NCBI GenBank assembly: GCA_026874595.1 | Contig: CM049311.1 | Span: 56,752,453-56,816,452, forward strand | DNA: 64,000 nucleotides | Reading direction: 5' to 3' | Source of the DNA: Sipunculus nudus | Taxonomy: Eukaryota; Annelida; Sipuncula; Golfingiida; Sipunculidae | Shown: positions 1-64,000 of the stretch, piece after piece | Layout of the letters: each line of letters opens with the position of its first letter | Numbering within the stretch: position 1 is the stretch's first letter | Notes under the pieces: generated by a model | The model's database searches: none | What the model was told of the DNA's origin: nothing | What the model saw: only the letters and a program-made list of their open reading frames with translations | Program-made: the position numbers and the translations under genes

Positions 1-505
1 GCAAACTTCTAAAACATATCATGGCACCACCTATACATACTCATATTGAGACACAAAAGTTTATAACCCAGCTACAGCATGTTTTACAGTCAAATTACTC
101 CTGCGAGACCCAATTGATCACACCTATGCATGACCTGATGCGGCGTTATGACGACATGCAGGGGACACTATAGGCCATGGACATTGCGGTACTCGATTTC
201 TGCAAGGCTTTCGATAATGTTCAACAAAGGAGGCGGGAACTTCGATTAAATCTTATGCGTAAGATTGTAAATAACAGAGTGGCAATTACGTTGAAAAACA
301 TTCTCACTAAATCAGACTGTCACACCCGAAGAAATCATGCTTAGTTTGCTTTCACGTATAAACACTTGAGATCTGTCACAAACCAGTACAGGAACCCCTT
401 CTTCGTACGAACTTTTCCTGAGTAGAATTCTCTTGCCGAGTCTATAGTGAACACGGATACCACCAATGTATTTATAAGACACGGCTCAGGGCACAACCCT
501 TAACG
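1..505 (+). mobile_element. LINE (non-LTR retrotransposon) ORF2 remnant, internally deleted
   Basis: In the forward frame the first 230 bases read as the start of a reverse transcriptase domain. The block around 191-222 encodes LDFCKAFDNV, the catalytic-Asp motif A typical of LINE reverse transcriptases (usually LDFSKAFD). An in-frame TAG lies just before it, at about 170. From about 390 to 500 the translation resembles the ORF2 C-terminus of the same kind of element (a segment like FFVRTFPE followed by a stop where Trp is usual, then NSLAESIV). Only about 150 bases separate the two parts, so most of the RT domain is deleted. The copy is truncated by the window edge and cannot be functional. 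I cannot assign the clade. Confidence 0.7.
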
Positions 506-2138
506 CGCATGCATTACCCCCTCAATCAGCCGACGACGGCGACGCAACAGTTTTCAGCATTGCGCCAGTCACTAAGAAAAGCAATTGAGGAGTCCATTCA
601 GATTTCCCTCCATGAGCATCATACTCTGAAGAGAACTCAAACCAGTACTGAACCAGAACCACGTGACCAAGAATGTGTATAATTCGGCCCCAATAAATAA
701 TAGGTAAATTTCCTCATATGTGTGTATGATGTAATTTGCTCGCCATTTTTTTCTGTCATATTGGAATAATTATTTTCTTAGCTTACTTGTATATAACGTG
801 CCCTTTACGTATAGGATTAACGTTGACAAAGTTATTGACATTTTATTATTTACTAGTTATTGACTAGTCATTTAAATTATGATTTACTCTGTGATATGCC
901 ACATAGGTCTCTAGACATTTAAAGTAAACTAGACTTCTATTTTATAATTATTTTAATTGATGAATTTGTTTCTTCTCTTCTCTGTTCTTTATGATGGGTA
1001 TACTGTGCGTAGTAAGGACTCAGTCGTCATTGTATTCCATGTTTTTTTTTATTTTTTAAATATGCTTGGTATGATCAGTCCTATACACACGCTATTTCTA
1101 AAAATGTAGCAATATTTTAGTTTTGTAGTCCTTAATTATTGTTCACATCTATTTTTAACACTTTTGATTTTAAATGACTACATATAATTTAGTTTCTATA
1201 TCAGGTATACCTTGTATGCCTTTTTTCTCTAGTACAAACCTTTATCACAAGGGGAACACTATGGAAATCCTTGGTTATGTCAAGATACTGTTTTTTATGA
1301 TGATTTTTTTATATACATTTATCTGACTAATTAATTTAACCCAATCAATCAACCAGACAGTGTACAGTTTTTTTCAAACTGTGTTGGGACACACGGACAT
1401 GAAAAAGAGACGCTGTGCATGGACTGTTCATTTAGGCCTTCGTAATTTAATTATTCGACCGATACGTTAACTAAATTACGGGTATTAATTCTGCGATACA
1501 GTCGATTTATTTTATGTATTAACAGTAAAACTAGATATAGGGATACTTTGGACTGCATATATATTTAGTGCAGCTCATGACTGTACATGCATGGCTGAAT
1601 TTAACCCGCAGCGACTCTATAGTTGGCTCTGTAAGCCTACATTAACAATAGGCCTAATTATGAAATTGCCTAAGCTTACACCTGTAGTCGTGAAATCACA
1701 GCTATAAGCATAAGCTCAGCTGTGGCGCCTGGGACACGACACGGTAGAAATAGTATATACTTGTGATTTTGTATTCAAGGATTGCTAATTCGTGCACGAA
1801 CTAAATAACATGTCAGGTCGCGCAAAAGCGGTGTACAGACCTCGTGGAATAAAACCCTCATATAAATTAATGTGCAAATCTTTCCTTATGGATAGAGTAA
1901 GTGAAGTGTGTCGATATTATACCTGTAAAAGGGACCTTTTGCCTCACAAGCCTCCCTCAACTCCGAAGCCTACAGACAACAAATGACTCATACGTCATGA
2001 TGCTCAGCATGTGACATTATAGCCAAACAATCACAACTGTCACATTTTGAAAAATATGTTGAACTAAAACTGTGAAATTATTGACATTAACCAGTCTATA
2101 AATTACCATTACATTTGTCAAAAATGTTTCAAATGTTT
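506..2138. other. Intergenic, no gene seen
   Basis: AT-rich sequence downstream of the LINE remnant. One 64-codon frame at 1792-1986 has no recognisable motif. I see no RNA gene or clear repeat structure. Confidence 0.5.
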
Positions 2139-2216
2139 AGGTGGCACCACTGGTGATCAACATTCATAGTAAATTTCAAGGCAATCCATGCAAATGATAT
2201 TGAGAGATTGATGCTT
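2139..2216 (+). repeat. Fragment of the F2-type core repeat
   Basis: The segment starts with a GGTGGCACCAC motif followed by a stretch like 'gatcaacattcatagtaaatttcaaggcaatccatgca' in spirit. This is the same order of motifs as the 338-base core repeat at 53.2-57.1 kb and the copies ending at 19361 and 44148. It is a single degraded partial unit. Confidence 0.5.
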
Positions 2217-3400
2217 TTTGTAAATTTATACCAATATATCCACTACTGATGCAAGAAAAAATTCACACAATTGTGGGTCTAAAGCTAAGATTCCTTATGT
2301 ATGGAATGCGGAATGCGTATATAAAATCGATATTGACTAAATAAATAAGGTGCGATTTCTTATGAGCAGATCCGGCATGCGAAATGCGTATCCGGCAAAA
2401 CGAATCGCTACATGTAGGGCTCTCTGATGATTTCGGTTTGGTATCGAGGGGCAACACAGAAAACGTAAATGCCGCCTTGCAGGTTAATATTAAATCTCTC
2501 AACACCCATTCCCGCATGCCGTATTCCGTTACATAAGGAATCTTAACTTTATCTTATAAAAAACACTTTGATCTAATCTTATTCAAGTGCTGAAAAAGCA
2601 CGGGAATTCCTATTTTATCATAACAATGGCACTAAGTCGTTATCACGCAACTCCTCTCTGACCACGCCCTGGAAATGCCCTCCTTGTCTCCCAAGTGTCC
2701 ATAACATTGCGTGTTCTTACGGAATAATTTTCTAAATTTTCTCATAAATTATAAGGAATTTGAAATTGAGAAATCCAGTTAAGAGTTCATCGCAATGGCC
2801 ATCTATCAAATAACTACGTCAGTGTATTGCAAGGGTAGTACACATATATACAGCGCCATCTATCGTGTTGTAATGGAACTGGTATTCCATTGCGAAATAT
2901 TAAACGGATAATACTAGTACGCTTGCTTACAAGTGTGTTTAATTAAGGGACAATGTCTATTTGATAGGCAAATGCCGAAAGATGATAACACTGATATGAC
3001 TGATGGTATTCTTACATACTGACTTATCTGGAAGAAATTGGGAACGCCATTCGTTAGAGGTGGCACCGCATTCTGGTTACAATTAGGCCTACACGTCAGT
3101 CATGTGATCAATATGTGTGGAAATTTAGTAATGATTGGTAAAACAGTTCATGAAATAAAGGTAAAAGATTTTGCACTGTATATTCAAACACGTGAATTCA
3201 GGAAATTCAGAGTCACGTAGAAACATCAGTTTGAAAACAATTCCACCAACAAAAGTGTTAATAGGATGCCCCTATAGGTCATAGCAAATATATTCTTATA
3301 TATGAGTTGAAGGCTTTTTACTGACCGATCTGGTGATTCTTAGTATGTGGGAAAGACAATTTCGGATGGCAGGGATTTGCTAATCAGGTGGCGTCATCTG

Positions 3401-3940
3401 CAGGTTATAGTCACGCCAGTCGTGATGAGTATGTGTGCAAATTTGGTGAAGAAAGGTTTAAGAGATACTAAATAAAAGGAAGGGGCGGGACAGACGGGCG
3501 GAACGACGGACAGTGGTCTTCCCTCCTACGGATGGGGGGGGGGGGGGGGGGGGGGGGACCCCATCTGAGCCCTGGATCAGGCCAGCGGGTGCAGCTTACA
3601 TAGAAATATGTGGCCTATATATCTATTGTTTAATAACCACACGTGAACGTTTCTTTTGTCAAACAAAATAACATTTATAAAATTTCAGGTTATAGTCACG
3701 CCAGTCGTGATGAGTATGTGTGCAAATTTGGTGAAGAAAGGTTTAAGAGATACTAAATAAAAGGAAGGGGCGGGACAGACGGGCGGAACGACGGACAGTG
3801 GTCTTCCCTCCTACGGATCGGGGGAAGGGGGGGACCCCATCTGAGCCCTGGATCAGGCCAGCGGGTGCAGCTTACATAGAAATATGTGGCCTATATATCT
3901 ATTGTTTAATAACCACACGTGAAATTTATAAAATTTCAGG
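3401..3940 (+). repeat. Tandem duplication of about 285 bp, two copies
   Basis: Copy one runs from 3401 to 3685 and copy two from 3686 to about 3940. They are nearly identical through a (gggcgggacagacgggcgg)-like stretch, a G tract and a segment ending at 'accacacgtgaa'. Copy one has an uninterrupted G run of about 25 (3533-3557) where copy two has a broken run (GGGGGAAGGGGGGG). Copy two lacks about 25 bases present near the end of copy one. The near identity suggests a recent duplication. Confidence 0.85.
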
Positions 3941-4181
3941 CTCATTTAGTAGCTGATGGTCCATGCCACATTCTCTAAATTTCTCTCGACTTCTTTTGTA
4001 ATGCTCCCACTATCTGTTACACCTTTGAGATGTATGGTTTTCTTTTTCCATGTATTGGGTCCATAATACATGTCATCCACATGCAATCCTGACTGCACCG
4101 AGGCGAAACGTATCGACATATCATGACTGGTGTCCTTGGTGTATCAATAGAGGCATGGGAAAGGTCGTCCGTCAGATAATC

Positions 4182-4200
4182 GTATATATATATATATATA
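4182..4200. repeat. Short (TA)n microsatellite
   Basis: Simple alternating AT tract of about 19 bases. Confidence 0.9.
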
Positions 4201-4938
4201 AAGTACGTGTGGAAACTAGTGTTGGGACCAATGATCGAATATACTCGATGATCGGTCGGCTGACGCAGATGATTGATCTGCATTGCAAAAATCAAAGGGT
4301 TTTTCACGGAGGTTAGACTTTCATAAAATTACACGAACAAATTTTTTAGAATGATCTGTGTTTACTAATGGATTCACGCCTAATTTTACTATAGGCCTAT
4401 ACACATTTAGGCTGTGGAATTTTTAGGTATATTTGCCAGGATGTAGGCCTATATGTCAATTAAGAGGCAGTACAGGTATATATTGATTTGATATGAAATT
4501 TCATACTCCTGGAGGTCAACCAATGTTTACTGATGATTGATCATCAAATTATAATGGATTCCAAACTTTTCTCATAAGCGACTAATAATCGATCATCGGT
4601 TGCCGATATGCGGTGGATGGTCGATTATGATCAAGGAAACGACTCCCGACACCAGCAGAAACCGATTTGAAAGACTGCGCACCACATAAACTCGGGCACG
4701 AATGACTTCACAAGAGGATGTGCCCTGCAGAACGTCAGTCTGGCGACATATGGCGCTTGAATCCAGATAACTTATGGGTACATAGTATGTACCGTTCTTT
4801 GTTAGTATTGGTGCCAATATAATCTTCTCACATTTATCACGCAAACTGCTGAATTATATACATTCAAACGTTTGTTGGCTATCATTCATTTCGGAAGACT
4901 TATTACTGGGATATGTAGTGGGTTCTGCATGCTACATG

Positions 4939-6194
<1,256 letters not shown>

Positions 6195-6415
6195 TCTCAT
6201 GATTATTCATATTCTGAACACTTAGTAGCTTCATTGCAGCACTTATGAATGTCAATAATGTTTGCATGACATGTATCTCACTGTATAAAAAGAAAATCAT
6301 GAATATTCATGTTCCGAAGACATAGTAGGTTCACTGCAGCATTTGTGAATGTTCATAATATGTCCATGACATGTATGTCACTGCTGTATAAAAAGAGAAT
6401 TATTATTCATCATCT
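6195..6415 (+). repeat. Tandem duplication of about 105 bp, two copies
   Basis: Both copies contain a 'catgattattcat / catgaatattcat' start, a '(t)tcactgcagca' middle and a 'catgacatgtat(c/g)tcactg(ctg)tataaaaag' end. Two diverged copies lie head to tail. Confidence 0.75.
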
Positions 6416-7798
6416 ACTATTGCATTTAGATTCACTGTAACACTTTTAACTCCATGATAGCCATAACGTGTGTGGGATGCTGCATCAAAGTATACTCATC
6501 ACGTTTTATGACCAGAGCACTATTCCTAGCTTTAATCGACCTATTTTCAGGACAGCTGTCAACCCCTTGAGCGCGTTTCATGTACAATTTTTTCTATATT
6601 TTTTTTACTAATAAAATGTATATTCTGTTGAAGATGTTCAGCAAACAAACAATAATATACATAAACTTTATCATAGATCACATACAACTCTCGTATCAAA
6701 TATTAAATTTACATCCAAATGAATGCAGTATATTTGTAATATTATTTACATAGTTTCAGAGTATGGATAAGAAGTTTGACAGTTTCCAAATTAACGTACA
6801 GTGCTGAATGAAGTGGTGGTGTGTGTTGAGTGTGCTGGCAAACATGAACTAAATTTTATCAAAATACATTCTCCAGATAAACATTCTGGATCAGACCATG
6901 TTTTTCCTTCTTTTTATTTTGTCATTAAATCTGTATGTCACCACTATGGCCATCTGATCATCTGCTGTAAGTGAAGATTAGGGCTGTAATGATTCATTTC
7001 ACAATATATGTATCTTTATACTGGCTTCACGATACATTGCACAATGTGATATATACTAAGTGTATTAGCTCATGTTTATATGGATTGTGGAAATTGTACC
7101 ATTCTTTTTATAATCTATTCCCAGACCACTCATAAATTTCAAATTTTATTTCAAACATGAAACAGTTTATTTACAACGGAAAAGTCAATAAGTTGCCTTG
7201 TTTTTTGTCTTTGACCAATGAAGCTTCACCCTGAGACTGTCAAACGTCTTTTTCCATCATATGATCATATATCGTCAACATATCCATACAGGAACATCTG
7301 ATGATATCATTACGATATCTGACTTAGTATCACAATGTATCAGTGCATCGGTGAATCTTAACAGCCCCGGTGGTGATGCTGTTGTGTCTGTGCTGTGCTG
7401 GCTGTCTGGGTCTCTCACCTGGATCAGCATAATCCCACTCTGTAGCAACAGCTAGTCACAGACAGACTGTAAGCACTAAAATAATATTCTCTTAGATCAA
7501 TCACATTTCTCCACCACGCCCACTACAGCTGCATTGGCTAACTGACATGTCAATCATACAAGTGACAAACATTTCAGCCTACAGCATTCGTGAGCCAGTG
7601 GCCACACCCCTTTTTTTTAATTTCTCCTTTCTCCTGATACATGTGTCAGTCATGCAGACTTGGGATCTGGATCATAGTGGCTTTCATGCTGGGCCCAGAA
7701 ATCATCCCCAATATCCTGCTCATGATTATTCATGAGCTGAGTCAATACCTGAAATACTGTATCTCCTATGCTTGCCTGCTGAAAAATGCCACTATTTG
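6416..7798. other. Region immediately 3' of the SENP6/7-like gene
   Basis: AT-rich with no open coding region I can support. Further AATAAA hexamers on the minus strand occur at 7166-7171 and 7145-7150. They could serve as distal polyadenylation signals if the 3' UTR is long. Confidence 0.4.
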
Positions 7799-7804
7799 TT
7801 TATT
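7799..7804 (-). promoter_or_regulatory. Candidate polyadenylation signal AATAAA
   Basis: A canonical AATAAA on the minus strand, 33 nt after the TGA stop at 7838-7840. It would give a very short 3' UTR. Similar hexamers further downstream (7166-7171) are alternatives, and the sequence alone cannot choose between them. Confidence 0.35.
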
Positions 7805-7837
7805 TGTATATATTAAATATCACCTCAGGAATGAACG

Positions 7838-8017
7838 TCAGCATGACTCCTCCTTTATAGCAGGCATGTCTTGCATGTCTGGCACATTAAGGTCAGGGTT
7901 CATCTTCTGTTTGAGTGCCCATATCAACATTCTTAGTTCTTCTCGTTTCCGCAAAACCGTCTCCTCCAAGAACCAGGCCATCAGGTGTACTGGCATTGTG
8001 TAGTCGACCACAGGATT
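7838..8017 (-). CDS. SENP6/7: SENP6/7-like exon 18 (last coding exon)
   Basis: Follows a good acceptor (GCAATTTCAG) in phase 0 and continues directly from VESFFE with [16 protein letters not shown], the helix after the catalytic Cys. [14 protein letters not shown] matches the KREEIRNIILKLQ tail of the human protein. It ends in TGA at 7838-7840 after about 60 residues, with a short acidic tail ending KEESC. Confidence 0.93.
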   Translation of the reverse strand, partial: NPVVDYTMPVHLMAWFLEETVLRKREELRMLIWALKQKMNPDLNVPDMQDMPAIKEESC

Positions 8018-11000
8018 CTGAAATTGCAATACAGTTTTATTAAAGGAATACACACTGTGCACATATTACAGTATATAACTGCTGCCATAGTAATCATCAA
8101 ATGCAGACCATGATTTCACAAAGAGCTCCCAAAATCTGTGAGAGGTCATTTTTCTTATATGTCCGGAATATTGTGTTTTATCCCAATTAAGAAAGAACTA
8201 GGGACCCATGGGTCTCGACACTCAGCTGCATTTGTCTATAAAGATATATATTTATGAGGTTTTCCAAAATATTGGTCCTGTGATCAGTTTGAAGCCAACC
8301 TGTCTACCTAAACTGGTGTTATCATCCATAAACTATTTGTGAATGGATGGTCCTGTGACCTTAACCTTTGACCTTGTGACCCCAAAATTAAAAGGAAACT
8401 TCCCCTATTTGCAGGTGCACCACATGTTGATGATGGAAGAACTGAGATGAAAAGTTTGGCCAAGCCAAGCCAAAAGAAGTATACGCTCATCGAGCAGCTA
8501 CAGGTTGCTGCGGTCAAGACCTCAGCACTGTGCGCTCCTTAAGCACGTTCTCTGAGCCAACAGTCGCAGTGCCACACCAAGCCAAGCAAGGAGCCATAGG
8601 GGGCGCCCTCTTCTCTCCAGGGTTGAAGTCCTTGTTAGAAAGCTACAGCACCCACAGCCACAAAGCCCGAAGCAAACTGCATTCCCTCTACCGATCCCAG
8701 CAGCGGAGACCCAGCCATGCCATTCGAGAGCCGAACTCGATCATTGTGAACGACTTTACTTCGAGACGCAAAGCCCTTTTACTTGCGTTTTCGGTCATTT
8801 GGACCGTTTAACCAGTTTCCCAGTTATGCAAGTTAACAAGTTTTTTCGTCATCGGCAGAAAAGTTTGGCTTAAAATGCATTCACAATCTTTCTAAATCTT
8901 TCCTGTGACCTTGACCTTCGACCGCTGGACCCGAAAATAGACACTATTCTTACTTTAGTGATAAGTCATATATACATGTTAGGTTTGAAACCAATATGTC
9001 AAACTAAACTGGAGTTACCATCTGGAAACTTACATGATTGTTGTCATTTGATAGTAAAACAAGGGACCCATGGGTCACGGCGCTCAGCTGATCGTGATTT
9101 GACTATAAATGTTTCTCCACTGTGATACTATATCGAGTCGATAAAGCTTATGAATATCATGTACATGTTGGGCTATTATAAAGGAATGTAATGTAATATG
9201 TGAGTAAATGAGTAAAGTGGTTTATTTTTTATTTATTTAGGAGGGGTTGAAAATTGTGATATATTTGAGTAAATATGAATGCAATGACAGCAGTAATAAG
9301 CAGTAGTAGAATGATGATAAGGCTATTTGTCGAAGGATCTAAAGTGTATGGTAGTCTGCAAGCGTTCAATTTGACAGATATGATGTTATGATTAACTGTG
9401 CTGATGAAGCGATTTATGAATATGTGACTGTATGACACAATATCTCTTTAGTCTTGACAAGGTACATTATTGTGATGCCCACTATGTCTACATATTACAC
9501 AATATTGACATAATTTCTGTCATGTACATAGGTACCTATGGACGAATAGTTATACAAAATATTAAAGTATGAATATATCTGATTCATCTTGTTCTTGCTT
9601 ACTGAGGCTGACTTTGGGATGGGGTTCGGAGAAGGGAAAAGTGAGGGCAGCATGAAGGTGGATGTAGAAATATTCTATTGTAATGTTTTTCATTTATATA
9701 AGAATATGAAAAGCTAAGAGGAAAGGGGCCCTCCTACTTGGTTATAGTAAAGTTCTAAATATATGATTGCAAACTAATACTCTAACAAGACTGTCATGAA
9801 GAAAAGCAGTAAAAGTTTTGAGATACTGTGTTGCATACGGAAATTTACAGATGGACAGGTAAGTGGACAGAATGGACTAATACCTTTATTTCACTTTCAA
9901 GAGAATAATGCATTTAAGTTTATATATAATCCTATTTTTTTAAGCAGATCCACTTTTTCCATTAAGAAGTTTTTATCTGAATCATTTATTTATTTACAGG
10001 TTTATAAATTTTTAATTAAAAAACCTGAAAATATAAGTTAAAATATTAGAATTGTTGCAAAAGTTGCAATCATTATATATACAGAGTAAAAAACATTGGG
10101 TCATATTATGCATACACATATATTTTATTATTTTTAAATCATAAATGTTTAAACTGATTTTAAAAGAAAATAATGCCACAACATGGCATCTACAAGAGTA
10201 TTCCTTGAATCACTATTAAAAAGTGTTGCATATTGGAGTTTTCAGGACATGCTTAATTTTATTCACCAAAATAAAATAAAAGTAAATTTGATAAAATAAA
10301 ACATCTTTTCAAATAAAGTATACACACTGTTGGTTAGATGAGGGACAAACAATATCATTGTGCTATATCATTACTATCCCAGTTTTAATTAATTACTGGA
10401 ATTAATAGTCAATTTCACACCTGGTGAAGTTTTTACTCTTCTGAAGTAAGGAATTACTTGTCTCATGAACATCCACATTTTCACAGCAATACACCACTTT
10501 GTGGACACAATTAAATGTACATTTTAATCATTGTAACCCTGGTGGTTCAATACAAAATCTAAAATGTAGCATGTCCAAGAATAAAATAAAATACAGAAAA
10601 ATTATAACATTCATCTAGTTTTTGCACCAGCTGGGGGGGGGGATGAGTGCAGGGCGAGGGGAAGCCTGCTAGTAGTGGCCAAGCTGGGCCAAGGTAAGCT
10701 GCCTGGGGTGGGTTACATAATGCAAGTGAAGGCTGTACTACCAGGTGGGCTAGATGTAACCAACACTTGACATAGTGTATGAAAACTTGAATAAAGCTTT
10801 TCTTTTCAATCAATTCCTTTGAAATTTCAGATTTTAAAAGATTAAATCCTTATGCATATATGCTGGGAAAATTAAATCAACAGTGCCAAAGTTGGACAAA
10901 ATTTAAGGTATGGATTTTTTATTTATGCTAATAACTTGAAAATTTGCAAAATTCAGATCTAATTTTGGGTAAACAATTGAATCTTGATTAAATAAAGTTA

Positions 11001-14000
11001 TATTCCTGAAAAAAGGTCTCTAGGTTCAGCAATTCTCATGTGAGTAAATATATTTCCTGATTTTTAAAAACAAGGGACCTATGGGTCACGGCGCTCAGCT
11101 GATCATGATTGAACTATAAATGTATCACCATTGTGATACTATATTTAGTCGACAAACCTTATAAATATCATGGACCTATTAGGCTATTATAAAGGAATAT
11201 AATGTAATATGTGAGTAAATCATGTATGAAATTACCTGACTGATGGATTAATATGGAGTAAATATAGTGGTTTATTTTTTATTTATTTGGGAGCTGTTAA
11301 AAATAGCAATATATTTGAGCAAATATGAATACAATGACAGTACACTAAGCAGTGGTAGAATGATGATAAGGCTATTTGTTGAAAGATCTATAGTGTATGG
11401 AAGTCCGCAAGATTTCAATTTGACATATATAATGTTATTATTAACTATGCTGAAGAGTGGATTTATGAATTGTGACTGTATGACATGGTATCTCTTAGGT
11501 CTTGACAAGGTACATTATATTGATGCCCACCACATCTACATATAACACAATATTGACATAATTTCTGGCACGTACATAGGCAACAAACAGTTATACAATA
11601 TATAAAAATATGAATATATCTGATTCAACTTGTTCTCGTTTACTGAGGCTGACATTGGGATGGGGTTCGGAGAAGGAAACAGTGTGGGCAGCAAGGAGGG
11701 TTGGATTTAGAGAGAAAAGGAGATAGAGAGAGAGGGAGGGAGCATTCAACAGTACTCAAACACCTGGAAGGTTAAAATCTAAAATATTATGAAATGTAGA
11801 TAAAGTCTGAGAGAAAGAGGTAATCTAGGCTATGGTTGGTTGATATGATTGAAGAAATTGTTGCAAATAATATTTTAAGATCTGACCTTGCGTTGGTTGA
11901 TATGATTGAAGAAATTGTTGCAAATAATATTTTAAGATCTGACCTTGCGTTTTCATTGGATACCTTTTTGACAGGCTGTTGACAGTTCAACATTTTACAC
12001 ATTTGTCTAATGAGATCCAATTTTTTTAATTTAAACTTTAATTAAACTGTTTTTTCTTTTTTATGATATGTATACAGTTGCTATAAAATCCCCACTCCAC
12101 AGGCGGAAGGACTTGATGGAGGGGGGGGGGGTTACGATGGGAGTTACAACGCCTCTGTCTCTCTGTATATATTTTCTTCAAATTATTAAATTTTATGCTA
12201 TAGCAATAGCACTATTGTTGACAGTGCGAAGGAGCAAGGACTTAGTGGGGTGGGGGAAGGGGATGGTGGGAGTTACAATACCCTTGCATATACGAACAGG
12301 ATATGAAATTTAATTAATCAGAGCTTACAGGAAAAAAAAGATTATTCATAATTATCAAATATTTTAAACAGGCAAGAAAGCTAGAGAAACAAAGCAAATA
12401 ATTTTAATTCCCATTCTTCTGAGCCAGGAAATTATGAACAATTTTTACATAAATTCCCTTTTTTATAACATTTTTTTCAAGGTTTGAAAATGTAACTATA
12501 CATTTAGAGTATAACATATATATGTGAATATTTCAGTTGATTCACATTTCTTAATTGCATCAACATATATATCTAATAAATTAGGTTTATAGTACCTGTC
12601 AACATAATGGGGTGGAGGGAGGAAGGGAGGCATAGGGGTGAGAGAGAGAGAAAGAGAGAGAGAGAAAGAGAGCTAGAAAGAGAGAAAGGGAAAGAGAGAG
12701 GAGAAAGGCTCTCTGGTAATTACTGCCTGACCCAGCCTGATCCAGACACTGACAGAAGCAGTAGGCAAGGAGTGAAGGTGTTATGTAACAGCCTGGAACA
12801 CTGTTAACCAATGACTTGATGTAAACATTCAAGACATGGTGCTATAAATATGGGTCACTGTGCTCAGCTGAAGTTGGCCTTGAAGGTCTAAATCTAAAAT
12901 AATAATGGAGATCAAGTCTAAGATGAAAAGGTAATATATGCCATGGCTGGTTGACATGATTGGTTTGTATTGATGAGTGAGAAATTGTTGCAAATAATAT
13001 TTTGTGACCAAACCATGCATTCTCTAATGTCAAAATTGAAGCATGTGAGCAGTTTGTGAACATAAGATGTATATTATTACCATGATCATTGGCTGGCTTT
13101 TTGATAGTTTGTTGACAGTTCAGTAGTTTACACATTTGCTCAATTGGATCTATTTTACATAATATATATTATTAAATATATGTATTTTTATTTTATAAAA
13201 TGTATACATTTGAAAATAACTGATGTCTCCAGTCCCCAGATGCAAGAACCTGGTGGTGGTGGTTGGGGGGGGGGGGGGGGGGAAGGCTGGAATGATGGGA
13301 GTTACAATATCTCTGTATTAACATAGTGTATATACATATAGGATTTCCACTTAATTCAACAATACTTACAGGATTAAATAGTCCATTCACAATTACATAA
13401 TATTTAAAAAAGGACAGACAGACTGTTAGACAAACAAAGCTGATAATATATTTTAATATTTTAAAGTTTTTCATCTGCAATATTACACATCTGAATACAT
13501 AAGTTGCTTTCAAATTTCAGACTTTAATGGCTTAAATCCATACACATACAGCATATGAAAGTTATTTCAACAGTGCTTAAAGGAAAAATTTCATAATTAG
13601 TATATATATTTAATGATAATTGAGAGATGATGGACAGACAAGAGCTGATCACTTTATGTTCCATTCTCCTGGGGCAAGAATATGTTTCAATATTAGATCT
13701 TAATTTTTTCTAATCCAATTATCTTTCAAATTGAAAAAATTGTACACATTTGCAATAATAACTAATGTCCCAGTGCACAGGTGACGGTGAGGTGCTAAGG
13801 ATCAATGACAGCCGGGGGGGGGGGGGGGGGGGGTAAGAGATGGGATTTACAACACTTTTGCATAAACATTCAGGGCAAACAAAGCCTGATCTCCAATTCT
13901 GCTGAGGCTCGAAAATAATGAACACATGTTTGTATTAGATCCTCATTTTTTTATTTTAAGTTTAATTTGTATACATTTCCAATATAACATATATTTCTGA

Positions 14001-17000
14001 ATATAAACGTTGATTCATAATTCTAAATTGCATCATCATAAATCTCAATCTTGTCATGTAACACCACATCATGCATACAAATGTATATTTATATATTCAT
14101 GGGGGTGGGGGGGGGGGTGTGATATGAGAACAATTGTACACCTGTCACAGCAGGGGATCTCCCCCAGTGACTGAAACAATTCAGGAACCCTGGCATAGCT
14201 GACTTCCAGTGACCTGGAGTGGCCTACCTGCATCTGGAACAAAGCAAGTGACTACAATAGACCCTCAAGATAAAATTCAATAACTAGCCTAATTTTCAAC
14301 CTTTTAGTTTCAAATTTCAGATTTACACACATTAAATACTTATGTTTACATTCTGAGAAAATTAAATCAACAGTACTCACAGGGAAAAAATGTGCCATGG
14401 TCAAAGTTGGGTAAAATTTCAGGTACTGATTTTATGTTTATGCAAATAACTTATAAAATTTACAAAATACAGATCTAATTTTGGGTATACAATTGAATCT
14501 TAATTAAACAAAGTTATATTCTCTAGCTTCAATAATTTTCATGAAACCTGAGTAAATATTTTTCCTGATTTTTTACAAAGTCAATTTTGTTTGGGCACAT
14601 AACTTAAAACAATTACGCAATACTGACATCATTTCTGGCATGTGCATAGCGAATGTATAGAAAAATATGTATATTATATATGATCAAAGTCAGATCAGTG
14701 GTTTTGATACTAGGCAGTCCTGAAGTGTAACAAAGGGTTTTTAATGAAAAAATGAAGTTTTTCATTAATATCTCGAAGGAATTAAGTTCTGGTGACCAAA
14801 TTCTTGGCATGGTAGGGGATTTTGGAGACATCTTACTGTATGCCTAATTTAAGGAACTTAGAGCTGAAGCTGGGGAGCTGAGCTCTAGCAAACTGCATAA
14901 CACTAGGTTGATGTAAACAATATGTGACATGGTGCTTGAAAACTTGAATAAAATCTACAGTTTTTGATCAACTGGTTTCAAATTTTAAATGTTAACAGTT
15001 GAAATGCTAACAAAAACATGCTTTGAAAATAAAATCCACAGCAGTTACAGGAAAAAAATGTGCCATGGACAAAGTTGGGCAAAGTTTAAGGTACCAATTT
15101 TTTATTTTTGCTGATATTTCAAAAAATTTAAAAGATTTTGATCAAATTTTGGGTATACAATTTAATTTTGATTAATAAAAGTTATATTACTGGAAAAGAA
15201 GTGCTTAGCTTTGACAAGTTTTGTGTTAAGTGATCAAATTTTTTTCCTGATTATTTACAAAATGCATTATGTTTGGGCCCATAACTTTTTTAAATTATAT
15301 AATACAGACCCAATTTCTGGCATGTACATAGGAACCATATAGAGGATTATTTATGGTAAATATGATGACCTATAGTCAGCTGAGCTAAAAATTGCATTAT
15401 GTTTTGGCCCATAACTTCAAAATAATACCCAATACTGACCTAATTTTTGGTATGTTCATAGAAAATGTATAAAAGAATGTGAATACTAAATACAATCAAA
15501 AACAGATCAGTGGTTTTGATATTAGGCAGCCTTGAAGTGTAACAATGGCTTTTTTTTATGGAAAACAGAGTTTTTTTCCTTAATATCTCGAAGGAACGAA
15601 GTCCTAATGACCCAATTTTCGGTATGGTAGGAGATTTTGGGGACATCTAAAATTATGTCAACAGCCTGGGGAGCATAGAGATGTGCACTGAATGACCTAC
15701 AGTCATCAAAGTGGACTGCTTGACAATGTAAGGGAATACAATAAGAGCCTACAAACAAGGGACCTATGGGTCACGACGCTCAGCTGTTATATATGATAAA
15801 AAAATATTATTTAGAAATGAGGCACATGCTGGTTTTGTGTGGTAATAAATATAAGCTGTAATATGAGTTGTTGTTGTTTATCTTATGTATGATTTTGATA
15901 GTACCTTTCGAGACAGGGAAGAGGATTGATTTCATTTATTTTATTAACAAATGGAGTACTATAGTCACACAGATTTTGACTTGGCAATATAACTTATAAG
16001 CAGAATATATAATATAAGTGTTTAACTATTAATTAAAAAAAATTACAAATATTGTCCCAAATATAATTTTTATTAAAAATAATAAGAGAATCATATGATT
16101 TTTTAAAATGAAATATAACTGAAATGATTATTAAAATAATATTAAAGAATTTTTTCATGAATGCATTCATGAATACATTTTGAAAGTATTTGCACTGGTA
16201 TTCATATATTTTCATTTTTACCTGAATTCCCATTCTTTATGCAAGAAATTTTATAATGGAGTACATGGCTTTTATTTATATTAAAAAATAACTGTAATAA
16301 ATTCATTTTGGACTAATTTCACATCAATGTACACACTAGACACAGTAGGAATCTAGATTAATATTATCAACTGCATCTTTGTCTATCATTAATTTCCATC
16401 ATATGATCCCTAATGATTTGTAATGAATGATATGATTTACTTCTTTATCATTAAAATTGAACTGAAAAATACCATAGGTGACTGCATGGTGTTATTTGGA
16501 ATACGTGACATTCTATCCATCTATACAAGATTCTTATATCATCAGTAACTGCAAGTTAATTTCCTGTTATAATAAACTTACAAATTCCTTTTCTATTTTT
16601 CATTAATTTTTTATTAAAAACCAATAAAAATTTATTAATTTATTGTTTATTGTATGTAGTTGGTTAAAACTACTAGATGAGTTGGGTTGGACACCTGGAT
16701 CAACTGTGGCTGGCCATAAGCTGCCTGGATTCCCTGTATGCCTCGCCTCAAGCATTCATAATTTGCTGAAAGTTCAACAAGGTCAACATACAGGTGACTC
16801 AAGAGGGGCTGGAGAGAGCCAAAGTCTGACAGGGTCTCATAAAAACATTAATAAAAGCTACAATTTTTGGCCAATTTCTTTCAGCTTTCTAAACTTAAAT
16901 GCTGAAATCCTTATGTGTGCATGATATGAAAATTATATCAACAGTGCTCACAGGAAACAAACGTGCCATGGTCAAAGTTGGGCAAAATTTAAGTTACTAA

Positions 17001-20000
17001 TTTTACATTTATACTAATAACTTATAAAATTTGAAAAATTCAGAACTAATTTTGGGTATTCAATTGAATCTTGATTAAATAATGTTACATCCCTGACAAA
17101 AAATCTCTAGCTTCAGCAATCCCCTTGTTAAGGGAGTAAATATATTTCTTGATTTTTTAGTGCATTATGTTTGGGCCCATAACTTAAAACAATTATGCAA
17201 TACTGACATCGTTCTGGCATGTGCATAGAGAATGAAAAATATGTATATTATTTATGATTAAAGTCAGATCAGTGGTTTTGATATTAGGCAGTCTTGAAGT
17301 GTAACAATGGGTTTTTAATGGAAAAATGAGGTTTTTCATTAATATCTTGAAGGTATTAAGTCCTAGTGACCAAATTCTTGGCATGGTAGGGGATTTTGGA
17401 GACATCTAGATGTATGCCGAATTTAAGGAACTAAGAGCTGAAGCTGGGGAGCTGAGCTCTTGCAAACTGCATAACACTAGCTTGATGTATACAATATGTT
17501 ACATGGTGCTTGAAAACTTAAATAAAAACTACAGTTTTTGATCAACTGGTTTCAAATTTTTGGTGTTAACAGTTGAAAAGGTAACAAAAACATGCTGTGA
17601 AAATTAAATCCACAGTACTTACAGGAAAAAAACGTGCCATGGTCAAATTTGGGCAAAATTTAAGATACCAATTTTTTTTTTATTAATATTTTAAAAAATT
17701 TAAAAGATTTTCATCTAATTTTGGGTATACAATTTAATTTTGATTAATTAAAGTTATATTACTGGAAAAAAGGTCCATAGCTTTAACATGTTTTGTGTTA
17801 AGTGATCAAATATCTTTCCTGATTTTTTACAAAATGCATTATGTTTGGGTCCATAACTTTTTTAAATTATATAATACAGACATATTTTCTTGAATGTACA
17901 TAGGAACTATATAATGGAATATTTATGGTAAATATGAGGAAAAACAGATGAGTGGTTTTGATATTAGGCAGTCCTGAAGTGTGAAAATAGGTTTTTAATG
18001 AAAAATTGAGGTTTTTCCTTAATTTCTCAAAGGTACGAAGTCGAAAAGACCCAGTTTTCGGCTTGGTAGGAGATCTTGGGGACATCTAACATTATGCCGG
18101 ATTTTGGAATCCTAGGTCTTACGGTTTCAAAACGTGCCACATCTACGGACGGACGGACGGATGGACGGACGGACAGACGGATGGAAGACGGACAATGGAC
18201 CACGACTATAGCTCAGATGACTTATAGTCAGCTGAGCTAAAAAAATTGAATAACTAGCCTAATTTTGCAGCTTTTATTTTTAAATTTCAGATTTTAACAG
18301 ATTAAATCCTAATGTATACATGGTGTGAAAATTAAATCCACAGTACTTACAGGAAAAAAACGTGCCATGGCCAAAGTTGGGCAAAATTTAAGGTACCAAT
18401 TTTATATTTTTGCCAATATTTAAAAAAATTTAACAGATTTTGATCTAATTTTTGGTATACAATTAAATTTTGATTAATTAAAGTTGTATTACTGGAAAAA
18501 AGTCCCTACCTTTAACACTTTTGGTCTTAAGTGACCAAATATCTTCCTGATTTTTTTACAAAGTCCATTATGTTTGGGCCAATAACTTTTTTAAATTATA
18601 TAATACTGACTTAATATCTGGCATGTACATAGGAACTATATAGAGGAATATTTATGGTAAATATGAAGAAAACCAGATGAGTGGTTTTGATATTAGGCAG
18701 TCCTGAAGTGTGAAAATAGATTTCTAATAAAAAATTGAGGTTTTTCCTTAATATCTCAAAGGAACGAAGTCCTATTGACCCAATTTTTGGCATGGTAGGA
18801 GATTATGGGGACATCTAACTATATGCCAAAATTCAGATTCGTAGGTCCAACGGTGTCGAAACGTGCCAGTCTTACGGACGGACATCCAGACGGACAGACG
18901 GACGGACGGACGGACGGACAGACGGACGACAGACAATGGACCATGACTATAGCTCAGATGACTTATAGTCAGCTGAGCTAAAAATAGAAAAATATCTGTT
19001 AAAATAAAAAAAAAATACAGGTGGCGCCACCACTTTTTTCAGGAACTGACAAAACTAGTCATGGTCAATATTCAAGGCAAGATTCATGACAATCCATGCA
19101 TTAATTATCAAGATATTGGAGGTTTTGTATTATATTATGATTATTCTGGGGGGTACTTTCAAGCCCCATAGCTCAGAGGATATAGGTCACAGTGACCTAA
19201 TTTTAGGTTTCCAAGGAGATTTTTTATTGACCTCCTTGGATGTTCACTTAGAAGTTTCTAGGACCAGCAGTTACGATTTGTGCCCTGCTAACAGACAGCC
19301 AGATGGCAGACTGACAAAGCGCCATTCCTATACCTCAGTTGACTTACACTAGCTGAGCTAAAAACTGGGGGGGGGGGAAATGTTTTGTTGCATTAGAGAC
19401 TGTTAGAGTCCTTAGTTTTTACATGCTTTTAATTTTTGTAATCTTCAACAGTAATATGCTTGACAGGCTGAGCTAAATGTATATTAAACAACCACAATAC
19501 CATATTTAATGTTCTGTATAAATGCCTAAAATATATGATGTATGAAAGTAGTCATGCACTTGGGGGGGGGGGGGGTAACAGCATAATTTCAAGTCACAAC
19601 CCAACAGAAATGCCTTAGAATCATAAAGAAATCATGATTTTATCAACAGTTCTTCACTGTACATTCCAAGTTTTTGAAGTCACGTTATGCAACAGTACCA
19701 AGGTATCAAGCATATCTATAAATATGAAATGACATGTCAGTAATAGTTCAAACAATTTTTCATAGAAGGTCACAGTGACCTAATTTTTTAGCCATGAAAG
19801 GAATCTCTTTAAAACTGTGCTATCCAATAAAAGTAACAGTTACATCAACTTTCAAATGTTCTCGTGCAAAATGGATTGCATGTACTATGTAAAAATGACA
19901 GTATGACTTTAACTGCTAAAAACTTCATGATAAATCTCACCTCAAAAAAACTCTCTACATATTGCAATACAAAAACGCCACAGTCACTGAAGTTGGTCTG

Positions 20001-23000
20001 CTGTGGACAAATTGGGCTGCCTCCTTTCACTGTGTCCTTGTCAAAGACTCGAGGACCACATGTTTTCTCCTTCTTGATCTTCCATTCCATACTGAGATAC
20101 TCTCTCAATGTCTTAATGACACTGTTTCTCTGTGGGCCCGCTAACGAATCGAATATCAGGATGCATGCCCTGCAACACAATCACACAGGCTAAGTATTTA
20201 ACTAGGTCACAGGGGTCAAGTGGTTTAAACTCAGAGTGAAAGCAAACGAAGGCAAGTTCTCTTTGAGAACTTTATTCTATCAAAATTTTCAAAAAACTTA
20301 AATACTAGAAGTTGTTAAGCTTAAGGACTTATAAGTTATTTTCAGGGATATAGGTTTTGGGAAATCTTGCGTATTTAATGCAGTTGTTACATAACACTTC
20401 AAAAACAAATGACTGGTGAGTGCAAGGTGACTGATGTAGCTCATTAAATGATAAGGATGGAATGAGCATCTGCTGAGTCGATCACCCGGCATATTCAGAA
20501 CTGATGATATATTAAAGAGCCATAGGAAGTTGCACATAGGCATGTATATGTGTGAAAATCACTCATGAAAAACCAATGTGTCTGTCAGCGTATATATGCA
20601 TGTATGTCTATAGGTGAAAATTGCAATAGGAGTGATTATCATGCACAGGGTTTGTATGGTCAAAGGTATTCCAGACCACATAAGTGTTGTGTTTTTGTGT
20701 GTCTGTGTGTGTGTGTTTTTAGGGGGGGGGGGGGTTTGGAGGAAGGTTCACTAGTTTTTGTTCACTACATCCTGCAAACCTCAATGAAGTAACAAGTATA
20801 CACAATTTGCACACAAGTTTTTAGAAATTATAAATTCATATAAACACATGGGATTTGAACTTCAGTTGGAAAACATTTCACTGCAAAACAAAGAGCCCCC
20901 AGCAGATTTGGTAAAAGCAGCTTTAAGGTTTTAAAACAAGGGACTCATGGGTCACGGTGCTGAGCTGAAATATATGATCACAAAATATTATTACAAAGAG
21001 GGGTTAGACTCAAGGTTGACATATAGTCAGCTGAGCTAAAAAGCTTGGGTTCTTAGACAACAAGGCAGTTTTTCAGACACCTGTGTGAAATGACAAATAT
21101 TTGTTCACCTTTTGTTTTAAATTATAGAAAGTCTGATATGATCAGGGGACAAAATGATTATAACAGGAGTGTTTTGCTAATCAGCTAAAAGCACATAAAT
21201 ATAAAAAAAAATATGAAATTTTATTATTTTATTTAATTAAAAAAAGTCTGAGTTGTTCATTTTTATGGGTGGGTGGTTGGGTGTGAGGGCGATGCTCACG
21301 TTCATGAAACAGCAGCTTGTCTAAATATGTTGTAAAAATACTGGTGTATTGAAGACATCACAGCTTTATGTGAAACTATTTGTTCTGGTATGAGGACCTG
21401 ATGCACTTACTGTTTGACTCCATTCACCAGCTCTGTCTCCGGCTGTGACTCTGCCGTGCTCTGTCCAGCACTGGATCCTGCAGGACTGGATGGACGGGTG
21501 CTGCTAGAGTCCTGTGATATGCTGTTCTGTCCATCTTCTTGGGTATCCATGGGTTCCTCAGTAGATTCCTAGAACCAACAAAAATGTTCAATCTATGGTC
21601 AAGACAACTTTGAGAACTTTGCAGCGCAGGAAAAATTAGCCATCCTACCATCTTTGAAGTTAAACATTAGGGAAGACAAGAAAAAGGTTTATTACTGATG
21701 TCCTCGCAGACCACTAACAGATGACTGTAATGAACACCTCTCTAGTCTTCAGCTCATATCAATGACTGTCAATAAGTCAAATTAACACAAGATGTTCACA
21801 GAAAGAGAGGGATGCAACTGAGCATTATCTGGTTGCAATATCTGGTACTACGGCTTTGTGTGGCTTTTTTCTTAACAAAAGCATACGGCAGCGCTGATTG
21901 CTCTCTTCACATTTTAAGCTGATGTGACTTGATATGTAAAGGTCAATGTACCTAGATAACCCATTTCCTTACACTGGAAATATGGGTACTCTGAATTAAA
22001 TTTTTACTTCTCTTCTGCTCTGAGAAGGCAGAATGTTTGGCATACCTGGAATTATATGGTATTATTTGAGCAGGTTGGTTTTTCTTCACCAATTGGTGAG
22101 ATGTTCACTAAATTCATTGCTCATAATGGTGACTTTCAGTGGAACAGCTAAAGGAAACATGATATTATTTGGCGCAGATCAGAAATTCATCACTAGCTGG
22201 TAAGATTTTAACTATTTCTTCAATCACAATCTATTGGTAAACCACAGTGGCAGTAGTTTGGACATGTTTGAACAAGCTAACCCCACCAAATTTCCTCTGA
22301 CCCTGACAGAACTTTATGTACCCTACCCAGTCCCTCCCATTGTTTTTTATATTTTTTAAAATTTATTTCCTTTACATGGATTGTAGAATAGTTATAATAA
22401 CTACTGATAGGTGCTCTACATGACACTGACGGTGCTGTTTGGTAGTGTGTAGAGGTGAAGGAAACCAGAGGACCAGGAGAAAACCAACAACCTTCAACAG
22501 GAAGCTGCAACCCACTCACAAATCCCCCCCCCCCCCCCTCAATCAAATCTGGCTGAAAGTGGAGAGAGTGGAGACGGTACCCTCAGGACTGTCCAAGCCC
22601 CTGTTTAGTTTCATCATCCCTGCATTATGTACTACACTCTCATAATGGTGTCATCACTATAACAAAACACTCTCATAATGGTGTCATCACTATAACAAAA
22701 CACTCTCATAATGGTGTCATCACTATAACAAAACACTCTCATAATGGTGTCATCACTAAAACAAAACAATCTTGCCATTCTGAATTACAACTAGATCCTT
22801 GCTTCTACCTGTGAGCTGTGTGCGCTGCCTGGTGCTTCTTGCATCCCTGTCCCCAGCCCTGTCTGTCCACCACCTTGTAGTGGCAGCTCCCGTCTACAGT
22901 TTTGGTCTGCTGGCTGGCTTGTTTCATCCTGCTGGGCTGTTCCATTGCTGTCTGCTGCTGGCGGTGGGGTTGCAGGGTTCACTCTGCTGATACGGTACTG

Positions 23001-26000
23001 AACTTGGACCGGACGCTCCAAGGCGGGGAAGCAGATGATGGCCAGGTACCAGTGAGAGCTGTAATTAAAACAAAAGTCACTGACATGATGGCCAGGTACC
23101 AGTGAGAGCAATAAATGAAATAAAGTCAAGTTTTGTCTTAACATCCTTTTTAGCCAGAAGCTTCATAAACACAGATGCCTATCCTCATGTTCCTACCATC
23201 ATTTACTGATATAAAAAAAAAAGAAATTGTTTAAGGAAAGAAAGTTACATATAAAAATATAATGTAATATCATAAGAAGGGGCCAAGGTTCATAATAGTT
23301 AAAGATAAAAATTACCAAGGGTATTTAAATGGTACCATGTGACCTCTTGACCTCACATTAAATGAGTCAATGGTGCCATGTGAACTAGTAACCTTACCTC
23401 TCATTAATTGGCACAATGATGTAATCCTTGGCAAACAGATCCACGTGCCTGGTCCATGTTTTTACCCGGTTATGTCTTCTTTCTGGCAGCCTTAACAAAG
23501 ATATTATTGTCAAATCAATGACTGTAAAAGTTTACATAATGAATGATTTTCAAGGTTGGTATTATCAATGTGTCAATGTTTGTATTCTCAATGTTTTGGA
23601 TTGTCAATGTTTGCATTATCAGTGTTAGGACTGTCAATGTTTGTATTGTCAATTTTTGGATTGTCAATGTTAAAATACCTGAATTTTGTCAGGAATAAAA
23701 GCTGACTTGTCATCTGCACGAGTATAAATAGTAGGTGCAGTATTTGTGATCAGGAATTAAACATTTAGCAGCATCCTAGTGAGCACTCCAAGGTTTATCC
23801 TCATAAAAGTATCTTAAATTTTAAATCTTTTTTCTTCTCAAGAACAGAACTTATCAAAGACAAAATCTTATTCATTTATGGCCAATAAGTGAACAACAAT
23901 AAAGGTTATGACCTTGGCCAAGGGCCTTATGACAAAGAGTACTTTTTTTAATATAATTTTTTTTTTAAGGTAGCTGCCTCCACTTTTTAATGCTAGCTGT
24001 ACTAAGTATGAACATCTGCAGAGTGGTATTCATTTTATATCCTGGTGTTAACCAAGCCCAGTAACAGCTATGAACCCTGAGTGTGTAATCTGCCTCATTT
24101 CTGGGTCATACTTCCAAGAAAACCCTGAATGGTGCACCCTTTTTGAGAGTGAAACACGGCACGGCTTTCCCATTGAGCCTGGAGAACGCTCACCTTAGAT
24201 GGGGGCTGACCGTGAAAAATTTCACCACCTCGGCTGAGATTCAAACTCATGATCTCCTAGCTCTGAATCCTGTGCTTGTATTATATTGAAAGTACTTACG
24301 GTAACTTGCTCTCCTCTGGGTTTTGCATATTTCTGGGAGGCTTCTGGGTAAGTCGCCGATAAAAGAAGGAGCTAAATATGTGTGTTTTTTGTCTGTCCTC
24401 CTCAGAGAGCTTATTCAAGTATATATATCTGAAAAATAAAATATGCAGAAACGTAAAAAAAAATCCAAACACACAATGAATGTCATTTACCTTCAGTCTC
24501 TGGTCCCCATATACTTCATCTTGCAATAATGAACAACAAAAGTGTACTTCTGTACTCATTGGTTTGACAGTGAACAAGCAAGTATACCTGTGAACTGAAC
24601 AGTTGTGTACTTAAGGTCCTATAGTAAACAACAAAGTAAACCTATGTACTTATCAGTTGTTTACTTAATGCTCCTACAGTGAACAACAGAGTATACCTGT
24701 CTACTTATTAGTTTGTGTGCTTAAAGGTCCAGTAATGAACAACAAGAGTATACCTGTTCACAGATATATAAAACCTTTCATTGAGTCCTTACCCCTAATA
24801 TATTTTAGCGGTTTATGAATCACCCAAATGACTTCTTCACAAATAATCAGTATTTTAAACCTGTCAAAATAATACATTTTAGGTGTGATGATTTTAAGAA
24901 GTAGCAGAGAGCTTGGCAGTTTTTTTTTCTTACTTGAGATAAAAATCAATGATGACATCATTGAGGAATTCTCCTTCATTTAAACAGAAGAAATCCTCTG
25001 TGGTTACAGCGATGCCTCCCTTCCCCGGTGGATATGTAAACAACCTGTAACAGATCATGTGACAAAATGTGAACTTTGTGGACTAAACTAGAAGTCACAC
25101 AAAAAAATATATTTCCTACCCCCTATGGGCCCCCCATCTCCAAATCTGAGTAAATATTATACACATTTCAAAAGTAACGTAAATAACGTAGAGATATGGG
25201 CTTTAAGATCAAGGTCATAATTTTTCGCACTTGTCCAAAAAAAGTTCTTGTTATTTAATTCGAGGAAAAATCTGCAGTTAGTGGGGGGGGGGGGGGGGGA
25301 ACTAATCCTAGATTTCTGCAGATTTGTGCCTAAGGCCTTACAATGTCACATCAAGAGAACAATTTAAATGAATCTGTCACTACCCATGTCGAGGCAAAAG
25401 GACGTATCAAGATTTAAACTGCATATATTACCAAAACTTTTAATGATGCTTCATTCAAAAATATCTTTGTGCAATGAGAAGGCTAATATGATGTGATGTA
25501 AATTTCAAATACACAGGTATTATCAAAGTGCACATCAAAGGTCTCATAAATATGTAACAGCTTAAATAAATCACACAGAAGATGTTTTGATCCAAAAATA
25601 ATTGACACTATTGAGAACAGTTTAGGCCAATGTTCTGTACTTTACAACAAGAGGTAGAAACATAGGCTTAAGTAAGTATTCCACAAGAGCAGTAATCAGG
25701 ACAATCATGTTCTGAAAAGAGCCTGGGAAGGCAGTTTCATTCATTTTCACTGTTCTACAAGACTGACAGGAATGACAGCTTAGGCCAGAGATTTACAAAA
25801 CTGATTGGAAAGAGAGCTTAGGCCAGACATTTACAAGACTGATAGGAAAGAGAGCTTAGGCCAGAGATTTACAAAACTGATAGGAAAGAGAGCTTAGGCC
25901 AGAGATTTACAAAACTGATAGGAAAGAGAGCTTAGGCCAGAGATTTACAAAACTGATAGGAAAGAGAGCTTAGGCCAGAGATTGACAAAACTGAAAGGAA

Positions 26001-29000
26001 AGAGAGCTTAGGCCAATGTTCTATAAGACTGATAGAAAAGAGAGCTTAGGCCAGTGTTCAACAAGACTGATAGGAACCAGAGCTTTGGCCAGTGTTCTAC
26101 AAGATTGATGAAAAGAGAGCTCAGGCCAGACATTTACAAGACTGATAGGAAAGAGAGCTTAGGCCAGTGATTTGCAAAACTTAAAGGAAAGAGAGCTTAG
26201 GCCAATGTTCTACAAGACTGATAGAAAAGAGAGCTTAGGCCAGTGTTCAACAAGGCTGATAGGAATGAGAGCTTAGGCCAGTGTTCAACAAGACTGATAG
26301 GAACGAGAGCTTAGGCCAGTAATTACAAGACTGATAGGAAAGAGAGCCTAGGCCAGTGTTCTACAAGATTGATAGGAAAGACAGCTTAGGCCAGTGTTCT
26401 ACAAGAGTGGCAGGGAAAAGAGCTTAGGCCAGTCTTCTACATTAAAAGAGTGGTAAGGAAAAGAGCTTAGCCAATGTTATACAAGAGAGGCACTGGTCTG
26501 TACAGTACATACTTAATTATTTCTCCTTTGAAAGTCCTTGGAAGGGGAGATGGTGATCGACTTTTATCCTCATCTTCTTCATCTTCGTCGTGGTACTGGG
26601 CCCTCACTGCTGCGGCTGCTGCAGCATAAGCTGATATAGCCTGTGCTGCATTGGCTGGGAGTTGTGGTGGTGGGGCATGCTGTACTAGAACCCCGGCAAG
26701 CAGCAACAAGCGATGCAGCTCATTCTCATCGATAACAAACAGGAACGGGTGTGGCACAGTGCCCTTGTACATCTTGCTGATTGAGGTAAATATGTGTGTT
26801 AGTGGATGTTCTGCTTCTGGTGATACATGGGGCTCCAGGACAAACACGATACGTTTGTGCTGCTCCTCTGAAATGAAAATACATTTAGCTTTAATACATA
26901 CTAAAAAACAGGTACCATTGAAGAGGAAGGGTATATTGCTGCATATTGTGTGGCCCCAGACCCGTAATATAGGGAACTTCCAAGACCTCTACCTTAAAGT
27001 AGCAACCTCTGTTGCTTGATACAGAACCAATTATTTATGTCATTGTGGTAATGGGCTGAGGTGAAGGTCAGCAGTAGTGAGGTGGAGAGTGGTGTGATGT
27101 TGTGCTAGAGACCTGTGAATTGATGCTGCTGTGAATTCAAATGTGTGAAAGTGGAAGGACCAAATTGGTGTGCATTCTGTGAGTTATGGCATCTGACTGA
27201 TGCTGAAAACTGAACTGGCCACTTGTCATGGCCCATTTCTGCGGGTTTTGTAGGACAAACAAACAGACAGGACAATTTATGTATTATATAGATACTGTAA
27301 CACAAAGTATCACATGCAAGTTCAATCTGTGTAAGTTTGATCCTGCCTCAGGAGATTCAATGGCCTTAGTAACAACTCAGTTATATTACTCTGAAATATA
27401 ACCATTAAATACCAAATAATGAAACTTAAATCTTCTCAAAATTTAAACAAATCCATTAAAACTATGTCAAGTGTAGCTGAAAAAAACCTCCTTTTCCTGT
27501 GTGGCCCTTAGGGATGGAATCTAATGGTTCCTGGATTAGAAATTCCCTAAGGAGAGGAACAATAGTACAATCCATCAAAATTCATCTTAGGATGAAAAAA
27601 AGTAGCTCTACTTAAGTTATACACCAAAAGAAAGGCCAAATCTTTGCTGTTTACTTTTTTACTTTTTTATCTACTTGCATGTTTTCATGCATGCTATTAA
27701 GCAATGTGTATTCATGTGATACTAACAACAAGGATTTCTTTGTTAAACATGTCTGTAAATACATCAAAAGACTGCCACAAATGAATTACTTCCAGACACT
27801 CAAGGCACAGATCTGTATGACAGCTCCCTCTGGTGTCAGACCTGAGCATCTGACCAGGACCATCAACACACACAGATTTAAATCTTACTGACCTTGCCAA
27901 TGCAATCAAACCATATTTGGAGAGAAATAAACATTAAGCCCATGAAAATGAGCCTTGAATTATAAATGAGCCTTGAAAACTTGTTCTAACAAATTTAATC
28001 TGTAACACAAATTGATGATAAAGGCAAATAACTGACTCAGCAATCACCTTTTATGTTAGCATGCAGTCCCTGCTTCTATAAATAAATAAATGATCCACTC
28101 ACAGAAACCTTTACAATAAACTTATTACATTCTAACAGGCTAACAGACCTTAACACAATGCTCATCTGCCACTTACAACTTAATTGCATCAGTACTGAAC
28201 CAGTTAAATATCCAAAGTAATTTAATTTCAAAGTCAATATTCTAATGGTACCTTTAGTTGATGGGTTATTGTATATCATCATTCTGATGTTACCTTTAGT
28301 TGAGGGTCACTGTATATCAACATTCTGATGTTACCTTTAGTTGATGGGTTACTGTATATCATCATTCTGATGTTACCTTTAGTTGATGGGTTACTGTATA
28401 TCAACATTCTGATGTTACCTTTAGTTGATGGGTTACTGTATATCAACATTCTGATGTTACCTTTAGTTGATGGGTTACTGTATATCATCATTCTGATGTT
28501 ACCTTTAGTTGAGGGTCACTGTATATCAACATTCTGATGTTACCTTTAGTTGATGGGTTACTGTATATCAACATTCTGATGTTACCTTTAGTTGATGGGT
28601 TACTGTATATCATCATTCTGATGTTACCTTTAGTTGATGGGTTACTGTATATCATCATTCTGATGTTACCTTTAGTTGATGGATTATTGTATATCATCAT
28701 TCTGATGTTACCTTTAGTTGATGGGTTATTGTATATCATCATTCTGATGTTACCTTTAGTTGATGGATTATTGTATATCATCATTCTGATGTTACCTTTA
28801 GTTGATGGGTTACTGTATATCATCATTCTGATGTTACCTTTAGTTGATGGATTATTGTATATCATCATTCTGATGTTACCTTTAGTTGATGGGTTACTGT
28901 ATATCATCATTCTGATGTTACCTTTAGTTGATGGGTTATTGTATATCATCATTCTGATGTTACCTTTTGTTGATGGGTTATTGTATATCATCATTCTGAT

Positions 29001-32000
29001 GTAACCTTTTGTTGATGGATTATTGTATATCATCATTCTGATGTTACCTTTAGTTGATGGGTTATTGTATATCATCATTCTGATGTTACCTTTAGTTGAT
29101 GGGTTATTGTATATCATCATTCTGATGTTACCTTTAGTTGATGGGTTATTGTATATCATCATTCTGATGTTACCTTTAGTTGATGGGTTATTGTATATCA
29201 TCATTCTGATGTTACCTTTAGTTGATGGGTTACTGTATATCATCATTCTGATGTTACCTTTAGTTGATGGGTTACTGTATATCATCATTCTGATGTTACC
29301 TTTAGTTGATGGGTTATTGTATATCATCATTCTGATGTTACCTTTAGTTGATGGGTTATTGTATATCATCATTCTGATGTTACCTTTAGTTGATGGGTTA
29401 CTGTATATCATCATTCTGATGTTACCTTTAGTTGATGGGTTACTGTATATCATCATTCTGATGTTACCTTTAGTTGATGGGTTATTGTATATCATCATTC
29501 TGATGTTACCTTTAGTTGATGGGTTACTGTATATCAACATTCTGATGTTACCTTTAGTTGATGGGTTACTGTATATCAACATTCTGATGTTACCTTTAGT
29601 TGATGGGTTACTGTATATCATCATTCTGATGTTACCTTTTGTTGATGGGTTACTGTATATCATCATTCTGATGTTACCTTTAGTTGAGGGTCACTGTATA
29701 TCATCATTCTGATGTTACCTTTAGTTGATGGGTTACTGTATATCATCATTCTGATGTTACCTTTTGTTGATGGGTTATTGTATATCATCATTCTGATGTT
29801 ACCTTTAGTTGATGGGTTATTGTATATCATCATTCTGATGTTACCTTTTGTTGATGGGTTATTGTATATCATCATTCTGATGTTACCTTTAGTTGATCGG
29901 TTACTGTATATCATCATTCTGATGTTACCTTTAGTTGAGGGTCACTGTATATCATCATTCTGATGTTACCTTTAGTTGATGGGTTACTGTATATCATCAT
30001 TCTGATGTTACCTTTAGTTGAGGGTCACTGTATATCAACATTCTGATGTTACCTTTAGTTGATGGGTTACTGTATATCATCATTCTGATGTTACCTTTAG
30101 TTGATGGGTTACTGTATATCATCATTCTGATGTTACCTTTAGTTGATGGGTTACTGTATATCAACATTCTGATGTTACCTTTAGTTGATGGGTTACTGTA
30201 TATCATCATTCTGATGTTACCTTTAGTTGATGGGTTACTGTATATCATCATTCTGATGTTACCTTTAGTTGATGGGTTACTGTATATCATCATTCTGATG
30301 TTACCTTTAGTTGATGGGTTACTGTATATCAACATTCTGATGTTACCTTTAGTTGATGGGTTACTGTATATCATCATTCTGATGTTACCTTTTGTTGATG
30401 GGTTATTGTATATCATCATTCTGATGTTACCTTTAGTTGATGGGTTACTGTATATCAACATTCTGATGATACCTTTAGTTGATGGGTTACTGTATATCAT
30501 TATTCTGATGTTACCTTTAGTTGATGGATTGAAGTAGGGCCCTGACTCCTCTGACATCTTGAAGGCCTTTCTCATGCGTTCACCACAACTCAATGAGGAA
30601 TGTATTATAATGGAAGGTGTATCCCCTCGTAAGCAAGCTAAAACACGGACCATCTCTTCCCCATGGACTTGTTCCTTCATGTTGAATGAAGCATCTGTAA
30701 ATAAAATATACAATGCTTAGAGGACCTCCATTCCCACTCATTACCAAACACATTTTAAAAGAATTCACAAGAGGTTCCCATGGTTAATTTTCAAGTATCC
30801 AACAAAAACATTTAATATGTCACTTGATCATGTTTATATACACCAAAATTTTTTCAAGTCCTTGAGAGTATTGAAGCCTTTGTTTAATTCATATATGGTT
30901 TTTATACCCTATTTTTAAGTTGTATTATTCTAAAAGTAACTGTGAAATGACCTTACTGCAATACAAAAAGAGTCAATTCCAAATATCAAAGCATGATCTA
31001 TTTCAAGAACTTCATGACACATTAACTCAACTGCATTAAATTTCATACACTCTTGATCAAGACAGAATTTTATGCTGTATGTATGCAGAACTAACGGTAT
31101 ATTGCACAATAGAACATAAACATGTATAGTAATTTATGCATCTAATAAATGGTGAAGCTTACGTATATATATTTTAAAACTCAAATGTGGTTAACCACTA
31201 CATTTGATCATGCATAACAAATACAAAGCCATTAACTGCAGGATAAAAACTGAGAAGCCACAGTAGACGGTAAGTTAGTAGACTTACATGACACGCTGAA
31301 CGTGATGCCCTTGGTGTTGACCACAAGCTGACCGATGGCCCTCAGTGCCAATGATCCAATATGGACCTGTCTTAGTGGGAGTACCACGCTGCCCTCCTCG
31401 GGCTCCTCATCCACCTTGGGTGGCTCCTTAACACCCGGGACTTTTCCATCCTAAAACAATCAGTCAACAATCATTATTCCACATTTACATAATTATATCA
31501 TGGTTATTAATAAAGATATTAGATTAGGTTATAATAGCAGATTTATTATTTATAAAGATCTGCACTTCCACATGTCAAGGCTCTAAATTTACAATATACT
31601 CTATGTCTCTATCAGACAGTGGGGTCTGCAAGGCAGAAAATTTACCACATGCTAAAAGACATTCATTGACCTTATATTGTTTTTGTGTCAAAACCCTGTC
31701 TTCAATATGTTTGAAAGAGTACTGCATTACATGGCTTTGTACATATTTTCTTGTTTTGTAATGTCTATATTAACAATGAGATGCTAACATGGAAACATCT
31801 ATATGGCAACATGAAAATCCCAACTAGCAAGATCAGACATAAAATAATTACCAGATAAGGAGGGAAAGCGTAATCAAATTTTGTGCAGCTTCCCTGAACC
31901 TCCTGTTAAAGTCTAGTAATGTGACACTTATTTCAAAGAAAACTGTAGGACACTGATTTTGGACTGGTCACTGCTACAACTCTCTCTCATAGCATCATGG

Positions 32001-35000
32001 GATTTAAACTCAAGTCACTGGGGAAAGAGCTGAGCATGTTACTACTTAACTGCAGTATACAAAGTGATATTGGTTTTTTTGTGCACTTAAGGGTATTTCT
32101 GGAAGTATGCTTTAAGACATAAAAGCCTTTGATATAAATTTAGTCCTGTTTCATTTTGAATGTTTACTGTGTAAACACACTCATGAGCAGTTTCATCTCA
32201 AGAGGCAGGGTTGTGCTTTTAAAGATCCATACTTCTGTAGTTTCACAGAGGTTTCAACATTTATCTAACAAGGGACCTATGGGTCACTGTGCTCAGCTGA
32301 CGTTAACCTTGAAGGTAAAAATCTAAAATAATATCAAACAGAGATAAAGTGTAAGAGGAAGAGGTAATAAAGGCCATGGTTGGTTTATATGATTGGTTTG
32401 TATTGATGAGCAAGAAATTGTTGCAAAAAATATTTTGTGACCTGACCATGTGTTTCCTAATGTTGAAACTAAAGCATGTGAGCAGTTTGTGAACAAATGA
32501 TCTGTACTATTACCATGATCATTAGTTGGTTTTTCGATTAACTATTGACATTTCAGTAGTTTACACATTTGTTCAATTGAATCTATTTTTTCATATGATA
32601 TATGAGAAAATAGACTCTAGTTTCAAAATTTTTCATGTCAAGTGAGTTATTATTTTTCCTGATTTTTTACAAAGTCCATTATGTTTGGGCCCATAACTTA
32701 AAGAATTTATACTTTACAGACTTAACTTCTGGCATGTACATAGGAACTATATAGAGGAATATTTATGGTAAATATGAGGAAAAACAGATGAGTGGTTTTG
32801 ATATTAGGCAGTCCTGAAGTGTGAAAATCGGATTTTAATAAAAAATTGAGGTTTTTCCTTAATTTCTCAAAGGAACAAAGTCGCAAAGACCCAGTTTTCG
32901 GCTTGGTAGGAGATCTTGGGGACATCTTACATTATGCTGAATTTTGGATTCCTAGGTCTTACGGTTTCAAAACGTGCCACATCTACGGACAGACGGACGG
33001 ACAGACAGACGGACGGACGACGGACAATGGACCACGACTATAGCTCAGATGACTTATAGTCAGCTGAGCTAATAACTACAAAATACAAACATTAAACACA
33101 AAGGTGGAACAAATACAGCAGCAACAAGGAACACATAAATAACTGTAGGTTATCTTGGTCAGCCATGTTAAAGCTTACCGGGCCTTCCATCCTTGACTTC
33201 CTGTTCACTTTTTTCGTTTTTGCAAGCGTCTCTTGCTGGGGAAACATCGGCGAGTCTGGTGGAGCTTCTTTGTCTTCAGATGAAGCAGGCTCAGGTGTGT
33301 CCATTTTTGTCTTCTTTTTCTCTTTCATATCTTGGTCCTCATCATCCGATGATAATATAACAGTTTCTGCAAATAAACATCACAATGCCATGTTGCACTA
33401 AAATTTTAATGTTACTGTATCCCCAGACAAAGTCGGGATACTATGGTTTCACGACGGTCCTGCCGCCGCCGCAGAAAAACCTTGTGAGCGGGATAACTCA
33501 AAATATATTTCACTGATCTTTTTCAAACTTTACATTTGTATAGATATAGGTAAGGGGACGAAGCCTATTTAAAATGGGGGTATGACATATGCTAGGAGAG
33601 TGACCTTGACCTTGAATAGGTCCATTTTTGCTGAAAATGACACAAATTCTTAAATATCTCAAGTAAGCTTGCATGGACTGGTCCAAAAATCAAGGTGACG
33701 GAAGATCTTGGATAGCCTTGTGATATACCGGAAACAAGTGGCGCCACCTATTTTCCTTATCTTGTTTTTACGCCTTTAATACCCCCATAATTGCCACTTG
33801 ACAGTACTGTAAGCATTATAAGTCAAAAACTAATGGACAGATTTCTTTCACATGTAGAAAGATGGGTTATGGGATGAGGTCTATTTACATTTGGGTCATG
33901 ACCTTTACCATGAGAGTGGCCTTGACCTTTAATGTGTCCATATTTGGTGAAAATCACACACCTCTTATGATATCTCCAGTGTTGATAGCCATATGGATTT
34001 CAAATGTGACTTATGTATGGCCCACCACTAAAGTAAGAACCCTAGGGTCATGAGGTCAAAGGTCAAGGTCACTGGACTCGCATCTTAAAAGATGCTGTGG
34101 ATGCATTTTAAGCCAAACTTTCATCCCAGGTCTTCCATCTTGAATATATAGCTCACTTGCCAATAATTGATGATTCATATCAATTTTGGGGTAACAAGGT
34201 CAAAGGTCAATGCCACAGGAGCTATCTGTCAAAAAATTAGTTTCTGGATGATAATTCCTGCTTTTATTGATGTATTGATTTCAAACTTGACTTATATATG
34301 TCCAATTGAAAAAGCAAGACTCCAATTGATTTTGGGGTCATGAGGTTAAAGGTCAAGGTCACAGGACATCTTTAAAAAGATTGTGGATGCATTTTCAGCC
34401 AAACAATTCATCTCAGATCTTTCATCTTGCACATATAGTTCACCTGCCTAGAGTGGAAGACCCCTATCAATTTTGAGGTCACAAGGTCAAAGGTGAAGGT
34501 CACAGGAGCCATCTGTCAAAAAATTAGTTTCTGGATGATAATTCCTGCTTTTACTGATATATAGATTTCAAACTTGACTTGTATATGTGCAATTGGAAAA
34601 GCAAGACCCGAATTGATTTTGGGGTCATGAGGTCAAAGGTCAAGGTCACAGGACAATCTTTAAAAAGATGTGGATGCCTTTTTAGCCAAACATTTCATCT
34701 CAGATCTTTCATCTTGCACATATAGTTCACCTGCCAAGAGAGGAAAAACCCTATCAATTTTTAGGTCACAAGGTCAAAGGTGAAGGTCACAGGAGCCATC
34801 TTTCCAAAAATTAGTTTCTGGGTGATAATTCCTGTTTTTATTGATGTATAGATTTCAAACTTGACTTGTATATGTCCCACTGGAAAAGCAAGACCCGAAT
34901 TGATTTTGGGGTCATGAGGTCAAAGGTCAAGGTAACAGGACACATCTTTAAAAAGATTGTGGATGCATTTTCAGCCAAACATTTCCTCTCAGACATTTCA

Positions 35001-38000
35001 TCGGTCCCAAAATCAAGGTGACAGAAGATCTTGGATACATCTTCAAAAAGATTGTGGATTGACAGATGGAAGAAACAATAATTGCTTGCCAAGTGTCAGT
35101 ATATGCTGCTAAAAATGGGGGCCTATTCTTAAAGGGGGGGCCGTACTATGTCTGAGGATACTCTGGCACCTGCGGTGCCAAGAAATGTCTAGTTATCTAT
35201 TTGAATCATGATGCATGAGGTTATGTCAAACTAAGAAAAGACTGTATATGAAAAACACGTTCAGTCTAAAGCAAAATTTTTTAAGACAAATAAGAATATC
35301 AAGGCTATCCTAAATATGTTCATTATCATGTTAAACTTTCTAACTGCTTTCAATATTTTCAATCAGTTCATGAGAGCAGATTTATCCTTAAAAGACTAAT
35401 GTCTTTACCATATTAGGGTGGGAAACCCCCTCCCCCCCCCCCTTCCCCCACCCCAAACATGATAAGACAATTTGGAATGACAAAGCAAAACAGGTCCTAG
35501 ACCAGTATCATGACTTCATATAATAATCTCGCAAGCAATCCCTAATGCAGGTTTTATTTCAGTCTCCCTCCCTTTCTCTCCCTCTATCACACTGATTCAT
35601 GCTCTCACTCTCCCTTCTGCACTGTTTCTCACCCTAATTCTCTTGTTTTTCTTCAGGTGGAGAAAACATACACATATCTGATAACTAGGAAATTATCCAA
35701 TCTCACCTGGTTCCAATGGCATTTGTCTGCGGCCACCTCTTCCTCTGCCGCTGTTTTTTGTGTGTGTTGATACTTTTCTCTTTGGCCTTCCTCTGTATAC
35801 TTGAGATTGTTCATTTAATTTAGAAGTATAAAAATCATGCTTTTCCTTTGAATCGGCTCCATAAAATTTCTTTTTATTAACTGTTAGTCCAGCACTAGCA
35901 CCTCCCTCTGCTCTTCTGTCAATCTTTTTTGCTTCTTCTGGTAAAGGTTTGTCACACGACTCGCATACATCATACTTCTGGCTTTCACAGCCACAGTTAG
36001 GACACAAGGCCAACACACCATCCACCTGCAATGAAAACAAGGGACCTATGGGTCACGGCGCTCAGCTGTTATATATGATAAAAAAATATGATTTAGAAAG
36101 AGGCACATGCTTGTTTTGTGTGGAAATAAATATAAGCTGTATTATGAATTGTGGGTGTTTAGCTTGTATGATTTTGATAGTATCTTTGGTGACAGGGAAG
36201 AGGATTGATTTCATTTATTTTATTAACAAATGGAGTGCTATTGTCACACAGATTTTGACTTGGCCATAAAACTTATAAGCAGAACATATAATATAAGAGT
36301 TTAACTATTTATTAAAAATAATTACAAACTGTCCCAAATATAATTTTTATTAAAAGTAATAAGAGAATCGTATGATTTTTTAAAATAAAATACAACTGAA
36401 ATGATTATTAAAATAATATCAAAGAATATATTCATGAATGCATTCATGAATACATTTTGAAAGTATTTGCACTGGTATTCATATACTTTCATTTTTACCT
36501 GAATTCCCATTCTTATGCAAGAAATTTTATAATGGAGTACATATTCATATTTGTATTCAAATACATTTGCAAAGTATTCGCACCATGTCTGGTATTTATT
36601 CAGTTTTCACTAAACAATGATGTTGAGAATCCAGAATAAACAAAATTCACACATTTAAATAATGATCATAAGTACCTTGTTTTATGGCTTTTATTCATAT
36701 TACAAAAAAATAAATGTAATATATTCATTTTGGACTAATTTCACATCAATGTACACACCAGACACAGCAGGAATCTAGATTAAAATTATCAGCTGCATCT
36801 TTGTCTATCATTAATTTCCTTCATATGGTCCCTAATGATTAGTAATGAATAATATGATTTATTTTTTTATCATTAAAATTGAACTGAAAAATACCATAGG
36901 TGACTGCATGGTGTTATTTGGAATACGTGACATTCTATCAATCGATACAAGATTCTTATATCATCAGTAACTTCAAGTTAATTTCCTGTTATTATCAACT
37001 AACAAATTCCTTTTCCATTTTTCTTTAATTTGTAATTAAAAACCAATAAAAATTTATTAATTTATTGTTATTGTTATGCACTTAGTTAAAACTACTAGAT
37101 GAGTTGGGTTGGATCCCTGGATCAACTGTGGCTGGCCATAAGCTGCCTGGCTGCCCCTGTGTATGCCTCGCGTCAAGCGTGCATAATTTGATGAAAGGTC
37201 AACAAGGTCAACATACAGGTGACTCAAGAGGTGCTTGGGAGAGCTAAGGTCTGACATGGTCTCATAAAAACATTAATAAAAGCTACAATTTTTGGCCAAT
37301 TTCTTTCAGCTTTCTAAACTAAAAAGCTGAAATCTTTATGTGTGCATGATATGAAAATTATATGAACAGTGCTCACAGGAAACAAAGGTGCCATGGTCAA
37401 AGTTTGGCAAAATTTAAGGTACTAATATTTTATTTATACTTATAAAATTTGAAAAATTCAGAACTATTTTGGGTATTCAATTGAATCTTGATAAAATAAT
37501 GTTACATCCCTGACAAAAAAATCTCTAGCTTCAGCAATCCACTTGTTAAGGGAGTAAATATATTTCTTGATTTTTTCAAAGTGCATTATGATTGGGCCCA
37601 TAACTTAAAACAATTACGCAATACTGACATCATTTCTGGCATGTGCATAGAGAATGTATAGAAAAATATATATATTATATATGATTAAAGTCAGATCAGA
37701 GGTTTTGATATTAGTCAGTCTTGAAGTGTAACAATGGGTTTTTAAAGGAAAAATGAAGTTTTTCATTAATATCTCGAAGGTATTAAGTCCCAGTGACCAA
37801 ATTCTTGGCATGGTAGGGGATTTTGGAGACATCTAATAGTATGCCAAATTTTAGGAACTGAGAGCTGAAGTTGGGGAGCTAAGCTCTTGCAAACTGCATA
37901 ACACTGGCTTGATGTAAACAATATGTTACATGGTGCTTGAAAACTTGAATGAAATCTAGTTTTTGATCAACTTGTTTCATATTTTTGGTGTTAACAGACA

Positions 38001-41000
38001 AAATGCTAACAAAAACATGCTGTGAAAATTAAATCCACAGTACTTACAGGAAAAAAAGGTGCCATGGTCAAAGTTGGGCAAAATTTAAGGTACCAATTTT
38101 TTATTTTTGTTAATATTTAAAAAAATTTAAAAGATTTTGATATAATTTTGGGTATACAATTTAATTATGATTAATTAAAGTTATATTACTGGAAAAAAAG
38201 TCCATAGCTTTAACATGTTTTGTGTTAAGTGATCAAATATCTTTCCTGATTTTTCACAAAATGCATTATGTTTGGGCCCACAACTTTTTTAAATTATATA
38301 ATACAGACATAATTTCTGGCATGTACATAGGAACTATATAGGGGAATATTCATGGTAAATATGAGGAATAACATATGAGTAGTTTTGATATTAGGCAGTC
38401 CTGAAGTGTGAAAATAGGTTTTTAATCAAATATTGAGGTTTTTCCTTAATTTCTCAAAGGAACGAAGTCGCAAAGACCCAGTTTTCGGTTTGGTAGGAGA
38501 TCTTTGGGACATCTAACATTATGCCGAATTTTGGACTCCTAGGTCTTACGGTTTCAAAACGTGCCACATCGAATGATGGACGGACGGACTACAGACAATG
38601 GACCACGACTATAGCTCAGATGACTTATAGTCAGCTGAGCTAATAAAATTAATTATAAAACTGTGGTTGAAAAGATGAAGCGCAGCACAAACCTGATGAT
38701 TGGTGCACTAGATTAACAATTGAAGATCACAGACAGTAACAGATCAGTGACAAATTACAGGGATTTTAATGTAACTGGTGACTTCTGGGTAATAGTATCA
38801 ATACTGATTAAGAAATCCTATAAGTGGACTTTAACACATACAATACACTGTTCTCCTCTACAAAAGGGTGCAAATTACATTTAAGTAATAAAATGACAAT
38901 TTGTATGAACACACAGGGACTTAAGTACATGGTTCAACTTACTATGTCTATCTGTGGTTTTCTTTCTGTATCATTGTCTACAGTTGTACTCCCATCATGA
39001 CTACTGGGCTGACCAAGGTCTGGAAAAATGAATGTAAGAGATTACAAATTAAATAGGTTATCAACAGCATTATATAATTATGCTAAAATACCATCAGTCT
39101 GTGCCAGGTGTTCATATTCACATCATCCAACAATGGTGAGATCGTCCAAAAGTTACTATGGCATTATTGGCTTTAAAAAGTTATCAATACATAAATGGTT
39201 TTACACAGTAATCATTACATATATGGTTTTAAACAGTTATCATTATATATATGGTTTTAAACAGTAATCATTACATATATGGTTTTAAACAGTAATCATT
39301 ACATATATGGTTTTAAACAGTTACCTCTAAATTAATAGTTTACAACATTTACATTACATAAATGGTTTACAACAGTTACCATTACATGAATAATTTTCAA
39401 CACATATCATTACATGTTTGTTTTGGTTACAATTACATTACATGCTTTCCAAAAATCACCATTACACTGATGGTTTTTAAAAATTACCATTACAGCACTG
39501 CCTTTCAACAGTTACCAATTAATGAATGGTTAACAAATAACACTACATAAATGATTTCAACCATAGCCATTAAATCACAATTAAATCTCAATAATATAAC
39601 ATCATTCATTACTTCAAAAAATTCATATGTCACCTGCTGCAGTTTCCTGTTTCAATTATGATGATCCCATCTAAATTATTTTTTATATTCCATTTACTTA
39701 CAGGGTGTGATGCACAGAACTACAGCATGCATGGCAATGTTTTATTGAGCAGTTGTAGGAATTAAGTGGAGACAAGATCATATAAACACAAATACATATA
39801 TATTGAGTGTATTGAGTTGTTTTCAATGGCCATAACTTAATTTCATTACTTAATATTTGTTTTTGGTATTGTTCTTTTCATTTGTATAAAAATGTAAAAT
39901 TTCAGTGGATGGCTACTGGTGGAGTACACCTGACCTCTTGACCTACCCGGTGGACAGTCAGGGCCGCTGCTGGGAGCCTCCTCATGGATGGGCCTCCTGT
40001 GGAAGAAAAAAACATTCATAAATTAATATTCAATAATACAATAACAGGCATAATTTTGAGATTCCATACAGTAAATATCACTTTATTCATCAAGGGTGCA
40101 CTAACAAAGTACACCATATCCTTATCTATACAGCTGTCTTACTCTCCGCCCTGCAGCATATACATGTATTGAGCACCAATTTTAGTTCACTCTCAACCAC
40201 ATACAAGTTTTTTTGTAAGGTATAATTGATTAACTCTCAACCACACGTTTCTTCAACAGATATTTCTGGTTTACTCTCAACCACACACCAGTTTCTTCAA
40301 CAGGTATTTCTGGTTAACTCTCGACCACATACCAGTTTCTTCATCAGGTATTTCTAGTTAACTCTTGACCACATACCAGTTTCTTAATCAGGTATTTCTA
40401 GATAACTCTCAACCACATACCAGTTTCTTCATAGGATATTTCTAGTCAACTCTCAACCACATTCCAGTTTTTTTTCATAAAGTATTTCTAGTTAACTCTT
40501 AACCACATACTAGTTCACCCTCAACCACATACAAGTTTTTTTGTAAGGTATTTCTGATTAACTCTCAACCACATGTTTCTTCAACAGATATTTCTGGTTT
40601 ACTCTCAACCACACACCAGTTTCTTCAACAGGTATTTCTGGTTAACTCTCGACCACATACCAGTTTCTTCATCAGGTATTTCTAGTTAACTCTTGACCAC
40701 ATACCAGTTTCTTAATCAGGTATTTCTAGATAACTCTCAACCACATACCAGTTTCTTCATAGGATATTTCTTGTCAACTCTCAACCACATTCCAGTTTTT
40801 TTTTCATAAAGTATTTCTAGTTAACTCTTAACCACATACCAGTTTTTGCATCAGGTATTTCTTTTAACTCTTGACCACATACCAGTTTTTTCATAAGGTA
40901 TTTCTAAGTCAACTCTCAACCACATACCAGTTTGTTCATAAAGTATTTCTAGTTAACTCTCTGCCACATACCAGTTTTTTCATCAAACATTTTTTGTAAA

Positions 41001-44000
41001 CTCTCAGCCAACCATTACTTGTTCATGAAGCCCACCTTGGTAACTGCCAACTTCACATCATATTTTTTTCTCCAGGAATTTATAGTTAAGCCTCAACAAC
41101 ACTTTCCTTTTCTATATGGCATTTTCATATATGGTGACTGACTCTCAATCACATATCACTGATATCACATATCATTTATATTAATTTTTCATTGGGCATC
41201 TCTGATACACTCAACCTCATCACTATTTCATCAGGAGTGTCTGGTTAACCCTACTAGCAAGGTTTAATGTCAAATACTGGAAGATGAACTTAATTACTAC
41301 TAGCAGAATAGGCATAATTTTGACAGTTGACCTGTGATATCCAGGTTTTGGAGTGTACATTAAATGGCAACCTCCATAAGTGGTTTTGAGAAACTTGAAG
41401 AAATAGGTCTGTCAGATCATACTGGGTAAAATACAGCTGTCAGATCAGATTCTAAATCCAGAATAGGTCAGTATTTAAAGGTTGTATCTGAATTTTATGT
41501 GTATGCATAACAAGTCTAGATGATTTCATGAAGTAATAAATATTTTAATCATTCTCAGACAGTCTTTGCAAGTGAAATATAGGAACGCAGGCTGTTCCTG
41601 GCTTCCTACTTGTCTTTGTTGTTTTATGACTTGGAATGACTGAAATTAAGAGATTTTGAATCTTTGTATCCCAGACTTCCGGATATTCATCTTTAGAAAT
41701 TCTCATGAGGGAACCATTAAACATGGTAGTGATTCACAAATGTATGGAAGGAGGAGAAAAACAACTGGCTGACACAGCAAGAGACCAATTTATGCAGGCA
41801 TGCATGATTCAGCCAGACATTCATAAGTGTGGACAAAACTTACTACCCCCACTATGTAAGCTTATATATACCTTCAGAGCTCATATAATTATTGATTAAA
41901 TGAGGTTACAATTGTTGTGTACCATACTTTACACCAAATTCAAGAAAATATGCAAAATTTGACGTTTTTCAATGATTGAAAGACCCTGTGTAACCATCCC
42001 CTACATTTTGCTCCGACTGATCAATAGTCTGAGGCAGATGGTTCAATTATACATTCAATCAACAGCTCAAGCAAACTGTGCCAAATTCAGCAAATTTTTG
42101 TCTTTTCATGTTCCTGCAACATTATTAACAAGGCATAATTAATATAATAAATATCCAGATGATCGGCAATTAAAAACATTATGCTCAGTGCACACACAGC
42201 CATGATGAATGAATGGGATGGCCAGGCTGGACGATAGGGGGCAGTGGCTGTTTTCCTGCAGTTTATCAGGCAGGCAGTCATTTACTACATTCCACACTTG
42301 AGAGTATCAGTATTAGTGATACCCGCATTGAAGAATCAAACTGGTGAATGTTCTTTCCGCTGGTTTGACATGAATGCCAAATGCACTGCATTAGATATGG
42401 TATACTACTAGTTCATATGGTTAACTCCCACATCAATTCTTTGTATTTTAATGTTTTATATGACTTTGAACAGTCTGGATATCCTATTTACCTTTTGAGC
42501 TCCTGAATTGCAAATTTGGAATGAGACCATGGTCTACTTTTGAGCATCCCTGGACTTTCACTGGACTGACCAGCCACACTCGTGCTGGAGCCAACAGCAG
42601 CAGGGTTGTCTGGAGACCTGTCCATACAACGGTAGAGCACGTCAGAAAGTCTATACGCTTACACTACTAATGTCAGACATTCACACTAACTCACACATAT
42701 ATATGAGAAACTTGCCCAATAGCTTTGTTGTTTCTAACATAAAGTGAGTACAGTATATAGCAATTTTTGCCTCTCTGACATAAGCGTCTGCCAAGATGTA
42801 AGGGCAGTTAAACTTGTATATAGAACAAGGGATGGGTCTTGACCTTCAGCTGAATTTGTCTAGAAGGATAGGTTTATGAGCTTTTTCAAATTATGGGTCC
42901 TATGATCAGTTTGAAGCCAACCTGTCTACCCAAAGTGGAGTTATCATCTGGAAACTAGTATGTGGACAGTTGGCCCGTGACCATGACTTTTGACCTTGTG
43001 AACCAAAAATCAATAAGTTTCTTCCACTATTGGCAGGAGAGCAATATCTGGAAGGTGGAAGGTTTGGGATGAAAGTTTGGATTAAAATACATCTACAACC
43101 TTTTTAAAGAAGTGGGTCTTGTGACCTTGACCTTTGACCTAATGACTCCAATTTCAAAAGGGTCCTTACATTACTGTGGGTTTTATATAAGTCAAGCTTG
43201 AAACCAATATGTCAGTCCAAACTGGAGTTATCATCCAGAAATAAAAATGCGGACAGATGAGCCCTGTGATGAGCTATATGTGCAAGATTGGAGGTATGGA
43301 AGAAAAGTTTGGCTTAAAATGCATAAGTGGGTCCTGTGACCTTGACCTTTGACCTCATGACCCTAAAATCAGTTCTTGCGTTAGAGGTGGGCCATATATA
43401 GTTCAAATTTAAAATGCATATGTCAATCCAAACTTGAGTTATCATCAGGAAACAAATTTGATGGACACACAGAAAGAAGAACAGACAGATGGACAGGGTG
43501 TTTAATATAAGGCTTCTGCTTATTTAAGCGGGGCCCTTATAAAAAATACAAGGTTTCAGGACACAGATAAAACCATAGTTGCAAATTTGAAAGTATCAAT
43601 ATCATTTGGCAGTCTCAAAATAAAGGGAAATAAAGCATCAAAAATAGAAAAAATACAACTGGAGCCACCAGTCTTCTGGAACTAAAAAAACAAATCATAA
43701 TCAATAAAAACACCAGATCTGAGAAGCCTGGATTAAACCATGGCTGAGATAATTGCTGTCATTTGACGGTCTCAAAAACAGAAATATAATCATAAAAATT
43801 AGAAAAAATACAGTTGGCACCACCAGTTTTCAGGAGCTGACAAAACTAGTCATGGTCAATATTCAAGGCAAGATTAATGGCAATCCATGCATTAAATATC
43901 AAGATACTGGAGGTTTAGTGTCAAATTTTAAATTATTATGGAGGGTACTTACAAAGCCCTATAGCTCGGAGGATATAGGTTGCACTGACCTAATTTAAGG

Positions 44001-47000
44001 TTTTTAAGGAGATTTTTTATTGACCTCCCTGGATATTCCCTGAGAAGTTTCAAGATCCAGTGGTTACGATTTGTGCCCTGCTAAAGGACAGCCGGACGGA
44101 CAAAGCACCATTCCTATACCTCAGTTGACTTTCAGTCAACTGAGCTAAAAACTGCACTGTTAATCTCCATATCATCATCATTTTGAACAAAGCATCACTG
44201 CAGAAGTACTTTAATGAAATAGACCAACCATTATATATATTTATGTACTTCCTTCCTACACCAAATATGTTTGAATTTAAGACTCAGCATGTTGATAGAT
44301 TTCCTGCATGTTTGTTGGATTTTAGACTGCAACGAGCATTACTCCCATGGGTTATTTGTTGGGTTCGGGTCAAATACACAAAGTCAAATATAAATACAAC
44401 TTCTTCTCTGGTCGAATAAAAATACTTATCTGCATGGTTAAATACAAATTCCAATATGGGACATCATATACAAACACATTCAAAAACAGGACATCTAATA
44501 TGAATACAGGAGAGACCAAGTAACCATGAGTCATATAAAATTAATAGAAATTGTCAAACTTTTTTTGCACGAAATCTCATGTTGCAGGCTTGCAGCAAAA
44601 AAACATTAGATATAAAATTTATAATTCTTATACAAAGTTAAGAGCAGATAGATTAACTGAGGTATGTTGGGCAGCTTTCTTTGACCTGGCTGATGCAAAG
44701 TCATGTATCCATCTGAATAGTTGCTCTACATATGTAATGTAAGGTTTTAACATGATGCTGTAACTATGAAGGTAAATGTACTTGAACTGAACTTTTAAGA
44801 TAGCTGACTGGGATTTTCTTCCCTGGGGTATACCAAAATGGGTTAAGACATTAGAAACCTAATAACATGTAGCCAGGAGTGATTTAACTGTGACCCTAAC
44901 ACAAAATCATTCATCAAAATCAATCAAAACCCTTTACTGATTCTGATATTGATCAGGTTGTCATATTTGACATGTTGTCATGTTTAAGTGTACATATGAA
45001 CCATGTCTGAAAAATTTATGAACAAATACATCAAACAACTGATGAAAACTTAAAGGATAATAAACAAATACAGATAAAAATGGGCGAACTTCACTGTACT
45101 TGTACATACAAATTAATACAATACCAAAACATATGACCCCAACCCTGGTTATGTGATTGTCAGCTAAGTTGTGCAACGTGCACGACATGGTGGCAGTTAC
45201 CACTGAGATGGGATTTATACTTTGGTTTGTACATTCACATGCTTTCTACCGTGTTATTTCCTCACTTTTAGAAAAATGTTAAGATTACTGTATACAGTGA
45301 TATCACTGCACTACTGGTCATTGCATTGCAGTTTTCTGTATGACTGGCTTCATGACTCAAGTAGGCCCTATCAGTGAACATTAAATGCCGACTGATCATG
45401 TATCCACAGCTAAGTACAGGAAAGCACATTTGTAAAACCTGACAGATCTAATATGCAGATATTACCTGTTGTGACCAGACAAAATTGTTACACCTACATC
45501 ACTACCTCCAGCATTTGCATCATTACCTTAACCAAACATTGTTACACAACCTACAGTCAGAGAGCAAATGGGGAAACTACTAACCAACATCACGACCACA
45601 TATAAAGCAACACATTAATTTGAGCAATTGTTTATGATACTTACCTAGTGTCTGACTGTAAGTGTAAGGCATTTTGTATGAATATATGCAGTCCTGTTTT
45701 TTTTTATTTTTAAATGAATTGACCTCTGACCTTTCAACTCCTGACCCGTCTTGTCTTCCTCTGCCCCTGCCTCCCCTGCCGCGGCCCCTTCCTTTACCCC
45801 TCGGGGACATGGATCCACGGCCTCCTCCAAAAACACCGCCTTGATTGTGTCCTCCAGGAGTGTGTGGGGCTGTACCCTGATGTATTACTGTACAGAAAAT
45901 ACCAAACAAAATAATAAGATAAAGCAGCAGTTTGCTCAGAGATAACAATACCTGACAAAGGTGGGATGATAGAGCCTACAAACCTCTTAACAAATCTTCT
46001 AATCTAATCAGCCTTTTTTTGTAGAGTACATTAGATGTGTATCAATGCATTGAGGAAATCATGCATTGAATTGCAGGCCCTGGATTAATGTAATAAATTA
46101 TCAATCTCCCAATCGATTCATTTTGATTATTTTTTGCATGCACCATATTGAAGTCCTCTGTGAGCTCTCAAATTTGACGGAGCAGTTTGCAATGTTGAAG
46201 CTCTTTATCCTGTATGTGCCTTAAATCTACTTTAAACATTTGCTTGTGGACAACTCCACTCACATAGAAATATATATAGCTGGACAAACAGAGGGAGAGG
46301 TACATTTTTCTTTTATTTGCTAAAATTAAATAACATTCAATTGGTCAAACTGCTTTTACTTTTTAAGAAGTCTGAAATTTTCTACATTAGTTGAATCGAG
46401 AATTGATTAAAGAGAAAGAATTAATAATTGAATCTATTCCAAGGCCCCTCACAATTCACAAGCCTAGAGTACACAATATCACGCTTCTCTGACAAGGAGT
46501 TCACAAACACTGCCCCTCATACCTATGAATGGGTGGCTTCTAGACAGGACAAAGGCCTTGTGTCACACAGGTATATGACCCTTTGATTTAAAAAGTGGCC
46601 CATGGGCTATGATGCTCAGCTGAATCTCACACACTACTTAAAAGGTTACAGGAAATGGTTTGAAACACAATATAGATGGTAAATACATTAAATGTTCTCA
46701 ATGATGAACTAAAGATTTTAAAATAAAATATGTCTGAGATCCATAAACACATCATTTAATTTATCTTATTTTGACCATTACATTCAAACAGATAGTCAGG
46801 AGTAACCGGCACCCTAATGACCTGTCATGTCACTGTAGCCACGCTTGGCTGTAAGCACTGCTGGCTGCACACTGGCTGTTTGCTTTGTGTTAATACTCAC
46901 TGTGTGCAAACTGCGTGCTTTCTTTGTATCAGTCAGACAGTGTATCAAAACAAAACAGAAAAGATGGGCAACTGCTGCACCTTGGGTTGTACAAATGGCT

Positions 47001-50000
47001 CTGGTTAGGGGATGGCATTTATTTGGTTTTCCACTAAATGTTAATTCTAATCAGAAATTGCAACTTGCAGGTTGATGAGCCAGTGATATTCTGCGATTGC
47101 GGACAAAATCATGGAATTTACAGACTGAAATGGAACTCCTTATCCTGAAAATTTTGAAGTTTTAATGTAATCCTTACAAATGCTTGAAAAGTGAGAACAA
47201 ATATATTATCCGATGTGGCTGACAGCAGTCCCTGCCCACCGATATTAAAATCCCAATTGGCTCTTAATGTATTGCACAGCGCTTGCTGAAAGAAGACTCA
47301 AAAATAACTATAAGCATTTCAGCAAAAGGTAATATACCTATTAAAACATGATGCCTTTTTCACAGGGTTCTGTATTTACCACGTTAAATGTTCACGAGTT
47401 CAGTGAATGCGGACGTTAACAGTTGACATGTACTTGGAAGCACCATTGGTGAAAAGATTGAATCTGCATGGAAGCACTGAGCCTCTGTGATCATCTACAC
47501 AGGAGATAAAAGTTGTTCTATTTCTCCCTTATTAATACAGTGTCCAATGACCCCTTGACCTGCAGTGGTTCAATCATGTAACACTGCACCTGAACAGCTA
47601 GGTTCACCTCAGTTTCACCAAAGTCATCATGTGTCTCCAAAAGTCCAGTAATAGAAGAACTTCCTATGACAAACTGACAGACCATTGTGATGGTCATACG
47701 GATTAGTGCATGGGAGCGTTTGTCCAGCCTGACCACTTACCATGGTTTCCCTACTGTGACGTCACAGGCTGGGCCATGTGTGCTCGGCTGTTTCCACTGT
47801 TGAACATAGCAGTGCTGATCAAAATTTTATTTTATTCAAAGTTTCATGCATTTTTTCTTAACATCAACCATGAAAGGTATATGATATAAAAAGTTTATCC
47901 CCCGGTCAGGGGAAATCATGTTTTGCAGGGTATTTTTATATATTGCTGCCTATGATCTTTAAGGTGATAGCACATGATACTAATAGTAGGTCATTTGTGA
48001 CCTTATTTGGGATTTTCAAGAAGAATTCGCCAGAACATGTTTGTATTTTAGTTAATCAATTTTAACATCCTAGTTTTAATGGTAATACCATTTGTGCCCT
48101 AGTAAGAACCATGCAGACAGCTGTAGTCTGTCATTCTCAACAAGAGTCGAAGGGGTCTTAGTCTGAGCAAAACTGTGCATGATAATTGGATACAGTCCAG
48201 GATAAAAAGTGCTACATATTGCTTTAATGTGGATATCATTCAGATAAAAGTGAAATATACCATTTTAGCTCACGGGAAAAAGGTAAAGATAAGTGGCGTC
48301 ATCTGTAATTTACAGACTCGCATTAGTCATATATTCAATATTTTTTAATGGACAATACGAGTATCTTGTAATCAAACAATGCATGGAGGGATGAAGCAGA
48401 AAAGCACTTGAAATCTTGTGCTCATGGCCTGGCAGTTCCTGTGATATCAAGTAGTAGACAAAACATACACTTGAAATTGTCAAAATTTGTGATCAGGGAA
48501 ACTTGAGGGTTCTGTAAAGAAAATGTTTATAAATAATTCAGCTCACTTCACATTCATTCACCTAGAACAAGTTTAAAATATGCAGATGTCCACACAGTCA
48601 CTACCCCCCCCCCCCCCCCAATATACTTCCTGTTGCCTTTGTTTATGAGTCAGGGCTTGTTTACAACTGGATGATGGTCAGTGTCCAACTTTTCATTTTC
48701 AACAAAGGACCTATCAAGGCCAATTAGCATGTGAAGTGCTAACTTCCTGGGCTTCATGGTTACAATTTGTGCACTGTTATTGTTAACAAACTGTGTACTG
48801 TTACTGTTTACCAACTGATGGAGACAGTTTTTGAGACCTTAATGTTAATTAATTTTTATTCAGCTCCTGCTAGGTTTCCAAGTCTGCCATGCACGAGGTG
48901 AAAAAAACGGCCCACCTTACAAAAGCTTATCAGTTTACATCTTAACAATAATCTTACATAAATTAATATTTTTTACAATGATGTCCCTAAATCCATGAGG
49001 GCAACTCAATTATTATGTAAAGTGATAAAATTTTACAAATTCCTAATGGCTGCTGGTTGATATCACAGCTTTCAGCTCCCCCTTCTGCTTGTGATTCAGA
49101 AATCTGTGTGACTAGATCTGTGGTGCAGAAGTTAACTGCTGACCTGTTTTATGATGAGGTTAACTGCTTGGCTGTCAAAGTTTCAGAGCATATATATGTG
49201 CAATGAATCTGACTCCTATTAGTTTCCTGGTACCTGCTTTTGAAGCACAGCTCTAAGATGTGTCAGATCATTCTCCTGATCATGGTTTACTCTCCTGACT
49301 TGCAATCTGATCTACTTATTAAAATATCTGTGATTAACACTGGTTATGTCCTGCTCAGCTTCACATGGTTTTATTAGCATCATCATCTTAGGCAGCACTT
49401 TTTAACCAGACCTTATTAAACCAACTAGCTCTGGGTAAAAGTATGCTGGTGCTTGTTTTAAGATTTTCTTTCAGTGCAAAAGCACAATAAACACACCCAG
49501 AACACCATGACAGAACCTACTGAGGGAAATACAGAATCATTCTCAGATCTTAGACTGAAAGCAGATTTAAGAGTCATCTCCAATAATTACCACATCAGCC
49601 ATGCTTCAAAATCAATATCTAGTACTCAAATCAATAATACTATGAAATAAGAAAATAAATTATGATATATATATTGGATATACTGCTGAAGATATGACTG
49701 ATGGCACCTTTCAGAATCTAGATATATACCACTTGCATTAAAGGTGAACATGAAAATTTTTGCTGACAGCAACAACACAGAAAATAAGTCACAGTGACCA
49801 GTTTTATGTTTAGACTTCACCAAATGACACCTGAAAGTATGAAAATTTAGACTTTTTACACTTTACAGCTAATAATTATGGTCATCTAATTGGAGGCCAG
49901 ATATTTTTTATGTAAACACTCACATATAAAATGTCATGATGATCCAAGTTTCACAGAAAGTAGCATCCACCAAAAATCATCAATAACTTAAAATTGTGTA

Positions 50001-50268
50001 CAGCCTTAGCAGGAAGGAAAAGTACAATGTTTAAAGTTTTATCAGATTTAATTAGAACAGAATACTTCCTGCCTACGTTTTCTATATATGATATTCTATA
50101 AACTTACCTAACTTCACGGGTGACCATAGGTCTTGAAAGTGTTTATTTCTTGCACCTAAAACCAATAGCTGCATTTGTTTTGCCACTGTATATATGGGCC
50201 CATTTATGTTTACTGGCCTTGACCCTGGAAATTGGGTCACTGTAGCCTAGTTACCACTGCTGTTATGA

Positions 50269-50322
<54 letters not shown>

Positions 50323-53300
50323 TGAACTGGAGGTATCTGACAGCACTTGTTATCATACATGGGATATGTTATCAATTAGTTTTGGCTTAAATTTACAGGG
50401 TGCAATACTTTTTTTAACACACAAGAAATAAGTTGCACTGACACAGTTTCCAAGTTCAATAATAGATTCTACAACTCTGTCTGGGCGTTAAATTGGAACC
50501 CTCAAGCTTTAGTGGTTACTAAATATGCCCGACTCACAGCTGGCTAAATGCAACGGGCTGAAACCAATAATTTTGACTCATATGAGATAATGACTTTTCT
50601 GTCAAATGAGCTAAAAAGGAACAGCAGTAAAGATCTTGATAACAAAAGCTAAAAAAATGTTATGTGGTTTAAGCAAATGCTTAAGAACTATAAGAAATAC
50701 AAACACTAGTGCTCACCTCTTAACATGCATGATAAAAAGGCTGCAATTATGACAAAGAATTGATGAAAACAATGAAATTGTAGGTCCCAGCTCAATAGCA
50801 AAACAAGGGACCCATGGGTCGCGTCGCTCAGCTGAATTTTGGAAAATATTAGTAATTGCAAAATTTTTATTTCTTATGGTTTTTCCATGTATATTACCAT
50901 TTGAAAAGCTAAGAGAAAGTGGCCCAGCTTAAATGAAACTCTGTAAATTATAGAATAATGGTTATGAGCTAAAGCATATGGACTGTGTAATAAATGAAAC
51001 CTTTGGCCTGAAACCATTTAGTGATGCAATTCCTGAACATTTTTCCTTTAAAAATAATCAAAATTGTCCAAGTCTCAACAAAAGAATTTTTTTAACATTA
51101 AAATTATAAGCTTTGTCTTGTATATGAGTCCTGTGTATCGAAGCGGTGGGTCAGGGAGGGGTCTCTGTTGTTAAGTGAGTAAATATATATCCTGCTTTTT
51201 TACAAGGTGCATTTTGTTTGAGCCTTTAACTTCAACAAATTATGCAATACTGACCTAAATTTTGGTATGTACATAGGAAATGTATGGAAGAATATGAATA
51301 TTTACAAATACATCTAACATTATGCCAATTTTTGGATTACCAGGTAAACAAAAGTAGGGTCATGATGCTAGAAAATACAAATACATTAAGGCTTCTAAAA
51401 ACCTTCAATAGCTAGACTATTTTTTAAGCTTATACTTTCAAAAATATAAAATTCTTCAGTTTAAATCCATATGTTAACTGGCTGTGAAAATTAAATCAAA
51501 TGTACTTATAAGAAAAAAACGTGCCATAATCAAATTTAGGCAAAATTTAAGGTCCCTATTTTTTATTTTTGCTAATATTTTAAACAAGTGACCCATGGGT
51601 CATGACGCTCAGCTGACTGGGAAGAGATTCGCAAAAGGAAATTTTATCATCAGAATGGTAGTATATACCCATTCAACTGAAGCATCAAACAGATTAACCA
51701 ACAGGCAAAGATTTAGTCTGTATTTATATATCTCAAAAATAGAGAAAAAATGTGTAAACTAGAATACGGGTAGCAGACAATTGACTATATGTATCCGCCA
51801 AAATCAGAGTGGAAACGGGTGAAGTGAGGCATGGATTGAGTGGCAAGGTGAAATAGAGTAAGGTATGTTGCATATTACCATGGACCTCTGCAGCCTAAAT
51901 GTGTATGTAGGTTGTGCCACCTACCACAAATCCAGAAAACTGTCCAAGTTGTATACATATGCAAAATTTTAGGCAGAAAAGTCAAACCACTACATGTATA
52001 TGAGTGATTTTAGCCCACGGCAGACAAACAGAAAGACACTGTGCAAAAATGGTTGCAGGTGGCCCCTCCAGTTTTGTGTATGATAAAGACCTATGTGAGA
52101 TCTATACACATGCAAAATTTTGGCCCAATCGTTCAAACGGTTCCCGAGATATGAGCTTGGATGTCTGCAGCATAAACTAGAATGTAGGTGGCGCCACCTG
52201 TCACAAAATCAAGAAAGCTATCCAGGATGTATAGAACTGCAAAATTTTAGGCAGATGTCAAACCACTGCCGAGATATGAGTGACATTATCCCACGGCAGA
52301 CAAACAGACAGATGCTGTGCAAAAATGGTTGCAGGTGGCGCCACCAGTTTTTAGTATGATAAAGAGCTATGTGAGATCTATACACATGCAAAATTTTGGC
52401 CCAATCGGTCAAACGGTTCCCGAGATATGAGCTTGGATGTGATCAGCTTGAACATGAATGTAGGTGGTGCCATCTGTCATAAAATCAAGAAAGCTATCCT
52501 GGATGTATACACATTCCGAATTTCAGGTGAATTAGTCTATTCACTGCAGAGATATGAGTGATTTTAACTCAAGGCAGATGAACAGATGGACACTGTGCAA
52601 ACATGGTAACAGGTGGAGCCACCATTTTTTGTGTATGTTATAGAGCTATCCAAGGGCTACATTTGTATAAATTTTATTTCCTGATTGGTCAAACGGTTCC
52701 CGAGACATGAGCTTGGATGTGATCAGCGTGAACGTGAATGTAGGTGGAGCCACCTGTCATAAAATCAAGAAAGCTATCCAGGATGTATACGCATGACAAA
52801 TTTCAGGTGAATTAGTCAATTCACTGCAGAGATATGAGTGATTTTAACCCAAGGCACATGAACAGATTGACACTGTGCAAACATGGTTACAGGTGGCGCC
52901 ACCATTTTTTGTGTATGTTATAAAGCAATCCAAGGGCTACATTTGTATAAATTTTATTTCCTGATTGATCAAACTGTTCCCGAGATATGAGGGTTTATGT
53001 GTGGAAACAGACACACAAATGGACGCTGGATAGAGAGGATAGGTCAGAGATCAACGCAAATTAGTTAGGCACTAGTTCACATGTGACCCGATAATTGGTG
53101 TAAGTTTCGGAAAAATTGGTCCATTATTCTCAGAGGAGCTCTCTGGAAACGAACCTGGCAACGGCGGAGGAACCTGGGCAAAAACAAAGTATCCGCATAA
53201 CTTTGTTTTGGCGGATACAAAAATACAGGTGGCTCCAGCAGTCTGCATAAACTAATAAAAACACTTAATGGTCAATATCCATGCAAAGAATCATGATGAT

Positions 53301-56300
53301 CTCTGCATTAGTTGTTCAGATACTTCAGCTTTTGTATCAAATTGTCCATTATTCTGAGGGATACTTCAGACTCCTATAGCTTGAAGGATATGGGTAACAG
53401 AGACCTAATTTCAAGTTTCCACAAGCACTTTTCATGGGCCTCCTTGCATGACAAGAATGAAGAATCTAGGTCCAGTTGTTGCAATTTGTACACTGTTGAC
53501 AGATAACCACATCTTTAAAGGTCCCAAAAAAAGAGACAAAAATTGTAAAAATTTGAATAAAATAGGTGTCGCACCCAGTCTGCAGAAACTGATGGAACAG
53601 CTCATGATCAATATGTATGCCGAAAATCATGACCATCAGTGTTGTAGTTATTGAGATACTGCAGTTTTTGTATCAAATTTTCCATTATTTTGGGGGGGTA
53701 TTTTGGAGCCATACAGCTTGAAGAATATGGGTAACAGAGACCTAATTTCAGGTTTCGATGGAGACTTTTCATAGGTCTCCCTGTGTGTCAAGAATGAAGA
53801 TTCTAGGTCCAGTTTTTATGATTTGTGCCCTGTTAACAGATGTTCATATCTTTAAAGGTCTCAAAAATAGAGAAAAAATTCGTAAAAAAAACCCGAACAA
53901 ATACAGGTTGTGCCACCAGTCTGCAAAAACTGATGAAACACTCCATGATCAATATCCATGCAAACAATTATGGTGATCCCTGCATTAGCTGTTCAGATAC
54001 TTCAGCTTTTGTATCAAATTTTCCATTATTCTGAGCTGTACTTTGGAGTGCCATAGCTCAAAGGATATGGGTAACAGAGACCTAATTTCAGGTTTCCATG
54101 GAGACTTATCATGGTTCTCCATGTGTGTCAATTATGAAGATTCTAGGTCCAGTCGTTACGATTTGTACCCTGTTGACAGATAACTACATCCTTAAAGGTC
54201 TCAAAAATAGAGAAAAAAAATTGTGAAAATTTGAAAAAATACAGGTGGCTCCACCAGTCTGCAGGAACTGATGGAACACCTCTTGATCAATATGTATGCC
54301 AAAAATCATGACCATCAGTGTTGTAGTTATTAAGATGTTGCAGTTTGTTTTCATCAAATTTTCCATTATTCTTGGGGGTTATTGGGAGCCCCCCACAGCT
54401 CAAAGGATATGGGTAACAGAGACCTTATTTCAGGTTTCCATGGAGACTTTTCATGGACCTCTCAGTGTGTCAATAATGAAGATTCTAGGTCCAGTCTTTA
54501 TGATTTGTGCCCTGTTAACAGCTGTTCACATTTTTAAAGGTCTCAAAAATAGACAAAACAATTTGTAAAAATTAAAAAAATACAGGTGGTGCCACCAGTC
54601 TGCAGAAACTGATGAAACATCTCATGATCAATAGGGATGCCAAAAAATCATGACCATCAGTGATCTAGTTAATGAGATATTGAAGTTTTTGTATGAAATT
54701 TTTTACTATTCTTGGGGGTACTTTTGGGCTTCATAGCTTGAAGGATATGGGTTACAGAGACCTAATTTCTGGTTTCCATGGAGACTTTTCATAGGTCTCT
54801 CAGTGTGTTGAGAATGAAGATTCTAGGTCCAGTAGTTACAATTTGTGCCACGTTAACAGATGACAGCATCCTTAAAGGTCTCAAGAATAGAGGAAAAATC
54901 GTAAAAAATCTAACAATACAGATGGCGCCACCAGTCTGCAGGAACTGATGGAACATCTCATGATCAATATGTATGCCAAAAATCATGACCATCAGTGATG
55001 TAGTAATTGAGATATTGAAGTTTTTGTATGAAATTTTACACTACTCTGGGGGGTACTATAGGGCCCCATAGCTCGAAGGATATGGGTAACAGAGACCTAA
55101 TTTCTGGTTTCCAAGGAGAACATCATGGACCTCTCAGTGTGACCAGAATTAAGATTCTAGATCCAGTCTTTATGATTTGTGCCTTGTTAACAGATGTTCA
55201 CGTTTTTAAAGGTCTCAAAAATAGACAAAACAATTCGTAAAAATTTGAAAAATACAGGTGGTGCCACCAGTCTGCAGAAACTGATGAAACATCTCATGAT
55301 CAATAAGTATGGCGAAAATCATGACCATCAGTGATGTAGTTAATGAGATATTGAAGTTTTTGTATGAAATTTTTTACTATTCTGGGGGGGGGGGGGGGGG
55401 TGGTACTTTGGGGCTCTATAGCTTGAAGGATATGGGTAACAGAGACCTAATTTCTGGTTTCCATGAAGACTTTTTATAGGTCTCTTAGTGTGTTGAAAAA
55501 TGAAGATCCTAGGTCCAGTCGTTATGATTTGTGCCACTTAACAGATGACAGCATCCTTAAAGGTCTCAAAAATAGAGGAAAAAATCGTTAAAAATCTAAC
55601 AATACAGGTGGTGCCACCAGTCTGCAGGAATTGATGGAACATCTCATGATCAATAAGTATGCCAAAAAATCTGACCATCAGTGATGTAGTTATTTAGATA
55701 TTGAAGTTTTTGTATGAAATATTTTACTATTCTGGGGGGTCCTTTGGGGCCCCATAGCTCAAAGGATATGGGTAACGGAGACTTAATTTCTGGGTTCCAA
55801 GGAGATTTTTCATGGACCTCTCAGTGTGTCAAGAATTAAGATTCTAGGTCCAGTCTTTACCATTTGTGCCTTGTTAACAGATGTTCACATTTTTAAAGGT
55901 CTCAAAAATAGAGAAAAATACAGTAAAAAATCGAAAAATACAGGTGGCACCACCTGTCTGCAGGAAGTGATGGAACATCTCATGATCACAGAGATGTGCT
56001 CAGAATAATTTGAGTGCCGGGCGGGCGGGCCGTGCACGTGAAATGGGGGGTGGGGGGAGGGGATCACGGGATATCTAACGTTTAACTTTCATTTTTTATA
56101 GACGTGATATTTCAGCTGCATGAATAAATCATTAGTAATACTAAAAAGTATTATTAATTTCCAATATGCCGACAGCAATGCCGCCACTGAGAGCAAATTT
56201 GATTGTAAAAATTAAAACACTGTGGTAAAACCTGATACCAAACATCATATTCCACTTTTCTACGGCAGTTTGGCCTCATTAGGAACTGTGACCTTACAAA

Positions 56301-59300
56301 TGTATTCGAATATTTACGTCGATCATCAATTATATTCAATCAAACATCGTTTGGCGCGTCATATGATTTCATAGAAGCTGATATCAGCATTAGTCTTTTA
56401 TACAGATACAAGGTGGCGCTACCATAGCAGCTACGTTCACTTCTTTCGTACCAAATTTTATTCATCAACATTCACTTAATACGGCACATTTTAAAAGAGT
56501 ACCTTCTATTAAATATTCATTTTGAGCGCCACTGGATGTCATCTAGTGTGGAAGACATGCATTTAGATACATTCAACAGGGGTCACTAATTGTAATACCG
56601 GTAAAACACCACGAGATAAGCTTAAACGCGTGTATTTTTGTTCATGGCTTAAACCATTTAAAAATATTACTGCCGGGCGGGCATTGACACTTTCCAGTCA
56701 AGTGCCAGGCGGCAGGAAAGACTGCCGGGCGCACCCGCCCGGCGCCGCCCGGCGTGGGCACATCCCTGTGATCAATATGTATGCCAAAAATCATGACCAT
56801 CAGTCAAGTAGTTAATGAGATATTGAAGTTTTTGTATTAAATTTTTTACTTTTCTGGGTGGTACTTTGGGGCCCCATAGCTCAAAGGATATAGGTATCAG
56901 AGACCTAATTTCTGGTTTTCAAGGAGATTTTTCATGGACCTCTCAGAATCCCAAGTTACAAGGTTCTAGGTCCAGCAGTTACGATTTGTGCCTGGTTAAC
57001 GGACAGACAGATGGACAGACGGACAGACAGATGACGGACAAAGAGTGATCGCTATAGCTCAGATGACTTTCAGTCAGCTGAGCTAAAAATGTAACAGATT
57101 TTGATCTAATTTTGGGTATACAATTTAATTTTGATTAATTAAAGATATATTACTGGAAAAAAAGTCCATAGCTTTAAAATGTTTTGTGTTAAGTGATCAA
57201 ATATCTTTCCTGATTTTTTACAAAATACATTATGTTTGAGCCCATAACTTTCTTTAAATCATATAATACAGACCTAATTTCTGGCATGTACATAGTAACT
57301 ATATAGAGGAATATTTATGGTAAATATGAGGAAAAACAGGTGAGTGGTTTTGATATTAGGCAGTCCTGAAATGTGAAAATAGGTTTTTAATAAAAAATTG
57401 AGGTTTTTCCTCAATTTCTCAAAGGAACGAAGTCGCAAAGACCCAGTTTTCAGCTTTGTAGGAGATCTTGGGGACATCTAACATTATGCCGAATTTTGGA
57501 TTCCTAGGTCTTAAGGTTTCAAAACGTGCCACATCTACGGACGGACAGACAGACGGACGAACGACGGACAATGGACCACGACTATAGCTCAGATGACTTA
57601 TAGTCAGCTGAGCTAAAAACTGTAGACATCCTTCCAGGATAAACATGTGGACAAATAGTGCCTTGTATTTTATTAATAATATTTTTTTTTGGACAGGTGT
57701 TCTGTTATAGTCAGCATATAGGCTGAAAAAAATACCAGTGTACACGCTTTATACACAAATTGTCCCATATGGTGTACAGTCAGTCCTGCTTAATTATATT
57801 GTATAATTATATCCTATTTAATTGTATAAAATAATGAAAACCATTTCCTGTGTTTTCTTTATGAAATTCTGTTTTAATGAATATCTGATAAATATATATA
57901 TATCGGTAAATTGTATTATATAATCCGTCAATCATGCACGAAAATCCCAGATATTCATGTGTGACAATGATCTCATGGGCTACTGTCTGCCCATTGTGCT
58001 AATTAGCCTTTGATATTGCTAGCTCTACAGCTTTAACAGGATTACCTCATTGACCACTGACTATAGTTCCCCTAAATAGCCTTTAAAATTGGGATGTTCA
58101 ATAATACGGGATCGACTGTACAACTAAGATAAACAAGGGACCTATGGGTCACTGTGCTCAGCTGACGTTAACCTTGAAGGTAAAAATCTAAAATAATATC
58201 TAATGGAGATAAAGTGTAAGAGGAAGAGGTAATAAAGGCCATGGTTGGTTTATATGATTGGTTTGTATTGATGAGCAAGAAATTGTTGCAAAAAATATTT
58301 TGTGACCTGACCATGCGTTTCCTAATGTTGAAAATAAAGCATGTGAGCAGTTTGTGAACAAATGATCTGTACTATTACAATGATCATTAGTTGGTTTTTC
58401 GATTAACTGTTGACATTTCAGTAGTTTACACATTTGTTAAATTGCATCTATTTTTTTGTTTAATATATATTATTAAATATATATGTATTTTTTTATGAAA
58501 TGTATATAGTTGAAATATAGCTAATTAACAACATAAAACAGGGCAAACATAGCCTGATCTCAAATTCTGCTGAGGCAGGAAAATATTGAACAAATGTTTG
58601 TATTAAATCCTGATTTTTTTATCACATCAATTGTTTTCTAATTTAAGTTTATATTTCTATACATTTCCAATTTAACATATATATCTGAATATAAAAGTTG
58701 ATTCATAATTCTCAATTGCATCATCATAAATCTCAATCTTGTCAGATAACACCACATCATGCATACAAATGTTAATTTATTTTTTACCACTAAATATATC
58801 TTTTAAATCTGCAAAACAATAAATATCTAAAAATAATACTTGATTTAGATTTCACAATTTTTTAATTGTGTCTTTATTTATCCATAATGTGTTTCATATT
58901 TTATAATAATTTAAGCATACTGACGGGTTCATTTATATTTGTTAAAATCATTTAAAAGAAAATTTATTTCTTTAAAAATGCTACATTACACAACATTGCA
59001 TCTTCTGGATTACACCTTGAATTATTTTTTCAAGGAAAGTTTTTGCATATCGGAGTGGAAACAGCATTACAATTAAGGAGATACAGTGAAAACAATAACA
59101 ATTACTGCATAACACTAGGTGGGTTGTGTTTGCCGGGGGGGGGGGGAGGGGGGGATTGGGGTGGTGATAGGAGAATAACTGTACACCTGTCACACTAGGG
59201 GATCTCCCCCAGTGACTGTAACAAATCAGAAACCCTGGCATAGCTGACTTCCAGTGACCTGGAGTGGGACCCTGCATCTGTAATCAAAGCAGGTGACTAC

Positions 59301-62300
59301 AGAAAAAAAAATCAATTACTAGCTTAATTTTCAAGCTTTTATTTTCAAATTTCAGATTTAGACAAACTAAATATTTATGTTTACATGCTGTGAAAATTAA
59401 ATCAATGGTGCTTACAGGAAATAAACGTGCCATGGTCAAAATTGGGCAAAATTTAAGGTACTGATTTTTTTTTATGCTAATAACTTAAAAAATTTACAAA
59501 ATTCAGATCTAATTTTTTGGTAAACAATTGAATCTTAATTAAACATAGTTATATACTTGAGAAAATAGACTCTAGTTTCAAAATTGTTCATGTTAAGTGA
59601 GTTATTATTTTTCCTGATTTTTTACAAAGTCCATTATGTTTGGGCCCATAACTTAAAGAATTTATACTTTACAGACTTAATTTCTGGCATGTAAATAGGA
59701 AGTATATATAGGAATATTTATGGTAAATATGAGGAAAAACAGATGAGTGGTTTTAATATTAGGCAGTCCTGAAGTGTGAAAATAGGATTTTAATAAAAAA
59801 TTGAGGTTTTTCCTTAATTTCTCAACGGAACAAGTTGCAAAGACCCAGTTTTCGGCTTGGTAGGAGATCTTGGGGACATCTAACATTATGCTGAATTTTG
59901 GATTCCTAGGTCTTACGGTTTCAAAACGTGCCACATCTACGGACGGACGGACGGACAGACAACGGACAATGGACCACGACTATAGCTCAGATGACTTATA
60001 GTCAGCTGAGCTAAAAAAAACATCCAAATTACAAAACATGAAATTTCATATATTGATATTTGACTTACGTTTCACTGGTGGTGTGTCCACTTTGACAAAA
60101 TGATCACCCTTGCGTATGACCTCTACGGCTGTTCCATTCTGGTACAACAGCATGTATTTTTTATTATCCTCACATTCATCGTTATTGACAAAAGGCACAG
60201 AATCCCCGAAGATGGGCCTATTTTCTTCCAAAGCTTTATGGAAGTCATCCACTGGTACAATTTTAGAAATGGTTGTTCGCCCTTGGGCTGCGGCCTTTGG
60301 TTTTGCCGGTGGAGATTTTGTGTGAGATAGAATGGTCGGTGCTGCTCGACCCCCTCGGCCAGCTTTGGCCGGGACTGTTTTATTTTGCGCTTGTGAAGAA
60401 CACTGAACAGTTGTTTTTGTGACACAAGACTGACGCTGAACCTGTGGAACAAGGGAAGCGAGTTGCATTTGCTGCTGAGTTGTTAACACTAATTTACTTC
60501 CTCCTGATTTATTTTTTATCTGCTGAACTAATGTATTCACTGCCTCATCTTGGCTGACACACTTGGCCAGCTGACTGGCTACTGTGTTTCCAGAAATCAC
60601 CCCCTGCCCTGCAGTTTGTTGTTGTATGACAACCTCTCCGTTGCCAGGAATAACCTTTGTGACACAATGGGCTAACTGACTGGAGGAGATGGTGGCCATT
60701 TTGTTGGGCGTTGTTACCTGCCCTTGGGTTTGTTGTTGAAACACCACTGCTCCGCTGCCAGGAAGAGTCTGGGGTTTCAGTACCATGCGCTGTACTGGCA
60801 CTGCCGGAGATCTTGGACTCTGTATTACATTGTTCAAGGTGGCTGTGCTGGACTGTATAGAGATGTTGTTGATTTGAATTGGCTGGTTCCCTGCCATACC
60901 TATCTTATCCCGGAGAACTCCTGGCAGTACCAAGTACATGTTCTTTTTGTCTCCCTGACTTTGGGCTGTGACTTGTTGAATCACTTGAGTTGCAACTTCA
61001 TGCGGTGATTTACCACCCTGAAAGATGCAGGAGTACAACTGTATATGCCATTAAGGAATGAATTGGTACTGCCTGAATCAAGATATTTCTGTTGTTTTAC
61101 CAAAGATTAGAAGAAGTATTATGAATGCTTCATTTACTTTTTAATAAGTCTGAAGCTAAACTTAAGTATCTTGTATTGATGAGTGCAAATTCTGTGGAAC
61201 ATATTAATCCCTTATATATTGTGGAATTCTGTGGGGACTAAGCGGCTATCTCTGACCTTTGATTGGTTCATAATTTGTCAGACATTGTTCTTCTTTGTTA
61301 CAAAGAATAACCACCAACATGATAATAACTATGTCTGGAATTTTGCTTTATTTTGTATCTGATTACAATTGTGATGAGCAAATCATTCTTACTAATAACA
61401 GCATGATTTCTCAGAACACATTCTGCTTTAGCAGGATTTTCACAGGGCACGTGAATGATTTGCAACGGATGCAAATTTAAAAAATTGCAAATTCCGACAT
61501 TCAGAAAAATTTTTCTGCTAATGCATCGCAACAATTGAGACGTAAACCATTCTTGCACAGTCTGGGCAAAATTCTCAACATGTACGTGCTAATGTCTTGT
61601 GTAGTGTTGCCAGTCCTCAAACATGAATAACACCCAACTAAAATACAAACAACACAAATGTCGCATGAATCTCAGTTAACATTCGTGTGGACAAATTGAC
61701 ACATGCAAACATTTTGCGCATGTTTCGTGGATAACTAACATGCTGTGACATTTGTACATATGTTTCAAGATTATCTTGTGACAGGCCATCTGACAGACAC
61801 TTGAGCACTGTATAAATGCCATGAAATGCACTGAAGTGCACTGCCAGCATCAGTTCTTGCAAAGAGGTCCGTGATGACCAGAAGATGGACCAGCAAGCTC
61901 TCAGATCTGTTCTGACTGGCCATGCATGCATGAAGAGAAAGCTTTTAATATTGAAAAGGAAGCGTTTTTTGGTTTCACAAGGATGTCGTGGGCATATGAC
62001 GAAGGTATTTAGACATTTTAGAGAGCAAATCACAAACAAAACATGACCCAGGATAATGGAAATATTTGCAAGAAGTCTAATTTTTTAAAAATTCACGCCA
62101 ATTAAATGCAACTACTGCGAAGAATTGATGATGCATCCAAACCCCTGCACATGTTGGCAAACTTTTGGAGCCTAAATTACGATTGTTGGACTTTGCCATT
62201 TTGTTAACATTCCAATCACTTGCAAGTTGTTTGTGTGCCCTTTGAAAACACTTTTGTAGCAGAACTCTGTAGGACTGGCTACACTGATGATGAGATGATT

Positions 62301-62389
62301 TGCATACAGATGCTGAGCAGATGATGATACTAACCTCTGTAACTGCTGTAGTCATGGTCAGAGCTTTGGGGTTCACATGGCGAACCTCA
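7838..62389 (-). CDS. SENP6/7: SENP6/SENP7-like SUMO-specific protease (Ulp1/C48 family), 18 exons, 5' end missing
   Basis: A cysteine protease that by family removes SUMO, mainly SUMO2/3 chains, from nuclear proteins. The exon join given below is my own. Every intron has GT-AG ends and compatible phases, giving 1281 codons plus TGA, somewhat longer than human SENP6 (about 1112 aa). The C48 domain has the SENP6/7-specific layout: an N-lobe ([29 protein letters not shown]), the WTRHVDLF block, the catalytic His in [13 protein letters not shown], a low-complexity insertion of about 130 residues, then the catalytic Asp (LIFDSLAGP), Gln (PQQ) and Cys ([17 protein letters not shown]). All four active-site residues are intact. 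The middle region also aligns with SENP6/7, including a [12 protein letters not shown]-interacting motif. SHWYLA looks more like SENP7 and the tail more like SENP6, so it may predate the vertebrate duplication. The start codon is not found. The join between the 45.6 and 42.5 kb exons is the least certain. Confidence 0.93.
8199..9040 (+). mobile_element. Element of the GACCTTTGACC repeat family, interrupted by an insertion
   Basis: Begins with GGGACCCATGGGTC and continues through 'tgatcagtttgaagccaacctg'-type sequence and TGTGACCTTGACCTT motifs. The block at 42826-43541 has the same order, so the two are members of one family. This copy is split by a 397-base insertion at 8461-8857. Confidence 0.65.
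8461..8857. mobile_element. 397-bp insertion flanked by a 12-bp target-site duplication
   Basis: The 12-mer GAAAAGTTTGGC occurs at 8449-8460 and again at 8858-8869. The related uninterrupted element near 43300 has this 12-mer once, followed by the same TTAAAATGCA. The block between is visibly more GC-rich than its surroundings. It holds a 93-codon frame (8530-8811, +) with no domain I recognise. It has no poly(A) tail and no terminal inverted repeat that I can see. A 12-base duplication suits a retroposed SINE or processed transcript better than a cut-and-paste transposon, but the class is unknown. Confidence 0.7.
9060..11070 (+). mobile_element. F1-family element, 5' portion
   Basis: Starts with CAAGGGACCCATGGGTCACG followed by GCGCTCAGCTGA, the 5' terminus shared by at least seven copies in this window. 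The body includes a segment (9220-9560) repeated at 11270-11640 and core sequence from about 10830. It is interrupted at 11071 by the start of another F1 copy. Its own 3' end was not located. Confidence 0.65.
11836..11949 (+). repeat. 57-bp tandem duplication, two copies
   Basis: Two essentially identical head-to-tail 57-base units beginning TTGGTTGATATGATTGAAG. Confidence 0.9.
12641..12706. repeat. GA-rich low-complexity tract
   Basis: Polypurine GAGA/AAAG tract of about 65 bases. It creates artificial Arg/Glu or Leu/Ser reading frames. Confidence 0.9.
15756..18240 (+). mobile_element. Complete F1 element (2.5 kb)
   Basis: Has the full 5' terminus (CAAGGGACCTATGGGTCACG), the same internal order as the copy at 36038-38643, an ACGG/ATGG microsatellite near 18145 and the 3' hairpin ending in GAGCTAA. 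Neither copy contains a long reading frame, so both are non-autonomous. Confidence 0.75.
18982..19361 (+). mobile_element. F2-type core with F1-type 3' end
   Basis: Contains a GGTGGCGCCACC palindrome at about 19020, then one F2 core unit (homologous to 53.2-57.1 kb) and a terminal hairpin ending CTGAGCTAA at 19361. The 5' end is missing or shared with the neighbouring copy. Confidence 0.6.
19941..20169 (-). CDS. SENP6/7: SENP6/7-like exon 17: catalytic Asp, Gln and Cys
   Basis: The most conserved exon. [12 protein letters not shown] carries the catalytic Asp, then come [14 protein letters not shown] and [19 protein letters not shown], with the oxyanion Gln and the nucleophile Cys. It matches the human SENP6 order block by block. 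Acceptor TGTTGCAG and donor GAG|GTGAGA. It enters in phase 2 and leaves in phase 0. Confidence 0.96.
20170..21410 (-). other. Intron 16 of the SENP6/7-like gene
   Basis: Contains the minimal F1 element at 20937-21039 and a GT-rich stretch followed by a G tract (about 20695-20735). Confidence 0.8.
20937..21039 (+). mobile_element. Minimal F1 element (103 bp)
   Basis: Has an F1 5' terminus (CAAGGGACTCATGGGTCACG) and, less than 100 bases later, the F1 3' terminus (TATAGTCAGCTGAGCTAA). Nearly all internal sequence is gone. It defines how little is left when only the two ends persist. Confidence 0.7.
21411..21568 (-). CDS. SENP6/7: SENP6/7-like exon 16: insertion loop, Ser/Thr/Glu-rich
   Basis: Reads [14 protein letters not shown], a Ser/Pro-rich run, then ETELVNGVK. 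It joins upstream in phase 0 and downstream to the catalytic-Asp exon, forming KQ-ACILIFD as in SENP6 (KQPCILLMD). It belongs to the low-complexity insertion between the catalytic His and Asp that distinguishes SENP6/7 from other SENPs. Donor CA|GTAAGTGC, acceptor GGTTCTAG. Confidence 0.88.
22635..22766. repeat. 33-bp minisatellite, four copies
   Basis: Four near-perfect units beginning CACTCTCATAATGGTGTCAT, in the intron 42 bases from the donor of exon 15. Confidence 0.95.
22809..23058 (-). CDS. SENP6/7: SENP6/7-like exon 15: catalytic His
   Basis: Begins in the codon of [18 protein letters not shown]. The His of SHW is the catalytic histidine. The rest is a Pro/Gln/Gly-rich insertion loop ending AHSSQ. 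The acceptor is TTAATTACAG, and the donor CAG|GTAGAAG is acceptable but not strong. A 25-base copy of its 5' edge lies in the adjoining intron. Confidence 0.92.
23035..23109. repeat. 50-bp tandem duplication across an exon-intron boundary
   Basis: The 25 bases at 23035-23059 recur exactly at 23085-23109, and the following bases are also similar (GTAATTAAAACAAAAGTCA against AATAAATGAAATAAAGTCA). The outer copy lacks the AG acceptor. Confidence 0.9.
23398..23490 (-). CDS. SENP6/7: SENP6/7-like exon 14: WTRH block
   Basis: Encodes [19 protein letters not shown] followed by [11 protein letters not shown]. It matches human SENP6 ([25 protein letters not shown]). Frames 1+90+2 nt fit both neighbours. 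Donor AG|GTAAGG, acceptor TTGTTAAG. Confidence 0.94.
23570..23672. repeat. Degenerate TCAATGTTTG minisatellite
   Basis: Imperfect repeats of a TGTCAATGTTTGNATT-like unit of about 16-32 bases, 80 bases from the acceptor of exon 14. Confidence 0.8.
24300..24428 (-). CDS. SENP6/7: SENP6/7-like exon 13: [11 protein letters not shown] block
   Basis: Encodes [20 protein letters not shown], then [20 protein letters not shown]. This is the conserved substrate-binding segment of C48 proteases. Acceptor TTTTTCAG, donor CC|GTAAGTAC. It enters and leaves in phase 2. Confidence 0.95.
24525..24760. repeat. About 68-bp imperfect tandem repeat, 3-4 copies
   Basis: Repeated 'gaacaacaaagtatacctgt(g)' and 'gtacttaaggtcct' motifs with regular spacing, about 100 bases from exon 13 on its acceptor side. 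Confidence 0.75.
24934..25044 (-). CDS. SENP6/7: SENP6/7-like exon 12: start of the protease domain
   Basis: Encodes [20 protein letters not shown] then [16 protein letters not shown]. Human SENP6 has [38 protein letters not shown] here. It is the N-terminal edge of the C48 domain. Acceptor CTGTTACAG, donor AA|GTAAG. Confidence 0.95.
25045..26512 (-). other. Intron 11, half of it minisatellite
   Basis: Includes a G tract at 25283-25299 and the roughly 40-base tandem array at 25750-26495. Confidence 0.8.
25750..26495. repeat. About 40-bp minisatellite, roughly 18 copies
   Basis: Units with consensus 'acaagactgataggaaagagagcttaggccagtg..' vary slightly in length (some have 'atttacaaaactg', others 'gttctacaagactg'). 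The array ends 18 bases from the donor of exon 11 but does not contain it. Confidence 0.95.
26513..26867 (-). CDS. SENP6/7: SENP6/7-like exon 11: pre-protease domain with poly-Ala and acidic run
   Basis: Starts [20 protein letters not shown], which matches SENP6 EEQYIILIFQNGLDPPAN in position and pattern, and ends TFKGEIIK, which joins to LFTYPP. The centre holds an Ala-rich run ([16 protein letters not shown]) and an acidic DEDEEDED patch followed by Ser/Pro. These are low-complexity expansions relative to the human protein. Acceptor TTTTCATTTCAG, donor AA|GTATGT. Confidence 0.9.
26868..28239 (-). other. Intron 10, unique part
   Basis: No further exon or element recognised between exon 11 and the satellite. 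Short frames only. Confidence 0.6.
28240..30531 (-). repeat. 42-bp satellite of about 54 units, seeded from a SENP exon end and its splice donor
   Basis: The unit on the minus strand contains CCATCAACTAAAG|GTAACAT, identical to the 3' end of exon 10 plus its donor. Most units are 42 bases (14 codons). At least six are 41-base variants carrying TTGAGGGTCAC instead of TTGATGGGTTAC, which shifts the frame. Variation otherwise is limited to a few positions (ATCATC/ATCAAC, GTTACTG/GTTATTG, TTTAG/TTTTG). The array is open on both strands because of its period, but only the minus-strand frame continuing from exon 10 has a rationale. Confidence 0.97.
30515..30694 (-). CDS. SENP6/7: SENP6/7-like exon 10: middle domain, 3' end copied into the satellite
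   Basis: Encodes [20 protein letters not shown], then [20 protein letters not shown], then [19 protein letters not shown]. It aligns with SENP6 around CEWCNVRKLPVVFLQAI. Acceptor TATTTACAG. The donor chosen is the exon-proximal AAAG|GTAACATC, because phase 1 then gives GAG with exon 11 (EEQHKRIVF, like SENP6 LEEQYIILIF). Up to 11 further identical or near-identical in-frame donors follow in the satellite. Confidence 0.9.
31288..31450 (-). CDS. SENP6/7: SENP6/7-like exon 9: start of middle domain
   Basis: Encodes [20 protein letters not shown], then [20 protein letters not shown], then [14 protein letters not shown]. This resembles SENP6 (LNCRSIRVGTLFRLLIEPV with ..CLDFIKIQL). It enters in phase 0 and leaves in phase 1. 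Acceptor TTGTTTTAG, donor TCAT|GTAAGTC. Confidence 0.88.
31451..33178 (-). other. Intron 8, with an F1 element
   Basis: 31451-32268 shows no repeat or exon. 32269-33072 is a short F1 element. The remaining bases to exon 8 are ordinary. Confidence 0.7.
32269..33072 (+). mobile_element. Short F1 element (804 bp), internal-deletion type
   Basis: Both termini are present: CAAGGGACCTATGGGTCACT at the left, and the ACGG microsatellite plus the hairpin ending GAGCTAA at the right, followed by T. Its left and right parts each align with the 1.9 kb copy at 58134-60014, but about 1 kb between 'ttgaatctatttttt' and 'gagaaaatagactctag' is missing. Confidence 0.8.
33179..33366 (-). CDS. SENP6/7: SENP6/7-like exon 8: SUMO-interacting motif
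   Basis: Encodes [13 protein letters not shown] near its start, a classic SUMO-interacting motif (hydrophobic core then Ser/acidic), matching SENP6 PIILSSDDDDD. A Lys-rich, probably nuclear-localising stretch ([21 protein letters not shown]) follows. Acceptor TTATTTGCAG, donor CCCG|GTAAGC. It enters in phase 1 (codon completed by 2 nt) and leaves in phase 0. Confidence 0.9.
33420..35192 (+). mobile_element. Non-autonomous Helitron with tandem core repeats
   Basis: The ends fit Helitron rules. The 5' end starts TC after a host A (A|TCCCCAGACAAAG). The 3' end has a perfect 7-bp hairpin (TGGCACC-TGC-GGTGCCA, 35164-35180), 8 spacer bases, then CTAG before a host T. The interior holds a core of about 290 bases repeated about three times (34080-35000) and no reading frame for RepHel. 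It lies 53 bases beyond the acceptor edge of exon 8, inside intron 7. Confidence 0.8.
35193..35706 (-). other. Intron 7, C-rich and CT-rich stretch
   Basis: Contains a C tract (about 35425-35455) and a CT-rich stretch (about 35570-35625). No coding content. Confidence 0.6.
35707..36025 (-). CDS. SENP6/7: SENP6/7-like exon 7: zinc-ribbon-like CxxC pair and basic RG tail
   Basis: Starts [20 protein letters not shown] then [14 protein letters not shown]: two CxxC knuckles nine residues apart, as in small zinc ribbons. Next comes [10 protein letters not shown], equivalent to SENP6 LTTKKFYGNN, which ties the exon to this gene. It ends with basic RGRPKRKV and GRGRGGRRQ segments. I do not recall the Cys pair in human SENP6, so it may be lineage-specific or lost. 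Acceptor CATTGCAG with its pyrimidine tract partly in a mobile element; donor CCAG|GTGAGA. Confidence 0.88.
36038..38643 (+). mobile_element. Complete F1 element (2.6 kb) abutting a splice acceptor
   Basis: 5' terminus CAAGGGACCTATGGGTCACG, the same internal order as 15756-18240, then a short degraded ACGG tract and a hairpin ending GAGCTAA followed by T. It is antisense to the gene. Its 5' terminus begins 12 bases from the end of exon 7, so on the minus strand it forms part of the 3' splice site region. Confidence 0.8.
38943..39019 (-). CDS. SENP6/7: SENP6/7-like exon 6 (short)
   Basis: Encodes [20 protein letters not shown] then PQIDI and joins in phase 0 to [12 protein letters not shown]. 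It is polar and probably disordered, with no motif. Supported by a strong acceptor (TTTTTCCAG), donor GTAAGTTG and matching phases on both sides. Confidence 0.8.
39167..39545. repeat. About 29-bp minisatellite with degenerate flank
   Basis: Units like 'tcattacatatatggttttaaacagtaa' are near-perfect between 39230 and 39320 and decay on both sides. Located about 150 bases from exon 6 on its acceptor side. Confidence 0.85.
39947..39996 (-). CDS. SENP6/7: SENP6/7-like exon 5 (50 bp)
   Basis: Very short. Reads [16 protein letters not shown]. It has an excellent acceptor (TTTTTTTCTTCCACAG) and donor (GTAGGTCA). The phase (1 nt in, 1 nt out) fits both neighbours. Function is unknown; probably linker. 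Confidence 0.72.
40185..41020. repeat. About 44-bp minisatellite with higher-order duplication
   Basis: Unit 'gttaactctcaaccacataccagtttcttcatcaggtatttcta', about 18 copies. The block 40185-40505 is duplicated at about 40510-40825 with the same order of unit variants, so a multi-unit block was copied. It lies about 190 bases from exon 5. Confidence 0.93.
41021..42491 (-). other. Intron 4, unique part
   Basis: No further exon or clear element. Confidence 0.55.
42492..42609 (-). CDS. SENP6/7: SENP6/7-like exon 4; acceptor ambiguous (42609 or 42617)
   Basis: Encodes [20 protein letters not shown] then [18 protein letters not shown] and joins to exon 5 through a split Arg codon (AG|G). Donor AAAAG|GTAAAT. 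Two AG acceptors lie 8 bases apart (GGACAG at 42617, TCTCCAG at 42609). Only the inner one keeps the frame with the strong donor of exon 3. The outer one would need a different upstream exon or donor. The Ser-rich content suggests a disordered linker. Confidence 0.7.
42826..43541 (+). mobile_element. Element of the GACCTTTGACC repeat family
   Basis: Begins ACAAGGGATGGGTC and carries repeated 'cctgtgaccttgacctttgacc' blocks about 210-230 bases apart (near 42965, 43120 and 43335). It has the same order of motifs as 8199-9040 without the inserted 397 bases. It ends near a GGGGCCCTTAT stretch. Confidence 0.65.
43600..44148 (+). mobile_element. F2-type core units with F1-type 3' end
   Basis: About one and a half F2 core units, a short GGACGGACAAAG tract and the terminal hairpin TCAGTTGACTTTCAGTCAACTGAGCTAA, in which the hairpin arms have co-varied (CAACTGA instead of CAGCTGA) so pairing is kept. 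Confidence 0.65.
44149..45644 (-). other. Intron 3, rest
   Basis: Nothing recognised beyond short frames. Confidence 0.5.
45645..45887 (-). CDS. SENP6/7: SENP6/7-like exon 3: RG-rich segment
   Basis: Encodes [20 protein letters not shown], then an RG/GR-rich run ([20 protein letters not shown]), and a Lys/Tyr tail ending YSQTL. RG boxes commonly bind RNA or are arginine-methylated. Acceptor CTGTACAG, donor TAG|GTAAGTATC (strong). It enters in phase 1 from exon 2, which fits. The last 30 residues look less protein-like, so an earlier weak donor (AAAG|GTCAGA) is a possible alternative. Confidence 0.68.
46964..47073 (+). pseudogene. THAP-type zinc finger remnant
   Basis: Reads [14 protein letters not shown], the C-x2-4-C start of a THAP domain (usual form C..xGCxNR), then, after a frame break, HLFGFPLN, equivalent to the FHKFP block. 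An in-frame stop and the frameshift show it is dead. It could derive from a THAP-bearing transposase or a THAP gene; the rest of the domain is not recognisable. It is antisense to the host intron. Confidence 0.5.
47074..50270. other. No gene or clear element recognised
   Basis: Includes a 72-codon minus frame at 47518-47736 with no recognised motif, an F2-like degraded fragment near 48285-48480 and a C tract at 48604-48619. Confidence 0.5.
50271..50320. repeat. (AT)n microsatellite
   Basis: About 50 bases of alternating AT. Confidence 0.95.
51791..53218 (+). mobile_element. Element with GTATCCGCC ends and 280-bp core repeats
   Basis: Starts GTATCCGCCAAAA and ends TTTTGGCGGATAC, a 13-bp inverted repeat. 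The right end also forms its own hairpin (GTATCCGC ... GCGGATAC, 53189-53218). Inside, motifs recur every roughly 280 bases (51903, 52187, 52461, 52740), with a related half-unit between them. Each half-unit begins near a GGTGGCGCCACC palindrome or variant. No coding capacity. Confidence 0.65.
53222..57086 (+). repeat. 338-bp tandem array (F2 core), about ten units
   Basis: Units begin around 'acaggtggcgccaccagtctgcag' at 53226, 53567, 53903, 54241, 54583, 54921, 55254, 55605 and 55940, with the last resumed after the insertion. Each contains 'ggtaacagagacctaattt' and 'gattctaggtccagt' blocks. The unit at 55254 is longer because of an 18-base G tract. Short frames of 60-90 codons on both strands are by-products of the period. 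Confidence 0.93.
55989..56768. mobile_element. 780-bp hAT-like DNA transposon derivative
   Basis: Inserted within one 338-base unit. Terminal inverted repeats: CAGAGATGTGCTC at the left against CAGGGATGTGCCC read inward from the right. Both ends lead into very GC-rich GCCGGGCGGG-type sequence, unlike the surroundings. TGATCA flanks both sides (55983-55988 and 56769-56774), where neighbouring units have it once. The TIR start CAGNGATG suggests hAT, although hAT normally duplicates 8 bases. No transposase frame. Confidence 0.75.
58134..60014 (+). mobile_element. F1 element (1.9 kb)
   Basis: 5' terminus CAAGGGACCTATGGGTCACT as in the copy at 32269, a G-rich tract near 59136-59155, F1 core, ACGG microsatellite and the hairpin ending CTGAGCTAA. 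Its 3' end lies 54 bases from the donor of exon 2. It is the likely parent-type sequence of the 804-bp copy. Confidence 0.8.
60069..61017 (-). CDS. SENP6/7: SENP6/7-like exon 2: long Q/V-rich N-terminal region
   Basis: 949 bases, 316 codons open, starting [19 protein letters not shown] and ending DTPPVK. Rich in Gln, Val, Ser and Thr, with two related segments ([20 protein letters not shown] and [19 protein letters not shown]) that look like an internal duplication. Near the end comes an ordered-looking acidic stretch ([20 protein letters not shown]). No named domain is recognised. Membership in the SENP gene rests on strand, phase compatibility with exon 3 and lack of another gene between; it could be a separate gene. 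Acceptor CATCTTTCAG, donor AAAC|GTAAGT. Confidence 0.72.
61018..62334 (-). other. Intron 1, no element recognised
   Basis: A 133-codon minus frame at 61638-62039 has no motif I recognise. A diverged transposon origin is possible but unsupported. Confidence 0.5.
62335..62389 (-). CDS. SENP6/7: SENP6/7-like exon 1 as seen here (not the first exon)
   Basis: 55 bases reading [18 protein letters not shown], joining in phase 0 to GGKSPHEV. Acceptor TTTTTACTTTCAG is strong and the donor GAG|GTTAGT weaker. It begins in the third base of a codon, so at least one coding exon lies upstream. None with a start codon could be identified up to 64000. Confidence 0.58.
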
Positions 62390-63156
62390 CTGAAAGTAAA
62401 AACAGGAATCACAGGAAATGTTACACTGATAATATATAAGAAATACAAATGAGACATATTTGGTAGATTGAGAAGGTTCCTGATCATGGAAATACCAAAC
62501 CTAGAATCAAAACTTGACTAGAAGAATTTCAGCTGCACTATCAGAAGGGTCTCTCCAAGGAGTTTATGAATAGAGAACCAAGTCCCATGCCAGCCCCAGG
62601 TGTCAGCTGACAATAAATTGCAATTAGCACAGGATAAGCCCATCATCCCTTTTGTGCCCCCATTGTGTGGAGGTTCACACACCGCACTAGCATTAATCCT
62701 GCTAGCATGTCCCATGTAACTGACAGTGACCAAGACAGGCTTTGCCGGTTAGAGCAATAAATCCATTTGCTGAGAGGTAAATTCCTGGAATAACAAGTTT
62801 AAATATGTATGCGCAGACAGTTTGTGTTATTTGAAATTATGCGCACAAGATATATTCAAGTGGAGCAAGTGTAGGCAACTCACTGGAGCAAAGTTGGGAC
62901 AAATTCAGCCACTCATCCTCAATTTTTGCTTTTATATATGACGCATCACTGGTAAGAAAAAACTTAAGTTTCTTCGAATAAATGCTTAATTTTCCTTTTC
63001 ATATCAGTTTACGCACTGCACACTGATACTGCCCATTCACAAGGTTTATAATTATCCTCTGATTCTGACAGTTTAGAGCACACATGATCAGAAGACTGAA
63101 TTTAAGTGATAAGTAGCGGTGGTCACTGGCGGTGTCATTGCAGGTGCTTGACACTC
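62390..63156. other. No feature recognised
   Basis: Upstream of the first exon found. No convincing start-codon exon or promoter could be seen. Confidence 0.45.
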
Positions 63157-63581
63157 ATGCTGCGTTCGTTACCTCTTGAATAGATGGTACGTACGAGTTT
63201 CCCAGTGGGAAATCCCGTTAGACACGTGATACAAGTGGCACGTACCACTGGGAAAATGGGATTTGGCGGAGCAAGTCGATCTGTTCCACTTAGCGACCTT
63301 CACCTTTATTCACTGCTTTTCGAGATATAGGAAGCAAATAAAGACACCAATAATGGCAATATTTGACTGGTTTACATAAAAGTTTTAAATGACAAATAAA
63401 GTTGAACAAATGTAACATGAAACATATTTTATTAATCAGTTTCTTTTTGGTTACTATCACAACCTAGACATCATGTCAGCGGGTCTTTTGTTGGGTACCG
63501 AACGTTTGCAAGTCGTACGAACGAGCTGCCATCTGGTACATACAATCTGTACGAGGCTACGAGCGGTAACGAACGCAGCAT
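63157..63581. mobile_element. MITE-like element with 17-bp terminal inverted repeats
   Basis: ATGCTGCGTTCGTTACC at 63157-63173 is the exact reverse complement of 63565-63581. The 425-base span has further internal inverted pieces (TTTCCCAGTGG and CCACTGGGAAAA near 63205-63265) and GTACGTACGA-like sequence near both ends. No target-site duplication is evident. No coding capacity. Confidence 0.6.
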
Positions 63582-64000
63582 TATTATCGCCCATGTGTAC
63601 CATAGCCATTTCCCACAAGAGTTCACTTGGGGATTTCCAGAAACAAACAAATTGTTCCTAAATGAGGTAACTCAAGGTCCACAGGTCAGCAGCACCTCTT
63701 TGTGCTGGGATGAGCTAGTTTTATGGCCCCGTCAGGCATATTGGACACAGACTGGGAACAAACTTGCTTCCCCATCATATAAACACCTTGGTCTTTCTAA
63801 ATCCTGTTTGAGCTGTATACACAGGATGGTTCAATTGGATGGTTTAATTTGTACTTCTGGACCATCAGCTGCTGACTGCTGTGATCTGTCAGACTCAATA
63901 CGCTCGATATAATATGCATTAAAAACCACTGTCAAGTTCTGATGCACTGGAAGCTAAAAGGTTCTACAAATTATGCTTCATGGCAGGGATATATACAACA
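63582..64000. other. No feature supported
   Basis: A 105-codon plus frame (63595-63912) shows no recognisable motif or splice context. Confidence 0.4.

Follow-up and report, generated by a model that had tools for sequence, protein, structure and literature searches.

Why does a SENP6/7-like SUMO protease gene of Sipunculus nudus carry about 54 tandem copies of its own 5' splice site directly behind exon 10, and how many of these copies could serve as donors? An original prediction held that the array could let the gene make a ladder of in-frame isoforms, or could act as a buffer of redundant donors. We analysed the window, a stretch of 64,000 nucleotides, and all positions given below are those of the window. 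The gene lies on the minus strand.

Structure of the Gene Around the Array

The SENP6/7-like gene encodes a Ulp1/C48 catalytic domain (PF02902, E 2.1e-21, profile positions 1-105 of 217), and the second part of the C48 domain is found at 19941-20169, a region with a Pfam C48 match. The protease is closer to SENP6/7 than to SENP1-3 and SENP5, the human SENP7 chain matching at 7.6e-50 and the next distinct proteins at 1.3e-13 or weaker; the SENP6 chain is absent among the matches listed, and the label stays SENP6/7. A single open frame of 407 codons runs through exons 9-14 and the initial 190 nt of exon 15 (exon numbers are nominal, the 5' exons of the gene being resolved in part only). Reading of this joined frame placed exon 9 at 31288..31450 and exon 11 at 26513..26867, the acceptor of the latter being common to all donors of the array. 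Exon 10 (30515..30694, 180 nt) is bordered by the acceptor tttatttacag/ATG and the donor CTAAAG/gtaacatc (the slash marks the splice boundary), ends in ...YFNPSTK plus one G (phase 1), which matches the start phase of exon 11, and joins exons 9 and 11 in frame. The protease domain begins in exon 12 (24934..25044), which was placed by joined frame and protein match, as were exon 13 (24300..24428) and exon 14 (23398..23490). Based on ORF reading, the exon at 19941..20169 contains what we take, from the C48 motif, to be the catalytic cysteine, and the probable last exon lies at 7838..8017; exons between this exon and 19941 are unplaced. A search of the assembly with the exon 10-11 protein (E ≤ 10) returned exons 10 and 11 themselves, a single further weak match (E 2.81, C3), and no processed copy that would record the spliced form.

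The Array Consists of Copies of the Gene's Own Splice Donor

TRF detected a 42-bp minisatellite of 54.6 copies with 96% matches at 28239..30527. Within it, 55 AG/GT junctions follow each other in series, namely that of exon 10 itself at 30514 (donor 0) and 54 more down to 28251 (donor 54), which bears out the repetition of the donor boundary, about 54 times in a 42-bp array, that had been seen along with the original prediction. The junction reads AAG/GTAACATC in 52 of the 55 cases, identical over positions -3 to +8, and exon 10 itself ends in AAG/GTAACATC. The three deviating donors are GTATCA at 30472 (donor 1, a damaged copy with AAG/GTATCATC at 30465..30475), GTTACA at 29005 and GTACCA at 28251. 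The last of these forms the boundary GTACCATT (28251..28252), and beyond it the junction list and unit comparison show unique intron. Junctions are spaced by 42 bp in 49 of the 54 intervals and by 41 bp in five, and all five 41-bp units represent one variant (junctions 12, 14, 20, 48, and 53; the first unit, at 30012..30052, shifts the frame). The interspersion of unit types along the array and the scattering of the 41-bp variant form the pattern that unequal exchange gives.

The 42-bp unit is composed of 22 nt of exon and 20 nt of intron, and its founding segment comprises the last 22 nt of exon 10 and the first 20 nt of intron 10 (30495..30536). The exon end matches the unit consensus at 18 of 22 positions, whereas none of the window's 61,659 other minus-strand 22-mers matches at more than 15, and the likeness breaks off at position -23 (1 of 20 positions beyond). 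The exonic part of the unit, initially given as 13 nt, is corrected to 22 nt on these grounds. Because the unit joins the exon end to the intron start, the satellite originated where exon 10 meets intron 10: the array copies the gene's own splice donor. A 35-nt piece of the unit was found, with up to 3 mismatches, in at least 54 places of the 1.43-Gb assembly, all of them inside the array among the matches listed. The array is thus a single locus among these matches, and a satellite of outside origin is rejected on this basis. Among arrays with a period of 10-100 and at least 3 copies, MAGGTRA was present in 0 of 18 from a 200-kb sample (20 pieces, 10 kb each) and in 1 of 9 from the window, against 0 of 18 and 0 of 9 for reversed MAGGTRA as control, and these numbers are too small to gauge rarity.

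Twelve Donors Are in Phase With Exon 11

The repeat period corresponds to 14 codons. Donors 0-11 (30052..30514) all lie at 42-bp steps and share the phase of exon 11, giving exon lengths of 180-642 nt that are all multiples of three and contain no stop. The frame of exon 10 is closed within the array by a stop codon at 29997..29999 (ORF 29997-30716, 239 aa), after a 41-bp unit. Donor 12 (30011) precedes this stop yet is out of phase, being shifted by a 41-bp unit, and donors 13-54 lie past the stop. The original prediction was accurate in these respects: the 14-codon period, the frame open across the first 12 donors and their common phase at exon 11. One of the three frames of the array is open and this is the exon's own frame, which is unsurprising when one frame in three is open. 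The chance that none of the five 41-bp units falls among the first 11 intervals is 0.30. Selection for an open frame is therefore unsupported.

The Array Donors Are Above Background but Mediocre

Under a donor frequency model, the common array donor scores 7.33 and is matched or beaten by 1.6% of the 3538 GTs outside the array on the same strand. Scoring with a splice-site model, which had been suggested along with the ladder, thus puts the array donors above 98% of outside GTs, but below most other donors of the gene: below seven of nine by the frequency model and below six of nine by U1 pairing energy, with donor frequencies and a U1 end not trained on this species and with comparison donors chosen partly for their donor-like look. 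The exon 10 donor is the only one of 10 gene donors examined that has no G at +5. Taken together, the array donors are above background but mediocre. Two GTs deeper in the intron, at 28047 (8.23) and 27892 (8.36), outscore them, so that score alone is no predictor of use. Donor 1 scores 4.35 and, since it is damaged, the first step of a ladder would be the weakest.

When the unit is divided into 42 stretches of nine columns each, eleven show variation equal to or lower than that of the donor stretch, which leaves selection on the donor unsupported, although the conservation of 52 of the 55 donors could reflect selection too faint for this test. Predicted openness is 0.46 at donor 0 and 0.52 on average at donors 1-11, and folding therefore gives the first donor no advantage. 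The RNA folding of the array showed nothing unusual (z -0.01 and -0.82), and with openness similar across donors 0-11, an RNA structure that hides donors was rejected. The AG of the array has little T upstream (T 0.18, Y 0.53), whereas eight of the gene's acceptors have T at 0.41-0.65 and Y at 0.59-0.76, and this poor context would disfavour internal splicing between units. The repeat ORF matched several Pfam families (Pox_A3L, DUF4811, and others), but no stretch passes alone, and these matches were discarded as repeat artefacts.

Comparison With Known Repeats at Splice Sites

The minisatellite of the human IFI6 gene consists of 26 copies of a 12-nt unit and gives in-frame isoforms; in the array described here, longer in-frame forms are predicted for donors 0-11 only, and donors 12-54 fail. 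The IFI6 (G1P3, 6-16) minisatellite was reported by Turri, Cuin and Porter (1995), as cited in PMC3618361, PMC2572611, PMC4526556, and PMC2915984, and two of its downstream repeat units act as donors, resulting in three mRNAs (PMC4526556). According to these citing passages, one human gene is already known with the plan of a splice-donor minisatellite, and the earlier statement that no such case had been described has to be withdrawn. The two arrays are alike in that they start where an exon ends, taking in its boundary (here with 22 nt of exon and 20 nt of intron per unit) and in that every unit carries a donor-like site (here AG/GT in 55 of 55). They differ in that the present array has a 42-bp unit and about 54 copies, and belongs to another gene, near its protease domain, in a lineage distinct at phylum level. 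Furthermore, downstream donors of IFI6 are used, whereas the extra donors here are candidate sites.

Tandem repeats bearing AG/GT are also found in the AGGT tandem duplications of the Rogers 1989 model, with fission yeast SPOG_01682 and SOCG_00815 and vertebrate ATP2A1 as examples; in fission yeast, a 24-bp segment is repeated several times and introns extend across four and two duplicates (PMC4974935). In the passages of that paper, the duplicated segment is exonic and the intron is new, whereas the segment described here straddles an old boundary and 20 of its 42 nt are intronic. Genes in human segmental duplications contain internal tandem repeats at exon-intron boundaries, with spliced and retained forms (PMC2812944); these average a 30-bp unit in four copies, and the passages of that source describe no donor arrays. 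The intronic minisatellite VNTR6-1 in TERT intron 6 changes splicing and is comparable in unit size and copy number (38 bp, 24-66.5 copies; PMC11830802). As described there, it acts via G-quadruplexes inside the intron, whereas the present array consists of copied donors and its unit consensus, judged by eye on the RNA strand, contains G runs of at most 2 and so lacks the closely spaced runs of 3 or more Gs expected of a G-quadruplex switch. A donor array of such copy number was not met in the literature searched, a scope that leaves out most subscription papers.

A Neutral Minisatellite Is the Favoured Explanation

We consider it probable that the array is a neutral local minisatellite and that splicing proceeds mostly from its first donor or donors, longer in-frame forms perhaps being made in small amounts. 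A 42-bp segment astride the exon 10/intron 10 boundary was duplicated in tandem, and unequal exchange would have spread and homogenised the units. The donor was carried along at each duplication, giving 55 near-identical mediocre donors that face one acceptor, and U1 could in principle pair with every copy. Donor 0, the closest to the exon and the one that leaves it shortest (180 nt), would be dominant, and the next sites would be in minor use. As far as donor 11, the minor forms would keep the reading frame and gain n × 14 residues just ahead of the protease domain; because donor 1 is damaged, the form with 28 extra residues (donor 2) is expected to be more abundant than that with 14. Use of donors 12 onward would lead to a frameshift or stop, the products being removed by decay, and most of the array would be a mere passenger in the intron, with no function under selection.

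It is unlikely that the copies form a buffer of redundant donors, or a landing array, that holds U1 near the exon and safeguards splicing or suppresses premature polyadenylation. The missing G at +5 speaks for such a role, as do the core kept in 52 of the 55 copies and the absence of AATAAA and ATTAAA from the array, the first of these signals lying at 28226, just beyond it. However, a homogeneous array is expected to miss any 6-nt signal, the weakness of the donor is built into the unit and so has been copied rather than mended, and use of most copies (12-54) would ruin the frame. That donor 0 is the sole site in use, fixed as the first site by exon definition while all other copies are silent, is improbable as well: the exon measures 180 nt with donor 0 and is longer with every later donor, as this would have it, but donors 2-11 share its core and are predicted to be about as open, and IFI6, in the passages cited above, employs downstream repeats.

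A true isoform ladder, with donors 0-11 in graded use, 0 to 11 extra 14-residue repeats and adaptive tuning by allele length, appears quite unlikely to us. The amplified donor, the 14-codon repeat and the phase on which this part of the original prediction was built are all present, and the 12 in-phase donors, the common acceptor phase and the open frame, together with the three mRNAs reported for the similar plan of IFI6, argue for it. In contrast, the frame, the spacing and the conservation of the donor are all at chance level, and donor 1 is damaged. Constraint on the peptide is unseen among the unit variants, six of which change an amino acid and two of which are silent. A single-sequence fold of exon 10 plus repeats gave one strand per repeat, as a ladder might favour, at low confidence (mean pLDDT 50.1), and the structure of the repeat peptide was set aside as evidence for this reason. 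We regard as very unlikely a splice-donor rheostat, in which 12 in-frame donors (11 with the full core) would place 0-11 repeats before the catalytic domain, the remaining 43 would lead to decay, and array length would shift the balance between individuals. That the array is a tolerated burden, its decoy donors competing for U1 and causing intron retention or decay-bound transcripts, is highly improbable, for although 43 of the 55 donors (12-54) would yield a frameshift or stop, minisatellites are described as "interfering with gene splicing" in PMC3618361, with reference to Turri et al. (1995), and the TERT repeat alters splicing (PMC11830802), the intact frame around the array indicates no decay of the gene in the part read.

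Implications for Splice-Site Choice

The locus is a natural experiment on how the spliceosome selects a donor when a single RNA offers many equal ones. Core and local context are nearly constant, the distance to the acceptor and the exon length step by 42 nt, and the three damaged copies are built-in controls. If only the first donor is used, the array would show directly how firmly that site is fixed by exon definition. If several donors are used, the IFI6 plan would extend from one human gene to an invertebrate genome and a SUMO protease.

A minisatellite across the exon 10 boundary of the SENP6/7-like gene

The SENP6/7-like gene starts at ~46 kb and ends at ~7.8 kb on the minus strand. Joining exons 9-14 with the initial 190 nt of exon 15 gives a single open frame of 407 codons, which matches human SENP7 (PDB; 7.6e-50 over residues 229-366) and the Pfam domain Peptidase_C48 (2.1e-21). 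Exon 10 (30515-30694, minus strand, 180 nt; numbered as in the original prediction) ends in the donor CTAAAG|GTAACATC, the first of 55 AG|GT junctions, of which the last is at 28251. We refer to this donor as donor 0 and to the array copies, numbered away from the exon, as donors 1-54. The array (TRF: 42 bp period, 54.6 copies, 96% matches) accounts for 2264 nt of intron 10, which is 3647 nt long. Its opposite (plus) strand (28304-30537) also holds long open stretches, with hydrophobic repeats of up to 235 aa, because its 42-bp period is divisible by three.

Origin and spread of the array

The unit consensus, cut at -22/+20 about the AG|GT junction, was identical to the end of exon 10 at 18 of 22 positions, against 15/22 for the best other minus-strand 22-mer of the window (n = 61,659). 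Upstream of -22 the similarity between exon and unit falls to 1/20, and YFNPSTK of exon 10 corresponds to YSNPSTK of the unit. Together, these features of the sequence indicate that the array was founded by one 42-bp duplication comprising 22 nt of exon and 20 nt of intron. The inner units (n = 53) fall into ten types with a mean difference of 3.8%. These types are mixed along the array and the five 41-bp units (junctions 12, 14, 20, 48, and 53) are all of one type, which points to spread by unequal exchange. A 35-nt piece of the unit, allowing ≤3 mismatches, was found at 54 or more places in the whole assembly, the 54 listed all lying inside the array, and a search of the assembly with the exon 10-11 protein returned its own exons, one weak match and nothing else.

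Arrays carrying MAGGTRA numbered 0 of 18 in 200 kb sampled from the genome and 1 of 9 in the window. Inclusion of a boundary by chance is not unexpected, since minisatellites are abundant in the window and several of them lie within introns of this gene. Intron 11 contains a 38-bp minisatellite (25751-26441, 18 copies) whose unit is acceptor-like on the gene's strand (CTCTCTTTCCTATCAG); the true exon 12 acceptor (25045) falls outside it. A 54-bp repeat in intron 12 (24569-24757, 3.4 copies) carries donor-like sites on the gene's strand (ACAG|GTATAC), none of them at the end of an exon. The first ~25 nt of exon 15 (GCTCTCACTGGTACCTGGCCATCAT) are repeated ~50 nt upstream (23084-23109 and 23035-23060), a small tandem duplication across the acceptor side of the exon. 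Elsewhere, a 44-bp minisatellite (40183-41010; 7.6 and 11.4 copies, 328-bp higher-order period) has other minisatellites close by, and 51905-55988 is taken up by two long tandem arrays whose units measure ~276-280 and 336 bp. A stretch drawn at random from this genome holds, at its positions 1-6780, a 32-bp array of 212 copies.

Reading frame and donor quality

The count of 12 in-phase donors in the original prediction was borne out: exons ending at donors 0-11 are 180-642 nt long, all of them open and divisible by three. With donor 12 the exon is 683 nt long and out of phase, and the stop at 29997-29999 falls inside every exon ending at donors 13-54. Given a period that is a multiple of three, the exon frame coincides with the open frame with a chance of ~1/3, because the unit is open in one of its three frames; the chance of finding no 41-bp type among the first 11 intervals is 0.30. 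Eight base variants occur in the unit, of which six change an amino acid, two are silent and none is a stop. Set against all 126 possible unit changes (23 silent, six stops), they gave no sign of constraint on the repeat peptide. Nor is the donor stretch specially conserved, as 11 of 42 equal-length stretches of the unit vary as little.

Donors were scored with a frequency model based on human data and compared with nine other donors of the gene that we recognised. On this human-derived model the common array form scores 7.33, a value exceeded by 7 of the 9 other donors and reached by 1.6% of the 3538 GTs outside the array on the minus strand of the window. Its U1 pairing is -6.5 kcal/mol (6 of the 9 are stronger), and it alone among the ten gene donors examined lacks G at +5. 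Lower scores were obtained for donor 1 (4.35), the last copy (4.18), the GTTACA copy (3.08) and the second GT within each unit (ACA|GTAACC; 1.78). Two intron 10 sites downstream of the array, 28047 and 27892, score 8.23 and 8.36 and thus outscore the array donors, a warning that score is no predictor of donor use. Mean predicted openness was 0.46 for donor 0, 0.52 for donors 1-11 and 0.50 for donors 12-54; folding energies were unremarkable (z -0.01, -0.82).

Proposed splicing and relation to known cases

Near-equal donors would compete, and the first, since it yields the shortest exon, would be expected to win in most cases, with minor in-frame longer products beside the main form. A product with +28 residues is predicted to be more abundant than one with +14, because donor 1 is damaged. 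Alternatively, the donor of one unit could be joined to the AG of another, giving products as from a shorter array; the T content before the array AG is 0.18, where eight of the gene's own acceptors have 0.41-0.65, and this poor context counts against such unit-to-unit splicing.

The human gene IFI6 (G1P3, 6-16) carries a minisatellite, that of Turri et al. 1995, reportedly with a 12-nt unit in 26 copies. The statement in the original prediction that no such case had been described is wrong, as PMC4526556 already describes two downstream repeat units of IFI6 that act as donors, with three mRNAs as the outcome. Two further papers describe 24-bp AGGT tandem repeats in fission yeasts, with introns spanning several copies (PMC4974935), and human exon-intron boundary repeats with both spliced and retained forms (PMC2812944). 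The S. nudus array may work as IFI6 does; in its anatomy, it is a larger and independent example of the IFI6 plan.
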